DNA of 41,002 nucleotides from Magnetococcales bacterium HCHbin5. GTDB lineage: Bacteria > Pseudomonadota > Magnetococcia > Magnetococcales > Magnetaquicoccaceae. The stretch lies in NCBI GenBank assembly GCA_002753505.1, contig PEAG01000027.1, positions 1-41,002 of the forward strand, given 5' to 3'. The notes beneath the pieces are model-generated. The model made no database searches and was not told the DNA's origin. It was given only the letters and a program-made list of their open reading frames with translations. This document shows positions 1-41,002 of the stretch, piece by piece. Made by a program: the position numbers and the translations under genes. Every line of letters starts with the position of its first letter. The stretch's first letter is position 1.

Positions 1-210
1 GGCTCGTTCAAGGGGCCGCAGGTCTCTCCGCTCAATTTACATGTTTTTCTGGAATTTGTCAGAACGATTGAAGGTGGGTTGTTGGGTGTACGCCATCAAC
101 AGCGGGAGCTCGGGGAGCAGGCAGGTGGGGGGTTCATGAGGCACGGCGGGAAGGGTGCTGGTGACATGGAATTTGCAACGGGAATGAGGTCAGCCGGACG
201 GTGGGCTTGA
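1..210 (+). CDS. Possible 3' end of an unidentified gene (truncated by window edge)
   Basis: Frame 1 is open from the first base to a TGA at 208-210, about 69 codons. The first half reads like ordinary protein (it contains SPLNLHVFLEFVRTIEGG), but the second half is glycine-rich and looks less convincing. I do not recognise a family. The start lies outside the window. It may be the C-terminus of a plus-strand gene or simply an open frame in GC-rich DNA. It converges with the minus-strand defence operon, from which it is separated by about 1.45 kb of non-coding and repetitive sequence. Confidence 0.3.
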   Translation, partial: GSFKGPQVSPLNLHVFLEFVRTIEGGLLGVRHQQRELGEQAGGGFMRHGGKGAGDMEFATGMRSAGRWA

Positions 211-234
211 AGCGTAATAGCTGGTGGCTATCCC

Positions 235-330
235 CACCAGCATTTTCACACCGCCGTCGGTGACCGCTCCAGCAATATTTCCACGCCGCCGTCGGTGGCC
301 ACATCCACCAGCATTTTCACGCCGCCGCCT
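235..330. repeat. Short imperfect direct repeats
   Basis: Three copies of a unit of roughly 35-42 bases can be aligned by eye, each with a core like CCAGCATTTTCACGCCGCCG, starting near 236, 270 and 312. The copies differ at several positions and the spacing is not constant. No flanking gene or target-site duplication was recognised. Confidence 0.5.
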
Positions 331-409
331 GCCGCGACGGGTACCCGGCCACCACTCCGTCCTGCAAAAAACCGCCAAACCCGCTGACAAACCACCACCG
401 TGCCGAAAC

Positions 410-717
410 CAGCCACCACTCCGTGTTGGCAGTACGTCGGCCACCTGCCTGGCCGCATCCCCGGCCACAACCCGCAGCCACAACACCACCGACATGCCAA
501 ACCGCGCACACACCCCGACAGGCCGCAAAAGCGGCGCGTTTTTCACCCCTGGCGACGGGTTCCCAGCCACCACTCCGTGTTGGCAGTAGGTTGGCCACCT
601 GCCTGGCCGCATCCCTGGCCACACACCGCAGCCACAACACCACCGACATGCCAAACCGAGAACCTACCGCGACAGGCCGCAAAAGCGGCGCGTTTTTCAC
701 CCCTGGGAGCGGGTCCA
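410..717. repeat. 154-base tandem direct repeat, two copies
   Basis: Two adjacent copies (410-563 and 564-717) begin with CAGCCACCACTCCGTGTTGG and end near CACCCCTGG. They stay in register across 154 bases with a few mismatches and compensating small indels. Each copy contains the small hairpin GCCGC-AAAA-GCGGC (522-535 and 676-689) followed by GCGTTTTT, so each unit ends in a terminator-like structure. A partial third copy may start near 349 (GGCCACCACTCCGTCCTGC). The function is unknown; no protein is plausibly encoded. Confidence 0.8.
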
Positions 718-736
718 CACCCTTTGGACCCGCTCC
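706..736. repeat. Inverted repeat (hairpin) with an extra copy of one arm
   Basis: GGAGCGGGTCC (706-716) and GGACCCGCTCC (726-736) form a perfect 11-base stem with a 9-base loop. The right arm is repeated once more from 747, so the left arm could pair with either copy. There is no poly-T tract, so it is unlikely to be a normal terminator. It lies at the end of the 154-base tandem repeats. Confidence 0.6.
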
Positions 737-870
737 GACTCACCTTTGGACCCGCTCCCAATCCCCACCAAAAAGGCATAGACGTGTGTCAACACTGCAA
801 ATACAGCAACTTGCAAATGAACACAGACTCCAGTTTAACTCCCGCCACCCTACCAACATCCCACCAACGG

Positions 871-1021
871 AAAGCTGTTGACTCCATTCCAACTCCCGCT
901 CGACAAGGAAGCAAAACTACAAAATTGGCCTGTTGTGGATAAGTCGAGCATGATGCTAATTTTGTTGATAAAGTTCAAGTCCAACTAGCTGTGGACTTCC
1001 AAGGCCGAAGTCAACAGCTTT
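871..1021. repeat. 13-base perfect inverted repeat around a DnaA-box-rich segment
   Basis: AAAGCTGTTGACT (871-883) is exactly repeated in inverse at 1009-1021, with 125 bases between the arms. Inside lies a smaller hairpin (AAGTCC at 977-982 with GGACTT at 993-998) and the DnaA-box sequences. The arms are too far apart for a simple terminator and could instead be protein-binding sites or ends of a small element. Confidence 0.5.
934..942 (-). promoter_or_regulatory. DnaA box (consensus match)
   Basis: TGTGGATAA on the plus strand is the reverse complement of TTATCCACA, a perfect match to the classical DnaA box. A second copy with one mismatch lies at 963-971 (TGTTGATAA). Two boxes are not enough to claim an origin, and no dnaA, dnaN, gidA or parA gene is visible. 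It could be a DnaA titration or regulatory site, or chance. Confidence 0.35.
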
Positions 1022-1146
1022 TGGAGAATATGGCGGCAGGGAGAATGGTAGGGGTGGTTTCCGGGAGTGGCGGGTCCAGTATTTTGGGTGGTGGCGTTGA
1101 AGTGTGTGCGTCGTAACCGTTGAAAATGTTGGCATTTTTTGGCAAG

Positions 1147-1176
1147 AAAAAAGCCGCCTTGGTAGGCGGCTTTTTT
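1147..1176. terminator. Bidirectional rho-independent terminator
   Basis: AAAAAAGCCGCC, the loop TTGGTA, then GGCGGCTTTTTT form a perfect 12-base stem with a GC-rich core and a U-tract in both directions. It lies about 490 bases beyond the hsdR stop codon. It is the first strong terminator met by transcription of the minus-strand defence operon and would also end plus-strand transcription from the left. Confidence 0.85.
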
Positions 1177-1202
1177 GGGGAGAGAGCCTTTAAAAACTTA
1201 AA

Positions 1203-1243
1203 TGGTGGAGGAAGCGATACGCAAAACGGAAAATTCTCCACCA
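1203..1243. repeat. Hairpin with 8-base perfect stem
   Basis: TGGTGGAG (1203-1210) pairs with CTCCACCA (1236-1243), extendable inward by a G-U and an A-U pair. The right arm resembles a tRNA or tmRNA acceptor end (CTCCACCA), but no cloverleaf can be folded. The function is unknown. Confidence 0.4.
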
Positions 1244-1666
1244 CTTTGCTGCACCGCAACAAGAGAACGGTTTGACGGTACCTTGGTTAACCAAACAATA
1301 CGGAATTGTTCATCTTACCGGTATTTAATGGACTTTCCTGTGTCGTCAAACTTTTCGCCGGAGTTCGGTAAGCCACTTGTTGACGCAGGTTCAACTCCTT
1401 CTTCGTCGGCAACAGCCCCGACGGAACGCTCTCCGTGATTTCTTGGAGAATTTCCGGAGAATCCGGTAAAATCTCCCCCTATCCAACGGCGAGAACTCGG
1501 ACTTCGGTTCAACTCCCACCTGCCCCCCCAAGCGTCAGGACAGATCCGCAAGTACGCCCTCCAGGGTTGGGGCGTCCAGGATGCGGAGGCCCCCATTCTC
1601 CAGAGCGGACAGATCGGCCAACGGACTGCAAAGACCCAAAGTCCGGCTTATATCCATGGGCAGATA

Positions 1667-4606
1667 TTATGCTGACTCAGCATAGGTCGCCGCAAAGATC
1701 GTCTCCGACAGCCACTTCTTGAAGGAGGGATTGTCGCTAAACTGCTTGAACAGCTCGGTGTGATCCGAGAGCAGATCGATGACCGCCCGCTCCAACGCCT
1801 TGTCGTGCTCAATCCGGGCGTTTTGCTTGTCCGAATTCCGCATCGCGTTTTGATACGCCTTGTCAGAGGACACCTTGGTCGGAAGTTCTTCCGCGATGAC
1901 CTTGCCGATTTTATCCGCATCCTTCCAATCAATGCTCCCGAACATTTCGTTGAAATTTCTGAGGATGTTGCTCAGAAAATCCAGCTCTGGCTCCGGTTTG
2001 CCGCCCCCGCCACCAGTGGGTACGGGACCGATTTCGGCATCTGCATCCGGCAATACGATGGCCATGGATGCTCTAGCTTCCACCCGGTAACTGTCCATGT
2101 CGATGGCTTCCAGAACACCCTTGGACAGGTCCTCTTCCTTCGGAGCTGGGAGTTTTGGAACCAGGAAGTTGAGGAAGATGGAGAGCTTTTCCCAATCGGC
2201 ATTGGAAAATGGGAGGATGGAGGCCAGAAAACCATAGGTGCGGGTAAACGCCTTGGCCTTGCCCTTGAAATCCACCTGCCCGTCTTCGTCCAGTTCTCCA
2301 GTGTAAACCGCCACGCAAGCGTCCAGGATCGGATCAAGCCTATCCCGATCTGCCCCGCCAAGGTACAACGTCACCAGATCCTCCACCTGTGCCCAGGCAT
2401 AGACCTGATAACCGTCCAAGCTCGATTTCAGGTCATGCAGTCTGTTCGGGTCGGTCTCCTCGCTGAGAATTGTGGTGCGGTAGTAGGACTCGAACGATTG
2501 GCGGATACCATCGGCATCGTTCATGAAATCGAGAACGAAGGTGTCGTGTTTCTGCGGATGGGCCCGGTTCAGACGCGACAGGGTTTGCACCGCCTTGATG
2601 CCGGATAGGGTCTTGTCCACGTACATGGTGTGGAGCAAGGGTTCATCGTAGCCGGTCTGGAACTTGTCCGCCACGATCAAAAACCGGTAGGGATCTCGCT
2701 TGAAGGTCTCCTCGATGGCGTTGCTGGGAAAACCGTTGAGCGAGGCTTCCGTCACCTTGTCACCACCGTATTCATGTTCACCCGAGAAGGCAACGATGGC
2801 CTGGTACGGGCTCTTGCGCTCTTTCAGGTAATCTTTGAAAGCATGACAATACTGGATAGCGCGGTGAATGCCGCTGGTCACCACCATGGCCCGGGCATGG
2901 CCGCCGACCTTGCGCTGGGCGACGACCTGATCGTGGAAATGGTCGATCATGATCTCCGCCTTCTGGCGGATGGCATGCTCGTGGGACTCGACGTAACGGC
3001 GAAGCTTCTTCTGCGCCCGTTTGGCGTCGAACCGGGGATCCTCCTCTATCGTCTTCATGAGGCGATAGTAGCTGTCCACCGGGGTGTACCGCTTGAGCAC
3101 GTCCAGGATAAACCCCTCCTGGATGGCCTGTTTCATGGTGTAGCTGTGGAAAGGAATATGGCGGATCTTGTCCCCTTCGGGAACAGGGACGCCAAAAACC
3201 TCCAGGGTTTTGTTCTTGGGTGTGGCGGTGAAGGCGAAGTAACTGGCATTGGGAAGAACCTTCCGAGACTCCATCAGACGGTTGATAGCGTCCTCGACCG
3301 ACTCTTCCTCCTCTTCGGCACCATTGGCGGCCAGGGCGATGTTCATCTTGGCGGAAGTGCGCCCGCCCTGACTGGAATGGGCCTCGTCGATGATGATGGC
3401 AAAGCTTCGCCCGCGATGCTCGTCACCGATTTCATCCAGGATGAAGGGGAACTTCTGCACCGTGGTGATGATGATCCGTTTGCCCGCCTTGAGTAAGGAA
3501 CGCAGATCACCGGATCGCTCGGCATGGCCCACCACCGAGGAGACTTGGGCGAACTGCTTGATGGTGTCGCGGATCTGCTTGTCCAGCACCCGTCGGTCAG
3601 TTACCACGATGACGGAGTCAAAGATGGGCTTGCCTCTGGTCTCCAACCCCACCAACTGGTTGCTGAGCCAAGCGATGGAGTTGCTCTTGCCCGATCCCGC
3701 CGAATGTTGGACCAGATAGCGGCGTCCAGCACCGGATGTTTGAGCATCTCCCAGGAGTCTGCGCACCACGTCCAGTTGATGGAAGCGGGGAAAGACCTGT
3801 TTCGGTGGCTTCCTGCGCCCCTTGTCGTCTTTCTCCTCCACTACCTGGGCGTAGTTCTCCAGGATGTCGGTGAGGTTCGGCTTGGCGAGTATCTCCTGCC
3901 AAAGATAGGCGGTTTTGAGTCCATTGGAATTCGGCGGGTTGCCCGCGCCGTCGTTCCACCCCCGGTTGAAGGGTAGAAACCACGATGCCTTGCCCTTCAG
4001 GTGGGTACACATGCGCACCTCGTGGTCGTCCACCGCGAAGTGGACCACGCACCGCCCGAACTGGAACAGCAGCTCCTTGGGGTCACGGTCGCGCTTGTAC
4101 TGCTCGATGGCATCCTCGACCGTTTGTTTGGTCAAGCTGTTCTTCAGCTCGAAGGTGGCGATGGGGAGACCGTTGATGAACAGGACCACATCCAGCGAGA
4201 GCTTGGAATCGTCCTTGGAGAAACGCAGTTGGCGGGTAACGCTGAACAGGTTGGCGGCGAACAGATCCACCGCTTTGGGGTTGCCGGGGGATGGTGTGCC
4301 GTAGAACAGTTCCACACTGGCCGGACGATGATTGATGCCCCGGCGTAACACGTCGATAACCCCACGTTTGGCGATGTCGCCCTGGAGGCGGTTCAGAAAC
4401 TGGAACCGCTTGGGACCGTCATCGGCCAGCCTCAGAGTGTCGCAGGTCGTGGGTTGGGTTGTCTGAAGAAAAGCCAGCAGCTTGGCCGTATCGACGGCGT
4501 GGTCGCGGTCGTAGTCCCTGGAATCACCGGCTACATAGCCCGCCTCGTCGATCAACGAGCGGACGATGAGGGCTTCCAGCCCCTTTTCGCTGGTGTCGGT
4601 ACTCAT
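1667..4606 (-). CDS. hsdR: Type I restriction enzyme, R (motor/nuclease) subunit
   Basis: About 979 residues, a normal HsdR length. HsdR joins HsdM and HsdS, translocates DNA using ATP and cleaves unmodified DNA at a distance. Visible in order: the N-terminal nuclease core with D139 and the E-L-K triad at 153-155; Walker A GSGKS at 304-308; the DEAH box at 407-410 (IIIDEAHSSQGG); FTATP of motif III; and QTLSRLNRAHP of motif VI. A helical C-terminal part follows. I chose ATG at 4606 because it overlaps the darG stop in an ATGA and gives the normal start MSTDTSEKGLEALIV; the open frame extends 11 codons further upstream without support. It is the last gene of the operon, so its expression depends on the genes before it. 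All catalytic motifs look intact. Confidence 0.95.
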   Translation of the reverse strand: MSTDTSEKGLEALIVRSLIDEAGYVAGDSRDYDRDHAVDTAKLLAFLQTTQPTTCDTLRLADDGPKRFQFLNRLQGDIAKRGVIDVLRRGINHRPASVELFYGTPSPGNPKAVDLFAANLFSVTRQLRFSKDDSKLSLDVVLFINGLPIATFELKNSLTKQTVEDAIEQYKRDRDPKELLFQFGRCVVHFAVDDHEVRMCTHLKGKASWFLPFNRGWNDGAGNPPNSNGLKTAYLWQEILAKPNLTDILENYAQVVEEKDDKGRRKPPKQVFPRFHQLDVVRRLLGDAQTSGAGRRYLVQHSAGSGKSNSIAWLSNQLVGLETRGKPIFDSVIVVTDRRVLDKQIRDTIKQFAQVSSVVGHAERSGDLRSLLKAGKRIIITTVQKFPFILDEIGDEHRGRSFAIIIDEAHSSQGGRTSAKMNIALAANGAEEEEESVEDAINRLMESRKVLPNASYFAFTATPKNKTLEVFGVPVPEGDKIRHIPFHSYTMKQAIQEGFILDVLKRYTPVDSYYRLMKTIEEDPRFDAKRAQKKLRRYVESHEHAIRQKAEIMIDHFHDQVVAQRKVGGHARAMVVTSGIHRAIQYCHAFKDYLKERKSPYQAIVAFSGEHEYGGDKVTEASLNGFPSNAIEETFKRDPYRFLIVADKFQTGYDEPLLHTMYVDKTLSGIKAVQTLSRLNRAHPQKHDTFVLDFMNDADGIRQSFESYYRTTILSEETDPNRLHDLKSSLDGYQVYAWAQVEDLVTLYLGGADRDRLDPILDACVAVYTGELDEDGQVDFKGKAKAFTRTYGFLASILPFSNADWEKLSIFLNFLVPKLPAPKEEDLSKGVLEAIDMDSYRVEARASMAIVLPDADAEIGPVPTGGGGGKPEPELDFLSNILRNFNEMFGSIDWKDADKIGKVIAEELPTKVSSDKAYQNAMRNSDKQNARIEHDKALERAVIDLLSDHTELFKQFSDNPSFKKWLSETIFAATYAESA

Positions 4607-5664
4607 ACCAGACCTGCCGGGATGGGGGGCGGCAGCCAACCCTTGCGGCCCAGGACACCCAGGGCGATGCGGATCTGGCGATCACTGAACAATCGTTTGC
4701 GGTCACTCCAGGCATAGATTCTGGCGATGACTTCTTCGGCGGTCTTTGCATGTTCCTTGCTAGCCACCCAATGAACAGTGGCGAGAAGTTCCATGCCGAA
4801 GGGGGTTTCAAAGCCTTCCACCAGATCGGTGACCCGGTCGAAACGGCTGCGTACATCGTCATCCTGATCCAGAACACGGGTGGCATCGTTCATGGCTCCC
4901 GGCACCAATTCCAACTGCTTTTCCGGGTTGTCGCCACCATCCGCGTATCCGGAGATGAAGTAGCCTTCCACTTCCTTGAGAACGTGGCGCAGGTTGTCGG
5001 CATAGGGGCCGTAGTGGTGCTTGACGTAGCGCAGGCGCAGCGGTTGCCCGGCCTCCTGCATGAAGTACATGAGCTTGTGGACCTCCAGTAAGGAGACGAA
5101 GGGGTCCATCAAGCCCCCCAGGTAGCGATGCATGAGTCCCACCAGAGCAGCCCGTCCTGAAGTCATTTTGGGCGGCTCTTTGGCCTTTGCCATCTGTTTG
5201 GCATCAGGCGCGCCCATAGGCTCGTAGACGATGACTTTAACCCCATCCAGCCCTGCCAGTACCTGGACGATCCGTTGCCGGACTTCCGGCCAGTTCAGGC
5301 CGCCCAAGCCGCTGCCCAGGGGCGGAATGGCAATGGAGCGGATTCCCCGGGCCTGGATCTCCCGGGCCAGGTCTGCCAGTCCCGCTTCCACATCCTCCAT
5401 GCGGCTGTTGCCGCGCCAATGGCGTTTGGTGGGAAAGTTGACGATGTAGCGCGGGGTGGTCAGGATGTGGGTATCGAAAATGAACACGCGACCGGGCACC
5501 ACCTCCTTGCGCTGGCAGGCGGACTCGTAGGCCTTGAAATTCTCTGGATAGGCCTTCTTGAACTGCAAGGCGATGCCCCGGCCCATAACCCCCACGCAGT
5601 TGACGGTGTTGACGAGGGCCTCAGCGTCATCGGCGAGGATGTCCCCGTTGGTGAACTCGATCAT
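4603..5664 (-). CDS. darG: DarG-like antitoxin: macrodomain ADP-ribosylglycohydrolase
   Basis: 353 residues. The N-terminal macrodomain (about 1-150) removes ADP-ribose that DarT places on DNA. It has the substrate loop NTVNCVGVMGRGIALQFK (19-36), the motif NFPTKRHWRG with K80, the residue corresponding to the catalytic lysine known from Thermus DarG, and the phosphate loop PPLGSGLGGLNW (114-125). The C-terminal part (about 170-353) is helical, with a HKLMYFMQEAG...HHYGPYADNLRHVL pattern like the DUF4065/Panacea-type C-terminal region of DarG, thought to bind and neutralise the toxin directly. The ATG at 5664 has its own strong ribosome-binding site (GGAGGAGA, about 5 bases upstream) in the 16-base gap after darT, whereas darT has only a coupled GTG. 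This would favour an excess of antitoxin (inference). It overlaps hsdR by ATGA. Confidence 0.92.
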   Translation of the reverse strand: MIEFTNGDILADDAEALVNTVNCVGVMGRGIALQFKKAYPENFKAYESACQRKEVVPGRVFIFDTHILTTPRYIVNFPTKRHWRGNSRMEDVEAGLADLAREIQARGIRSIAIPPLGSGLGGLNWPEVRQRIVQVLAGLDGVKVIVYEPMGAPDAKQMAKAKEPPKMTSGRAALVGLMHRYLGGLMDPFVSLLEVHKLMYFMQEAGQPLRLRYVKHHYGPYADNLRHVLKEVEGYFISGYADGGDNPEKQLELVPGAMNDATRVLDQDDDVRSRFDRVTDLVEGFETPFGMELLATVHWVASKEHAKTAEEVIARIYAWSDRKRLFSDRQIRIALGVLGRKGWLPPPIPAGLV

Positions 5665-5680
5665 GGCGTCTCCTCCCTTC

Positions 5681-6337
5681 TCAATAATACCATTCCGGCC
5701 TCGTCTTCACAGGCGGTTTGTGGGTTGCGGCGTTCAATGCCGCCCAGACCTGCTCCTGAATGGCCCGCGACGGAACTCCGATGCGCGCCACCAAATGCCA
5801 GGGGAAACGACCGTGCAGCAGAAATTCTGCCTGCTTGCCCTCCTTGATGTGGGCCGGGCGAAAATCGGTGGCAGCCACTGACTCCCAGTTGATCTGATCC
5901 AATTCTTCAACCTTGGAACGGAACGGAGCGTAATAAGCTCCTGCATTGGACAAGCTGAAGGCCCAACTATGACCGTTGGCGTTGGCCCAGGCAATGGTTT
6001 GATACAAATCGGCTTCCAGATGGAGAATCGGTCCCTGTCCGCCCCGGTAGGCGAGTTCGGGGTGGTTCCCCATGTAGATCAGATAGAGCATGATGGAACG
6101 CGGACAGAAGTAGAACGGCACGAAGTCGCCCACCCTGGTTCCGGGGTGGCAATCCACGGTCAACTCTTCCACGCGCCGCTTCTTGATGCTGGACATGCCG
6201 ATAGCCGCTGTCGGCCCACCCCGCCGGATCATCTCCGCATCTGAAACCAAGCCGCCACCGGCCAGGATGGCGGGCAAGTTGTCCACATGGGTGATGTGGT
6301 AGATCTTCGGCTGGGCGGGGGGCGCGCTCATGGTCAC
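5681..6337 (-). CDS. darT: DarT-like toxin: DNA thymidine ADP-ribosyltransferase
   Basis: 218 residues, normal DarT (DUF4433) length. DarT uses NAD+ to ADP-ribosylate thymidine in single-stranded DNA at short sequence motifs, blocking replication; some DarTG systems defend against phage. The N-terminal NAD-binding pattern YHITHVDNLPAIL (13-25), arginines at 54-55 of IKKRRVEEL, the PFYFCPRSIMLY segment (74-85) and KQAEFLLHGRFPW with E171, matching the catalytic glutamate, are all present. The toxin therefore looks active. The start is a GTG at 6337 overlapping the hsdS stop as GTGA; an ATG two codons later is an alternative. Lying between hsdS and hsdR, it can be made only together with the restriction system and antitoxin unless an internal promoter exists. 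Confidence 0.92.
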   Translation of the reverse strand: MTMSAPPAQPKIYHITHVDNLPAILAGGGLVSDAEMIRRGGPTAAIGMSSIKKRRVEELTVDCHPGTRVGDFVPFYFCPRSIMLYLIYMGNHPELAYRGGQGPILHLEADLYQTIAWANANGHSWAFSLSNAGAYYAPFRSKVEELDQINWESVAATDFRPAHIKEGKQAEFLLHGRFPWHLVARIGVPSRAIQEQVWAALNAATHKPPVKTRPEWYY

Positions 6338-7749
6338 GCCTCCACCTCTTCCGGCTCTACATCATCCTCCAAGAGGTTATCTCCGTTTTCTTCCTCCAGG
6401 TCTTCCAGCGACTCATCGGCATCGGGTAGGGTGAGCACCACGTCCCGTACATCCAGCTTTCCGGTAACGATATCGGCAATCAGGCGTTCGCGGTATTCAT
6501 AAATGAGCTCAACCTCTTTCTGGGCTTTACCGCTGGTTTGCTCGCTCTTGTGTGATTCTTCCTCAACAAATTTTAGGATTTCCTGCTGTTCCTGAAGTCC
6601 AGGCAGACCAATGGTGAATTCTTTCAGAAAGCTGATTGGCACACGTTGTTGGCCAGCTGCTCCCGTCATCGCCATCTCTCCACCTCGCCTGAATGCAGGT
6701 AACATCATTACTTGATAGAGGAATATTGGGTTAATTTTGGCCTGCGCCCTCAAAACAATGAATTCCGTCGTTCCAAACCCGATCTCAGTCTCAAGTTCAC
6801 CGAGATATGCTCCTTTTCCGTTTTCAAAGCAGGGTGTAATTTTGGCGACAACGACATCACCGCGCCTGAAATAGGTGTAACCGTTCCTCAGCGTTTGGAG
6901 CTTCCCTCGCTGGCTACAATCGATAATCCCTGTGGTTGATATACTCTCCATCGGGAGGAAAACAACTTCGTCTTCATCGCTGAACGTTGATGCACCCTCA
7001 GATTTTGATGGGTTGAAATGAGCAATTTGCTTGATTTTGTAAATCTCCCAATGCGCCGGAATTTCCGGCATCCAGTCTATACCGGTAGGCTTCATGGGGG
7101 CGTTGGGGTCCAGGCCCCGGGTGACCGCTTGGTTGATGATGGCTTGTTTCTGCTCGTTCAACAGGGCAATCAGCCGCCGCTTGTTGCGGATGAGGTGCGC
7201 AGTGCGGCGGCCATGGGCATCCAGGAAGTTCGCAATAGCTGTCTGTTCTTCGGACGGAGGAAAGGCTGACGGCATCTGCTTGAACTCGTCCCAGTACAGG
7301 CGGTTGCGGTCGGAGACGATGCCGCGTGAGAACTTGTTGACCTGCTGCATATAGTCAACGGTACGGAACAGGTATCCGTAATAGCGGGAATTTACCTCCA
7401 AAAAAGGCCGGGCCACCACGTAGGCCGGGCTGATTAGACCATCCACCGGGGCAACACCCACCGCGCCCTGCCACATGCGCATCATGTTGTAGGCGATATC
7501 TCCTTTCGCGGCGCGCTTGTACCTGCTGCGGTCGGTCATCTGTTGCTTGCGCATGCCGTTGTCCATATCCCGCACCCTGACCCCGGTGCGGAGGGAGACC
7601 TCCAGAATCGGCAACTCTTCATGGCCGGTGTCGTTTCTCTGGGCAAACAGACATCCATTCCGCCGCACGTCCCAGTGTTTCGGCACTTGGCCCAACCAGG
7701 GAAGGCCAGAGTCCCTCAATTGGGGATAAGGTTTCAGGTTAAAACTCAT
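6334..7749 (-). CDS. hsdS: Type I restriction-modification specificity subunit
   Basis: 471 residues. HsdS recognises a bipartite DNA site through two target-recognition domains. The start FNLKPYPQLRDSGLPWLGQVPKHW begins TRD1 (about 1-160); the first conserved helix follows, with PPSEEQTAIANFLDA (163-177) and NKRRLIALLNEQKQAIINQAV; the second half repeats the pattern (GIDWMPEIPAHWEIYKI, then TRD2 to about 400, then PGLQEQQEIL and a second helix). The C-terminal tail is very acidic (DADESLEDLEEENGDNLLEDD), which is unusual. DNA for TRD2 (about 6550-7060) is more AT-rich than the rest of the gene, which fits domain exchange. It overlaps the upstream NTPase gene by ATGA and darT downstream by GTGA. 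Confidence 0.93.
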   Translation of the reverse strand: MSFNLKPYPQLRDSGLPWLGQVPKHWDVRRNGCLFAQRNDTGHEELPILEVSLRTGVRVRDMDNGMRKQQMTDRSRYKRAAKGDIAYNMMRMWQGAVGVAPVDGLISPAYVVARPFLEVNSRYYGYLFRTVDYMQQVNKFSRGIVSDRNRLYWDEFKQMPSAFPPSEEQTAIANFLDAHGRRTAHLIRNKRRLIALLNEQKQAIINQAVTRGLDPNAPMKPTGIDWMPEIPAHWEIYKIKQIAHFNPSKSEGASTFSDEDEVVFLPMESISTTGIIDCSQRGKLQTLRNGYTYFRRGDVVVAKITPCFENGKGAYLGELETEIGFGTTEFIVLRAQAKINPIFLYQVMMLPAFRRGGEMAMTGAAGQQRVPISFLKEFTIGLPGLQEQQEILKFVEEESHKSEQTSGKAQKEVELIYEYRERLIADIVTGKLDVRDVVLTLPDADESLEDLEEENGDNLLEDDVEPEEVEA

Positions 7750-10550
7750 GCCAAAATCCCCTTCAGAGTCAAAACGCGCTCAGAAAGATCGTGCTTGAAC
7801 TTGCTATCGTGACATTTATTCAGGGCGTTTTCGGCTTCCCGCAGTGCATCGTCAATTTCTCCCTGTCGTTCGTATACTTCACTCAGCAATTTGTGGTAAC
7901 TCGAAACATGCGCTGTTGCCCTAGAATCTTGGTTGACCAATTCAAACGCCTTCAGAGCAGTTGCCAAGGCTCGATCGAATTCTTCAACTGCCAACTCCGC
8001 TTCGGCCTTGCGGTATAGAAGCCAATGGTCGATGCGATCAGCCGGAACCTTCCCGATGGTTTCGAGGGCTTTTTGAGGCATGTCGGCGATAATGAAGGCT
8101 TTGGCTGCAGCGCGGGCATCATAGGGTTTGAGCTGCTTGCTAGATGAAACGGCGTTAGCAAACTGAATGGATACATCGATGAGTCTATTGAAAAGCGACT
8201 TATCGACTTCCTTTTTTGCTGGGACTGCGGCATTTGTAAGTCCTTCACATGCATTCACCCATTGATTTCTGTCAACATTTGTTGGGGTTCTTGTGAGAGT
8301 CTCAGGCAGCCTTTGCACTAGAGTTAAACAGATTGACGGGTGATGATATCCAAATTTAGAGGTGAATGAGACGAACGCTTCGTAAAATTGGTCAAACCCT
8401 TCCATCGCGGACAGTGAAATGAGATCCGCAAGTTTTTGAACCTGAGCAGGATTTTCAGAGAGATCATTTACGACATTCCCATAAGATCTTAGCCTTGCAA
8501 GTGCCGCAAGAGAAACACGTAGCGGAACCGCTGATGCATCCTTTGTCATCCCATCTATCAAAGCGCGCAGGGATCTCTCCCCGGCTTCCTTGATATCACT
8601 GCTTACCCCATAAAGCATACCGAGATGCGCGATTTGCCCATGGGTTGCGTGCCACTCTGGTCTCATGTCGAGAAGCCGGGTGAAGCAACTGAGAGCCTCT
8701 TGGTGATTCCCACTTCGCCTTAGGGCTTTTCCACGGTGATGTAGAAGTTCTGCCTTCACATCGTCGTCAGCAGCTCTGGAAAGTGCTTTTTCAAATTGCT
8801 CAGCGCATTGACTGTAATATTCCTTCTTCTCGTCTTGACTCTCGATTGTGTAGGCGTGCGCCTCCTTGGCGTCGATGAGGCACATGACTGCCGGCAGCGG
8901 TAAACCAGGAGATATTTCCTTGGAATGAAGCTGTTCGTGCAATGCCTGTTTCGTATTGCTCTCCACTTGGAGGAGAGCGTAGGAGAGCCAGTCTAGGTCA
9001 TGCTCACCCCGTCGTTCGTGCTCGACCTGCAATGGGTTGAGGGCAAGGTGTATTTCTCGGAGCGCGCTCGGCGTCATTTCTCCCTTTTGACCTCCAACGT
9101 ACTCCTCGACGACAATGGCCAGTTCGTTTCCATCAACGCGATCTCGCACGGCCATGCAAACTAAATCATGAATTCTGGCAACGCCCGGAGTGCTGGTCGG
9201 CAACAAGATGGAAAGTTGCTGAAGTGTCCGCGAATTGGAAATGCCAATGAATTTACGCAAGAATTCCAGGTCATGTATTATCAAACCTGAATTGGCAATC
9301 TTTTTGAGTGCCTTAAGCGCACTAGGTTCCAAACGCTTCAATATGTTCCCCATGATCGACTGACTATCACGCCCTGTGATGTTACTTGGAAAGGCCAAGA
9401 TTTCTTGGTAAAGGTCGTTCGATGGAACGTAGTATTGAACAATGAAAGCGTGGGCTGTCGACAGGATCAGCGGACTGAATCTACAGAATTGGATGAATTT
9501 TTTCGCTACATCTGAGGCGCTGTCATAGTCTTCCCCGAGGATTCTGTATGCCGTTTCAATGGAAATCTCAGGAATTAGCAAACACCCTTCACCTGCCATG
9601 ATTGCTGACTGGGAGGTCACTAGGACAACGCCGCCCTTTTGAAACCCGTCCCGAAGTTCATCAAAATCTGTCTGGCCTATCGGCCTTTCGAGACCATCAA
9701 TGACTAGAATAGTCTTGCTGGTGTTGAATAGGCCAACGATATTGATGGGTGTCCCCCCTCGTGATCTTTGAATTGAACTGAGAGAAGTATCCTTTAGCCA
9801 ATCTTCTCCAGAGATCCAAATATAATTTTCGAACGCAATTGCATGGTTGCGGACAAAACTGATAGCTGCTTGGGTTTTTCCTGATCCACTTACACCGTGA
9901 AGTGCGCAAACAGGATGCGTCCCAAAATGCCTAGCCAGGGCATCGCCAATCCCTTGATCATGGATATGGCCATCACATGGCGCGGGCAGCTTTCCGTAGT
10001 ATTCGTAGTTATCAAGATTCTGAGAGAATCCAGGGAAAAACTGTCTGTAAAAAGCCGCGTAATCAGGGTTGTTTGTCGATTGCTGGTAGACTTCCTTTGC
10101 CAGTTCACGGGCATCAAGGAATACGACTTTCCCGCTATGGGCCTGCGCTATAGAAGTCGCATTGAATTTTGCGCGGAAGGATGGCGGCTCTTCCTGGTTG
10201 GTAATCAGGTAAATTTTATCAGGCCCTTGAGGCTGGCGATGGCCAAGTGCATGTTGGATATCACCTTCAAACTTAGGAAATTGAGAAGGATTCTTGCTGG
10301 TTATTTTTTTGCATTCAAAGCAGTCCTCCTCTGTATTATACTCAGCGACAACCGTCGAGCCTTGACTGAATGTGTCAACAGTAGACTTAACAGGCTTGTA
10401 ATTCTTGTTGATGCCGTGGTGGACCATTTTTTGGCCTTCGAGCACAGAGACAACGTTGTGCCCAACGAGTTCAAGCTCAGCCGCACCCAAGCATGCAATC
10501 TCGCCTATCAACTCCTTGATGACTCGTTTTTTGATGTGCTCGTGTATCAT
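7746..10550 (-). CDS. STAND-type NTPase with nuclease-like N-terminus and TPR C-terminus
   Basis: 934 residues. Residues about 1-160 look like a PD-(D/E)xK nuclease fold: a likely metal-binding E-C-K at 79-81, then a KIYLITNQ strand and VVFLDARELAKEV as in restriction-endonuclease-like domains. The catalytic aspartate is uncertain. A P-loop follows, GVSGSGKT at 219-226, Walker B ILVIDG at 281-286, a sensor strand VVLVTSQS, and RFSPLILS (357-364), resembling the GLPL motif of NB-ARC/STAND ATPases. The C-terminal half (from about 560) is helical with TPR-like repeats (for example AELLHHRGKALRRSGNHQEA). This effector-ATPase-repeat layout matches Avs/STAND immune sensors, in which the repeats detect a phage protein and the N-terminus acts as nuclease. 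It overlaps hsdM and hsdS by 4 bases each. The gene is much more AT-rich than its neighbours (22 G/C in 60 at 9241-9300, against 33 in 60 at 11281-11340 in hsdM), suggesting separate acquisition. Target and activity are unknown. Confidence 0.85.
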   Translation of the reverse strand: MIHEHIKKRVIKELIGEIACLGAAELELVGHNVVSVLEGQKMVHHGINKNYKPVKSTVDTFSQGSTVVAEYNTEEDCFECKKITSKNPSQFPKFEGDIQHALGHRQPQGPDKIYLITNQEEPPSFRAKFNATSIAQAHSGKVVFLDARELAKEVYQQSTNNPDYAAFYRQFFPGFSQNLDNYEYYGKLPAPCDGHIHDQGIGDALARHFGTHPVCALHGVSGSGKTQAAISFVRNHAIAFENYIWISGEDWLKDTSLSSIQRSRGGTPINIVGLFNTSKTILVIDGLERPIGQTDFDELRDGFQKGGVVLVTSQSAIMAGEGCLLIPEISIETAYRILGEDYDSASDVAKKFIQFCRFSPLILSTAHAFIVQYYVPSNDLYQEILAFPSNITGRDSQSIMGNILKRLEPSALKALKKIANSGLIIHDLEFLRKFIGISNSRTLQQLSILLPTSTPGVARIHDLVCMAVRDRVDGNELAIVVEEYVGGQKGEMTPSALREIHLALNPLQVEHERRGEHDLDWLSYALLQVESNTKQALHEQLHSKEISPGLPLPAVMCLIDAKEAHAYTIESQDEKKEYYSQCAEQFEKALSRAADDDVKAELLHHRGKALRRSGNHQEALSCFTRLLDMRPEWHATHGQIAHLGMLYGVSSDIKEAGERSLRALIDGMTKDASAVPLRVSLAALARLRSYGNVVNDLSENPAQVQKLADLISLSAMEGFDQFYEAFVSFTSKFGYHHPSICLTLVQRLPETLTRTPTNVDRNQWVNACEGLTNAAVPAKKEVDKSLFNRLIDVSIQFANAVSSSKQLKPYDARAAAKAFIIADMPQKALETIGKVPADRIDHWLLYRKAEAELAVEEFDRALATALKAFELVNQDSRATAHVSSYHKLLSEVYERQGEIDDALREAENALNKCHDSKFKHDLSERVLTLKGILA

Positions 10551-12679
10551 GCTCGTTTCCCGATCACGTCATCCAACAGCCCATCGGTTTCTTTCTCCAA
10601 AGCCCGGATATCAGCCTCGATCTCCTCCAAGGTGCGAAGCGGCTGGGGTTTGTAGAAATGCCGGGTAAAGGATATCTCGTAGCCAATGGTCGTCTTCCCG
10701 GCATCGATCCAGGCATCCGGGGCATGGGGCAACACCTCCCGGCGAATGAAGGCCTCGATACCGCCTTCTTCCAGAGAGGGTATCTGTTCGGTATCGCGCA
10801 GTTCGCTGTCCGGTTCGTACTCCACCACCATCGGTTTTCCGTTGATGGTGCGGTGGTATTGGCCGTGCAAGGCGTCGCGCTGGGCATCCGCCCCCGCCTT
10901 GGCCCTGGCAACCATTCTGATAACCGGTTCGGCCTCTGGATCCTTCACACCCAGGGCCGTCATGAGCAGTTTCTGACGTTTGGCCGTCATCCGCACTCCC
11001 TGAACTTTAGCAGTGGACTCGACCTGCTCCAGAAAACGGTTGAAATCATAGTGAGGACCAGAACCGAACGACGCGACGAGACTCTCCACCAAATCGGCCA
11101 GATCACCTTCCGCCACATCGGCGCAGCTTTTCCTGAACCTCCGCAGCACCCCTGCCGACAGATCCACCCTCAAGCGCAACGGGCGTTCCACCGTCACCTT
11201 CCAGTAGCCGAACGCCTTGTTGGGAAAAACCTTTGATTGCTCACCTTCCTCTCGTTTAAGGAAGGCGTCGCAGATGCGCCGGAGGTCATCCGGGCCGAGT
11301 TCACAGTTCTTCTTGCCCAGATTTTTTCGCAGCGGCTTGAACCACGCCGTGGCATCGATCAACTGCACCTTGCCCTGTCGTTCCGGGCTTTTCCGATTGG
11401 AAAGAACCCAGATGTAGGTAGCGATGCCAGTGTTGTAGAAGATGTTAAGAGGCAAGGCGATGATGGCTTCCAGCCAGTCGTTCTCGATAATCCAGCGGCG
11501 GATGTTGCTCTCGCCCGACCCCGCATCCCCGGTGAACAGAGAGGAACCGTTGTGAACCTCAGCGATCCGACTGCCCAGTGGAGAAGCCTTCTTCATCTTG
11601 CTCAACATGTTGGCCAGGAACACCATCTGGCCGTCGCTGGAGCGGGTGATCAGGCTGTATTCCGGATTGCCGCCATGTTCGATGATGAAACGCGGGTCGC
11701 GAAGTTCTTTCTTTCCCCCAATGCGATCCAGATCAGTTTTCCAAGATTTGCCATAAGGTGGATTGGATAGCATGAAGTCGAATTCCCGCGAGGGAAACGC
11801 ATCGGCGGAAAGGGTGGAGCCAAACTTCATGTTCTCCGCCTCGACGCCTTCGCCCTTGAGGATCAGGTCCGCCTTGCTGATGGCAAAGGTCTCCGGGTTG
11901 ACCTCCTGGCCATAGAGGTGAACCGAGACCTCCTTGCCATGTTCCGCCGCCAGTTTGCCAAGGGTCTCCTCGGCGACCGTCAGCATGCCGCCCGTGCCGC
12001 AGGCCCCGTCATAAACCAGATAGGTGCCGGACTGGATCGCGTCGGCAACAGGCATGAAAATCAAGTAGGCCATCAACTCCACAACGTCGCGAGGGGTGAA
12101 ATGCTCACCAGCCTCTTCGTTGTTCTCCTCGTTGAAACGGCGGATCAACTCCTCGAAGATCGTCCCCATAGAGTGATTGTCCAGACCGGGCAGACGGACA
12201 GACCCATCCTGGTGCAGAACCGGTTTCGGGCTCAGGTTGATCGAGGTATCGAGGAATTTTTCAATCAGATAGCCAAGGACATCTGCTTCCACCAACGTTG
12301 GGAGTTGGTTGCGGAACTTGAATTTTTCCAACACCTCCTGGACGTTCGGGGAGAATCCATCCAGATATGCCTCGAAGTCTGCTCTGAGCTGTTGTTGCTT
12401 GGCCCGGTAGGTCAGGTCGCGCAGGCGAAAGGGGGAGGCGTTGTAGAATGCTTCGCCCGAAGACTGGCGCAAGGCCGCATCCTGGTTAGCCACTCCAGCT
12501 TTGTCGAGTTGCGCCTTCATGCGGAGCACCGCGTCCTTGGTCGGCTCCAGGACGGCGTCCAGTCGCCGGATGACCGTCATGGGCAAAACTACGTCCCGGT
12601 ATTTTCCACGAACGTAGACGTCCCGCAGTACGTCGTCGGCAATGCCCCAGATGAAATTGCTGATATTCAGGCTGCTCAC
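10547..12679 (-). CDS. hsdM: Type I restriction-modification methyltransferase subunit
   Basis: About 710 residues from a GTG at 12679. HsdM transfers a methyl group from S-adenosylmethionine to adenine N6 in the site chosen by HsdS. Seen: the N-terminal SLNISNFIWGIADDVLRD and VVLPMTVIRRLDAVLEPTK helices, GEHFTPRDVVELM before the catalytic domain, motif I DGACGTGG (about 224-231) and motif IV NPPY (306-309). The protein is some 200 residues longer than E. coli HsdM, with an added C-terminal region. I prefer GTG at 12679 because GGGAGG lies 6 bases before it and the protein then begins like other HsdM proteins; the open frame reaches an ATG at 12730 whose ribosome-binding site is too close. 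A GATAAT near that ATG could be a -10 element. It is the first gene of the six-gene operon. Confidence 0.93.
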   Translation of the reverse strand: MSSLNISNFIWGIADDVLRDVYVRGKYRDVVLPMTVIRRLDAVLEPTKDAVLRMKAQLDKAGVANQDAALRQSSGEAFYNASPFRLRDLTYRAKQQQLRADFEAYLDGFSPNVQEVLEKFKFRNQLPTLVEADVLGYLIEKFLDTSINLSPKPVLHQDGSVRLPGLDNHSMGTIFEELIRRFNEENNEEAGEHFTPRDVVELMAYLIFMPVADAIQSGTYLVYDGACGTGGMLTVAEETLGKLAAEHGKEVSVHLYGQEVNPETFAISKADLILKGEGVEAENMKFGSTLSADAFPSREFDFMLSNPPYGKSWKTDLDRIGGKKELRDPRFIIEHGGNPEYSLITRSSDGQMVFLANMLSKMKKASPLGSRIAEVHNGSSLFTGDAGSGESNIRRWIIENDWLEAIIALPLNIFYNTGIATYIWVLSNRKSPERQGKVQLIDATAWFKPLRKNLGKKNCELGPDDLRRICDAFLKREEGEQSKVFPNKAFGYWKVTVERPLRLRVDLSAGVLRRFRKSCADVAEGDLADLVESLVASFGSGPHYDFNRFLEQVESTAKVQGVRMTAKRQKLLMTALGVKDPEAEPVIRMVARAKAGADAQRDALHGQYHRTINGKPMVVEYEPDSELRDTEQIPSLEEGGIEAFIRREVLPHAPDAWIDAGKTTIGYEISFTRHFYKPQPLRTLEEIEADIRALEKETDGLLDDVIGKRA

Positions 12680-12800
12680 GCCTCGCCTCCCTTTGCCCGT
12701 TGGCGGGTAATAATTTGGTTCATTATCCATTTCCCTCTGCCAGACAAAGTTCAGAAGTCTTACCTTCGATTGCGCAGAACAGTCTGCCTGTGCCAGGATT

Positions 12801-12823
12801 GTTCCCGCTCTCGCAGGAATAAC
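12801..12823. repeat. Imperfect palindromic repeat, copy 1
   Basis: The 23 bases read GTTCCCGCTCTCGCAGGAATAAC and form an imperfect hairpin (about 8 of 11 pairs). It resembles the dispersed bacterial palindromes of the type GTCATTCCCGC...GCGGGAATGAC. It lies upstream of hsdM and beyond the reverse transcriptase gene. Confidence 0.5.
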
Positions 12824-12852
12824 GAGGCGAATTCCGCGCCATTCCTTGTTCC

Positions 12853-12878
12853 GTCATGCCCACGAGGACGGGCGTGAC
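12853..12878. repeat. Imperfect palindromic repeat, copy 2, at the end of the reverse transcriptase gene
   Basis: GTCATGCCC (12853-12861), an 8-base loop and GGGCGTGAC (12870-12878) form a 9-base stem with one G-U pair. The reverse transcriptase stop codon (12854-12856) lies within it, so the last codons of that gene are supplied by the repeat. It may act as a terminator-like or processing hairpin between retron and hsd operon, but no U-tract follows. Confidence 0.6.
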
Positions 12879-13813
12879 GAAGGGTTCATGGACGAGGCGG
12901 CAATCGAGGATATTCTCTTCATTTCTAAAGTTAATTGCTTGGCTTTTGGTGTCCATCTCGGATCGATCTGAGCAGCTTCATTAATTCTTCCGATGAGAGA
13001 AGGAAGAAGTTTCAATTTTTCCTCATCACTAAGAGCTGCCTGCAACTGTGCATATCCATCAACAATTTTTTTGTGTCGAATGTTTGGTAGCTTAATCCCT
13101 GAATTGGTCACAACCACTCCAGTGACAATGCGAGGCATGTTTGATGAAAAGTAGTGAATCTTATGAGACTTAAGCCCATGACTACGGATGATGACTCGAA
13201 CATCAGAGAGAAATTTCCTTGTTACCGTTTCTCCAGAGAAGCACATATCATCAACATAGCATGTCATAACCGCTCCTCGACCCGCAGACAGGTGTGCAAT
13301 TTCCTCGAACATGTCGCGATGGGCATAATAAGAGAGGATTGGACTGACACTACTGCCCGTTGCTAGATGACCATAAACGGTAAGAACTTTCGATAGCAGT
13401 GCTGCGACATCAGGACTACATTCCATAGTTTTCAGAAAAAATCGCTTAACAGCGTTTATTGTAACGGAAGGGAAAAATTTTTTGATGTCTACCTTAACCA
13501 TTGGGACATTGGCAGCGTGAGCCTTTGCGTTTGATAAATAGGAATGTCCCTTAATAGCAGAGTGCAGATAATCTGGCGTATCAATCCTGGCAAGAAGATC
13601 ACAAACACGCCTGTGGATAACCTGTAAGCGATGTTTGGGGCATTGAACTGGACGAGGTTTCCCACCACTTGTTTCGAACAGCTTGTAATTATCAACTGGA
13701 TCATTCCTGGCAAACACCTCAAGTTCATTAAGATCTGCGTCAAGAATCTTGGACAGTTTCTGTCTTGATTTTAATTTAAAAAACGGGGACTGGTCCAATG
13801 CATACCGTTTCAC
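12854..13813 (-). CDS. Retron-type reverse transcriptase
   Basis: 319 residues, a typical retron RT length. Retron RTs copy part of a structured RNA (msr-msd) into DNA that stays joined to the RNA; many defend against phage together with an accessory protein. Family marks visible: NAKAH at 95-99 (retron NAxxH), VKVDIKKFFPS with the first catalytic aspartate at 109, HLATGSSVSPILS (149-161), the active site YVDD at 186-189, and VTG at 230-232, the retron-specific triplet. The GTG start at 13813 overlaps the XRE gene stop as GTGA, so the two are translationally coupled. The last 15 or so residues (serine/proline-rich) come from a palindromic repeat and are probably not native. The gene is AT-rich (25 G/C in 60 at 13021-13080). 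No fused effector domain is seen. Confidence 0.9.
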   Translation of the reverse strand: MKRYALDQSPFFKLKSRQKLSKILDADLNELEVFARNDPVDNYKLFETSGGKPRPVQCPKHRLQVIHRRVCDLLARIDTPDYLHSAIKGHSYLSNAKAHAANVPMVKVDIKKFFPSVTINAVKRFFLKTMECSPDVAALLSKVLTVYGHLATGSSVSPILSYYAHRDMFEEIAHLSAGRGAVMTCYVDDMCFSGETVTRKFLSDVRVIIRSHGLKSHKIHYFSSNMPRIVTGVVVTNSGIKLPNIRHKKIVDGYAQLQAALSDEEKLKLLPSLIGRINEAAQIDPRWTPKAKQLTLEMKRISSIAASSMNPSSRPSSWA

Positions 13814-14139
13814 ACATCACCTCTTTGCTCAGTATGATCATCAATATCAGCAATTGTGACAACCCAATCAAGCATTTTTACTACCTTCTCAGCAACAAAC
13901 ACTCTAGTATCGTCAGCGGTCGATATAGTACCGGTTCCAGTCCTTTCCGCGAAAAACAAGAGAGAAGATGTCGGCATGTTGAAGTAAGATGCATACTTAT
14001 CAAGCACATCCATTGAAACTTTTTTGCGACCTGATTCAATTTCAGAAATATAAGATTTTGATAGACCCATTCCTTCTGAAAGCTGGGTCTGGCTTCTATG
14101 GTGAAATAGTCGAACCAATTTCAGGGCTTTATTTAACAT
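13810..14139 (-). CDS. XRE-family helix-turn-helix protein, retron partner
   Basis: 109 residues. Residues about 5-62 form an HTH_3/XRE domain: LVRLFHHRSQTQLSEGMGLSKSYISEIESGRKKVSMDVLDKYA in two continuous pieces, with the recognition helix SKSYISEIESG. The C-terminal part (65-109) is short and of unknown fold. ATG at 14139 follows AGGAGA by about 6 bases. It is coupled to the reverse transcriptase gene by a GTGA overlap. Some retron types carry an HTH protein as their only accessory gene; it may repress the operon, act as effector, or bind the msDNA. Which one cannot be told from sequence. Confidence 0.88.
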   Translation of the reverse strand: MLNKALKLVRLFHHRSQTQLSEGMGLSKSYISEIESGRKKVSMDVLDKYASYFNMPTSSLLFFAERTGTGTISTADDTRVFVAEKVVKMLDWVVTIADIDDHTEQRGDV

Positions 14140-14164
14140 TTTAGTCTCCTGTGTGTAAGGAAAT

Positions 14165-14305
14165 GGTTAGGAGTTGCTGAGTAGTTCTCGAAGAAACGAG
14201 ATCAATTTCACAATAAGACTAGCAACTGTGATCACTGTTTTCAGTGTGTTCGGTCTTATCATGACCCGAAACAACCTCCGCAATGCACTCCTACTCAGCT
14301 TCTCT
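14165..14305 (-). ncRNA. Candidate retron msr-msd RNA
   Basis: Directly upstream of the XRE gene and on the same strand, the segment is closed by a perfect 9-base inverted repeat, GCTGAGTAG (14299 to 14291) and CTACTCAGC (14184 to 14176), extended outside a 2x2 mismatch by GAG and CTC. This matches the a1/a2 repeats that bound retron RNAs in length and position. Inside are a long-range stem ATAAGAC/GTCTTAT enclosing CACTG-AAAA-CAGTG, and a hairpin TCTCG-TTTCTT-CGAGA. The 9-mer TTGTTTCGG also occurs in the msr of retron Eco1 (Ec86), though not in the same hairpin here. A clear msr hairpin and branching guanosine were not identified. The same bases encode a 57-codon ORF, so this is one of two competing readings. 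Confidence 0.35.
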
Positions 14306-14340
14306 CGTCTGATGCTCGGTGAATACTTGTTTTTAAACAT
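14167..14340 (-). CDS. Possible small basic, hydrophobic protein (57 residues)
   Basis: ATG at 14340 is preceded by AGAGGAG with a 6-base spacer, an excellent ribosome-binding site, and the frame runs 57 codons to TAA at 14169-14167, 27 bases before the XRE gene. The N-terminus is strongly basic (KYSPSIRREKLSRSALRRLF), followed by a hydrophobic or amphipathic helix (TVITVASLIVKLISFLREL). This resembles small membrane-active peptides, but I recognise no family. It occupies almost exactly the candidate retron RNA, so either the inverted repeat or the open frame may be chance, or both could be real. If real, the retron operon would be small membrane protein, XRE, RT. Confidence 0.4.
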   Translation of the reverse strand: MFKNKYSPSIRREKLSRSALRRLFRVMIRPNTLKTVITVASLIVKLISFLRELLSNS

Positions 14341-14349
14341 AGCTTACTC

Positions 14350-14400
14350 CTCTAAATGCACCCAGGGCGAAATTGCTCTGAGCGTCGCATACATTTAGAG
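14350..14400 (-). promoter_or_regulatory. Leader hairpin overlapping a ribosome-binding site
   Basis: CTCTAAATG and CATTTAGAG form a perfect 9-base inverted repeat 51 bases end to end. On the minus strand the 3' arm runs straight into the GGAG that serves the 57-codon ORF, so the stem would hide part of the ribosome-binding site. It could be an attenuator, an operator for the XRE protein, or part of the retron RNA leader. Confidence 0.4.
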
Positions 14401-14434
14401 ATAGAAGTCAGACGAGATTTACTCCCAACCTTCC

Positions 14435-14464
14435 AGCCAAAATCGTCTCGCAACGATTTTGGCT
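14435..14464. repeat. Perfect 12-base hairpin
   Basis: AGCCAAAATCGT, a 6-base loop CTCGCA, and ACGATTTTGGCT pair without mismatch. There is no clear U-tract on either side, so termination would be weak. It may belong to a dispersed repeat family or be a bidirectional terminator remnant. Confidence 0.6.
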
Positions 14465-14658
14465 TTACCCCCCCTACCCAACCCACTGCTGGCCGACGGA
14501 CCCGATCCCATGCGACCATCGACACAGACAACAGTGCCGGGGGGGGAGATGTAGAGACCGAGGCCTCCGCGAACCGTCGAAACAGTTCCATGGACAATGC
14601 GACATCTTCCCTACCAAGCATATGCGAACTCTATCAGCAAAATGTTGCACTGGTCAAG

Positions 14659-14687
14659 ATAAAAATTCGCTGGAAGCGAATTTTTAT
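14659..14687. terminator. Probable bidirectional terminator
   Basis: ATAAAAATTCGCT, the 3-base loop GGA, and AGCGAATTTTTAT form a perfect 13-base stem with U-rich ends in both directions. It could end transcripts leaving the retron region rightward or shield the retron from prophage transcription from the right. Confidence 0.6.
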
Positions 14688-14883
14688 GGCGTGATTGCCT
14701 TGACCCAGTAGTGGCTTGATTTTGTGTCGGATGGACGGCATGATTGTCAGCGGCATTGGGAACCCATGTAAACGCTTGCATTGGTGATCCTGGCACCAAC
14801 AACGGGGGGAAACTCTTAACCTGTCGCACATAAATCAACCAACCGCACAACAAACACAAACCATTGGAATTGAAGGCAAATAC

Positions 14884-15165
14884 ATGGACAGACGCAGATG
14901 GAACATCGGTGAAATCCGTGACGTTATGGGAGCTCTACTGTCCTTGCCAGGCATGCAGAGGGAATATGGTACTGGGATGCATATGCTTGTGGACACTCTA
15001 CAATCTATGGAGGAGATGGGCTGGAAGAACGGCGATGACTTCCTGGAGACGCTGCTGCATGAGTGGCAGGGCCAGGGATACTTCGCCAAGAAGGCAAGAA
15101 AAGATATCAGGGGGATACTGGCACTTCGCAAGCAGATGAGCGGCGAGAACCGTTTCGTGATCTGA
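14884..15165 (+). CDS. Small hypothetical protein (93 residues)
   Basis: This is the only supported plus-strand gene in the right part of the window. ATG at 14884 follows GAAGG with a 7-base spacer. The predicted protein (MDRRRWNIGEIRDVMGALL at the start, ENRFVI at the end) is soluble, mainly helical and rich in Met, Glu and Arg, with normal codon use. I do not recognise a family. It converges with the tail-tip gene of the prophage, whose stop is 108 bases away, so it may be a phage moron or a host gene at the prophage edge. Confidence 0.55.
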   Translation: MDRRRWNIGEIRDVMGALLSLPGMQREYGTGMHMLVDTLQSMEEMGWKNGDDFLETLLHEWQGQGYFAKKARKDIRGILALRKQMSGENRFVI

Positions 15166-15272
15166 AACTGTGGATGGATCGACGGTGATTCTGCAGTTGC
15201 TCACCATAGGGGGGATGCGCCGGATTCCCTGGCAGCAGGTCGAGTCCAGCACGCCCCTCGTTGCCCAGCCGG

Positions 15273-17456
15273 TCAGTTCCCTACGTTGAACGAATACTCT
15301 GCCGCATCCGCCAGCGACTGCCCCCCGCCTCCAAACTGATTAAACGCTGCGAATTTCATATAGATCGTCTTGCCGACCAGTGCCGGATCGTAGGCGTATC
15401 TAAAGATGGCCCCATCGCAGCGGACGAACGGACTTTGACTGGGGTGTGCCTTGATCGGGGTGCCGTATAGTCCGCGCCGCAGATAGCCACCCAGAGTATA
15501 TTGGTGACTGCCCGTCAGCGTGGTGGTGGAATAGGCGATAAATTCACCATCCACCCATGCCAGGGTGGCCCGGTTGTCAGCGTCAGAGATGGTGCCGGAG
15601 GTCAGCGCACCGGAGGACTCGGACAGGTCAACCGAACACGTGTGGGTGGTGTCTGGGTCCGTGCCGGATGCCATCAGGTCGGTCAGAAAGCCATGCCGGG
15701 CCGGGGAGACGATCTCACCAATTTTCTTGTAATTTGTGCCGTCGGAGGATAACCACACGGAACATCCACCATAATTGTCCCCACCCGACACGGCCACCCA
15801 GATCTCATACCCGGTTGCGGCCAGTGCCTTGGGAGCCTCGAACAATACGGGGGTGTTGACCGCGCCGGAGGGTTGGTTGTAGGCCGGGACATAGCCGCCA
15901 ACCGGCTGGTGCGGGTAGGTCGCAGAGCTGAACACCCCTTGCGGAGCATCTTCGGCTTCGATGGACAGAACGCCATCTTCATCCTCCTCGATGCTCAGGA
16001 TCCGAACCGGCGTTTTGTCCAGCCCTGCAGCCGGATCCGTGAGGGTGACAAGGTCCGTTGGCTCCAGCAGACAGTGTTTCCAGCCGAGCTTAAAGTTGTA
16101 GGTATTGCGCACATATTGCATCCGTTGGAGAATGTTCTGCGCCACTGCCCTGGCCACCACAGGTGATTTGATCTCGTGCGCCTTGATGGAGTCCATCGTC
16201 CGCAGGCCGAACAGATCGATGGCCACCAGATCCTTGGCCTCGGCCACCTCGGTGTTGAACTGGTTGCTGGCGTTCAGAAATTCGACCTTTACGTGGTTGT
16301 AGGCATCGACCGATGGCCGCCTGGATATAGTCACCGGATCCTCGTTGCCTGAGACGATGAAGTCATCCTCCGTCAGTTCGTAGACGGGCGTGACGTCTGG
16401 CGTATAGGTGGTCTGGTGGCCGGTGACGACGGCGTCGCCGAAGGGAGTGATCTTCAGCATCCCTTCGGAAAAGTAGACCCCGGAATTCGTCAGCTTCATC
16501 AATCGGGTGAGGATGGCACTGGCCTCTTCCTGGGCCGAATAGACTGGCGACAGAAAGAGGCCGTTGGCCGTGCAGTACCGGTAGTATTGGGTCCAGTCGC
16601 CGATGTTCGCCATGGGGAAACCCAGGCCATAATGAGGATTGGTCAGCAAGTCGAGCAGGATGTCCTTGGGGTGCGCGTCGAAGAAGCCATTGACTGCGTC
16701 AAAGGAAAGCTGGCCGATGACATCAAAATTCAGGTTCGGCAGTGCCGTACCGGAGCCCAACTGCCAATCCAAAGCCGCCGCGTAGGCGGTGCCACGATAG
16801 TGCAGGGCTTGCTCGGGGTGCTTGCTGGTCAGGTAGGTCCATGGGGTTTGCAGATAGTCGCCATTGAACACCGTCATGACAGAAGAACTGCTGTTGATGG
16901 CATTGAAATTGTAGCTGATTTGTACCTGGACATTGGCATACTGGGTGGCAAAATAGTAGGTGCCAGCGACGACGGTGAAGTCGGTGCCGTTTAGCAGAGT
17001 GGCCGAGGTCTCGACATTCACACAGGAAATGTGGCTGGTCCACTGGGTGCCGTGAGCAACCGTCACCTGATGCGAACCGGAAACCAGATGCAACTCGTTC
17101 CAGGCCGCCGAAGGGGTGATCACCTCCGACAGGTTGGCCGGATCGGGCTTGTAGTCACGGTTGCTCCAGATGCCATCGATGCCGGTGATCGGCCCCTCGC
17201 AGAGACCAAAGACGAAGGATGCGGTGTAGGTGTACGTGGTACTGACGACGGTGGTTCCACCACCGCCTTTGCCACCGACATCCTGCGAGGTGGTATGGGC
17301 GATGGCTTTGAAATCCCCATACCAGAGCAGGTTGCCGGACACCCTGGCCCGGCCATAGACAATCGGAATCGCGGCACCATATATGCTCCCCTGGAAGGTG
17401 ACGCCGTTGGCGCGGGGCTCACTATTGTTGATGACTTTTCCGTCCTTGCCGCTCAT
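15273..17456 (-). CDS. Phage tail tip / host-specificity protein (J-like)
   Basis: About 727 residues. It belongs to the lambda J / GTA orfg15 type of tail-tip protein, which closes the tail and contacts the cell. The N-terminus (GVTFQGSIYGAAIPIVYGRARVSGNLLW in two pieces) and the glycine-rich turn DVGGKGGGG followed by a Tyr/Thr-rich strand are typical. The middle carries LTEDDFIVSGNEDPVTISRR and DAYNHVKVEFLN, then HCLLEPTDLVTLTDP and RILSIEEDEDGVLSIEAEDAP, the conserved hub barrel region. The C-terminus has fibronectin-like and carbohydrate-binding-like strands. I chose ATG at 17456 because it overlaps the NlpC/P60 stop as ATGA; the frame extends five codons further. It is the last tail gene of the operon. 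Confidence 0.88.
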   Translation of the reverse strand: MSGKDGKVINNSEPRANGVTFQGSIYGAAIPIVYGRARVSGNLLWYGDFKAIAHTTSQDVGGKGGGGTTVVSTTYTYTASFVFGLCEGPITGIDGIWSNRDYKPDPANLSEVITPSAAWNELHLVSGSHQVTVAHGTQWTSHISCVNVETSATLLNGTDFTVVAGTYYFATQYANVQVQISYNFNAINSSSSVMTVFNGDYLQTPWTYLTSKHPEQALHYRGTAYAAALDWQLGSGTALPNLNFDVIGQLSFDAVNGFFDAHPKDILLDLLTNPHYGLGFPMANIGDWTQYYRYCTANGLFLSPVYSAQEEASAILTRLMKLTNSGVYFSEGMLKITPFGDAVVTGHQTTYTPDVTPVYELTEDDFIVSGNEDPVTISRRPSVDAYNHVKVEFLNASNQFNTEVAEAKDLVAIDLFGLRTMDSIKAHEIKSPVVARAVAQNILQRMQYVRNTYNFKLGWKHCLLEPTDLVTLTDPAAGLDKTPVRILSIEEDEDGVLSIEAEDAPQGVFSSATYPHQPVGGYVPAYNQPSGAVNTPVLFEAPKALAATGYEIWVAVSGGDNYGGCSVWLSSDGTNYKKIGEIVSPARHGFLTDLMASGTDPDTTHTCSVDLSESSGALTSGTISDADNRATLAWVDGEFIAYSTTTLTGSHQYTLGGYLRRGLYGTPIKAHPSQSPFVRCDGAIFRYAYDPALVGKTIYMKFAAFNQFGGGGQSLADAAEYSFNVGN

Positions 17457-17875
17457 GGTACCACCTTCCAAAAAGAGTGAAGCCTGCCGCCGAGTTCCTG
17501 GCCGTCCAGCGAGGAGATGATCACTCCAACCCCCGCAAAGGCGTGGATGACGGTGCAGGGTTCAGGCAAGACAATGCCCGCGTGGGAGACGCAGCGGCCA
17601 AACCGGAAGAGCGCGATGTCCCCCGGTTCCGGGATGGCTGTCTGCCTGGCATACTGCTGGATGCCCGCTAGGTATTTTTCCTCGCTGCGGTGCAGGTGCC
17701 AATCCTGGGAATAGCCATCGGCCACCACGCCGGAGGTGAGCTGGCACTCCTCAAACACAGCGATAAGGAACTGGACACAGTCCACGCCGACGCCTTTGAG
17801 GCGGGCGTGATGGTGGTAGGGCGTGAGCAACCAAGCCATGGCTGTCTGAACAATCTGCTCTCTGATGGGATTCAT
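17453..17875 (-). CDS. NlpC/P60 family peptidase, tail-associated
   Basis: 140 residues. NlpC/P60 enzymes cut peptide cross-links in peptidoglycan; in tails they help DNA pass the wall. The catalytic cysteine lies in GVDCVQFL (C33) and the histidine in RCVSHAGIVL (H98). EPGDIALFRFGRC before the histidine is also typical. ATG at 17875 overlaps the upstream gene as ATGA and is preceded by GGAGA; the open frame continues 31 codons upstream without support. Its position between the DUF2163 protein and the tail-tip protein matches RcGTA orfg14. Confidence 0.9.
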   Translation of the reverse strand: MNPIREQIVQTAMAWLLTPYHHHARLKGVGVDCVQFLIAVFEECQLTSGVVADGYSQDWHLHRSEEKYLAGIQQYARQTAIPEPGDIALFRFGRCVSHAGIVLPEPCTVIHAFAGVGVIISSLDGQELGGRLHSFWKVVP

Positions 17876-18735
17876 ATTGCCGTCTCCGCAACCGGAATGT
17901 AGGGAAATCCTCTGAAATTTCGGACGTTGTGAAACTTGTTGGTGCAGGTGGCCTGGGTTTTGTCGCAACCGGGATAGGCCTTGAAGGTATCACCGACAGC
18001 CGGGATGGACGGCAGGGGCAGCAGCAACTGGAAGATGCCGTCACCGGAGCAGGATTTGATGGTGCGCCGCACTCCGGACAGCGCACCACTGAGAAAGTGG
18101 ACATACCCCTGCTCAAACCAGCGTGCCTCCACCAGTGCCAACCCGCTGGCCAGTGCCGTGGTGGTGCTGCCAGCGTAAACCGTCGTTTCGGTGGCGATGG
18201 CGGGATCGTCCCGATCAATGCCGCAGTCGGCATCATAGAGGGTATGAATACAACCCGGTTGCCAGACGTTCCTCGGCAGTTTGATATTCAGGAGTTGAAT
18301 CGCACTGTTAATCGTGAGTTTGGCCAGGGTGCGGGTAATCTGGATGTCGGCCACCTGCCCAACAAATAGGGTGATGCCACCCACCACCGACAGATCGGGC
18401 TGCAAAAAGACCCGGTACAGTGCCAGGGTGGCCCCGTCCAGGGCACCAACTCCGGCGGCCTGGAGCCATGGTGCACCCAGCAGCAGATCGTTCGGACCGG
18501 GGACGACCTCCAGGGTGAGGGTGTCCACCTCGACCCCGATCACACAGCGCGTGCGGGAACGGCGGATGATGGGCCCGGTGGAGGAATACAGGCGGCCATC
18601 GCACAGAAAATCCGCATCGAATGTGCTGTACCGGAGTGCCGTGCCGTCCACCAACTGGAACTCGTACAAGTCGGCCATCAGAAAGGACTGTTCCGATTGC
18701 AGATATTGGATCAACTCGTCGCTGGCGTGTTTCAT
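17872..18735 (-). CDS. DUF2163 / phage BR0599 family tail hub protein
   Basis: 287 residues. The N-terminal part (ASDELIQYLQSEQSFLMADL, then DGTALRYSTFDAD) matches DUF2163, and the C-terminal cysteine-rich part (PGCDKTQATCTNKFHNVRNF, then GFPYIP) matches the BR0599 domain. In RcGTA the equivalent is orfg13, a distal tail/hub component. ATG at 18735 overlaps the DUF2460 stop as ATGA. Cysteines in CIHTLYDADCGIDRDDP and GCDKTQATC could bind metal, as reported for GTA hub proteins. Frame upstream of 18735 is a shadow of the neighbouring gene. Confidence 0.88.
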   Translation of the reverse strand: MKHASDELIQYLQSEQSFLMADLYEFQLVDGTALRYSTFDADFLCDGRLYSSTGPIIRRSRTRCVIGVEVDTLTLEVVPGPNDLLLGAPWLQAAGVGALDGATLALYRVFLQPDLSVVGGITLFVGQVADIQITRTLAKLTINSAIQLLNIKLPRNVWQPGCIHTLYDADCGIDRDDPAIATETTVYAGSTTTALASGLALVEARWFEQGYVHFLSGALSGVRRTIKSCSGDGIFQLLLPLPSIPAVGDTFKAYPGCDKTQATCTNKFHNVRNFRGFPYIPVAETAI

Positions 18736-20000
18736 ATCTTGTTCCCCGTCGCACCAATAAAGGTCAATTCCCGCAATTCCCAGAGGTTGGGCAGCGTGCG
18801 GGCAAAATCCGCCGTGTCCTCGCCAAACCGGCAGCGAAAGTAAAAGACACCGCTCCAGGTGAGCACCGCACCAACGACGGGGGGAACGGTAAAGGTCACC
18901 AGTCCCATGGAGGAAATGGCATAATCGTTGGGTGCGGAGAGGGTTGCGCCACTCACCCGGATGGCGGTCAGGGTTTTGATGTTCTCGACCGGCTCCACAA
19001 ACGAGAAAGAGCCGTGGAAACCAAAGGCTCGAGTCAGTTGGAAAGCGGTCTGCTCGCCATCTCCGACGCCAAAGGGCATGTCGGTGCAAATGGAGTCGGT
19101 GGGATCGAGAAACAGGAAGGACTCGAAACTGCCTCTTCTGCCCAAAATGAAGCCCTGCAGGGTCTCATACTCATTGCGGGGGGTGCCAGCCCGCAACCAG
19201 TCGAACAGCAGGCTGAACCGCCAGACTGGATAGGCCCGGAAGGCACCCCGTTGCTCCCGACCGGATGAGGCAGTCTGGATAGAGGTGCGGAATTCCGGGC
19301 TCTTCTTCAACTCCCAGGACAAGCCAGGCAGCGATGGAAAAACAGCAAACTGGCTCTTTGGCTCGTAGGGGCTGTAGCTGATGGGACACTCCCACGCCTG
19401 TTCCACCCACCGTCGCCAGGGAGCCTCCCATTGCCGCTCTACCGTTTGGCTGTATTCCAGGCTCCACTGCCGGCCGGTCTGGAATTGCTGGACAACATCC
19501 CAGCCTGCATCCCACTGCTGGCTGACTGGCAACATGAGCGCATACGGACAGTCCCACTGGGTGGTGATGGATGCAGGGGCAGCGATGGCAAAGAGCTTTT
19601 GTGCCCCGCCAATCCAGTCGGTGACGTTCGACCACGAGGAGAGCGTGGTAAAGCTGCTGCCATCGTCAGACCATTGCAGGCTGAACGCCTTGGGGGTCTG
19701 GCTGGAGTTGCCGGGGGTGAAGCCCCATTCGGCCACGGCGACGGCATTGCCAACTCCCCAGTCATACTGGAACCAGCAGGGAGCCGACGGCCCACCGCTG
19801 AGCCAATAGTCGCTTGCGCCATTGTTGTTGAAGAGCTTGTAGGCCGTCGAGTTGTTGTGGGAAGCCGAAGCAGTGCCGCCGCTGCATTGGTCGGCACCGC
19901 CGACACTCCCCCGGAATTCGGCCTCATAACCCCGGATAAAATTGTCGGTGCCGGAGTTGGACTCGGTGATATAAACGCGCCAATACCGATGGAGAGTCAT
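18732..20000 (-). CDS. Distal tail protein: discoidin-like domain fused to DUF2460
   Basis: 422 residues. The C-terminal half (about 210-422: FPSLPGLSWELKKSPEFRT, then YPVWRFSLLFDWLRAGTP and GSFESFLFLDP) is DUF2460, the distal tail protein of RcGTA (orfg12) and related siphoviruses. The first 135 residues (YWRVYITESNSG, GYEAEFRG, LFNNNGASDYWLSGG, WFQYDWG, FSLQWSDDGSSF) look like an F5/8 type C (discoidin) sugar-binding domain. A tryptophan-rich linker (WSLEYSQTVERQWEAPWRRW) joins them. The domain is not part of the normal DUF2460 protein and is related to the stand-alone protein at 27042-27566. It could bind host surface sugars. ATG at 20000 follows AGGAG by 6 bases. Confidence 0.85.
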   Translation of the reverse strand: MTLHRYWRVYITESNSGTDNFIRGYEAEFRGSVGGADQCSGGTASASHNNSTAYKLFNNNGASDYWLSGGPSAPCWFQYDWGVGNAVAVAEWGFTPGNSSQTPKAFSLQWSDDGSSFTTLSSWSNVTDWIGGAQKLFAIAAPASITTQWDCPYALMLPVSQQWDAGWDVVQQFQTGRQWSLEYSQTVERQWEAPWRRWVEQAWECPISYSPYEPKSQFAVFPSLPGLSWELKKSPEFRTSIQTASSGREQRGAFRAYPVWRFSLLFDWLRAGTPRNEYETLQGFILGRRGSFESFLFLDPTDSICTDMPFGVGDGEQTAFQLTRAFGFHGSFSFVEPVENIKTLTAIRVSGATLSAPNDYAISSMGLVTFTVPPVVGAVLTWSGVFYFRCRFGEDTADFARTLPNLWELRELTFIGATGNKI

Positions 20001-20011
20001 GGACCGCTCCT

Positions 20012-20740
20012 TTATGAAGACTCACCGCTGATGGCCATGATCACCTTGTCCCCGGAAATGGAAGCGGCTCCGGCAGGCACCGTGCGTCTCTGCCAGACAG
20101 CCTGCGAGTCGGCGATGCTCGCCACCTCCAGCACCGACGCCACCCGAGTCGCCGAAGCGATATAGGCGTTGGCCAAGGTGACTCCGGAGGCCAGGGTCAA
20201 GGTCGCCCTGTTGCCAGACCAAGACACTCCCCCACTGCTGGCCAAACGCACAAACTCGGTATTGCCGGAGACAGCATCCACTGTCGCCTTGTCGGAAACA
20301 CGGATCAGATCGCCGTCCCGGAAAATGTTGGCTCCCGTGGCGGCATTGCCGTTCTCCACATTCACCGCCAAGGTGGAGGCTTCGGCAATGATATCGGCAT
20401 CCAGGGTGCCCGCCCCGTAGAACCGGGTATAGTCGTCCGCCTCGGCCTGGGTATCGGTCGGGGTGCCGGACATCAGAATGACGGTGTCATCCCCCGGTGT
20501 AGGGGTCTCGATAAAGATGCGGGCGTTGGTCAGGGCCAAGCTATCGGCGTTTTCCACCTTGATGAACAGTTTTCGGTATTTGACGGAACCGGTAGCGCGC
20601 TCAGCCTGGGAGACGTCCGGCCAGATGTTGTTCTTGATGCCGCTGACGATTTCTGTGCCGGAGATAGCACCCCCATTGGCGGTGGTGTCGTTGGCGACGG
20701 TAGCGGCATACAGTTTGAGTTCGGATGCGATGATGGACAT
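20012..20740 (-). CDS. Phage structural protein of unknown function
   Basis: 242 residues, start ATG at 20740 with GGAGA upstream. The sequence is rich in Ala, Ser, Thr, Gly and Val and predicted mostly beta strand (for example YRKLFIKVENADSLALTNAR, NRATLTLASGV). I do not recognise a family. It lies between tape measure and distal tail protein, so a minor tail or tail-completion role is likely by position only. Confidence 0.75.
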   Translation of the reverse strand: MSIIASELKLYAATVANDTTANGGAISGTEIVSGIKNNIWPDVSQAERATGSVKYRKLFIKVENADSLALTNARIFIETPTPGDDTVILMSGTPTDTQAEADDYTRFYGAGTLDADIIAEASTLAVNVENGNAATGANIFRDGDLIRVSDKATVDAVSGNTEFVRLASSGGVSWSGNRATLTLASGVTLANAYIASATRVASVLEVASIADSQAVWQRRTVPAGAASISGDKVIMAISGESS

Positions 20741-20766
20741 GGTTGGTTCTCCAAAAAACAGGGTGA

Positions 20767-23700
20767 TCAGCGCGTTACCGGCACGGCATTCCGGGCCAGC
20801 TTGCGCAGAGCTGGAGCCAGGGTGTGGGCGTTGGTGTGCAGCCAGGATTCAAAGCCTTTGGTATCAAGGGCACTGACGTGGATGGTGATGTTGCCGCCGC
20901 CGGTGCCATTCGTGGCCATTGCCCGCACGGCATCGGCCTGGGCCCTGGGCAGCACCATCTCCCGCTCGTGCAGTTGGGTCACCGGGTTGATACCGGCGGG
21001 AATATCAAAGCCGCCCTCGGCGGAAAACAGGTTTTTGACCAGCGCGATGATGGAAGCAAACACTCCCGCTGCGATGGCGGGAGCCAGGAACGGTCCCACC
21101 ATCGGGATGGCGGAAATAGAGGCATAGGCGTTGGCCATGCCGGTCCAGGCGGACATGCCGATGGATTCTGTATCTGCGGCGGCTTGGGCACCCAGGCCGG
21201 TGGCGGCTGCAGCGGCTTTGACCCCTTCCGTCGTGGTGGCAACCACACCCTCGGAGGTCTTGGCCGCATTGATGGCGGTGGATTCCGTTGTCTGCCCCGC
21301 AACACGGGCAGCCGAGCCGCTCAGTGTGGTGGACAGCTTCAAACCCTCGACAGTTTGAAAGGTGATCCCTTCACCCGCTTTGATCCCGGCCTTGGCGGTA
21401 GACTCTGCACCCTGATCGGCCACGCGAACCAAGCCGAATGCCTTCCCCAGTGCGGTCTCCGCAAGTTGGTTCTCTGCCCACAGACTGAACCGTTTGGCCA
21501 GGAAGCCGGTGAATTGGTCCAACTCTGCCTTGAGCAGGGTATTCATCGCCTGCTGGACGGTGGTCTGATGGGTCACCAAACCGGACAACGAACTGCCGAT
21601 GGCAGTCTGGATGGGTGCCATCATGGCGTGAAAGTCATTTCTGGCCTGGATAGCCAGATCGTTGTTGCTCTTCTGGATGGCCAGATTGTGGTTCAAGACG
21701 GCCAGTTTGATGTCGTCTTGCAGCTTGATCTGTTCGGTGCTGCCCTGCCGTTTCAGGGCGAGTTCGGCCTCCATGGCCCGCAGGGTGTTCTGGAAACTCT
21801 GCTCCTCCAGGGCCTGTTTGGCCTGCATCACCTCCCGAACCGACGAGATTTCCATTTCCTGGTTGAAACGGAGGGACTCCTGCTGCCCGGCAATCCGATT
21901 GTCGGCGATGGATTTCTCGAAGCCGATCTGCAGGCTGGCAAACTCGTTCATCTTGGCGCGGTGGGCCCGTTCTTCGGACTCGATGACACGACGGGCGCGG
22001 ACGAACTCCTTGGATTCGTAGCCGTAGGTGTCGCCGATTTCCTTGGCGGCCTTTTTGGCGATGTCGATCCGTTGCTGGCTGCCCTCCAACTCTTTGTCCA
22101 TCTGCTCACGCAGCAATTCCAGTCGCTCGTTCAGGCTGTCGTGGGCCTGTTGTTTGTGGATCTGGTAGATCTCGTGGTCGATTTGCGCCAAATCCTTTGC
22201 GCTCAGGCCAGTGAGCGACCGTTTTGCCTGCCAGAACTGCTCCTCCATCTGGAGGGTCTCACGAAAATAGTTGCCGGAGGCCTCCTTCTGGCGGTCCAGT
22301 TCGGTTTTGAATGCGTGGAAGCGGTCTTCTGGCTCTGCTACATGGGGCTTCCCAGGCGGATTGGCCGGACTCTGGAGCGCGGCCACCTCGGCATCGGCCT
22401 TTTTCTTGCGCTCCGAGGCGCGTTGGCTGGACTGCTCCTGCTCGCCAATGGCTCCGGCCAGTTCGGGAGAGGTTGCCTTCAGTACGTTTTTCTGTCGCTC
22501 GAATTCGGCCTTCCGGCGGGCTTTCTCCTCTTCCTGCCGTTTGGCACGTTCCCCCTGCTGTTTCAGGGCATCGTCCTGACGCTTCACCGCATCGGTGAGA
22601 TGGTCCATCTTGCCGGCGGTCTCGGCGGCTTCCTCGCCCCACAGGTGAATATACTTGCCAGCCTCATAAATGCCCCAAACCGCCAGACCAATGATGCTGG
22701 TCTTGACCGCCCGGTTCAGAAGCACCACGGAAGCAGCGGCTCCTCCGCCAGCCACGGCCAGTCCCCAGAGCGCGCTGGTCAGGGGGATGACACCCAGCAC
22801 CATGGTCGCCAGGGCACCGATGAGCAGACCGGCCCCTTCGATGTTTTTGCGGGTCTCATCGTCCAGGGAGAGAAATGCCTTGGCAAGCCCGTGGATCAGA
22901 GTGCTGGCCCGCTCGGCATTGGGGGCCAGATCCTCGCCCACCTTCTGGCCGAGCACCCCCAGGATGGCAGACAACCGTTCCATGGCCCCACCCAGGCCAC
23001 CCTCGATATGCTCGGCGGCCTGTCGGGAGGAGTCCCCCGAGGCGAGCAGTTCCTTCCTGAACGCCTGTATGACGGGAACCCCCTTGTTCAGGACCACGTT
23101 CATCGCGTCGCTGTGGTGCATGCCGAACAGGATCGACATGTCGGTGGCAGTGGCCCCGGCCTTTTCCAACTGCCTGAAAATGTCGACCAGGGGGATCAGC
23201 TTGCCCGGACTTGACTGGAAGACCAGTCCCAGCCGATCCATCACCTCCCGCATCTGCCGGGTGGGGTTCAGCATCCTTTGAATAGAGGAGGCCAACGCCG
23301 TCCCGGCCCGCTCCCCCCGGTAGCCACCATCGGCCATCACCCCAATCACCGCTGCCAAGTCGAGAAAATCGATACCCGCCGATTTGGCGGTGGCGGCAGA
23401 TCTCTTGAGAGATTCGCCGACAGCATTCACCGTGGTCATCGAGGATTGGGCGGTCTGGACGATGACATCACTGATGGCGGTCAGATTGTTGGTCTTGAAC
23501 CCGGAGCTGTTCATGATGGTCAGCAGGGTCTCTGCCGACTGTTTGATGTCCGGGATGCCATTGCCCAATTCACCAGCAGCCACCGTCGCCATGTGCATCA
23601 CGGTGGGCAGGGTCTGCATGGCGTCATCGGCCTTCATGCCTGCGGTGGCCAGCACCAGCAGACCGTCCGCCGCACTCTTGGCCGAGAAGGTGGTGGTTTT

Positions 23701-24858
23701 GCCCATCTCTTCGGCATAGCTGCGCAGGGCTTGGGTCTGTTCGCTGGAGGTTTCCATGGCAACCTCCACCCGGCGCATCACCGTGTCGAATTCGGCAAAC
23801 CTGGTCAGGGTGCTGGTCGATACCTGTTGCAGGGAGTACATGGCCGCGAGCAGTGTGCCAGCCGCCGTGGCCACACTATGCATGGAGGTGCCGGTGCCGG
23901 ACATTTCCCTCTGCAACTCGGAGGTCTTCACCTTGAGTTGCTCGTGGGCCCGCGCCAGATCCCGGCTGGAGGCCTGCCCGGATGCCGCAAGCTGCTGGTA
24001 GGCATTTTTCAGCTTCTGGATCTCCTCCTGCACCTCCCGGACAGGGCGCACCCCGAGTTGGGCGAACAGCCCCATAATGCGGGCATGCTCCTGCAACCGC
24101 TCGTTGGCCTGTTGCAGGTTGGTGCGCAGGCGTTCCTCTTCGGACGAGAGGGTGCGCACACTGATCCCAGCGGCAGAGAGTCCTGCCGCCGCCTGCTGTA
24201 CCGCCAACCGGGCGGCTTGTTGGGCATCCCCCAGACGGGTGACTTCGGTTTGTGCGGCCTGGAACCCCTTGGTCATCTTGTCAGTGGCACCGGGGGTCTT
24301 TTCGATTTCGGCGGTCAGGCGGTTGATGTCTGCCATCGTTCGTTTGAGCACCGTGCCGAGACCGGTGGATTCATCCTGCATGCGCTTCAATTCGGCACGG
24401 GCGGTGGCCAGCTCCCGTGCCATCTCAGAGGTTGGGTTGCTCGCCTGCCGGAATTGTGCAGCCAGCTCCTGCACTTTTGCCCGGAATTGCGCGGTAGCCG
24501 CTGCCGATGCCTTTTCCTCCTCGATAAATTTGGCAAAGGACTCCTTGGCCCCGGCCAGATCCGCTTTCAGCTTTTCCAGGGGGGCATTGGCCTCGGCGAT
24601 CTGCCGGGCATAGTCCGCCATGGCGAGCTGGGCAGAACGGAGCGACTGATGGGTGTCCGCCAGTTGCTGGCGTACCTGCTTCAGGCGGTCGATGTCTGCC
24701 AAGCCAGACATGGCAGAGGAGAGTTTGGCCCCCTCGGCAGCAGCCGCACCGGTCAATCCGGAGAGGGTCTTGTTGAACTCCTGCTGCACCTGAGCCGTGG
24801 CCCGGACAAACTGCTCCACGTTCATCCGCAGGAAAAATTCCAGGGTGTTGTTGGCCAT
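20767..24858 (-). CDS. Tail tape measure protein
   Basis: About 1363 residues. The protein sets tail length and is ejected during infection. The N-terminal third is coiled coil (LKQVRQQLADTHQSLRSAQL, QVQELAAQF). The TMP core domain follows: KTTTFSAKSAADGLLVLATA, GIDFLDLAAVIGVMADGGYRG and FGMHHSDAMNVVLNKG. Next come hydrophobic membrane segments (LLIGALATMVLGVIPLTSAL, GGAAASVVLLN), a long charged coiled coil (ERAKRQEEEKARRKAEFERQ) and a C-terminal glycine-rich end. ATG at 24858 gives MANNTLEFFLRMNVEQFV; the frame upstream overlaps another gene. With the usual 0.15 nm per residue the tail would be about 200 nm long. Confidence 0.92.
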   Translation of the reverse strand: MANNTLEFFLRMNVEQFVRATAQVQQEFNKTLSGLTGAAAAEGAKLSSAMSGLADIDRLKQVRQQLADTHQSLRSAQLAMADYARQIAEANAPLEKLKADLAGAKESFAKFIEEEKASAAATAQFRAKVQELAAQFRQASNPTSEMARELATARAELKRMQDESTGLGTVLKRTMADINRLTAEIEKTPGATDKMTKGFQAAQTEVTRLGDAQQAARLAVQQAAAGLSAAGISVRTLSSEEERLRTNLQQANERLQEHARIMGLFAQLGVRPVREVQEEIQKLKNAYQQLAASGQASSRDLARAHEQLKVKTSELQREMSGTGTSMHSVATAAGTLLAAMYSLQQVSTSTLTRFAEFDTVMRRVEVAMETSSEQTQALRSYAEEMGKTTTFSAKSAADGLLVLATAGMKADDAMQTLPTVMHMATVAAGELGNGIPDIKQSAETLLTIMNSSGFKTNNLTAISDVIVQTAQSSMTTVNAVGESLKRSAATAKSAGIDFLDLAAVIGVMADGGYRGERAGTALASSIQRMLNPTRQMREVMDRLGLVFQSSPGKLIPLVDIFRQLEKAGATATDMSILFGMHHSDAMNVVLNKGVPVIQAFRKELLASGDSSRQAAEHIEGGLGGAMERLSAILGVLGQKVGEDLAPNAERASTLIHGLAKAFLSLDDETRKNIEGAGLLIGALATMVLGVIPLTSALWGLAVAGGGAAASVVLLNRAVKTSIIGLAVWGIYEAGKYIHLWGEEAAETAGKMDHLTDAVKRQDDALKQQGERAKRQEEEKARRKAEFERQKNVLKATSPELAGAIGEQEQSSQRASERKKKADAEVAALQSPANPPGKPHVAEPEDRFHAFKTELDRQKEASGNYFRETLQMEEQFWQAKRSLTGLSAKDLAQIDHEIYQIHKQQAHDSLNERLELLREQMDKELEGSQQRIDIAKKAAKEIGDTYGYESKEFVRARRVIESEERAHRAKMNEFASLQIGFEKSIADNRIAGQQESLRFNQEMEISSVREVMQAKQALEEQSFQNTLRAMEAELALKRQGSTEQIKLQDDIKLAVLNHNLAIQKSNNDLAIQARNDFHAMMAPIQTAIGSSLSGLVTHQTTVQQAMNTLLKAELDQFTGFLAKRFSLWAENQLAETALGKAFGLVRVADQGAESTAKAGIKAGEGITFQTVEGLKLSTTLSGSAARVAGQTTESTAINAAKTSEGVVATTTEGVKAAAAATGLGAQAAADTESIGMSAWTGMANAYASISAIPMVGPFLAPAIAAGVFASIIALVKNLFSAEGGFDIPAGINPVTQLHEREMVLPRAQADAVRAMATNGTGGGNITIHVSALDTKGFESWLHTNAHTLAPALRKLARNAVPVTR

Positions 24859-24859
24859 G

Positions 24860-25204
24860 TCATTTATCCAGTTGCAGGCTGGCCACCAGTGCCGTCCGGA
24901 GCATCTCTCCGGCCACCAGGAACAGCGTGGGGTGCATCTCCCGGAACACCGTCCAGACCTGCTCGCACTCGGAGAGCGAGAGATCCTCCAGGTTTTCGCC
25001 TGCTGGCGGGACAATGTTTTCCCACTCCAAGAGGATGAGCATGTCTGGCAATCGCTCGGTCAGCAGGGTGAGCATCTCCGTGTTTTTCAGATCCTGGGAG
25101 ATGCTGCGCAGGAATTTCAACACATCCTTGGGGCGCAGCTCGTGCAGGATCACCGTCCGGCCTTCTCCCAGGTCGACTGTCTTCGTGACGCGCATTGGTT
25201 TCAT
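24860..25204 (-). CDS. Small phage tail protein, unknown function
   Basis: 114 residues from ATG at 25204, or 111 from ATG at 25195 (MRVTKTVDLGEGRTVILHEL), which is better spaced from a weak GGATG. The product is acidic and helical (VLKFLRSISQDLKNTEMLTL, LSLSECEQVWTVFREMHP). It lies one base before the tape measure start. Position suggests a tail assembly factor. A rival frame at 25208-24864 is Arg/Pro/Gly-rich and is a shadow. Confidence 0.7.
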   Translation of the reverse strand: MKPMRVTKTVDLGEGRTVILHELRPKDVLKFLRSISQDLKNTEMLTLLTERLPDMLILLEWENIVPPAGENLEDLSLSECEQVWTVFREMHPTLFLVAGEMLRTALVASLQLDK

Positions 25205-25222
25205 CCATGTTTTGTGGGTTGA

Positions 25223-25408
25223 TCAGAGTCCAAGGTATCTGGCAACCAGCCAGTGGACGGGCGGGTTTTTCGACCAGTACTGATTGATGGCCATCAGGCG
25301 GGGCAGAGTGAGACAGTCGTCGATATACTCCCAGGTCCAGCCGGTCGAGGCGATGACGTGGGCGTAAATCTCGTCCCAGTGGAGTTCCTCTACCCCGCCA
25401 TCGCTTCC
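25223..25408 (-). CDS. Tail assembly chaperone, -1 frameshift extension (T-like part)
   Basis: In the -1 frame relative to the chaperone gene at 25390-25698, an open frame ends at TGA 25225-25223 and has no ATG, GTG or TTG near its beginning. Its product (EELHWDEIYAHVIASTGWTW, then PPVHWLVARYLGL) looks like a real conserved tail chaperone end. It can be made only by -1 slippage, most likely at the G run 25411-25407 (codons TCG GGG GAA read as GTC GGG GGA), giving a fusion of about 158 residues. This is the gpG/gpGT arrangement of lambda and the gp41/gp42 arrangement of Mu. Confidence 0.7.
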   Translation of the reverse strand, partial: GSDGGVEELHWDEIYAHVIASTGWTWEYIDDCLTLPRLMAINQYWSKNPPVHWLVARYLGL

Positions 25409-25698
25409 CCCGACTGCACCAACCCGGAAGCCCGCATGATGGCCTCCATCAGGATGGGCATGCTGGCCAGATCCACCAGATCCTCCACATCCTCCAACTG
25501 GAGGGCGGGATAGTTGCGGGAGAGTGCGGCATGGATCACCTGGAGGGAGCTGTCAATCTGCTCGATGGAAAACTGCCCACCCTGCAGGGACTGGAAGTGG
25601 GGCATCAACCGTTTGAGTTGCCCCAGGCTCAGAGCCGGAACCACCCAGTCACTGCCTGCAAAATGAACCGTGACGCCTTCGTGTGGGGGTGTGCTCAT
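25390..25698 (-). CDS. Tail assembly chaperone (G-like)
   Basis: 102 residues from ATG at 25698, overlapping the tail tube stop by one base (TGATG); a TTG one codon earlier is less likely. The protein (MSTPPHEGVTVHFAGSDWVV, LSLGQLKRLMPHFQSL, EDVEDLVDLASMPILMEAIM) has the layout of a phage tail assembly chaperone. Its place between tail tube and tape measure is the usual one. Near its end a GGGGG run probably allows ribosomes to slip into the -1 frame and add the extension at 25408-25223. Confidence 0.8.
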   Translation of the reverse strand: MSTPPHEGVTVHFAGSDWVVPALSLGQLKRLMPHFQSLQGGQFSIEQIDSSLQVIHAALSRNYPALQLEDVEDLVDLASMPILMEAIMRASGLVQSGEAMAG

Positions 25699-26606
25699 CA
25701 AACGGCCTCCATGTCAATCTGGCAAAATGCGCTGATGTCGGTGCCGGTCTTGGTGTCGTCGGACAACACCTTGGCCGTCAGGGTCAACTTGGCAAACTCA
25801 TCGCTGATCAGGCCCAGTTCCTTGGTGGGAGAAAAAGTCACCCGATACATCACCACCTTCAGCCCCTTGCCGTTGCGGGCAAAGTTTTTGCCGGCAAAGA
25901 CGACACGGTACTCCTCCCCGGCACCGACCAATGCCTGGATATTGTAGCCCGCCGAGGTGGTGTAAGAGACCTCGACCGGGGTGCCTGCCTCGTCAATCTT
26001 GGCAGAATTGCCCGGAATGAAGAGACCCGCAGAATTGATCTCATACTCGCTGACGGTCAGGGCCATGGTCCCCATATCCGTCCAGGTGACGGTGCCGTCG
26101 GTGGTGTCGGTGCCGTCTGTTTTCCAGGTAGGTGCCGACGCGCCTGACGTACCGGCCACCTTGCATTTGTAGAAGTGGGTACCGGTGGCTGGTTTGACGA
26201 TTTGCCCAACGGTGTAGGCCGTGGTGGTCGCATGGGCCGTCGGGGCAATGCTCACCGAGACACTCTTCGGCGAGACGCCCTGCAACTCGACCAGCCCGCC
26301 AGGATAGGCGGTATGGGTTTCGCTCGTCACCGGAATCGCGCTGGTGGCATCTTCGACCCCACGCAACGCCAGGACGAGATTGTTGATGTCCGCACTGGCA
26401 AAGGTGATAGAGGCCTCCACCTTGGAGATAAAGCTGATGCTTTCCGCCAGACCGAAGCCCCTCACATAATCCTTGAGTTCCTTGGTCTCCTCGGTGACGT
26501 CCAGCTTGAACTCCGGCACCTGGCCGACAAAACGCATTTTGCCGCCGGACCGTTTGCCGATAAAAAGCGGTCCATTGCCGATATAACCGACCTGATTGCT
26601 TGCCAT
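25698..26606 (-). CDS. Major tail tube protein with inserted carbohydrate-binding-like module
   Basis: 302 residues. The start VGYIGNGPLFIGKRSGGKMR and the later SISFISKVEASITFASADIN and FAKLTLTAKVLSDDTKTG fit siphovirus tail tube proteins. Residues about 128-185 (YTVGQIVKPATGTHFYKC, SGASAPTWKTDG, DGTVTWTDMG) form an inserted module seen in many phage surface proteins and resembling carbohydrate-binding domains; it would protrude from the tail. It follows the tail terminator gene with a 15-base gap. Confidence 0.85.
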   Translation of the reverse strand: MASNQVGYIGNGPLFIGKRSGGKMRFVGQVPEFKLDVTEETKELKDYVRGFGLAESISFISKVEASITFASADINNLVLALRGVEDATSAIPVTSETHTAYPGGLVELQGVSPKSVSVSIAPTAHATTTAYTVGQIVKPATGTHFYKCKVAGTSGASAPTWKTDGTDTTDGTVTWTDMGTMALTVSEYEINSAGLFIPGNSAKIDEAGTPVEVSYTTSAGYNIQALVGAGEEYRVVFAGKNFARNGKGLKVVMYRVTFSPTKELGLISDEFAKLTLTAKVLSDDTKTGTDISAFCQIDMEAV

Positions 26607-26621
26607 TTTTCGATCCTTTTT

Positions 26622-27035
26622 TCAAACGTTGAAGACAAATGAGGTAGAGAATGCCAGTGGGAAATAAAACGCCGTGCTGGGCGAGTAATCGTGGCTGAAG
26701 CCGGATTTGACCCTTTTGAACGGCGAGAAGGTCGTATCCTCCGGTTGCCAGCCGTTCAGGGCCTGGATCACCTGGCTGATCAACGGCCCGGCCTCGGTTT
26801 CGGCATCCTTGACCACCACGATGCAGGTCCACACCTGCTCAATTTTCTGCGCGGCTCCGGAGAGACTGATCTCCCCCGGTCGATCCTCCTCCAGAAGGAT
26901 CAGCACCGCTGGTGGGGTGTCAAAATGCTCCTGGAGCTTCGACATCCCCCAGGTTGACTGGACAGTGACATTGCTGAGCAGTTGGTCTTTGAGCCGGGCC
27001 ACGATCAGTGGCTCTATTGCCAGATAATCTTCCAT
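26622..27035 (-). CDS. Tail terminator protein (Gp37-like)
   Basis: 137 residues. MEDYLAIEPLIVARLKDQL, then PPAVLILLEEDRPGE, KIEQVWTCIVVVKDAE and LNGWQPEDTTFSPFK are the pattern of Mu-like Gp37/tail terminator proteins, which cap the tail tube at the head-proximal end. ATG at 27035 follows GGAGG by 10 bases. It is directly upstream of the tail tube gene, as expected. Confidence 0.75.
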   Translation of the reverse strand: MEDYLAIEPLIVARLKDQLLSNVTVQSTWGMSKLQEHFDTPPAVLILLEEDRPGEISLSGAAQKIEQVWTCIVVVKDAETEAGPLISQVIQALNGWQPEDTTFSPFKRVKSGFSHDYSPSTAFYFPLAFSTSFVFNV

Positions 27036-27041
27036 CGTGCG

Positions 27042-27566
27042 TTATCCTCCAGTCATCAGTGGGTTGCCCCGCCACAGCATCTTTCCCCCCGAACAGCGAA
27101 ACTGCCATGGGGCTACGGTGGGCGGTGGTGTGGGTGGGGGAGCTGGATCTGGTACGACAAACAGTTTTTCGACGCCACCATGCCAGTCATTGATCCCGGA
27201 CCATGAGGCCACCGTAGTGAAATGGGTGCCATCGTCGGACCACTGGAGAACAAAATCCTCCGGTGACTCCTCCCATCCCCGTGACACCATCCTGATTTCC
27301 GCCACGATGACGGCACGGCCTGCCCCGAAGTCGTACTGGAACCAGGAGTCTTCCGAGGGTCCGCCGTTGATCCAGGATTCGCTGGGGTTGTTGTCAAACA
27401 GGTGGTAGGCCCGATCATTGCGGTGGGAGGCGGAGGCCACCCCGCCATCGCATTGATCGAGACCACCCGGTGTGCCTCTGAACTCCACCTCGTAGAGGCA
27501 GACCTGCATGGTGGCACCAAAGGTGGATCGGGTGATGTGGATGCGCCAGTAGCGATGCGGCAACAT
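27042..27566 (-). CDS. Stand-alone discoidin-like (F5/8 type C) phage protein
   Basis: 174 residues. The first 130 residues (MLPHRYWRIHITRSTFG, YEVEFRGTPGGLDQCDGG, DNNPSESWINGGPSEDSWFQ in part, FVLQWSDDGTHFTTVASW) match the N-terminal domain of the DUF2460 fusion at 18732-20000 motif by motif. A proline linker (PDPAPPPTPPP) and a short tail follow. It is probably a surface-exposed sugar-binding decoration or fibre tip. It lies 14 bases after the large fibre gene and 6 bases before the tail terminator. The longer upstream frame is a shadow of the fibre gene. Confidence 0.75.
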   Translation of the reverse strand: MLPHRYWRIHITRSTFGATMQVCLYEVEFRGTPGGLDQCDGGVASASHRNDRAYHLFDNNPSESWINGGPSEDSWFQYDFGAGRAVIVAEIRMVSRGWEESPEDFVLQWSDDGTHFTTVASWSGINDWHGGVEKLFVVPDPAPPPTPPPTVAPWQFRCSGGKMLWRGNPLMTGG

Positions 27567-27580
27567 GTCTTGTTCCCCCT

Positions 27581-30031
27581 CTATAGAATGATGGTGCCGC
27601 GTGTCAGCACCAGATTGCTGCCCAGCGCGATAAACACCCCGTTGGCGTAGCCCATGCCCGTAATCGAGACGGTTGAGTTGGGCGAACTCTTGGCACCCCA
27701 GGAGACTCCATCCACAGAGGTCATCGCCCCGCCGATGGTGCCGTTGGTCGAAATAGCCATGAACAGCCCCTGTCCGTAGACAACCGCCGAGAAGAACATG
27801 CTGGTATAGGGGGTGGTCCGGAGTGTCCAGGCGATGCCATCCGGGGAGGTCATCGCCTGCTGGGTGGTGCCGTCCTGGGTGACTGCGACCAGAATGCCGT
27901 TGCCATAGGCCACACCGGTCCAGCCGAAGGCATCGTTGGCACTGGCGCGCAAGGTCCAGGTGATGGCATCTGGAGAGGTCATCACCCGGTTGCCGGTACC
28001 AGACATGGCCACCGCGACGAACAAACCCAGTGCCGGAACATGGATGACGCTCCTCCAGCTCCGCACAGCCGCCGCCGTCTGCCCGGTCCAGGTCATGCCA
28101 TCCGGGGAGGTCATCACCTGATTGGTGCCGCTCAGGGAGACGGCCACAAACTTTCCGGCCCCGTAACACACTGATTGCCACTGGAAATCGAGGCCACCGG
28201 TACTGCGCTGGGTCCAGGTGATGCCATCCGGAGAGGTCATCACCCGATTGGTGCCGGTCTGGGAGACCGCCACAAACAGACCGTTGCCATAGGTGACTCC
28301 AACCCACTGGATATCTGCCGCACTGACACGGGTGGTCCAGTTGATCGCATCGGGAGAAGACATCACCCGATTGCCGGAGCCGGAATTGGCCACGGCGACG
28401 AACATGCCGTTGCCATAGGCCACCGACTGCCAGGTGTTGTTGGCCGCAGAGGTGCGGCTCGTCCAGGCCAGTTCCCCGGCACTGCCCGGAGTTGCCCAGA
28501 CAGGGGGCGAGGTGCCGCCCTGGGATTGCAGCACCTGCCCGGCACTGCCATTGGCCAGGCGGGTGGGTGTCCCGGAGGCCCCTCCATACAAGAGATCACC
28601 CGCCGTCGTCATGGGGTTGGCCATCTTGGCGGTGATCTGCGACTGGATGGCAGAGGTGACACCAGACAGGTATCCCAATTCAGTAGATGTCACCGCCGAT
28701 ACCGCCACTTTGCCGGAGCCATCGCTTACCAACGCCCTGCTCACGGTCAGGTTGCTGCCGGTGATGGTGGTGGCCGCTCCAGTCACGGTGGCCTGTTTGC
28801 CGGACAATTGCGTCTGAATGGCCGATGTCACCCCGCTGAGGGTGCCGATTTCCGTGGTGGTCAGATTGGCGACCGCGTTATTATAAGCTGCCGTCAGATG
28901 GTAATACTGCCCGGCAGCACCTCCCTGCAGGTTGGTCAGCGAGGCATGGTCCGATACCCCCGCCGGGATGGGGCTGTAGATGCGGGAATTTCTGTTCAGA
29001 TCCGTGTTGCCGTCGTACAGCAGCGTCAAAGTGGTCGGCAGGCCACCCTGGGAAAGGGCGTAATCGATAGCCCCCAGTTTGCTGGTGGCGGCAATCGAGA
29101 AGGTATTCTGCACGGAGTCCCAGGTCTGCGGCATGTAGATGGGAGAAATGCTCGTGAATGCCGTGGCAGAGAGTGTCATGAACAGCCCGCGCCATTTGTT
29201 CCAGGACACGCCAGCCTCGTTGATATACCCGCCCGGCACCGCAATCGTCACCACAGTCGGCGAGGTATAACCGATGATCTGGTAGAGCCCCTTCGGAGTC
29301 TGAAGATAGTTGGACACCTCGTGGTTGCTGCTGGCATCCCCACTGACGAAGGGGGTACCGGAGGCGGCGGTGGTCGTTCGGGTGGTACCGGTGCCGGTCG
29401 TGGTAATGCTCATTCCCTCGACGATCACCTCGAACATACGCCGGGCCGCGACAGTCAACCGGCCATCGGCGGTGGTATCCACCCCGCCATACAGAGAGAC
29501 CGTCCAGATACCGGCCGGAATGGTGGTCCGACCGAGGGCGGTATCGTACAGCCAAGCCGCCAGGGGCACGGTACTGGTGGAGGCGGTGACACTCACCTCC
29601 AACTCTCCGGTGGTGACCGGCGTTTTGGAAAGGGTGTTGACCGCCAGCCCGTTTTGCGCCCCGGCGGCAAGGATGGCGGGCGAGGCATTGTAGAATGCCT
29701 CTACCCCCGCTGCGCCGGGAGAGCCTATCGATAGAGGCAGGTTGCGGAAAGAGGTGCCATCCCACTGGATCAGATCCCCCGGCCACAAGGCCGTCAGCAC
29801 CGTCTGGTTCGGATCGGCCAATGGGGTCAAGAGAACCCATTGTTTGTCCCCCCGCAGAAACATGGCCAGCCCACCGATGGGGGGTGCAGGCACCGCCCCG
29901 GCGGTTCCCGCCGAGGTGGTGGAGGCGGCACCCATTTCCGGGATGTTGGCAGGCGGAATGCTGTCTGATGCGGACAGCTCTGTCGGGCGGCCATCGGTCA
30001 TCCTCCAGCAGAGTGGTTTTTTGGTAGCCAT
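27581..30031 (-). CDS. Tail fibre with C-terminal beta-propeller repeats
   Basis: About 816 residues from ATG at 30031 (GGAGA 7 bases upstream; MATKKPLCWRMTDGRPTEL). Residues 1-150 are the attachment part, with LRGDKQWVLLTPLADPNQTV. The middle holds fibre modules (LTVSRALVSDGSGKVAVSAV and ELGYLSGVTSAIQSQ) shared with the protein at 32824-33528. The last 300 residues contain six full and one partial repeat of about 45 residues, consensus YGNGxFVAVxxSGTNRVMTSPDGITWT, an Asp-box/BNR-like pattern that should fold as a six- or seven-bladed propeller. This is the likely receptor-binding part. Confidence 0.88.
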   Translation of the reverse strand: MATKKPLCWRMTDGRPTELSASDSIPPANIPEMGAASTTSAGTAGAVPAPPIGGLAMFLRGDKQWVLLTPLADPNQTVLTALWPGDLIQWDGTSFRNLPLSIGSPGAAGVEAFYNASPAILAAGAQNGLAVNTLSKTPVTTGELEVSVTASTSTVPLAAWLYDTALGRTTIPAGIWTVSLYGGVDTTADGRLTVAARRMFEVIVEGMSITTTGTGTTRTTTAASGTPFVSGDASSNHEVSNYLQTPKGLYQIIGYTSPTVVTIAVPGGYINEAGVSWNKWRGLFMTLSATAFTSISPIYMPQTWDSVQNTFSIAATSKLGAIDYALSQGGLPTTLTLLYDGNTDLNRNSRIYSPIPAGVSDHASLTNLQGGAAGQYYHLTAAYNNAVANLTTTEIGTLSGVTSAIQTQLSGKQATVTGAATTITGSNLTVSRALVSDGSGKVAVSAVTSTELGYLSGVTSAIQSQITAKMANPMTTAGDLLYGGASGTPTRLANGSAGQVLQSQGGTSPPVWATPGSAGELAWTSRTSAANNTWQSVAYGNGMFVAVANSGSGNRVMSSPDAINWTTRVSAADIQWVGVTYGNGLFVAVSQTGTNRVMTSPDGITWTQRSTGGLDFQWQSVCYGAGKFVAVSLSGTNQVMTSPDGMTWTGQTAAAVRSWRSVIHVPALGLFVAVAMSGTGNRVMTSPDAITWTLRASANDAFGWTGVAYGNGILVAVTQDGTTQQAMTSPDGIAWTLRTTPYTSMFFSAVVYGQGLFMAISTNGTIGGAMTSVDGVSWGAKSSPNSTVSITGMGYANGVFIALGSNLVLTRGTIIL

Positions 30032-30061
30032 GTCTGTTCTCCAAACGCGCAAAGGCAATAA

Positions 30062-30085
30062 CCCCCTGGCTTGTCAGCCAGGGGG
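30062..30085 (-). terminator. Strong intergenic hairpin, possible attenuator
   Basis: CCCCCTGGCT, loop TGTC, AGCCAGGGGG pair perfectly over 10 bases in the 72-base gap between the gene at 30104 and the fibre gene. On the minus strand it is followed by TTATTGCCTTTG, a weak U-tract. It may reduce transcription into the fibre gene or protect the upstream mRNA end. Confidence 0.5.
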
Positions 30086-30103
30086 AACAGATCTTCCTGG
30101 CCG

Positions 30104-30625
30104 TTATGCCAGGACAGCCCCGTCGGACGGACGAAAGGCAATGCCCGTGGCCGAGGTGGCCACGCCCAGAAATTGGCAGAGATTGCCGCTCGCACTGGGC
30201 ACCGTGGCGGTTGCGGCACCGGGGGTGGAGGCACTGAGAAAATAGCGCGTCCCGGCCGTCTTGCCGGTCACCGCATCGTTCAGCCCATCCAGGTAGACAT
30301 CCACATTGCCACCCGAGGTGGCACCGGTCTTCACAAAGCCGTTGGCCGGTTTGGTGGCATCGGTGGCATCGGCCTTCCGGGCCTTCGAGACACCGGCCAC
30401 ATCATGAATGTTGACGAAATCACCGGCGGCCAGGTTTTCCGAGGCCACCACATTGACCAGTTCCGGTCCGACACCGGTGGGCAGGATGTTGAGGGCGACG
30501 TGGCCTGTGGCATCCAGGGCCACCCCTTTGCCGGCACTGGCGACACCGGCGGAGCTGTCCACCAGGGCGGTTTCCACGTAGAGGCCCGTGGTCCGGTCCA
30601 ACTTGAGAAATGCATCGATAGCCAT
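30104..30625 (-). CDS. Phage structural protein, DUF2190-like fold suspected
   Basis: 173 residues starting MAIDAFLKLDRTTGLYVETA. The middle (VVASENLAAGDFVNIHDVAG and ANGFVKTGATSGGNVDVYLD) has the beta-barrel pattern of phage decoration and fibre-shaft proteins. It is rich in Ala, Gly, Thr and Val. I cannot assign a precise family. ATG at 30625 has AAGGAA upstream. Its place in the fibre cluster suggests a decoration or shaft component. Confidence 0.7.
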   Translation of the reverse strand: MAIDAFLKLDRTTGLYVETALVDSSAGVASAGKGVALDATGHVALNILPTGVGPELVNVVASENLAAGDFVNIHDVAGVSKARKADATDATKPANGFVKTGATSGGNVDVYLDGLNDAVTGKTAGTRYFLSASTPGAATATVPSASGNLCQFLGVATSATGIAFRPSDGAVLA

Positions 30626-30637
30626 GGTTTGCTTCCT

Positions 30638-31255
30638 TTATGCGAGGGTGATGGAGGGTTTGGGATTGAGAAACAGGGACTGCGCCGTGATCGGTTGCCC
30701 GATCACCTGCACAAAACCTGTGCTGGGCGGCACCTGGGTCAGTCGACCATTGGTACCAAGAAAAACGGGTCGGGCGATGTCCCATACCCAGGATGATTCG
30801 ATCATCTCGCCGATCACATGCACTGTGACGAACTCATCTGCGACAGCCGCGTGGGCCGTGATGCCGAACAGTCTACCGGCATGGCTGACATCACTGCTGT
30901 CCGCATAGACCGCACGGCCTGCGCTGTCCAGCAGGATGGCCCGATGGCCGCCCAGAATCTGCCCGGCCTGGAGAACAACCTGGTTGCCGGAACCACCGGG
31001 TGAGCCAGGGTTGCCGGGCGGGCCTGTCGCTCCTGTCGGCCCCCGCATGGTGATGTCCTCCCAAAAGCCCGTATCGGGTGGGGAATGGTCCGCATGGGTG
31101 TCCAGGCAGACAAACAGGTTGCCACTGGCAGAGACGACCTGCCCCTTCTGGTAGGTGACACCGGCTGTCCAGATGCCCTGGTATGCGGAACCCAGGGAAA
31201 GGATGGTGCCGTTTTTGACAATGCTGGCGTTGATGATGGCGTCGATGATGTTCAT
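30638..31255 (-). CDS. Collagen-like phage fibre protein with carbohydrate-binding module
   Basis: 205 residues from ATG at 31255, which overlaps the upstream stop as ATGA. Residues about 25-70 (YQGIWTAGVTYQKGQVVSAS, then NLFVCLDTHADHSPPDTGFW) look like a chitin/carbohydrate-binding module. A short Gly-X-Y tract (RGPTGATGPPGNPGSPGG) follows, as in collagen-like phage fibres that trimerise. The C-terminal 110 residues are beta-rich (GQILGGHRAILLDSAGRAVY). The open frame further upstream is a shadow. Confidence 0.78.
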   Translation of the reverse strand: MNIIDAIINASIVKNGTILSLGSAYQGIWTAGVTYQKGQVVSASGNLFVCLDTHADHSPPDTGFWEDITMRGPTGATGPPGNPGSPGGSGNQVVLQAGQILGGHRAILLDSAGRAVYADSSDVSHAGRLFGITAHAAVADEFVTVHVIGEMIESSWVWDIARPVFLGTNGRLTQVPPSTGFVQVIGQPITAQSLFLNPKPSITLA

Positions 31256-31503
31256 GAATAAGCAAGGGCCTCCCGGTTGTTCCATGCCTGGGTGAACTCG
31301 GCGTGCCCCGCAAACCGCACGGCCACGACCTTGCCGTCCACATAGTCCAACCGCTGAATCTGCCAGACGTGGTCCGAGTCCAGAGAGCCGGGCACGGCGT
31401 AGCCCAGATAGCGCAATCCGTCGGCGGTGTAGGCGCAATTGACGATCAGACCATCGGTATTTTGCTGGACAATGGATGGTGCAACTTTATGTGGATGCGA
31501 CAT
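31252..31503 (-). CDS. Small hypothetical phage protein (83 residues)
   Basis: ATG at 31503 is preceded by AAAGGGGGGTGAA, a strong ribosome-binding site that overlaps the end of the PAPS-reductase-like gene. The protein (TDGLIVNCAYTADGLRYLGY, HVWQIQRLDYVDGKVVAVRF) is a single compact domain of unknown function, seen by position as part of the fibre cluster. It overlaps the collagen-like gene as ATGA. Confidence 0.72.
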   Translation of the reverse strand: MSHPHKVAPSIVQQNTDGLIVNCAYTADGLRYLGYAVPGSLDSDHVWQIQRLDYVDGKVVAVRFAGHAEFTQAWNNREALAYS

Positions 31504-31504
31504 T

Positions 31505-32518
31505 TCACCCCCCTTTCAAAATGCCAAACCCCGCCAGGGCGGGGTTGGTGGGTGATAGACTGGGCAAAGTGAGTGGCGGTACCTTTTTCCTGCGATACCG
31601 GTCATCCCACAACGTTTGCACGACGCGCAGCACATCGAACAGTCCGAGCCGATCCCGGCAGAAGACGTACACCCTTGGGTGCGTCTTGGCCAGCAGTTCG
31701 AAGCGGTTGTCATCGCTGTGATGCGCACCCAGCAGGCACCACATGCAACCGCTGCGGTCGTAGCCCATGTCATATAGGGGCGAATACGGCAACGACTCGC
31801 GCCTGATGTACTCCCGGACATCCTGCCCTGTCCAAAAAGCAATCGGCGTTGACCGGGGCGACTTCATGTGATAGGCGTTGCAGCCGTAATGCTTGTACGA
31901 GAGTTCCCTCTGCATGGACTCTTCCGCCCGAGTGCCGACGAACGGTGGGCCGAAAATTTTCATCGCTCGGGCCAGAGGTTCCTTCTTGAGCACGTCGCAG
32001 CATTTGTCCGACACGCGAAAACCGCAGTCGATAAGGGGCTTCCAGACGTCCGGGATTTCGCCCAGGCGGCTTTTGGTCCCCTTGGAGGTCATTCCGGTCA
32101 GACGCAGCCGCTTGGTCGCCGTCTCTCCCTTGGCGCGTTGTACCTCGCCGACATATTGGGAGACGCGCTTGCTGACCACCGGATAGCCAAAGGTCTCGAT
32201 CACCTGCCGGAACCCCCGCTTGGGCCGGATCTCATGCACATTCGGGATGCTCCGGACAAAATGGACGTTTTCTGGAAACTCCAGCCCGGTGTTGGAAAAC
32301 ACCGCCGGAACCTCCGGATAGCCGCATTTGTTCCGCACCAGATCCAGCAGCACGGTGGAGTCAAGCCCGCCGGAGAAGGACACGGACACCCGCCCACCGA
32401 ATCGGGAATGCCAGTCTATAATTCTGACACAAGACTCTTCGATCTTGCGATCCAGGCTCCAGGCATATCTGGCCTTCAGCTCCTCATCCGTGAGGGCTGC
32501 TTTCGAGTGACTCATCAT
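31505..32518 (-). CDS. PAPS-reductase-like PP-loop protein of phage
   Basis: 337 residues. The PP-loop SFSGGLDSTVLLDLV (47-61, core SGGLDS 49-54) places it in the phosphoadenosine phosphosulfate reductase / DndC superfamily of ATP-pyrophosphatases. FSNTGLEFPENVHFV follows, then SDKCCDVLKKEPLARAM and a second cysteine pair in RSGCMWCLLGAHH, which could hold an Fe-S cluster. Such proteins occur in phage genomes with unknown roles, possibly sulfur or nucleic-acid modification. It is a non-structural gene inside a fibre cluster. Its last codons (NPALAGFGILKGG) are encoded by a terminator-like hairpin. ATG at 32518 follows AGGGGGTG. Confidence 0.85.
   Translation of the reverse strand: MMSHSKAALTDEELKARYAWSLDRKIEESCVRIIDWHSRFGGRVSVSFSGGLDSTVLLDLVRNKCGYPEVPAVFSNTGLEFPENVHFVRSIPNVHEIRPKRGFRQVIETFGYPVVSKRVSQYVGEVQRAKGETATKRLRLTGMTSKGTKSRLGEIPDVWKPLIDCGFRVSDKCCDVLKKEPLARAMKIFGPPFVGTRAEESMQRELSYKHYGCNAYHMKSPRSTPIAFWTGQDVREYIRRESLPYSPLYDMGYDRSGCMWCLLGAHHSDDNRFELLAKTHPRVYVFCRDRLGLFDVLRVVQTLWDDRYRRKKVPPLTLPSLSPTNPALAGFGILKGG
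31527..31546 (-). terminator. GC-rich hairpin inside the 3' end of the PAPS-reductase-like gene
   Basis: AACCCCGCC and GGCGGGGTT pair over 9 bases with a 2-base centre, followed on the minus strand by TGGCATTTTGA. It has the form of a rho-independent terminator yet lies before the stop codon. A related copy is at 32764-32787. Confidence 0.55.
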
Positions 32519-32539
32519 TTGCTGACACCCCCTTTTCCA

Positions 32540-32746
32540 CTATCGCCTATTGATGCGCACCGCATTCCTGAATCTGTCTTCCGTCGTCGGTTCTACTGTG
32601 ACGGCAATCCCCATCTTTTTGGCCAAATTTTGTGCCATCTGCGCCTTCAACGGATCGCCATCGTCGATGATTTCCTGGAGAGTCTCCCTGGATTGGTTCT
32701 CTCTTTGCCGCCTGTAAAGTTCTACCGGATCAAGTGGATGCGCCAT
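32540..32746 (-). CDS. Small hypothetical phage protein (68 residues)
   Basis: ATG at 32746 follows GAGGATAAC, a good ribosome-binding site. The product (MAHPLDPVELYRRQRENQSR, then GDPLKAQMAQNLAKKMG, ending RINRR) is a charged, helical protein without recognised family. The open frame extends far upstream, but that part runs through a hairpin and the neighbouring gene. It sits 21 bases before the PAPS-reductase-like gene. Confidence 0.6.
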   Translation of the reverse strand: MAHPLDPVELYRRQRENQSRETLQEIIDDGDPLKAQMAQNLAKKMGIAVTVEPTTEDRFRNAVRINRR

Positions 32747-32763
32747 GTTATCCTCAAAAATGC

Positions 32764-32787
32764 CAGACCCCGCCGGGGCGGGGTCTG
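32764..32787 (-). terminator. Rho-independent terminator-like hairpin
   Basis: CAGACCCCGCC and GGCGGGGTCTG form a perfect 11-base stem with a 2-base centre, followed on the minus strand by GCATTTTTGA. It lies in the gap after the fibre-like gene 32824-33528 and before the small gene at 32746, so it may limit read-through into the PAPS-reductase-like gene. Confidence 0.65.
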
Positions 32788-32823
32788 TAAGTGAAAAAAC
32801 ACGCTGGAAATCCGCATCATTCC

Positions 32824-33528
32824 TCACGACAGCCCATACCCGAAGATCATCCACTTGGTAGCGGTAATCTTCAGCGCGGTTGCGACCCCTCTGGCCGCCA
32901 AGGTGCGGCTGCCTGTGGCACCGGAGGGGGACAACATGAGGGTGTCTGTGGTAATGGCAATCGTGACGGTGTTCCGCTCGTTGACAAACCATATTTGCGT
33001 GCCGACCGGAAACGCCACGCTGCTGTTGGCCGGAATGGTGAAGGTTCGGGCGGTGTTGTCTGCGGCAGGGTGCAGGATCTGCTTGCCCGCATCGGACAGA
33101 ACGAGGGTGTAGTTGGCAGAACGGCTGTTCTGGAGGATTTCCTTCGCCGCTTTGCCATTCAACTGTGCCTGAATGGCCGACGTAACACCCGCCACATACC
33201 CCAACTCAGTCGCAGTCACAGCAGATACGGCCACCTTGCCGTTTTCATCGCTGACCAACGCCCGGCTCAAAGCCAGATTGCTGATGGTGATAGAAGAAAC
33301 AGCCCCGGTGAACAGGGCAGAGTCCTCCGCAACCATGCGCACCCAGTCCGACGGTCCTGGACCAGCACGTTTCCAGATGGTCCCGTCGGTCTGAAAGAAA
33401 GCAGAGCCGACGGGAATACCCGACGTATTCACCATAACTGGCGGTTGCACACCAGAGAACAGGCCGATGTTGTCACCGATGGAAACCGCTTCCACCCGGT
33501 AGGCATGGTTAAAATCCAGTGCATTCAT
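32824..33528 (-). CDS. Phage fibre-like protein
   Basis: 234 residues from ATG at 33528. The central module (LALSRALVSDENGKVAVSAV, ELGYVAGVTSAIQAQLNGK) is shared with the large fibre at 27581-30031. The C-terminal part (SANYTLVLSDAGKQILHPAA, RTFTIPANSSVAFPVGTQIW, NTVTIAITTDTLML) is a beta-rich tip domain common in phage fibres. It is probably a shorter fibre or fibre-tip protein. Confidence 0.78.
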   Translation of the reverse strand: MNALDFNHAYRVEAVSIGDNIGLFSGVQPPVMVNTSGIPVGSAFFQTDGTIWKRAGPGPSDWVRMVAEDSALFTGAVSSITISNLALSRALVSDENGKVAVSAVTATELGYVAGVTSAIQAQLNGKAAKEILQNSRSANYTLVLSDAGKQILHPAADNTARTFTIPANSSVAFPVGTQIWFVNERNTVTIAITTDTLMLSPSGATGSRTLAARGVATALKITATKWMIFGYGLS

Positions 33529-33565
33529 CGGCCTGTCTCCTGATGTTGGCGGGCTGCTGCGACCC

Positions 33566-34690
33566 TTACGAATAGATATCGTAATAGCAGTTGAGGGTTC
33601 GCGTGGTGAAGGTGGTCACCGCATTGGTGGCATTGACCATCAACGCCAGGGTGGTGCTGGTGACCACGGGGTAGACTTCCAGACCCGCGATGGGGGCACC
33701 GATGGTGAGGATGGACGAAATGTTGTAGTCAATCTCACTGGTCGCCCGGTTGAAAATGGCCGATACCGTCCCGGCCCACTTGTTATTCCCGGACGCAACG
33801 ACGACCCGCCACTCGGCAGAGAAGCACCCCTCGATATGGTGGGTGGAAAAATCGGTGGTACAGACCTCTGTCGCCGTACCGCCACTGACGGAACCGAAAT
33901 GGAAGGTGCGGGCCGCGCTGAGGTTGATGTCCAACTGATGCAGCCCCTTCATGACCGCATCGTTCAACTGGATGAAATTCACCGGCTCGCTGTGACCGGT
34001 GCCGATCTTGTTGTCGAGTTCCCCGATGGCCGTCTCCAGAGAGCCACCGTCGGTCACGACGTTGTTGCTGGAGTAGTCCGGCGTCTCGTTGCCGTCCGCA
34101 GATTTTCCGACAAAACTCTTGATGAAACCGATCTCGGTGGAGGAGGCCGCCCCCTGCTGCACCCAGATGGTGCCGTTGTACGAAAACTGTTTGCCCGCGT
34201 CCGTGCCACTCTGGACATAGAGGGCATCCCCCTTGGTCGCGGTGTTCGTATCCTCGACCAGGGTGGCACCGGAACCGGGGGTGCCCGTGACGACAAAAAC
34301 ATTCTTGTTCGCGCCGGTGATGTTGTCGAACAAGATGCGGTCGTTGGCGACGATGGCGGTGCCGTCCAGCGTGCCGGTATTCATCGCCGTCGTGGCCGCC
34401 GCCAGATCGGCATAGGAGGTGGTGACATGCAGCTTGGCCGGTTCACGCCAGGAGATGCCCTGCAGTGCTGCCGCCATATCGCTGCTGTCCTGGGTCCGCA
34501 ACCACTTATCGGTCCCGACGCCACTGCTCTTTTTGACGAACATTTGTCCATCAGTGACGTTCAAATAGAGCGACCCGACCGGGGCCAGAGAGGCATCCCC
34601 CGCCGCACCCGGCACACCGGCCCCAGACATCACCTGAGCCAATCCATCCAGGTTGATACCCTTCTTAACCTGAAACATAGAAAAACCCAT
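33566..34690 (-). CDS. Phage fibre / baseplate-associated protein
   Basis: 374 residues from ATG at 34690 with AAGGAG 8 bases upstream. The N-terminus (FQVKKGINLDGLAQVMSGAG, SLYLNVTDGQMFVKKSSGVG) and a middle region (ANDRILFDNITGANKNVFVV, KGDALYVQSGTDAGKQFSYN) are typical of beta-helical fibre shafts. The C-terminus is beta-rich with aromatic residues. No enzyme motif is seen. It probably forms a fibre shaft. Confidence 0.75.
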   Translation of the reverse strand: MGFSMFQVKKGINLDGLAQVMSGAGVPGAAGDASLAPVGSLYLNVTDGQMFVKKSSGVGTDKWLRTQDSSDMAAALQGISWREPAKLHVTTSYADLAAATTAMNTGTLDGTAIVANDRILFDNITGANKNVFVVTGTPGSGATLVEDTNTATKGDALYVQSGTDAGKQFSYNGTIWVQQGAASSTEIGFIKSFVGKSADGNETPDYSSNNVVTDGGSLETAIGELDNKIGTGHSEPVNFIQLNDAVMKGLHQLDINLSAARTFHFGSVSGGTATEVCTTDFSTHHIEGCFSAEWRVVVASGNNKWAGTVSAIFNRATSEIDYNISSILTIGAPIAGLEVYPVVTSTTLALMVNATNAVTTFTTRTLNCYYDIYS

Positions 34691-34726
34691 CTTTGCAACT
34701 CCTTACCCATTTGAGTGATTGAAACG

Positions 34727-35194
34727 TCAGTTGAAAATGCCAATTTTGCTTGTTCTGGCCGTGAGTTCGCCGTCATAGCCGCTGGTCACAACCAGTTTGA
34801 CCTTGTCGCCATCCACCACCACATCCAGCTCATACGGGATGGTCCCGCAGTCACCCAGGATGGCAAACTCTGTAAACAGGACGTCGCCACCGCGACGCAT
34901 ACATTGAATCGTGCTGGTTACCGCCAGATCATGGCTGTCGTCCGAGAGCAGCAACATCCAGCGCACCACCCGGAAAAACGAGGGCATGACCACATAGTCG
35001 ACGACCGTCGCCACCCCCTTTTGCAGGCCGTCCACCCGGATGGGATTCAGTCCAAACGGCCAACCGGAGGTGGCCAGGACGGGCGGTGACGAAAAATCGA
35101 ACCGCTCCTCGTGCAGAGCAATGTTGACCTGTTCGTCGACGAGGGGCACACGGATGGACTCCCGGACGAGTGAGACGCGGATTGGTTGTTCCAT
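34727..35194 (-). CDS. Hypothetical phage protein in fibre cluster
   Basis: 155 residues from ATG at 35194, with GAGGAG 7 bases upstream. The sequence (MEQPIRVSLVRESIRVPLVD, VMPSFFRVVRWMLLLSDDSH, YELDVVVDGDKVKLVVTSGY) is beta-rich with no recognised family. It follows the BppU-like protein by 11 bases and may be a partner of it. Confidence 0.65.
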   Translation of the reverse strand: MEQPIRVSLVRESIRVPLVDEQVNIALHEERFDFSSPPVLATSGWPFGLNPIRVDGLQKGVATVVDYVVMPSFFRVVRWMLLLSDDSHDLAVTSTIQCMRRGGDVLFTEFAILGDCGTIPYELDVVVDGDKVKLVVTSGYDGELTARTSKIGIFN

Positions 35195-35205
35195 CGCGCC
35201 GCTCC

Positions 35206-35577
35206 TCAGGAGCCGTTGCTGCGGGTGATATCCGGCAGGATGGTGATCTTGCCGGACATCAACGTCTTCACTACGGGCGGGTTGTCCGGGATCACCCGCT
35301 GAAAGTCGAAGACATAGATCCCCGGCGCGAAGAGATCCGTTTCTGCCGAGGTCAGGGTCAACACCGTTTCCCCCTTCAGCGACTGCGGGCTGGCCGGGAA
35401 AACGATCTTCTTCTGGAATACGGCCTCGCTGTCCTCGTCATTCATGTTCTGTTTCATGGTGAACCACAGCGCGTGGCCGGTGATGTTGACCGGTTGTCCG
35501 GCACCGTCGGTGAATTCGAACGCAAACTCCCGCGTATCCCCCCGGTAGAGAGGGGAAAGGTTGGCTTTGAAAGACAT
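35206..35577 (-). CDS. BppU-N-terminal-like baseplate protein
   Basis: 123 residues. LYRGDTREFAFEFTDGAGQP followed by VNITGHALWFTMKQNMND and ETVLTLTSAETDLFAPGIYV matches the pattern of the N-terminal domain of BppU-type upper baseplate proteins, which anchor receptor-binding proteins. The match is by pattern only. ATG at 35577 has GGAGCAAC upstream. Confidence 0.65.
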   Translation of the reverse strand: MSFKANLSPLYRGDTREFAFEFTDGAGQPVNITGHALWFTMKQNMNDEDSEAVFQKKIVFPASPQSLKGETVLTLTSAETDLFAPGIYVFDFQRVIPDNPPVVKTLMSGKITILPDITRSNGS

Positions 35578-35610
35578 GCGGGTTGCTCCTGGTGGATGTT
35601 GCGAAAGGGC

Positions 35611-35982
35611 TCACAGGCCTGTGGATGGATCCGGCTGCCTAGCAAGTCTCAACAGTGCCATACCCCTGCCATCAGGCTGGACTTCCACAACCTGATAAAG
35701 GAGGCCATCCACCGTCACCTCGTCACCGGTCATGGGAAGAAAACCCAGATCCGGCAGACGGACTTCCAAGGTGGGTTGCGGCACAACGGCATCCAGGCCA
35801 TTTGCGCCCGCACCCATCAGGGTGACACTGAGGTTCTTTTCCGTGAAAATGCCGGTGATGGGAAATGACTGCTCTGCCAAATTCGGTTGATTGCGCAGAG
35901 CAGGACGATAGGCGATCGGTGTGCCGAAAGTGGCCAGGCACGACCGATTCGCCAGTCCGGACAAGGTGTCCCACCGGCTCAC
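35611..35982 (-). CDS. Head-tail joining protein (FII-like)
   Basis: 123 residues from a GTG at 35982 that overlaps the DUF2190 stop as GTGA. The protein (WDTLSGLANRSCLATFGTPI, RLPDLGFLPMTGDEVTVDGL, YQVVEVQPDGRGMALLRLAR) fits the small beta-barrel head-completion proteins of the lambda gpFII / phage head-tail joining family. Position after the capsid genes agrees. The upstream part of the open frame is a shadow of the DUF2190 gene. Confidence 0.75.
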   Translation of the reverse strand: MSRWDTLSGLANRSCLATFGTPIAYRPALRNQPNLAEQSFPITGIFTEKNLSVTLMGAGANGLDAVVPQPTLEVRLPDLGFLPMTGDEVTVDGLLYQVVEVQPDGRGMALLRLARQPDPSTGL

Positions 35983-36308
35983 GTCACCACCCCATTCAGC
36001 CGCACCCGGACGATGCCGTCCCCAACCGCAGCGGCCACGATGGCACAACCGATCAGCGTGTTGGCACCTGCGGTCGTGGTGACGTTTTTGGCCGTGTTGT
36101 CCCAGTAGACTCTGCCCCCCTGGGTGACGGCCACGGCGGCCTTGGGCAGATCCACCACCCCTTCGGTGACCATTTCCACGTTTGCGCCGATGGCGGCAGC
36201 GGAGAGGGCTACACCGAACAGTGTACCGACCAGCACTCCATCGCCGCTGTTCACGGCCACAGGGGCGACTACCGTGACGGTGTCGCCCGGTTGCACGTAG
36301 TTTTTCAT
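35979..36308 (-). CDS. DUF2190 family capsid-associated protein
   Basis: 109 residues: MKNYVQPGDTVTVVAPVAVN, GDGVLVGTLFGVALSAAAIG, VTEGVVDLPKAAVAVTQGGR, VYWDNTAKNVTTTAG. This is the DUF2190 pattern, small beta-sandwich proteins that often decorate capsids next to the major capsid gene. ATG at 36308 lies 33 bases after the capsid stop. Confidence 0.88.
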   Translation of the reverse strand: MKNYVQPGDTVTVVAPVAVNSGDGVLVGTLFGVALSAAAIGANVEMVTEGVVDLPKAAVAVTQGGRVYWDNTAKNVTTTAGANTLIGCAIVAAAVGDGIVRVRLNGVVT

Positions 36309-36341
36309 CGTTTTTCCTCGTTATTGGTTCAGGTTGGGAGT

Positions 36342-38399
36342 TTACATGCCGGAATTTTTGAACAGCCCGCGCCAGTCGATGGCCTTGGCCCCGAAGTCCA
36401 ACCGGGCCTTGATCTCCACCCCGTCCACATCAAAGCCGACGCGAGTTTCGATGTAGACACCGTTCTGGCCTTCCAGATAGGCGTACTCGATGGTGTCGAT
36501 CTGGCCGGGATTGGCCGACATGTACCACGCCTTGTCGCCATTGACGGCAGCATCCAGGCGCGGTTCGGCAATCACCGTCAGGGTGCGCAACGACTGCGGC
36601 ACCACGTCGGTGGATTTGGCCGGAACCATGTTTACCGCCAGAAGCTGCTCGGCGGTCACCTCCAAGGCGGCCGGGACGATGATGAAGGCCGGTCGGACAT
36701 TGATGATGGTCTGGCCATCCACCCCGGTCTGGGTGCCCATGCTCTTGCGGGCCGTGCCCAGAGTGGCAACGGAGATGGCCGCGCCAGACGCTGCCAGATT
36801 CTTGTGACCGGCATGGAACAGGGCAATGCCGTCGCCCATGTTCGGGTTGGCCGTGATGATGCCCCACACCACGTCACTCTCCAGATTGGCCGCCGCTACC
36901 CCGAACAACTGCGGGATGCGGGTGAAGGCATTCAGATCGTCGTTGACCAGCACCTGCCGGGAGATGGAGATGATCTTCCCGTAGGTCTCCACCCGGTAGG
37001 ACTCCTTGCCTTCGCCGAGCGGTCCCCGCTTGTATTCGCCGCCCTCATTGACCTTGTCCAAGGCCGGGGCTTCCCCCAATTGCACCCGGGACATGGCTTT
37101 GAAGTCGCTGGCCGTCACCTGACGGCAGAAGGGCTGGAAGGTGCGCGGGGCGGCCTCATAGGCGGTGCGCAGGGTTTTGTTGGCCACGTTGGCCAGAATA
37201 TTCGGGAAATCCGACTCAGTATGCAGCGCACGAGTGGCCAGTTCATACCGGGTCAGGCCACGGGTGGTGTGGACCCCGCCACCGCTGCTCTCCACAAACA
37301 TGCGGGCCATCTCCAGCAGGGTCAGGCCACGCCATTCACGAGCGGAGTCGGAGAGTTTGTGCGCCGTCGGGTCAAAGCGGTGCAGCAGGGCATTTTCCAC
37401 TGCCGCATTGCGGGTGGTCCGCTCATCGTGGCTGGTCATCACCACATGGTTGCGGATCTCGCCAGCACTGCTGGAACGGCGAGCGGCCTCATCGATAAGA
37501 CTCCGGCGGGCTTCGTCCAGGCCGACGCCCTCTTTCACCAGTCGGTCGGCAAAGGAACGGTCCACTTTCAGTTTCTCCTGGGCATCGTAGATGTCCACCG
37601 TCCGTTGCCGCTCGGCGGCCACCGCCTGCCGGGTCATGGTTTCGGCATCCTCCGAGCGGGTCGGCGCAGGAGGGTCGACGGGTTTGATTGCGGTGCTGGA
37701 CCGGGTATCAACGGGTTTCGTTGCCATCTCCTCCAGAGGCTTGCTCTGGGCGGGCATCTCTGCCGCTTGGTGGCGGGTGGCAACCTCGGCGACCGGTTCG
37801 GTCGCCACTTCAGTCTTTACGGGTTCGGGCATTTCATCAGCTCCTCTGATTTGGGTCAGTTGACAGGGGTGTTTGGTTGGTTCGGCGGAACGAAAGCCCG
37901 CACCGGGGTCGGCACCAATCGGCACGGCGGACAACTCCAGGGGCATCCAGTCCACCGCCCGCCAGAGCGGCACCTTCCCACGCTCCTCGGTGACTTCATA
38001 CTGGCGCACCATGTAGCCCACCGAGACGTTGCGCAGGATACCTTCCTGGACATCCCGGAAGATGGCGGCAACCCCCTCCCGGCTGGAAAAGCGCACAGTG
38101 GCGCGCCCCTCTCCATTGGCAACCCAGGCCCGTTCCACAACCCCCAGAATACTCTCCAGGGATGAGGCGTCATGGCTGTTCAACAAGGGTGCCCCGCTAT
38201 TCAGTCGGGAGAGGTCCACATGCGCAGCGTCTACGGAGAGTGTCTCGTCATACGGCTTGCCGGTTCTCCAGTCGGTTCGGCGCACGCTGGCTCCGGTGGA
38301 CCAGACCATCTCGACGGTGCGCTCCTCTCCGTTCACCGTCCCTGGAACAAAGTTGGCCGACCTGACTTGCATCGGCAGATCGATCTGTTTATGCGGCAT
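36342..38399 (-). CDS. Fused prohead protease and major capsid protein
   Basis: About 685 residues. Residues 1-160 form an HK97-type serine protease: LPMQVRSANFVPGTVNGEER, LNSGAPLLNSHDASSLESIL with H76 and ILRNVSVGYMVRQYEV with S126. A charged linker and helical part (about 180-370, TRQAVAAERQRTVDIYDAQE) act as scaffold. Residues 370-685 are the HK97-fold capsid (ALHTESDFPNILANVANKTL, PFCRQVTASDFKAMSRVQLG, VAAANLESDVVWGIITANPN). ATG at 38399 overlaps the portal stop by 11 bases and has GGAGA upstream. In many phages protease and capsid are separate genes; here one polypeptide would be processed. Confidence 0.9.
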   Translation of the reverse strand: MPHKQIDLPMQVRSANFVPGTVNGEERTVEMVWSTGASVRRTDWRTGKPYDETLSVDAAHVDLSRLNSGAPLLNSHDASSLESILGVVERAWVANGEGRATVRFSSREGVAAIFRDVQEGILRNVSVGYMVRQYEVTEERGKVPLWRAVDWMPLELSAVPIGADPGAGFRSAEPTKHPCQLTQIRGADEMPEPVKTEVATEPVAEVATRHQAAEMPAQSKPLEEMATKPVDTRSSTAIKPVDPPAPTRSEDAETMTRQAVAAERQRTVDIYDAQEKLKVDRSFADRLVKEGVGLDEARRSLIDEAARRSSSAGEIRNHVVMTSHDERTTRNAAVENALLHRFDPTAHKLSDSAREWRGLTLLEMARMFVESSGGGVHTTRGLTRYELATRALHTESDFPNILANVANKTLRTAYEAAPRTFQPFCRQVTASDFKAMSRVQLGEAPALDKVNEGGEYKRGPLGEGKESYRVETYGKIISISRQVLVNDDLNAFTRIPQLFGVAAANLESDVVWGIITANPNMGDGIALFHAGHKNLAASGAAISVATLGTARKSMGTQTGVDGQTIINVRPAFIIVPAALEVTAEQLLAVNMVPAKSTDVVPQSLRTLTVIAEPRLDAAVNGDKAWYMSANPGQIDTIEYAYLEGQNGVYIETRVGFDVDGVEIKARLDFGAKAIDWRGLFKNSGM

Positions 38400-39855
38400 T
38401 GGCGGTCTCCGTTGGCTTGGGTTGCCCGTTCTTTGTGGTTTTGCGGGCATCGATATCGACGATGATCTTGTAAAGATCCCAAATCTGGTACATCTCGTTG
38501 AACTCAGCCATCACCACATCTGGATCGTACCCCTGGCGGGAAACTGCCGTCTGCGGTGACATCAGCCCGGCCCGCACCGCGAGAATTTCCGCCATGATGT
38601 CCTTTTGCGGATCGACGGCCTCAAACCGGGGTGGCGTCCATTGCAACCGGATGGGGATATTGCCGATCAACCCGGCGGCTTGTGCTGTTGCCAGGAACCG
38701 GTTCCAGACCGGCTGGCAAATCTGCGGGATCAGCACATGCCGCTGTGTCGCATCCACCCGGCGACGGAACTCAATCAGGCCCGCCCGGATAGAGGAGTAG
38801 TTGACCTTGGAAAGGTCGCCGGTGAGCAACTCGTAGGTCAGTCCCAACCCGGCGGCCACCGCGTGGTTGTGCAACTGGGCATACTCGGCATACCCCGACG
38901 TGGAGGCCGGTTGGCCGAAACGAATGTCCCGGCCAGGGGGCAGGTATTCCAGCATGCCGGGCACCAGATCCTCTATTTGCTTGAACGACTCCTCTTCGCC
39001 ACCTGTGCTGGGGGGCGGCTCTGCGTTGGTCACAAAGCCGACGAAGCAGGCCTCCATCTTTTTGCGCACCAACTCGGACATGTCGTAATCGTCCAGGTCA
39101 CGCATGCGCAGCAGGGCCGGGGCAAACCAGGTCACACCCCGGTTTTGGCCGGGGCGCAACCGGTCGTACAGATGCAACACGTCTGTGGCAGGGATGCGGA
39201 CGCTCTTGGCCATGCCCTGCCTGGCAGAGCCTGGGTGACGGGGGTAGATCCAGTAGGCTACCCGCATCCCGAATGAGTCAAACTCGATCCCCTGCTGGAT
39301 GAATCCACCCCCCGGCAGATCCCGGTCGGCAGTACCGTCCAGGTGGTCACACTCCAGCACCCGCAACTGCAACGGCACCTGCAGGCCAAACGACGACGGC
39401 CTGTTCACCATGTGCAGGAGGCACTCGCCACTCTCAACCATGCTGCGAGCCATCAGTGTCTGGATGCCGTAGAAGGTGGTGCGACCATCGGCATCGCAAT
39501 TTTCCGTGAAGGCATCCCACAGATCGGTGATCTGGTCATCCAGTGCCTGGGTGGCCGCCTTGGGGCGGGGACGGATGCCCGCACCCACCATACTGGAGGA
39601 GTGTGTCATGACGGCCTTCGCCGCATACGGATTGTTGCGCACCAGGTCTCTGGCCCGGTCTCGCAACCGGATAGAGGCCGTGGCAATCTCGGCATTGGCG
39701 TCCGTGCCAGCAGTCGTCCAACCGCTGGTCAAGCGTCCGGTCTTGGCACCCTCGTAGCCACGACGGAGGGCCTGCAATGCGTATCTGGTACGGGCACGCT
39801 TCATCGCGGCCTCCGGTGCGATCCATCCCACCAGGCCATCCAACCATCTCGCCAT
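38389..39855 (-). CDS. Portal protein (lambda gpB-like)
   Basis: 488 residues. The portal forms the ring through which DNA enters and leaves the head. Typical stretches: RDRARDLVRNNPYAAKAVMT, SSSMVGAGIRPRPKA, ESGECLLHMVNRPSS, VLHLYDRLRPGQNRGVTWFA, LPPGRDIRFGQPASTSGYAE, LTGDLSKVNYSSIRAGLIEF. The C-terminus is lysine/threonine-rich. It lies 4 bases after the gpW-like gene, in the lambda order terminase, gpW, portal. Confidence 0.93.
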   Translation of the reverse strand: MARWLDGLVGWIAPEAAMKRARTRYALQALRRGYEGAKTGRLTSGWTTAGTDANAEIATASIRLRDRARDLVRNNPYAAKAVMTHSSSMVGAGIRPRPKAATQALDDQITDLWDAFTENCDADGRTTFYGIQTLMARSMVESGECLLHMVNRPSSFGLQVPLQLRVLECDHLDGTADRDLPGGGFIQQGIEFDSFGMRVAYWIYPRHPGSARQGMAKSVRIPATDVLHLYDRLRPGQNRGVTWFAPALLRMRDLDDYDMSELVRKKMEACFVGFVTNAEPPPSTGGEEESFKQIEDLVPGMLEYLPPGRDIRFGQPASTSGYAEYAQLHNHAVAAGLGLTYELLTGDLSKVNYSSIRAGLIEFRRRVDATQRHVLIPQICQPVWNRFLATAQAAGLIGNIPIRLQWTPPRFEAVDPQKDIMAEILAVRAGLMSPQTAVSRQGYDPDVVMAEFNEMYQIWDLYKIIVDIDARKTTKNGQPKPTETANAA

Positions 39856-39859
39856 GTCG

Positions 39860-40066
39860 TTACTCCCTGGAAAAACTCAGACGGGTGCGGGTGGAGCGGG
39901 CCTTGCCGGAAGCGGCTGCCAGCTCATTCTCAATCATGCGAATGCGGCGCAGCAGATCCGACTCGGAGCCATACTCCACCGTCTTCCCCTCATGCGTAAC
40001 GCGCAGGGCACCGGCGGCATAAGCCTCCTTCAGTGCGTCCAATTCTGCCTGGGTAAAGCCCATCAT
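39860..40066 (-). CDS. gpW-like head-tail joining protein
   Basis: 68 residues. GFTQAELDALKEAYAAGALR and VTHEGKTVEYGSESDLLRRI then RMIENELAAASG are the gpW pattern; gpW binds the portal ring and helps close the head. The ATG at 40066 overlaps the terminase stop as ATGA; a second ATG follows immediately. Six upstream codons in frame belong to the terminase region. Confidence 0.88.
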   Translation of the reverse strand: MMGFTQAELDALKEAYAAGALRVTHEGKTVEYGSESDLLRRIRMIENELAAASGKARSTRTRLSFSRE

Positions 40067-41002
40067 CGACCTCCATTGATCCACCTGTCGCGCAGTGGTC
40101 CCAACCAGGAGGACTTGCGCGGTTTGTCTGGCATGATAATTTTGAGCTTTTTCGGCACGATAATCTGCACGGCGACGTGTGCGACAGGCTCAGGAGGGGG
40201 TTGCCCCTCTTTCAGAGGATATTGCTCACGCTGGTCGGCCTCTTTGCTCAACTGCAAGCCCATGGAGATCAGCCCGTGCAGGGCCGCCATGGCATAGACC
40301 CGGCAGTCCAACGCCTCATTGCGGTCGTGGGACTTTTTGACCCACTCCCGGATGGGACGGCCTTTGTTGTAGCGGGTGGTGATCTTTTCCGCCGTCAACT
40401 GCCGAAACCACTCGGCATCCCGATCCAGGGGGAAATGGCAATAGCCTGGACCCGGCTCTTTCAGCCGCAATCGGGAGTAGATGGACTCCTTCGCCGCATC
40501 CACACCCACCATGAAATGAGGCACCCGGCCCTTGTTGTTGCGACTGGAGCGACTCGGCCAGATGGGTTTGCCCATGCCGCCCAACCCCTTGATGGCCCAG
40601 ATGCGCCGCTCCTGCCGGGTGCGGCAAAAGGTATAGGCCTCCATGGAACGGTGACCACCGGTATCGATGGCAGCCGCCCGGACATACAGATCGGACACCT
40701 GCCGGGCATGGGGATAGGCACGGTACAGGATGTTTTCCAGATCCTGCCAAACCGCAGGCCCGGCCGGGTCGCCCCACAACACCCAATAGGCCACCGACCA
40801 GGACTCTTCATCCCGGCCCCAGCCGACGATTTCCAATTCCAAACGGTCGTCCTGGACATCGACACCGGCTGTGAGAAGAACGATACCAGGAGGCAGCAGC
40901 GCGCCAAACATCTCCCGCCGCGCCATCAACCCATCGCCATCCAGTTGCTCAGCACTCTCTTCCCATGGCAGGCCAAGTTTCGTGTTTTTCCAAACCTTCA
41001 TG
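40063..41002 (-). CDS. Terminase large subunit, C-terminal part (gpA family, cut by window edge)
   Basis: About 313 residues are visible; the N-terminal ATPase lies beyond the window. The start seen here (KVWKNTKLGLPWEE) is an internal part of gpA-like terminases. The nuclease domain is present: TAGVDVQDDRLELEIVGWGR, AAAIDTGGHRSMEAYTFC, and SHDRNEALDCRVYAMAALHG, with the expected acidic residues. The enzyme cuts and packages phage DNA into the prohead. The C-terminus is basic. Confidence 0.92.
   Translation of the reverse strand, partial: MKVWKNTKLGLPWEESAEQLDGDGLMARREMFGALLPPGIVLLTAGVDVQDDRLELEIVGWGRDEESWSVAYWVLWGDPAGPAVWQDLENILYRAYPHARQVSDLYVRAAAIDTGGHRSMEAYTFCRTRQERRIWAIKGLGGMGKPIWPSRSSRNNKGRVPHFMVGVDAAKESIYSRLRLKEPGPGYCHFPLDRDAEWFRQLTAEKITTRYNKGRPIREWVKKSHDRNEALDCRVYAMAALHGLISMGLQLSKEADQREQYPLKEGQPPPEPVAHVAVQIIVPKKLKIIMPDKPRKSSWLGPLRDRWINGGR

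Follow-up and report, generated by a model that had tools for sequence, protein, structure and literature searches.

A prophage-borne type I restriction operon of a Magnetococcales bacterium as a probable chassis for exchangeable defence modules

A type I restriction-modification (RM) operon of Magnetococcales bacterium HCHbin5 adjoins prophage head and tail genes and carries further defence genes in two slots, between hsdM and hsdS (slot 1) and between hsdS and hsdR (slot 2). We analysed a stretch of 41,002 nt (contig PEAG01000027.1, hereafter the window; Table 1) and compared it with related loci, which share the restriction frame and differ in cargo. We consider it likely that the prophage-borne operon is a chassis with two exchangeable cargo slots and an exchangeable head, its modules being co-expressed and each working by its own mechanism. 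In the window, slot 1 carries the gene of a STAND NTPase and slot 2 carries darTG, and a type VI retron probably takes the place of a WYL regulator at the head. From general knowledge of these families, HsdMSR would methylate self DNA and translocate and cut unmodified DNA. DarG would strip the ADP-ribosyl mark and hold DarT; with insufficient DarG, DarT would ADP-ribosylate thymidines in single-stranded DNA as phage or host replicates, bringing replication to a halt. A phage trigger may bind the TPR part of the STAND protein, upon which the NTPase would oligomerise and its N-terminal domain, the putative effector, be switched on.

Table 1 Features of the window with their coordinates, strand and supporting matches.
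Feature	Position	Strand	Support
Terminator-like hairpin downstream of hsdR	1147..1176	-	Stem of 13 bp, U6 tail, z -3.55
hsdR, restriction and translocase subunit	1667..4606	-	Pfam HSDR_N, SWI2_SNF2; EcoR124I HsdR match 1.6e-12
darG, macro-domain antitoxin	4603..5664	-	NCBIfam antitoxin_DarG 9.5e-142; 5m31 4.8e-56; 7yk3_B 7.1e-28
darT, DNA ADP-ribosyltransferase toxin	5681..6337	-	Pfam DarT 2.7e-62; solved DarT 7omv 7.2e-34
hsdS, specificity subunit	6334..7749	-	Methylase_S in two stretches; PADLOC Specificity_I 6.6e-103
STAND-type NTPase, C-terminal TPRs, 934 aa	7746..10550	-	P-loop GVSGSGKT at 219, ILVID at 281, Pfam TPR
hsdM, type I methyltransferase subunit, 727 aa	10547..12730	-	Pfam HsdM_N and N6_Mtase; PADLOC MTase_I 1.5e-251
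Probable 3' stump of WYL-domain regulator gene	12723..12801	-	Overlaps hsdM start
Type VI retron reverse transcriptase	12854..13813	-	PADLOC RT_VI 3.1e-87; YVDD at 186
Type VI retron HTH protein	13810..14139	-	PADLOC HTH_VI 1.8e-30
Small basic, hydrophobic peptide ORF of retron, 57 aa	14167..14340	-	Same kind, same place in 12/12 type VI-like retrons examined
Probable retron non-coding RNA region	14345..14720	-	Hairpins; 69% identity to G021 retron
Prophage head-tail module	15273..39855	-	PHROGs
Tail tip	15273-17471	-	PHROGs
Tape measure	20767-25014	-	PHROGs
Major tail	25698-26606	-	PHROGs
Head/protease	36342-38450	-	PHROGs
Portal	38389-39855	-	PHROGs

The six operon genes all lie on the minus strand in the order hsdM, STAND, hsdS, darT, darG, hsdR, with 4-nt overlaps at the hsdM/STAND, STAND/hsdS, hsdS/darT and darG/hsdR junctions and a 16-nt gap between darT and darG. 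ORF coordinates and family matches thus confirm the genes, order and junctions given by an earlier sequence-only reading, and families and junctions together bear out its description of tightly packed defence-type genes. That reading started hsdM at 12679, an in-frame GTG that we keep as an alternative to the ATG at 12730; its account of the locus was incomplete, as it missed the upstream retron and the prophage setting. All three type I subunits are encoded, with an NPPY motif in HsdM (at 323), specificity domains in HsdS, and PD-(D/E)xK-type residues and a DEAD motor in HsdR (D139..ELK, AGSGKS, DEAH); NCBIfam models matched hsdM and hsdR, but below their cut-offs. The hsdR query matched 15 phage records, all at <60% identity and mostly unannotated.

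The close spacing suggests that a single transcript probably covers all six genes. A terminator scan returned no minus-strand site between the reverse transcriptase (RT) gene and hsdM and three weak minus-strand sites inside darT, the STAND gene and hsdR; its total of 12 terminator-like sites is fewer than in shuffled sequences (mean 16.2). Owing to the tail rule of the scan, its list does not include the hairpin downstream of hsdR. Promoter-like matches on both strands (15 vs 8.8 in shuffles) were given no evidential weight. The minus-strand ORFs between hsdR and position 655 are all shorter than 100 aa.

DarT and DarG both pass NCBIfam equivalog cut-offs. DarT carries Glu171, which we take to be the catalytic glutamate, inside a QAEF stretch; as to thymidine (DarT2) versus guanine (DarT1) as the target, the Pfam DarT family is named thymidine-modifying and 7omv is the closest solved structure. 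DarG consists of a macro domain (Pfam Macro; PADLOC DarG 1.9e-139) and a C-terminal domain, 7yk3_B matching residues 167-336. The DarT query also had matches in 19 plasmid records.

The slot 1 protein has the P-loop, Walker B-like motif, TPR sensor repeats and fold match of a STAND NTPase. Its top Foldseek match is the STAND-TPR protein 6mfv_A (E 1.5e-5, TM 0.20, from a low-confidence model with mean pLDDT of 62.5), and a Pfam search of the protein matched no STAND or NACHT model. It had been described as nuclease-like and Avs-like. The STAND-type NTPase assignment holds; a nuclease could not be confirmed, as no nuclease family passed its cut-off and the N-terminal model is unusable. PADLOC models lend no support to the likeness to Avs, their single match being a weak one to TPR (E 0.0011), and on that ground we rejected assignment to Avs (AVAST). 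For the N-terminal domain, Pfam, NCBIfam, PADLOC and solved structures gave no family above cut-off, the one sub-threshold match being NUMOD-like (15.9 bits, below the cut-off of 27), and AlphaFold models of three sequences were unusable over this domain. As to a possible PD-(D/E)xK nuclease, the acidic and lysine residues E27, D59, E70, K93 and D97 within it are invariant across 8 sequences. The STAND gene was present in 3 of 398 genomes of the phylum, always and only in the hsdM/hsdS slot; more distant relatives (45-48% identity) are free-standing, i.e., they occur without hsd genes nearby.

Directly upstream of hsdM, on the same strand and 123 nt before it, lie the RT_VI and HTH_VI protein genes of a type VI retron. 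The identity to the G021 retron spans 530 nt, comprising the putative non-coding RNA region and the peptide ORF; Rfam at gathering thresholds returned nothing in the window, the putative non-coding RNA region included. When the peptide ORF was tested against chance, 7 of 3600 shuffles came within the limits, which were set post hoc. The retron at the operon head seems to have taken the place of a WYL regulator, judging from a probable gene stump: a 35-nt stretch is colinear with, and 77% identical to, the WYL gene in the related locus G029. Shuffling the 71-nt stretch 1000 times never gave so good a match, shuffling the whole gap 1000 times gave one twice, and the translated end reads AEGNG-stop (TEGNG-stop in G029). 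Since a 111-nt stretch around the end of the RT gene has no second copy in the genome at E 0.001, it is, by that search, not a dispersed repeat. Operator-like words shared by the gap before hsdM and the region upstream of the retron amounted to two overlapping 9-mers and were given no weight. A bolder reading, which we regard as doubtful, is that the retron captured the operon: with the WYL gene displaced, restriction, STAND and DarTG would have come under the retron's promoter, HTH protein and RNA, so that a single transcript in the prophage, with the retron at its head, would span four defence systems, and a phage that interferes with the msDNA or with the HTH protein would cause the retron to release the small, membrane-active peptide and derepress the downstream battery. 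A search of the open-access literature, most subscription papers lying outside its scope, found nothing on the mechanism of type VI retrons or on the peptide.

We also considered that the retron might regularly accompany type I systems. This was rejected, because in the other three genomes with RT matches (L043, L094 and L095, the RT of the last being split over two frames) the stretches that were read gave no match to hsd genes. Plasmid relatives of the RT likewise had no hsd gene annotated at the 8 loci examined of 80 records, the PLSDB tables being incomplete. The same three genomes would fit a reading in which these genes are mere neighbours in a defence island, their nesting having no regulatory or functional meaning; given that stop and start codons overlap along the six genes, that all run in one direction and that the same two slots are occupied across loci, we regard it as highly improbable.

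The exchange of cargo is evident in the close lineage, i.e., eight loci including the window, defined by hsdR 84–93% or hsdM at least 80% identical. All eight share the hsdM-hsdS-hsdR frame. Slot 1 holds the STAND gene in the window and G029, a truncated STAND gene in G046 C8, a GmrSD-like gene (GmrSD_N) in G010 and Abi_2 in G013 and G047; it is empty in G036 and unreadable in G046 C72. Slot 2 is filled by DarTG or its remnant at every locus, with two darTG alleles; the pair is intact in five loci and decayed in three (G036, G013 and G047), although breaks in these draft genomes may be assembly faults. Synonymous divergence (dS) separates the modules: between the window and G029 it is 0.55 for hsdR, 0.68 for hsdM and 0.50 for STAND, against 1.38 for darT and 1.17 for darG, and between the window and G046 C72 it is 0.50 for hsdR, 0.57 for darT and 0.37 for darG. 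The STAND gene of G029 thus appears to be about as old as its hsdM and hsdR, but its darTG is of a different allele.

These comparisons bear on the earlier proposal that the six genes form one coordinated system. Cargo does sit at the same two places in relatives as a descriptive count, and the exact six-gene order recurs (two of eight loci, the window and G029, with a deletion in a third). The slots are fixed; their contents are not, which by the proposal's own terms partly refutes it: four of the seven loci with a readable slot 1 have another gene or nothing in place of STAND, and three of eight no longer have an intact darT. STAND relatives also occur without hsd genes, and G029 has another darTG allele. 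This particular set as one coordinated system is therefore not supported, and the modules are probably co-expressed but acting separately. Counting against such independence, DarTG or a remnant occupies slot 2 in all eight loci, and darTG also lies between hsdS and hsdR in a distant type I family (L089, and L090 at a contig edge) and in the RRDM island of Escherichia coli, so that its pairing with restriction may be functional. The confinement of the STAND gene to slot 1 in the three phylum genomes that have it counts on the same side.

A stronger form of such pairing would be a wired guard, in which DarTG and/or STAND detect that the type I enzyme is being inhibited by anti-restriction and kill only once restriction is disarmed. 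The precedent is EcoprrI, where, in the available text of PMC3874165 and PMC12707154, the gene of the toxin PrrC, an anticodon nuclease, is embedded in the type I operon and its product is held by the RM enzyme and freed by phage Stp; recurrence of DarTG at the same slot across divergent RM families points the same way. DarT here differs from PrrC in having its own antitoxin gene, and in known DarTG2, according to the available part of PMC12255303, DarG itself controls DarT. Furthermore, 9 of 19 DarG matches in the phylum sample had no hsd match within the stretch read, free-standing STAND relatives exist, and G036 and G013 keep hsdM, hsdS and hsdR open despite having no working darT. We therefore consider a wired guard unlikely. 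(G047, with hsdM in two frames, hsdS cut short and hsdR running off the contig, is damaged as a whole.)

DarTG could instead persist mainly through addiction, a toxin-antitoxin pair stabilising the restriction operon and the prophage, with defence secondary. The pair rides on a prophage and stands directly before hsdR with a 4-nt overlap, and loss of the operon would therefore entail loss of the antitoxin; moreover, the decaying pairs have lost or shortened darT and kept darG whole or in part. Such toxin-first decay is expected of any toxin-antitoxin pair, however, and RRDM with DarTG2 protects against phages, the shares of DarTG and RM not being separated in the available text (PMC12255303). 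Addiction as the chief role is accordingly improbable, and we retain the reading of co-expressed modules with separate mechanisms.

The head-tail module fills most of the window outside the defence genes, and prophage genes adjoin the operon in the window, in G029 and in four viral contigs. In G045 this family of prophage (portal 69%, head 74%) comes with a different type I family and other cargo. The flanks of G036 and G013 had no match to the phage queries; a prophage location is thus established for some loci and not for all. Among 61 viral-contig loci of the window's hsdM family, slot 1 was readable in 49 (gap of at least 300 bp in 12, <300 bp in 37) and slot 2 in 39 (at least 300 bp in 17, <300 bp in 22), which makes cargo carriage a minority state in viral contigs. 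Cargoes came from many families, darTG occurring in six loci; STAND was in none of the 61, and the viral-contig scans returned no relative of it.

The closest published arrangement is the RRDM island of enteropathogenic E. coli E2348/69 (RptR-hsdM-hsdS-darT2-darG2-hsdR-M48), described in the available part of PMC12255303 (2025). As in the window, a darTG pair, there DarTG2, separates the hsdS and hsdR genes of a type I operon, and RRDM too has a regulator at the operon head; it differs in its RptR regulator, its downstream metallopeptidase M48 and its lack of STAND gene and retron, whereas the window is headed by a retron and has only small ORFs after hsdR (for RptR and M48 the comparison is one of gene content). 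The RM families are probably different, as the hsdR of the RRDM-like L089 and L090 are about 22% identical to our queries, the EPEC proteins themselves lying outside the comparison. A DarTG2 pair inside a type I system is thus already published (PMC12255303), and so is the principle of embedded defences.

The type VI retron resembles its kind in RT, HTH and conserved ncRNA-like region, and differs in its place, at the head of a type I operon and over the probable remnant of a WYL gene. A 2024 preprint by Payne et al. reportedly applies 'guilt-by-embedding' to defences embedded in defences, with PDC/HEC candidates. Cargoes of the relatives include PADLOC PDC-S02, PDC-S11, PDC-S35, PDC-M32A and HEC-05, while the STAND protein of the window differs in having a weak PADLOC TPR match only. 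Defences embedded in other defences are also treated in PMC12988326, in the part available.

New here are the STAND family, the probable displacement of a regulator by a retron, and the recurrent small peptide ORF of type VI-like retrons, which together with the retron head provides a concrete candidate for a type VI retron effector. The comparative set traces a restriction lineage that keeps hsdM and hsdR while two slots and the head exchange, and prophages carry such chassis beside tail genes. The slot contents are a source of candidate defence genes, and with the set one can put to the test if the cargo is tied to restriction in the manner of PrrC or simply shares its expression.

The six genes lie on the minus strand in the order claimed by the sequence-only reading (hsdM, a STAND-type NTPase gene, hsdS, darT, darG, hsdR); neighbours overlap by 4 nt at four junctions and are 16 nt apart at the other. 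HsdM, HsdS, HsdR, DarT and DarG obtained strong family-search scores, and TPRs were found in the STAND gene. Motifs comprise NPPY in HsdM, D..ELK, AGSGKS and DEAH in HsdR, Glu171 in DarT and GVSGSGKT in STAND. The NCBIfam hsdM and hsdR models scored under their curated cut-offs; Pfam and PADLOC models matched both proteins, and HsdR was also matched by the solved EcoR124I subunit. The operon is real and had been well described, but its upstream retron and prophage setting had been missed. By eye, the sequence left of the operon near the contig end is GC-rich and repetitive, with recurring words.

Of ten large ORFs at 15273–39855 compared with PHROGs, nine reached 1e-5 or better; among them are portal, head/protease, major tail, tape measure and tail-tip proteins. 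The tail-tip gene is followed directly by the retron and operon on the same strand. The head/protease protein shares 41–45% identity with its counterparts in Rhodobacter and Pseudomonas phages among the best matches. A PAPS-reductase-like gene lies within the structural module. In the related genome G029, the operon is bordered at its hsdR end by phage tail genes of opposite orientation, among them one whose product is a homologue (53%) of a phage protein in the window. Genome G045 carries a relative of the window prophage (portal 69%, head 74% identity); behind it lies a type I system of another family with other cargo, whose hsdM and hsdR are 85% and 84% identical to those of locus L031. Tail or endolysin genes follow hsdR on the opposite strand in four of seven viral-contig loci found via hsdR (L108, L110, L111, L114), and 10/61 found via hsdM matched a small set of phage structural queries, in a collection selected for viral contigs. 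The flanks of the G036 and G013 loci did not match the phage structural queries used.

Genes for an HTH protein and a reverse transcriptase (RT), overlapping by 4 nt, lie directly upstream of hsdM on the same strand, with HTH_VI and RT_VI (type VI retron) as best PADLOC models. The 123-nt gap between RT and hsdM contains no minus-strand terminator according to a terminator scan; strong hairpins predicted in this region (z −3.55) could mark a transcript end or processing site. In G029, hsdM is instead preceded, with an 8-nt overlap, by a gene for a 300-aa WYL-domain protein. A colinear 35-nt stretch located 36–71 nt upstream of the window hsdM is 77% identical to the end of that gene (translated, AEGNG* vs. 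TEGNG* in G029), a likeness equalled in 0/1000 shuffles of the 71-nt stretch and 2/1000 of the whole gap. The counterpart stretch in G036 aligns to that of the window, but without significance in these shuffles (134/1000 and 225/1000). The regulator was thus in all likelihood displaced by the retron, as judged from one relative that has the regulator, G029.

All 12 type VI-like retrons inspected (one each from the window and three other genomes, and eight from loci opened among 80 plasmid records that matched the RT) contain an ATG-initiated ORF of 47–58 codons with a Shine-Dalgarno-like word, its stop 17–66 nt upstream of the HTH gene. The PADLOC scan covered the window RT and HTH only; the other 11 are termed type VI-like because their RTs are similar and an HTH gene lies alongside. 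The N-terminal part of the peptide is basic and the C-terminal part mostly hydrophobic, most weakly in L102 (peak hydropathy 0.59). In a shuffle control, 7/3600 trials fell within limits, which were set after the peptides had been seen. Six peptides scanned had no Pfam family (best E 0.07). The ribosome-binding site lies wholly or partly inside a predicted hairpin in six folds (z −1.1 to −2.6, each weak alone). The peptide is a candidate effector of type VI retrons, and the open-access literature searched yielded no description of such a peptide.

Coordinates of features, and contents of the hsdM/hsdS gap (slot 1) and hsdS/hsdR gap (slot 2) in the close lineage. G and L numbers denote relatives' genomes and loci from other genomes, plasmids or viral contigs; C8 and C72 are two loci of G046.
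Feature	Locus, position	Strand	Content or basis
GC-rich repeats	window 200–760	+	by eye
Small peptide ORF	window 14167–14340	−	basic-hydrophobic, directly before HTH gene; also L043, L094, L095, L100–L107
Prophage late genes	window 15273–41001	−	PHROGs
PAPS-reductase-like gene	window 31505–32518	−	phrog_424
Slot 1	window, G029		STAND
Slot 1	G046 C8		STAND truncated, running into hsdS
Slot 1	G010		GmrSD_N-domain protein
Slot 1	G013, G047		Abi_2 proteins (G013 by Pfam; G047 80% identical to it)
Slot 1	G036		empty
Slot 1	G046 C72		unreadable
Slot 2	window, G029, G010, G046 C8, G046 C72		darT and darG intact
Slot 2	G036		darT and darG both cut short
Slot 2	G013		darG shortened, darT gone
Slot 2	G047		darG whole; last codons of darT fused to shortened hsdS
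PRTase-CE, NADAR-HsdS	L108 6776–10008		slot 1; scanned
PRTase-CE, NADAR-HsdS	L111 6794–10008		resembles L108
AAA ATPase, subtilase	L045 4566–8181		slot 2; scanned
AAA ATPase, subtilase	L046 3913–7522		looks like L045
DarTG with flanking genes	L085 1053–7194		
STAND-TPR relative	L002 6434–12799		
STAND-TPR relative	L098 2232–8670		

The close restriction lineage comprises eight loci. Searching 48 genomes of the order with hsdR yielded nine matches in eight of them (seven at ≥84% identity, two at 42%), and the G047 locus was added via hsdM in a 61-genome search. Comparison of synteny, the check proposed with the original claim, showed the exact six-gene order in two of the eight loci, the window and G029. 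In G047, hsdM is split over two frames and the contig ends within hsdR; as the genomes are drafts, gene breaks in the lineage may partly be assembly faults. The darTG pairs form two alleles, with identities of 44–48% (DarT) and 58–61% (DarG) between them and 85–92% within.

Embedding of genes in such loci is already used by others for finding defences. Among 61 parsed viral-contig loci of the hsdM family, gaps of at least 300 bp occurred in 12/49 readable first slots and 17/39 readable second slots; such a gap need not hold a gene, that of L146 spanning 814 bp without an 80-aa ORF. DarTG was present in six loci (L129, L130, L131, L134, L157, L170; L129–L131 are near copies) and STAND in none of the 61. 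Among the cargoes, Pfam, PADLOC or sequence identity with a further cargo identified GmrSD_N with PRTase-CE next to a NADAR-HsdS frame, DUF1016/YhcG nuclease, Abi_2, SIR2 with HerA, SLFN_AlbA_2, DUF3800, DUF4268, RhuM, HEPN, CAP12-type TIR, M78 peptidase, DUF4145 and Hypoth_Ymh. Of twenty cargo proteins scanned as one set, three had no family and one was DarT; the 268-aa slot-2 protein of L110 had no family in the scan. In slot 1 of L108 a PRTase-CE gene precedes a frame that fuses a NADAR domain to HsdS; the two are possibly a base-modifying toxin and its eraser, by analogy with DarT and DarG. Type I loci of the order further from this lineage have RhuM, SLFN_AlbA_2, FRG and AAA plus subtilase in their slots, and one type I locus of the phylum holds a KAP NTPase.

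At 1e-50, DarG gave 19 matches in 18/398 phylum genomes, eight of them from the close lineage. L089 reads hsdM-hsdS-darT-darG-hsdR in a distant type I family; L090, at a contig edge, reads darT-darG-hsdR. A similar ORF of 235–236 aa follows hsdR in both, presumably where RRDM, an Escherichia coli island, has its M48 gene. The other nine matches had no hsd match within the stretch read. DarTG of L085 is flanked on one side by the gene for a PIN-TPR-GreABC-domain protein and on the other by a gene whose NucS/HSDR_N-like match falls below the cut-off. According to its published description, RRDM carries darTG at the same operon position in a type I system and protects against phage; darTG2 occurs in 12/54 type I loci linked to rptR, and four genomes have a different gene pair at its site (PMC12255303). 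Nesting of DarTG in a type I system was therefore already known.

At 1e-60, STAND was found at three loci in 398 phylum genomes, all within the hsdM/hsdS slot. Relatives at 45–48% identity occur in Vibrio, Sinorhizobium and an Enterobacter plasmid; the Vibrio and Sinorhizobium loci had no hsd match, and none is annotated around the plasmid gene. The Vibrio relative adjoins a pair resembling Gabija; at L002 and L098, STAND-TPR relatives lie next to an ATPase and UvrD-like helicase pair that resembles Gabija. E27, D59, E70, K93 and D97, kept in plasmid relatives at 20–22% identity, would be compatible with a PD-(D/E)xK nuclease whose lysine has moved, an assignment not supported by any family search or model. 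The full-length model (mean pLDDT 62.5) best matched a solved STAND-TPR protein, with low TM-scores.

Between the window and G029, dS is 0.55 for hsdR, 0.68 for hsdM and 0.50 for STAND, yet 1.38 for darT and 1.17 for darG; STAND was therefore inherited with the restriction genes there. Between the window and G046 C72, darT (0.57) and darG (0.37) are near hsdR (0.50), and from the two pairs it follows that darTG was swapped in either the window or G029. In the single pair window–G029, the STAND protein changes faster (dN 0.126 vs. 0.036–0.046), yet its dN is well under dS, a pattern shared by darT and darG when compared within an allele. Judged from sequence, a guard link between restriction and DarTG is a possible but unlikely arrangement. 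Overall, the reading of the six genes as one integrated defence system is less well supported than that of the operon as a restriction chassis with exchangeable cargo.

Follow-up and report, generated by a model that had tools for sequence, protein, structure and literature searches.

The stretch of DNA analyzed here (the window) comprises 41,002 nucleotides from Magnetococcales bacterium HCHbin5, and on its minus strand a small ORF, an HTH gene, and a reverse transcriptase (RT) gene follow one another in this order (Table 1). The HTH protein and the RT are 109 and 319 amino acids long, respectively, and the HTH gene overlaps the start of the RT gene by 4 bases. A preliminary description of the small ORF and its surroundings had noted an inverted repeat upstream of an XRE gene, with the ORF on the same strand, and this gene corresponds to the HTH gene found downstream. 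The retron RT motifs NAxxH, YxDD, and VTG are present in the RT translation (SNAKAHAAN, CYVDDM, and IVTGV), and the RT relatives of known structure are retron RTs. Also, the second-best PADLOC model for this protein is RT_III-A (E 2.4e-40); the best models being retron families, the RT does not fall in the DRT2 group.

Table 1. Genes and predicted promoter and RNA features of the operon, listed in the direction of transcription.
Feature	Sequence	Positions	Strand	Observations
Palindrome, candidate HTH operator	TTCGCTTCCAGCGAA	14666-14680	.	Just upstream of the -35 box
Predicted promoter, sigma-70 type	TTGACC, 18 nt, TAGAGT	14628-14657	minus	TG before the -10 box; predicted start near 14621
Predicted retron a1, transcript 5' end	AUGCUUGGU	14613-14621	minus	Pairs with 14312-14320; compensatory changes, same position in other clades
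msr-type hairpin L1		14571-14588	minus	All pairs kept, 1 two-sided change against L045
msr-type hairpin L2		14554-14567	minus	Leader comparison; Bradyrhizobium-type set; window against L045
P0 hairpin	AGCCAAAATCGTTGCGAGACGATTTTGGCT	14435-14464	minus	11 pairs kept, 4 two-sided changes against L045; 5 two-sided in set A2
P1, 5' strand	GGTTGGGAGT	14421-14430	minus	Partner at 14165-14174; position shared by most clusters
P2, 5' arm	TCTCGTCTG	14409-14417	minus	Pairs with 14303-14311 within the ORF
P3, 5' arm, anti-Shine-Dalgarno strand		14389-14401	minus	-19.3 against -10.5 +- 2.1 in shuffles (window)
P3, 3' arm, covering AGAGG of the Shine-Dalgarno		14349-14361	minus	Same shuffle test
Shine-Dalgarno	AGAGGAG	14347-14353	minus	Six bases ahead of the ATG
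Small ORF, 57 aa		14167-14340	minus	Basic head, two predicted helices, hydrophobic C-terminal helix; conservation, dN/dS, AlphaFold
Predicted retron a2, ORF codons 7-10	ACCGAGCAU	14312-14320	minus	Bases +20 to +28; comparative pairing
P2, 3' arm	CAGACGAGA	14303-14311	minus	Directly 3' of a2
P4, 5' arm, formerly taken as a1	GCTGAGTAG	14291-14299	minus	Inverted repeat
P4, 3' arm, formerly taken as a2	CTACTCAGC	14176-14184	minus	Inverted repeat
P1, 3' strand	ACTCCTAACC	14165-14174	minus	Shares bases with the stop codon of the ORF
Type VI retron HTH protein (XRE-type)		13810-14139	minus	PADLOC HTH_VI, E 1.8e-30; Pfam HTH_3
Type VI retron RT		12854-13813	minus	PADLOC RT_VI, E 3.1e-87; Pfam RVT_1

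Type VI retrons are described as the association of an RT, a DNA-binding protein, and a small auxiliary protein (PMC8541194), the class being that of Mestre et al. 2020 as cited there. The window contains an RT of the RT_VI family, an HTH_VI gene beside it, and the gene of a small auxiliary protein upstream, in the order small ORF, HTH, RT that type VI retrons share. Moreover, the a1/a2 helix that in retrons generally flanks the msr and the msd has a predicted counterpart here, described below. Because all the testable type VI features are present, the locus is, judged from its sequence, an added member of this known class of bacterial anti-phage elements; nothing was found that excludes its membership. 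Relatives of this type are carried on phages and mobile elements, and the same operon is present in the putative type VI elements of Shewanella phage MuM16-1 and of the phages ST147-VIM1phi7.1, P2_2H1, and KS5 (PMC8541194). In the Klebsiella phage element, a 51-aa protein occupies the place of the small ORF of the window. For MuM16-1, the auxiliary protein has been named as p31 (PMC8541194); however, p31 is annotated on the opposite strand, and a better candidate is a 48-aa ORF that lacks an annotation and immediately precedes the HTH gene (L055:1480-1623). No description of the mechanism of type VI retrons and no match to the base-level RNA architecture reported here were found in the literature searched, and no Rfam family reached its gathering score anywhere in the window.

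For the comparison, relatives of the RT and the HTH protein were drawn from genomes, phages, plasmids, and viral contigs, giving 45 distinct loci in 24 sequence clusters. Close genomes yielded one near relative only. The nearest relative, L045, belongs to the same order and a different family, and its RT is 66% identical to that of the window. Both sequences can be aligned over 14680-12939 with 67% identity, which argues that the unit starts at the operator and extends almost to the end of the RT gene. A second RT gene (L014, G000:C158:1726-2703; an open frame of 398 aa) lies in the same genome as the retron and resembles the retron RT weakly. As for the surroundings of the operon in the window, a defense island occupies 1667-12730 on the minus strand and comprises the type I restriction genes for HsdM, HsdS, and HsdR, with the DarT toxin and the DarG antitoxin between HsdS and HsdR. 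Phage tail genes adjoin this island, and inside the type I restriction operon lies the gene of a 934-aa protein (7746-10550) for which a short TPR match only was obtained.

The preliminary description had also read the 57 codons of the small ORF as a basic head followed by a hydrophobic helix, and this reading is borne out by the relatives. A homologously placed, intact ORF of 47-68 codons, ending shortly before the HTH gene, is found in 44 of the 45 loci, and the encoded proteins again combine a basic head with a hydrophobic helix. The dN/dS of the ORF is 0.42 between the window and L045 and mostly 0.1-0.6 elsewhere. On these comparative grounds, the small ORF is a real coding gene under purifying selection. 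The sole broken copy (L003, 3450-3630) is interrupted within the helix by a TAG in frame, and it retains both the RNA helices and the remaining frame. The AlphaFold prediction for the 57-aa protein, whose input alignment left out the phage and plasmid rows, places helices at residues 8-27 and 30-56, the second one with good confidence. No PADLOC or Pfam family matched the protein above the cut-offs, and its Klebsiella homologue matches PHROG families of unknown function only. That the protein acts on the membrane is a guess, because several relatives have a stretch of only moderate hydrophobicity.

Along with the reading frame, a conserved RNA fold runs through the same bases. Five helices (P0, P1, P2, P3, and P4) were first recognized in clade alignments built from sequence alone. 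One of them, P4, is the inverted repeat noticed beforehand, which is indeed there, with 9 perfect pairs spanning 124 bases and a further GAG/CTC past a 2x2 mismatch that brings it to 12. In L045, this helix corresponds to GCCGGGCAG/CTGTTCGGT, where 9 of 9 pairs are kept, two of them changed on both sides and three on one side, and by this comparison the repeat is more than chance. The repeat had been proposed as the a1/a2 of the retron, which would make the enclosed coding region the msd. Although its conservation against L045 with two-sided changes is in line with that assignment, P4 taken by itself scores weakly in many loci (mean z -0.9) and is internal to longer conserved helices of the coding region, and far upstream of it would lie the msr-type hairpins and the transcript's 5' end; this reading is thus very improbable, and P4 was rejected as the outer helix.

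Considering the five helices jointly, all 49 pairs of the window are kept in L045, eight of them with two-sided changes, and when the 3' partners are slid by 1-3 columns the cells paired fall to 35-47%, as against 100% in register. In nine Bradyrhizobium-type loci 95% of the cells are paired, and in six loci of the E. coli and Klebsiella phage type 100%. These paired percentages lean upward because the fold models derive from each set's own members. The two-sided changes do not depend on the set-derived models in the same way, and 27 such cells are observed in the Bradyrhizobium-type loci versus 7.8 in shuffles; nor does a codon test, in which synonymous codons were shuffled with the protein fixed: of 32 loci, 31 had a more stable RNA with their native codons (mean z -2.6, and -3.3 for the window). 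In the marine-type set, P2 as drawn fits poorly, with 56% paired. The P1 arms share a consensus, so that swapping them between loci does not discriminate. Taken together, a conserved RNA fold runs through the ORF, and RNA and ORF hold at once. The comparison of homologous loci suggested in the preliminary description, covariation as the mark of an RNA and synonymous bias as the mark of an ORF, gave both in the same bases. Since the two coexist, neither a lack of covariation nor a history of frame-breaking changes, which had been named as the outcomes that would remove both readings, is what the loci present.

The ribosome-binding site had been called ideal. By comparison of the loci, it is locked in a conserved hairpin, P3, that had gone unnoticed, and the site would thus normally be hidden. 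The mean pairing probability of the Shine-Dalgarno is 0.89 in the window, and its hairpin is at least 1 sd better than shuffles in 33 of the 45 loci. Across clades the position of P3 is constant and its sequence variable, the arms being CTCTAAATG/CATTTAGAG in the window, CCTTATG/CATAAGG in E. coli, and CCTCTTGGG/CCCAGGAGG in the marine-type set. A conserved ORF with a conserved lock would also be expected if the ORF were a real small gene whose translation is merely limited by the RNA fold, the template of the retron being elsewhere. This alternative is very improbable given the msr-type hairpins of the leader, the conserved motif that follows a1, and the covariation of an a1/a2 helix that reaches into the ORF; moreover, no other candidate template was seen beside the RT.

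The interval first considered, 14165-14340, does not contain the predicted start of the retron RNA, which lies some 280 bases ahead of the ORF. In most clades, two successive hairpins follow a conserved GA-rich/CGCC motif in the leader, and in the Bradyrhizobium-type set two-sided changes affect 4 of the 6 pairs of L1. P1 was at first favored as a1/a2 and was dropped once the msr-type hairpins and a helix farther upstream were found. It is this last helix (14613-14621/14312-14320) that is taken as a1/a2, because of its position, its covariation, the msr-type hairpins, and the promoter, whose end lies 6-7 nt ahead of a1 in the window as well as in several clades (in L045, the -10 box TGATATAGT is 7 nt away). 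A helix in this place is found in about 35 of the 45 loci, and it is not clear in a minority (L059, L068, L063, L061, and L018). Its strands correspond to GCGUCCAGG/CCUGGACGC and GUGUCUAGG/CCUGGACAC in marine-type loci, CGCUUGG/CCAAGCG in the Bradyrhizobium-type, and UUGGUUAGUU/AAUUAACCAA in E. coli, and three of its pairs show two-sided changes among seven marine-type loci. With all helices included, the comparison of the window with L045 covers 71 pairs and gives 99.3% of the cells paired, 10 two-sided changes, and one pair lost, versus 33-45% in the slid controls. For the Bradyrhizobium-type set, 94.2% of the cells of 64 pairs are paired, and 26 pairs are changed on both sides versus 10.0 in shuffles. 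The E. coli set reaches 97.7%, and the fourth set 86.3%, the slid controls of the four sets being at 33-53%.

P1 and P2 cross the predicted a1/a2, since their 5' strands lie inside it and their 3' strands outside. In most clades examined, the 3' arm of P2 begins 0-1 nt after a2, which suggests that P1 and P2 form a coaxial pseudoknot with a1/a2 rather than two rival folds. As for the transcription of this RNA, the palindrome upstream of the promoter is the only site of the window at up to 1 mismatch, where 0.01 would be expected, and palindromes of the type TTCGC-N(1-6)-GCGAA are present in the upstream region of 26 of the 45 type VI loci; hence, it is likely the operator of the HTH_VI protein.

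Based on this architecture, we consider it probable that the template RNA of this type VI retron doubles as the mRNA of a small effector, that the lock and the state of the RT and its DNA decide on translation, and that the peptide stops the phage. A single transcript would begin at a1, about 14621, and would fold with a1 paired to a2 inside the ORF, two msr-type hairpins, and a lock of P1, P2, and P3 hiding the Shine-Dalgarno. Both start signals, the Shine-Dalgarno and the ATG, fall within the predicted template, from the msr hairpins to a2, and a given molecule could therefore be either reverse-transcribed or translated; judging from the position of the template, an RNA copied by the RT and removed by RNase H could no longer be translated. 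The bolder of the earlier suggestions, in which one RNA serves as template and as message, is thereby supported by the comparative data, with the restriction that a single molecule could hardly be both at once. In the resting cell, the RNA would be RT-bound and locked and little protein would be made. Infection would then disturb the RT, its DNA product, or the lock, and the message would be translated into a 57-aa cationic helical peptide that would damage the membrane and stop the phage. A role in phage defense is in keeping with the defense-island context, and abortive infection is its likely form, the RT and the DNA state deciding whether the small cationic peptide is made. For the cell, one molecule may serve as both sensor and weapon. 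This scheme, however, provides no opening step for the strong P3 hairpin.

Two opposite directions of control could be considered. In the first one, RT-DNA made from some RNAs would carry strands that compete with the lock (P1 3' and P2 3') and would open other RNAs in trans, derepressing their translation. The template holds the 5' strands of P1 and P2, so that a DNA copy would present the competing sequences, and the approximate title reported for a 2025 preprint on a type VI retron, "Reverse transcribed ssDNA derepresses translation of a retron antiviral protein," favors DNA as the derepressor. Nevertheless, the complementarity of such a DNA would extend to the Shine-Dalgarno and the start codon, and P3 must still open; this direction is plausible, if somewhat short of an even chance. 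In the second one, copying of the start region together with RNase H would decapitate the message, the DNA would act as an antisense, and inhibition of the RT or destruction of the DNA in infection would free translation. This is what a predicted a2 inside the ORF, with the start signals within the template, would lead to, and it matches the usual logic of retrons, where loss of the RT-DNA complex frees the toxin. On the other hand, nothing in it would open the strongly conserved Shine-Dalgarno lock, and it is put forward as a tentative possibility. Judged by the anatomy alone, repression by reverse transcription is no worse a fit than derepression by DNA. Whichever the direction, we lean slightly toward the view that, across type VI retrons, a single stretch of pseudoknotted RNA is both the template and the place where translation of the effector starts, with DNA synthesis as the switch.

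Several known systems share parts of this arrangement. Classical retrons, for example Eco1 (Ec86), have an RT related by sequence and a layout of a1/a2 and msr hairpins that is also predicted here; unlike them, the a2 of the window would lie inside a protein-coding gene, and the RNA would contain a Shine-Dalgarno lock. In type I toxin-antitoxin mRNAs of the hok or tisB type, a small hydrophobic protein is encoded in a message closed by RNA structure, as would be the case here, whereas the RNA described here is part of a retron operon that also encodes an RT. In DRT2 systems, an RT and an RNA control the making of a small toxic protein and the repeated gene is built as DNA (PMC12039810); the joint government of a small protein by RT and RNA is also proposed for the present locus, where, in contrast, the ORF is already intact in the RNA. 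The result is a concrete base-level model, specifying a1/a2, lock, and template, of how a type VI retron could work when the template RNA itself encodes the effector and no separate gene is needed for it. Such effectors will be overlooked wherever retron RNA is annotated as non-coding.

Finally, intact homologues of the retron are present in E. coli. The chromosomes L069, L070, and L071 (including O157:H7) carry type VI retrons of the same architecture in P2-like prophages, where they are placed between the replication and portal genes.
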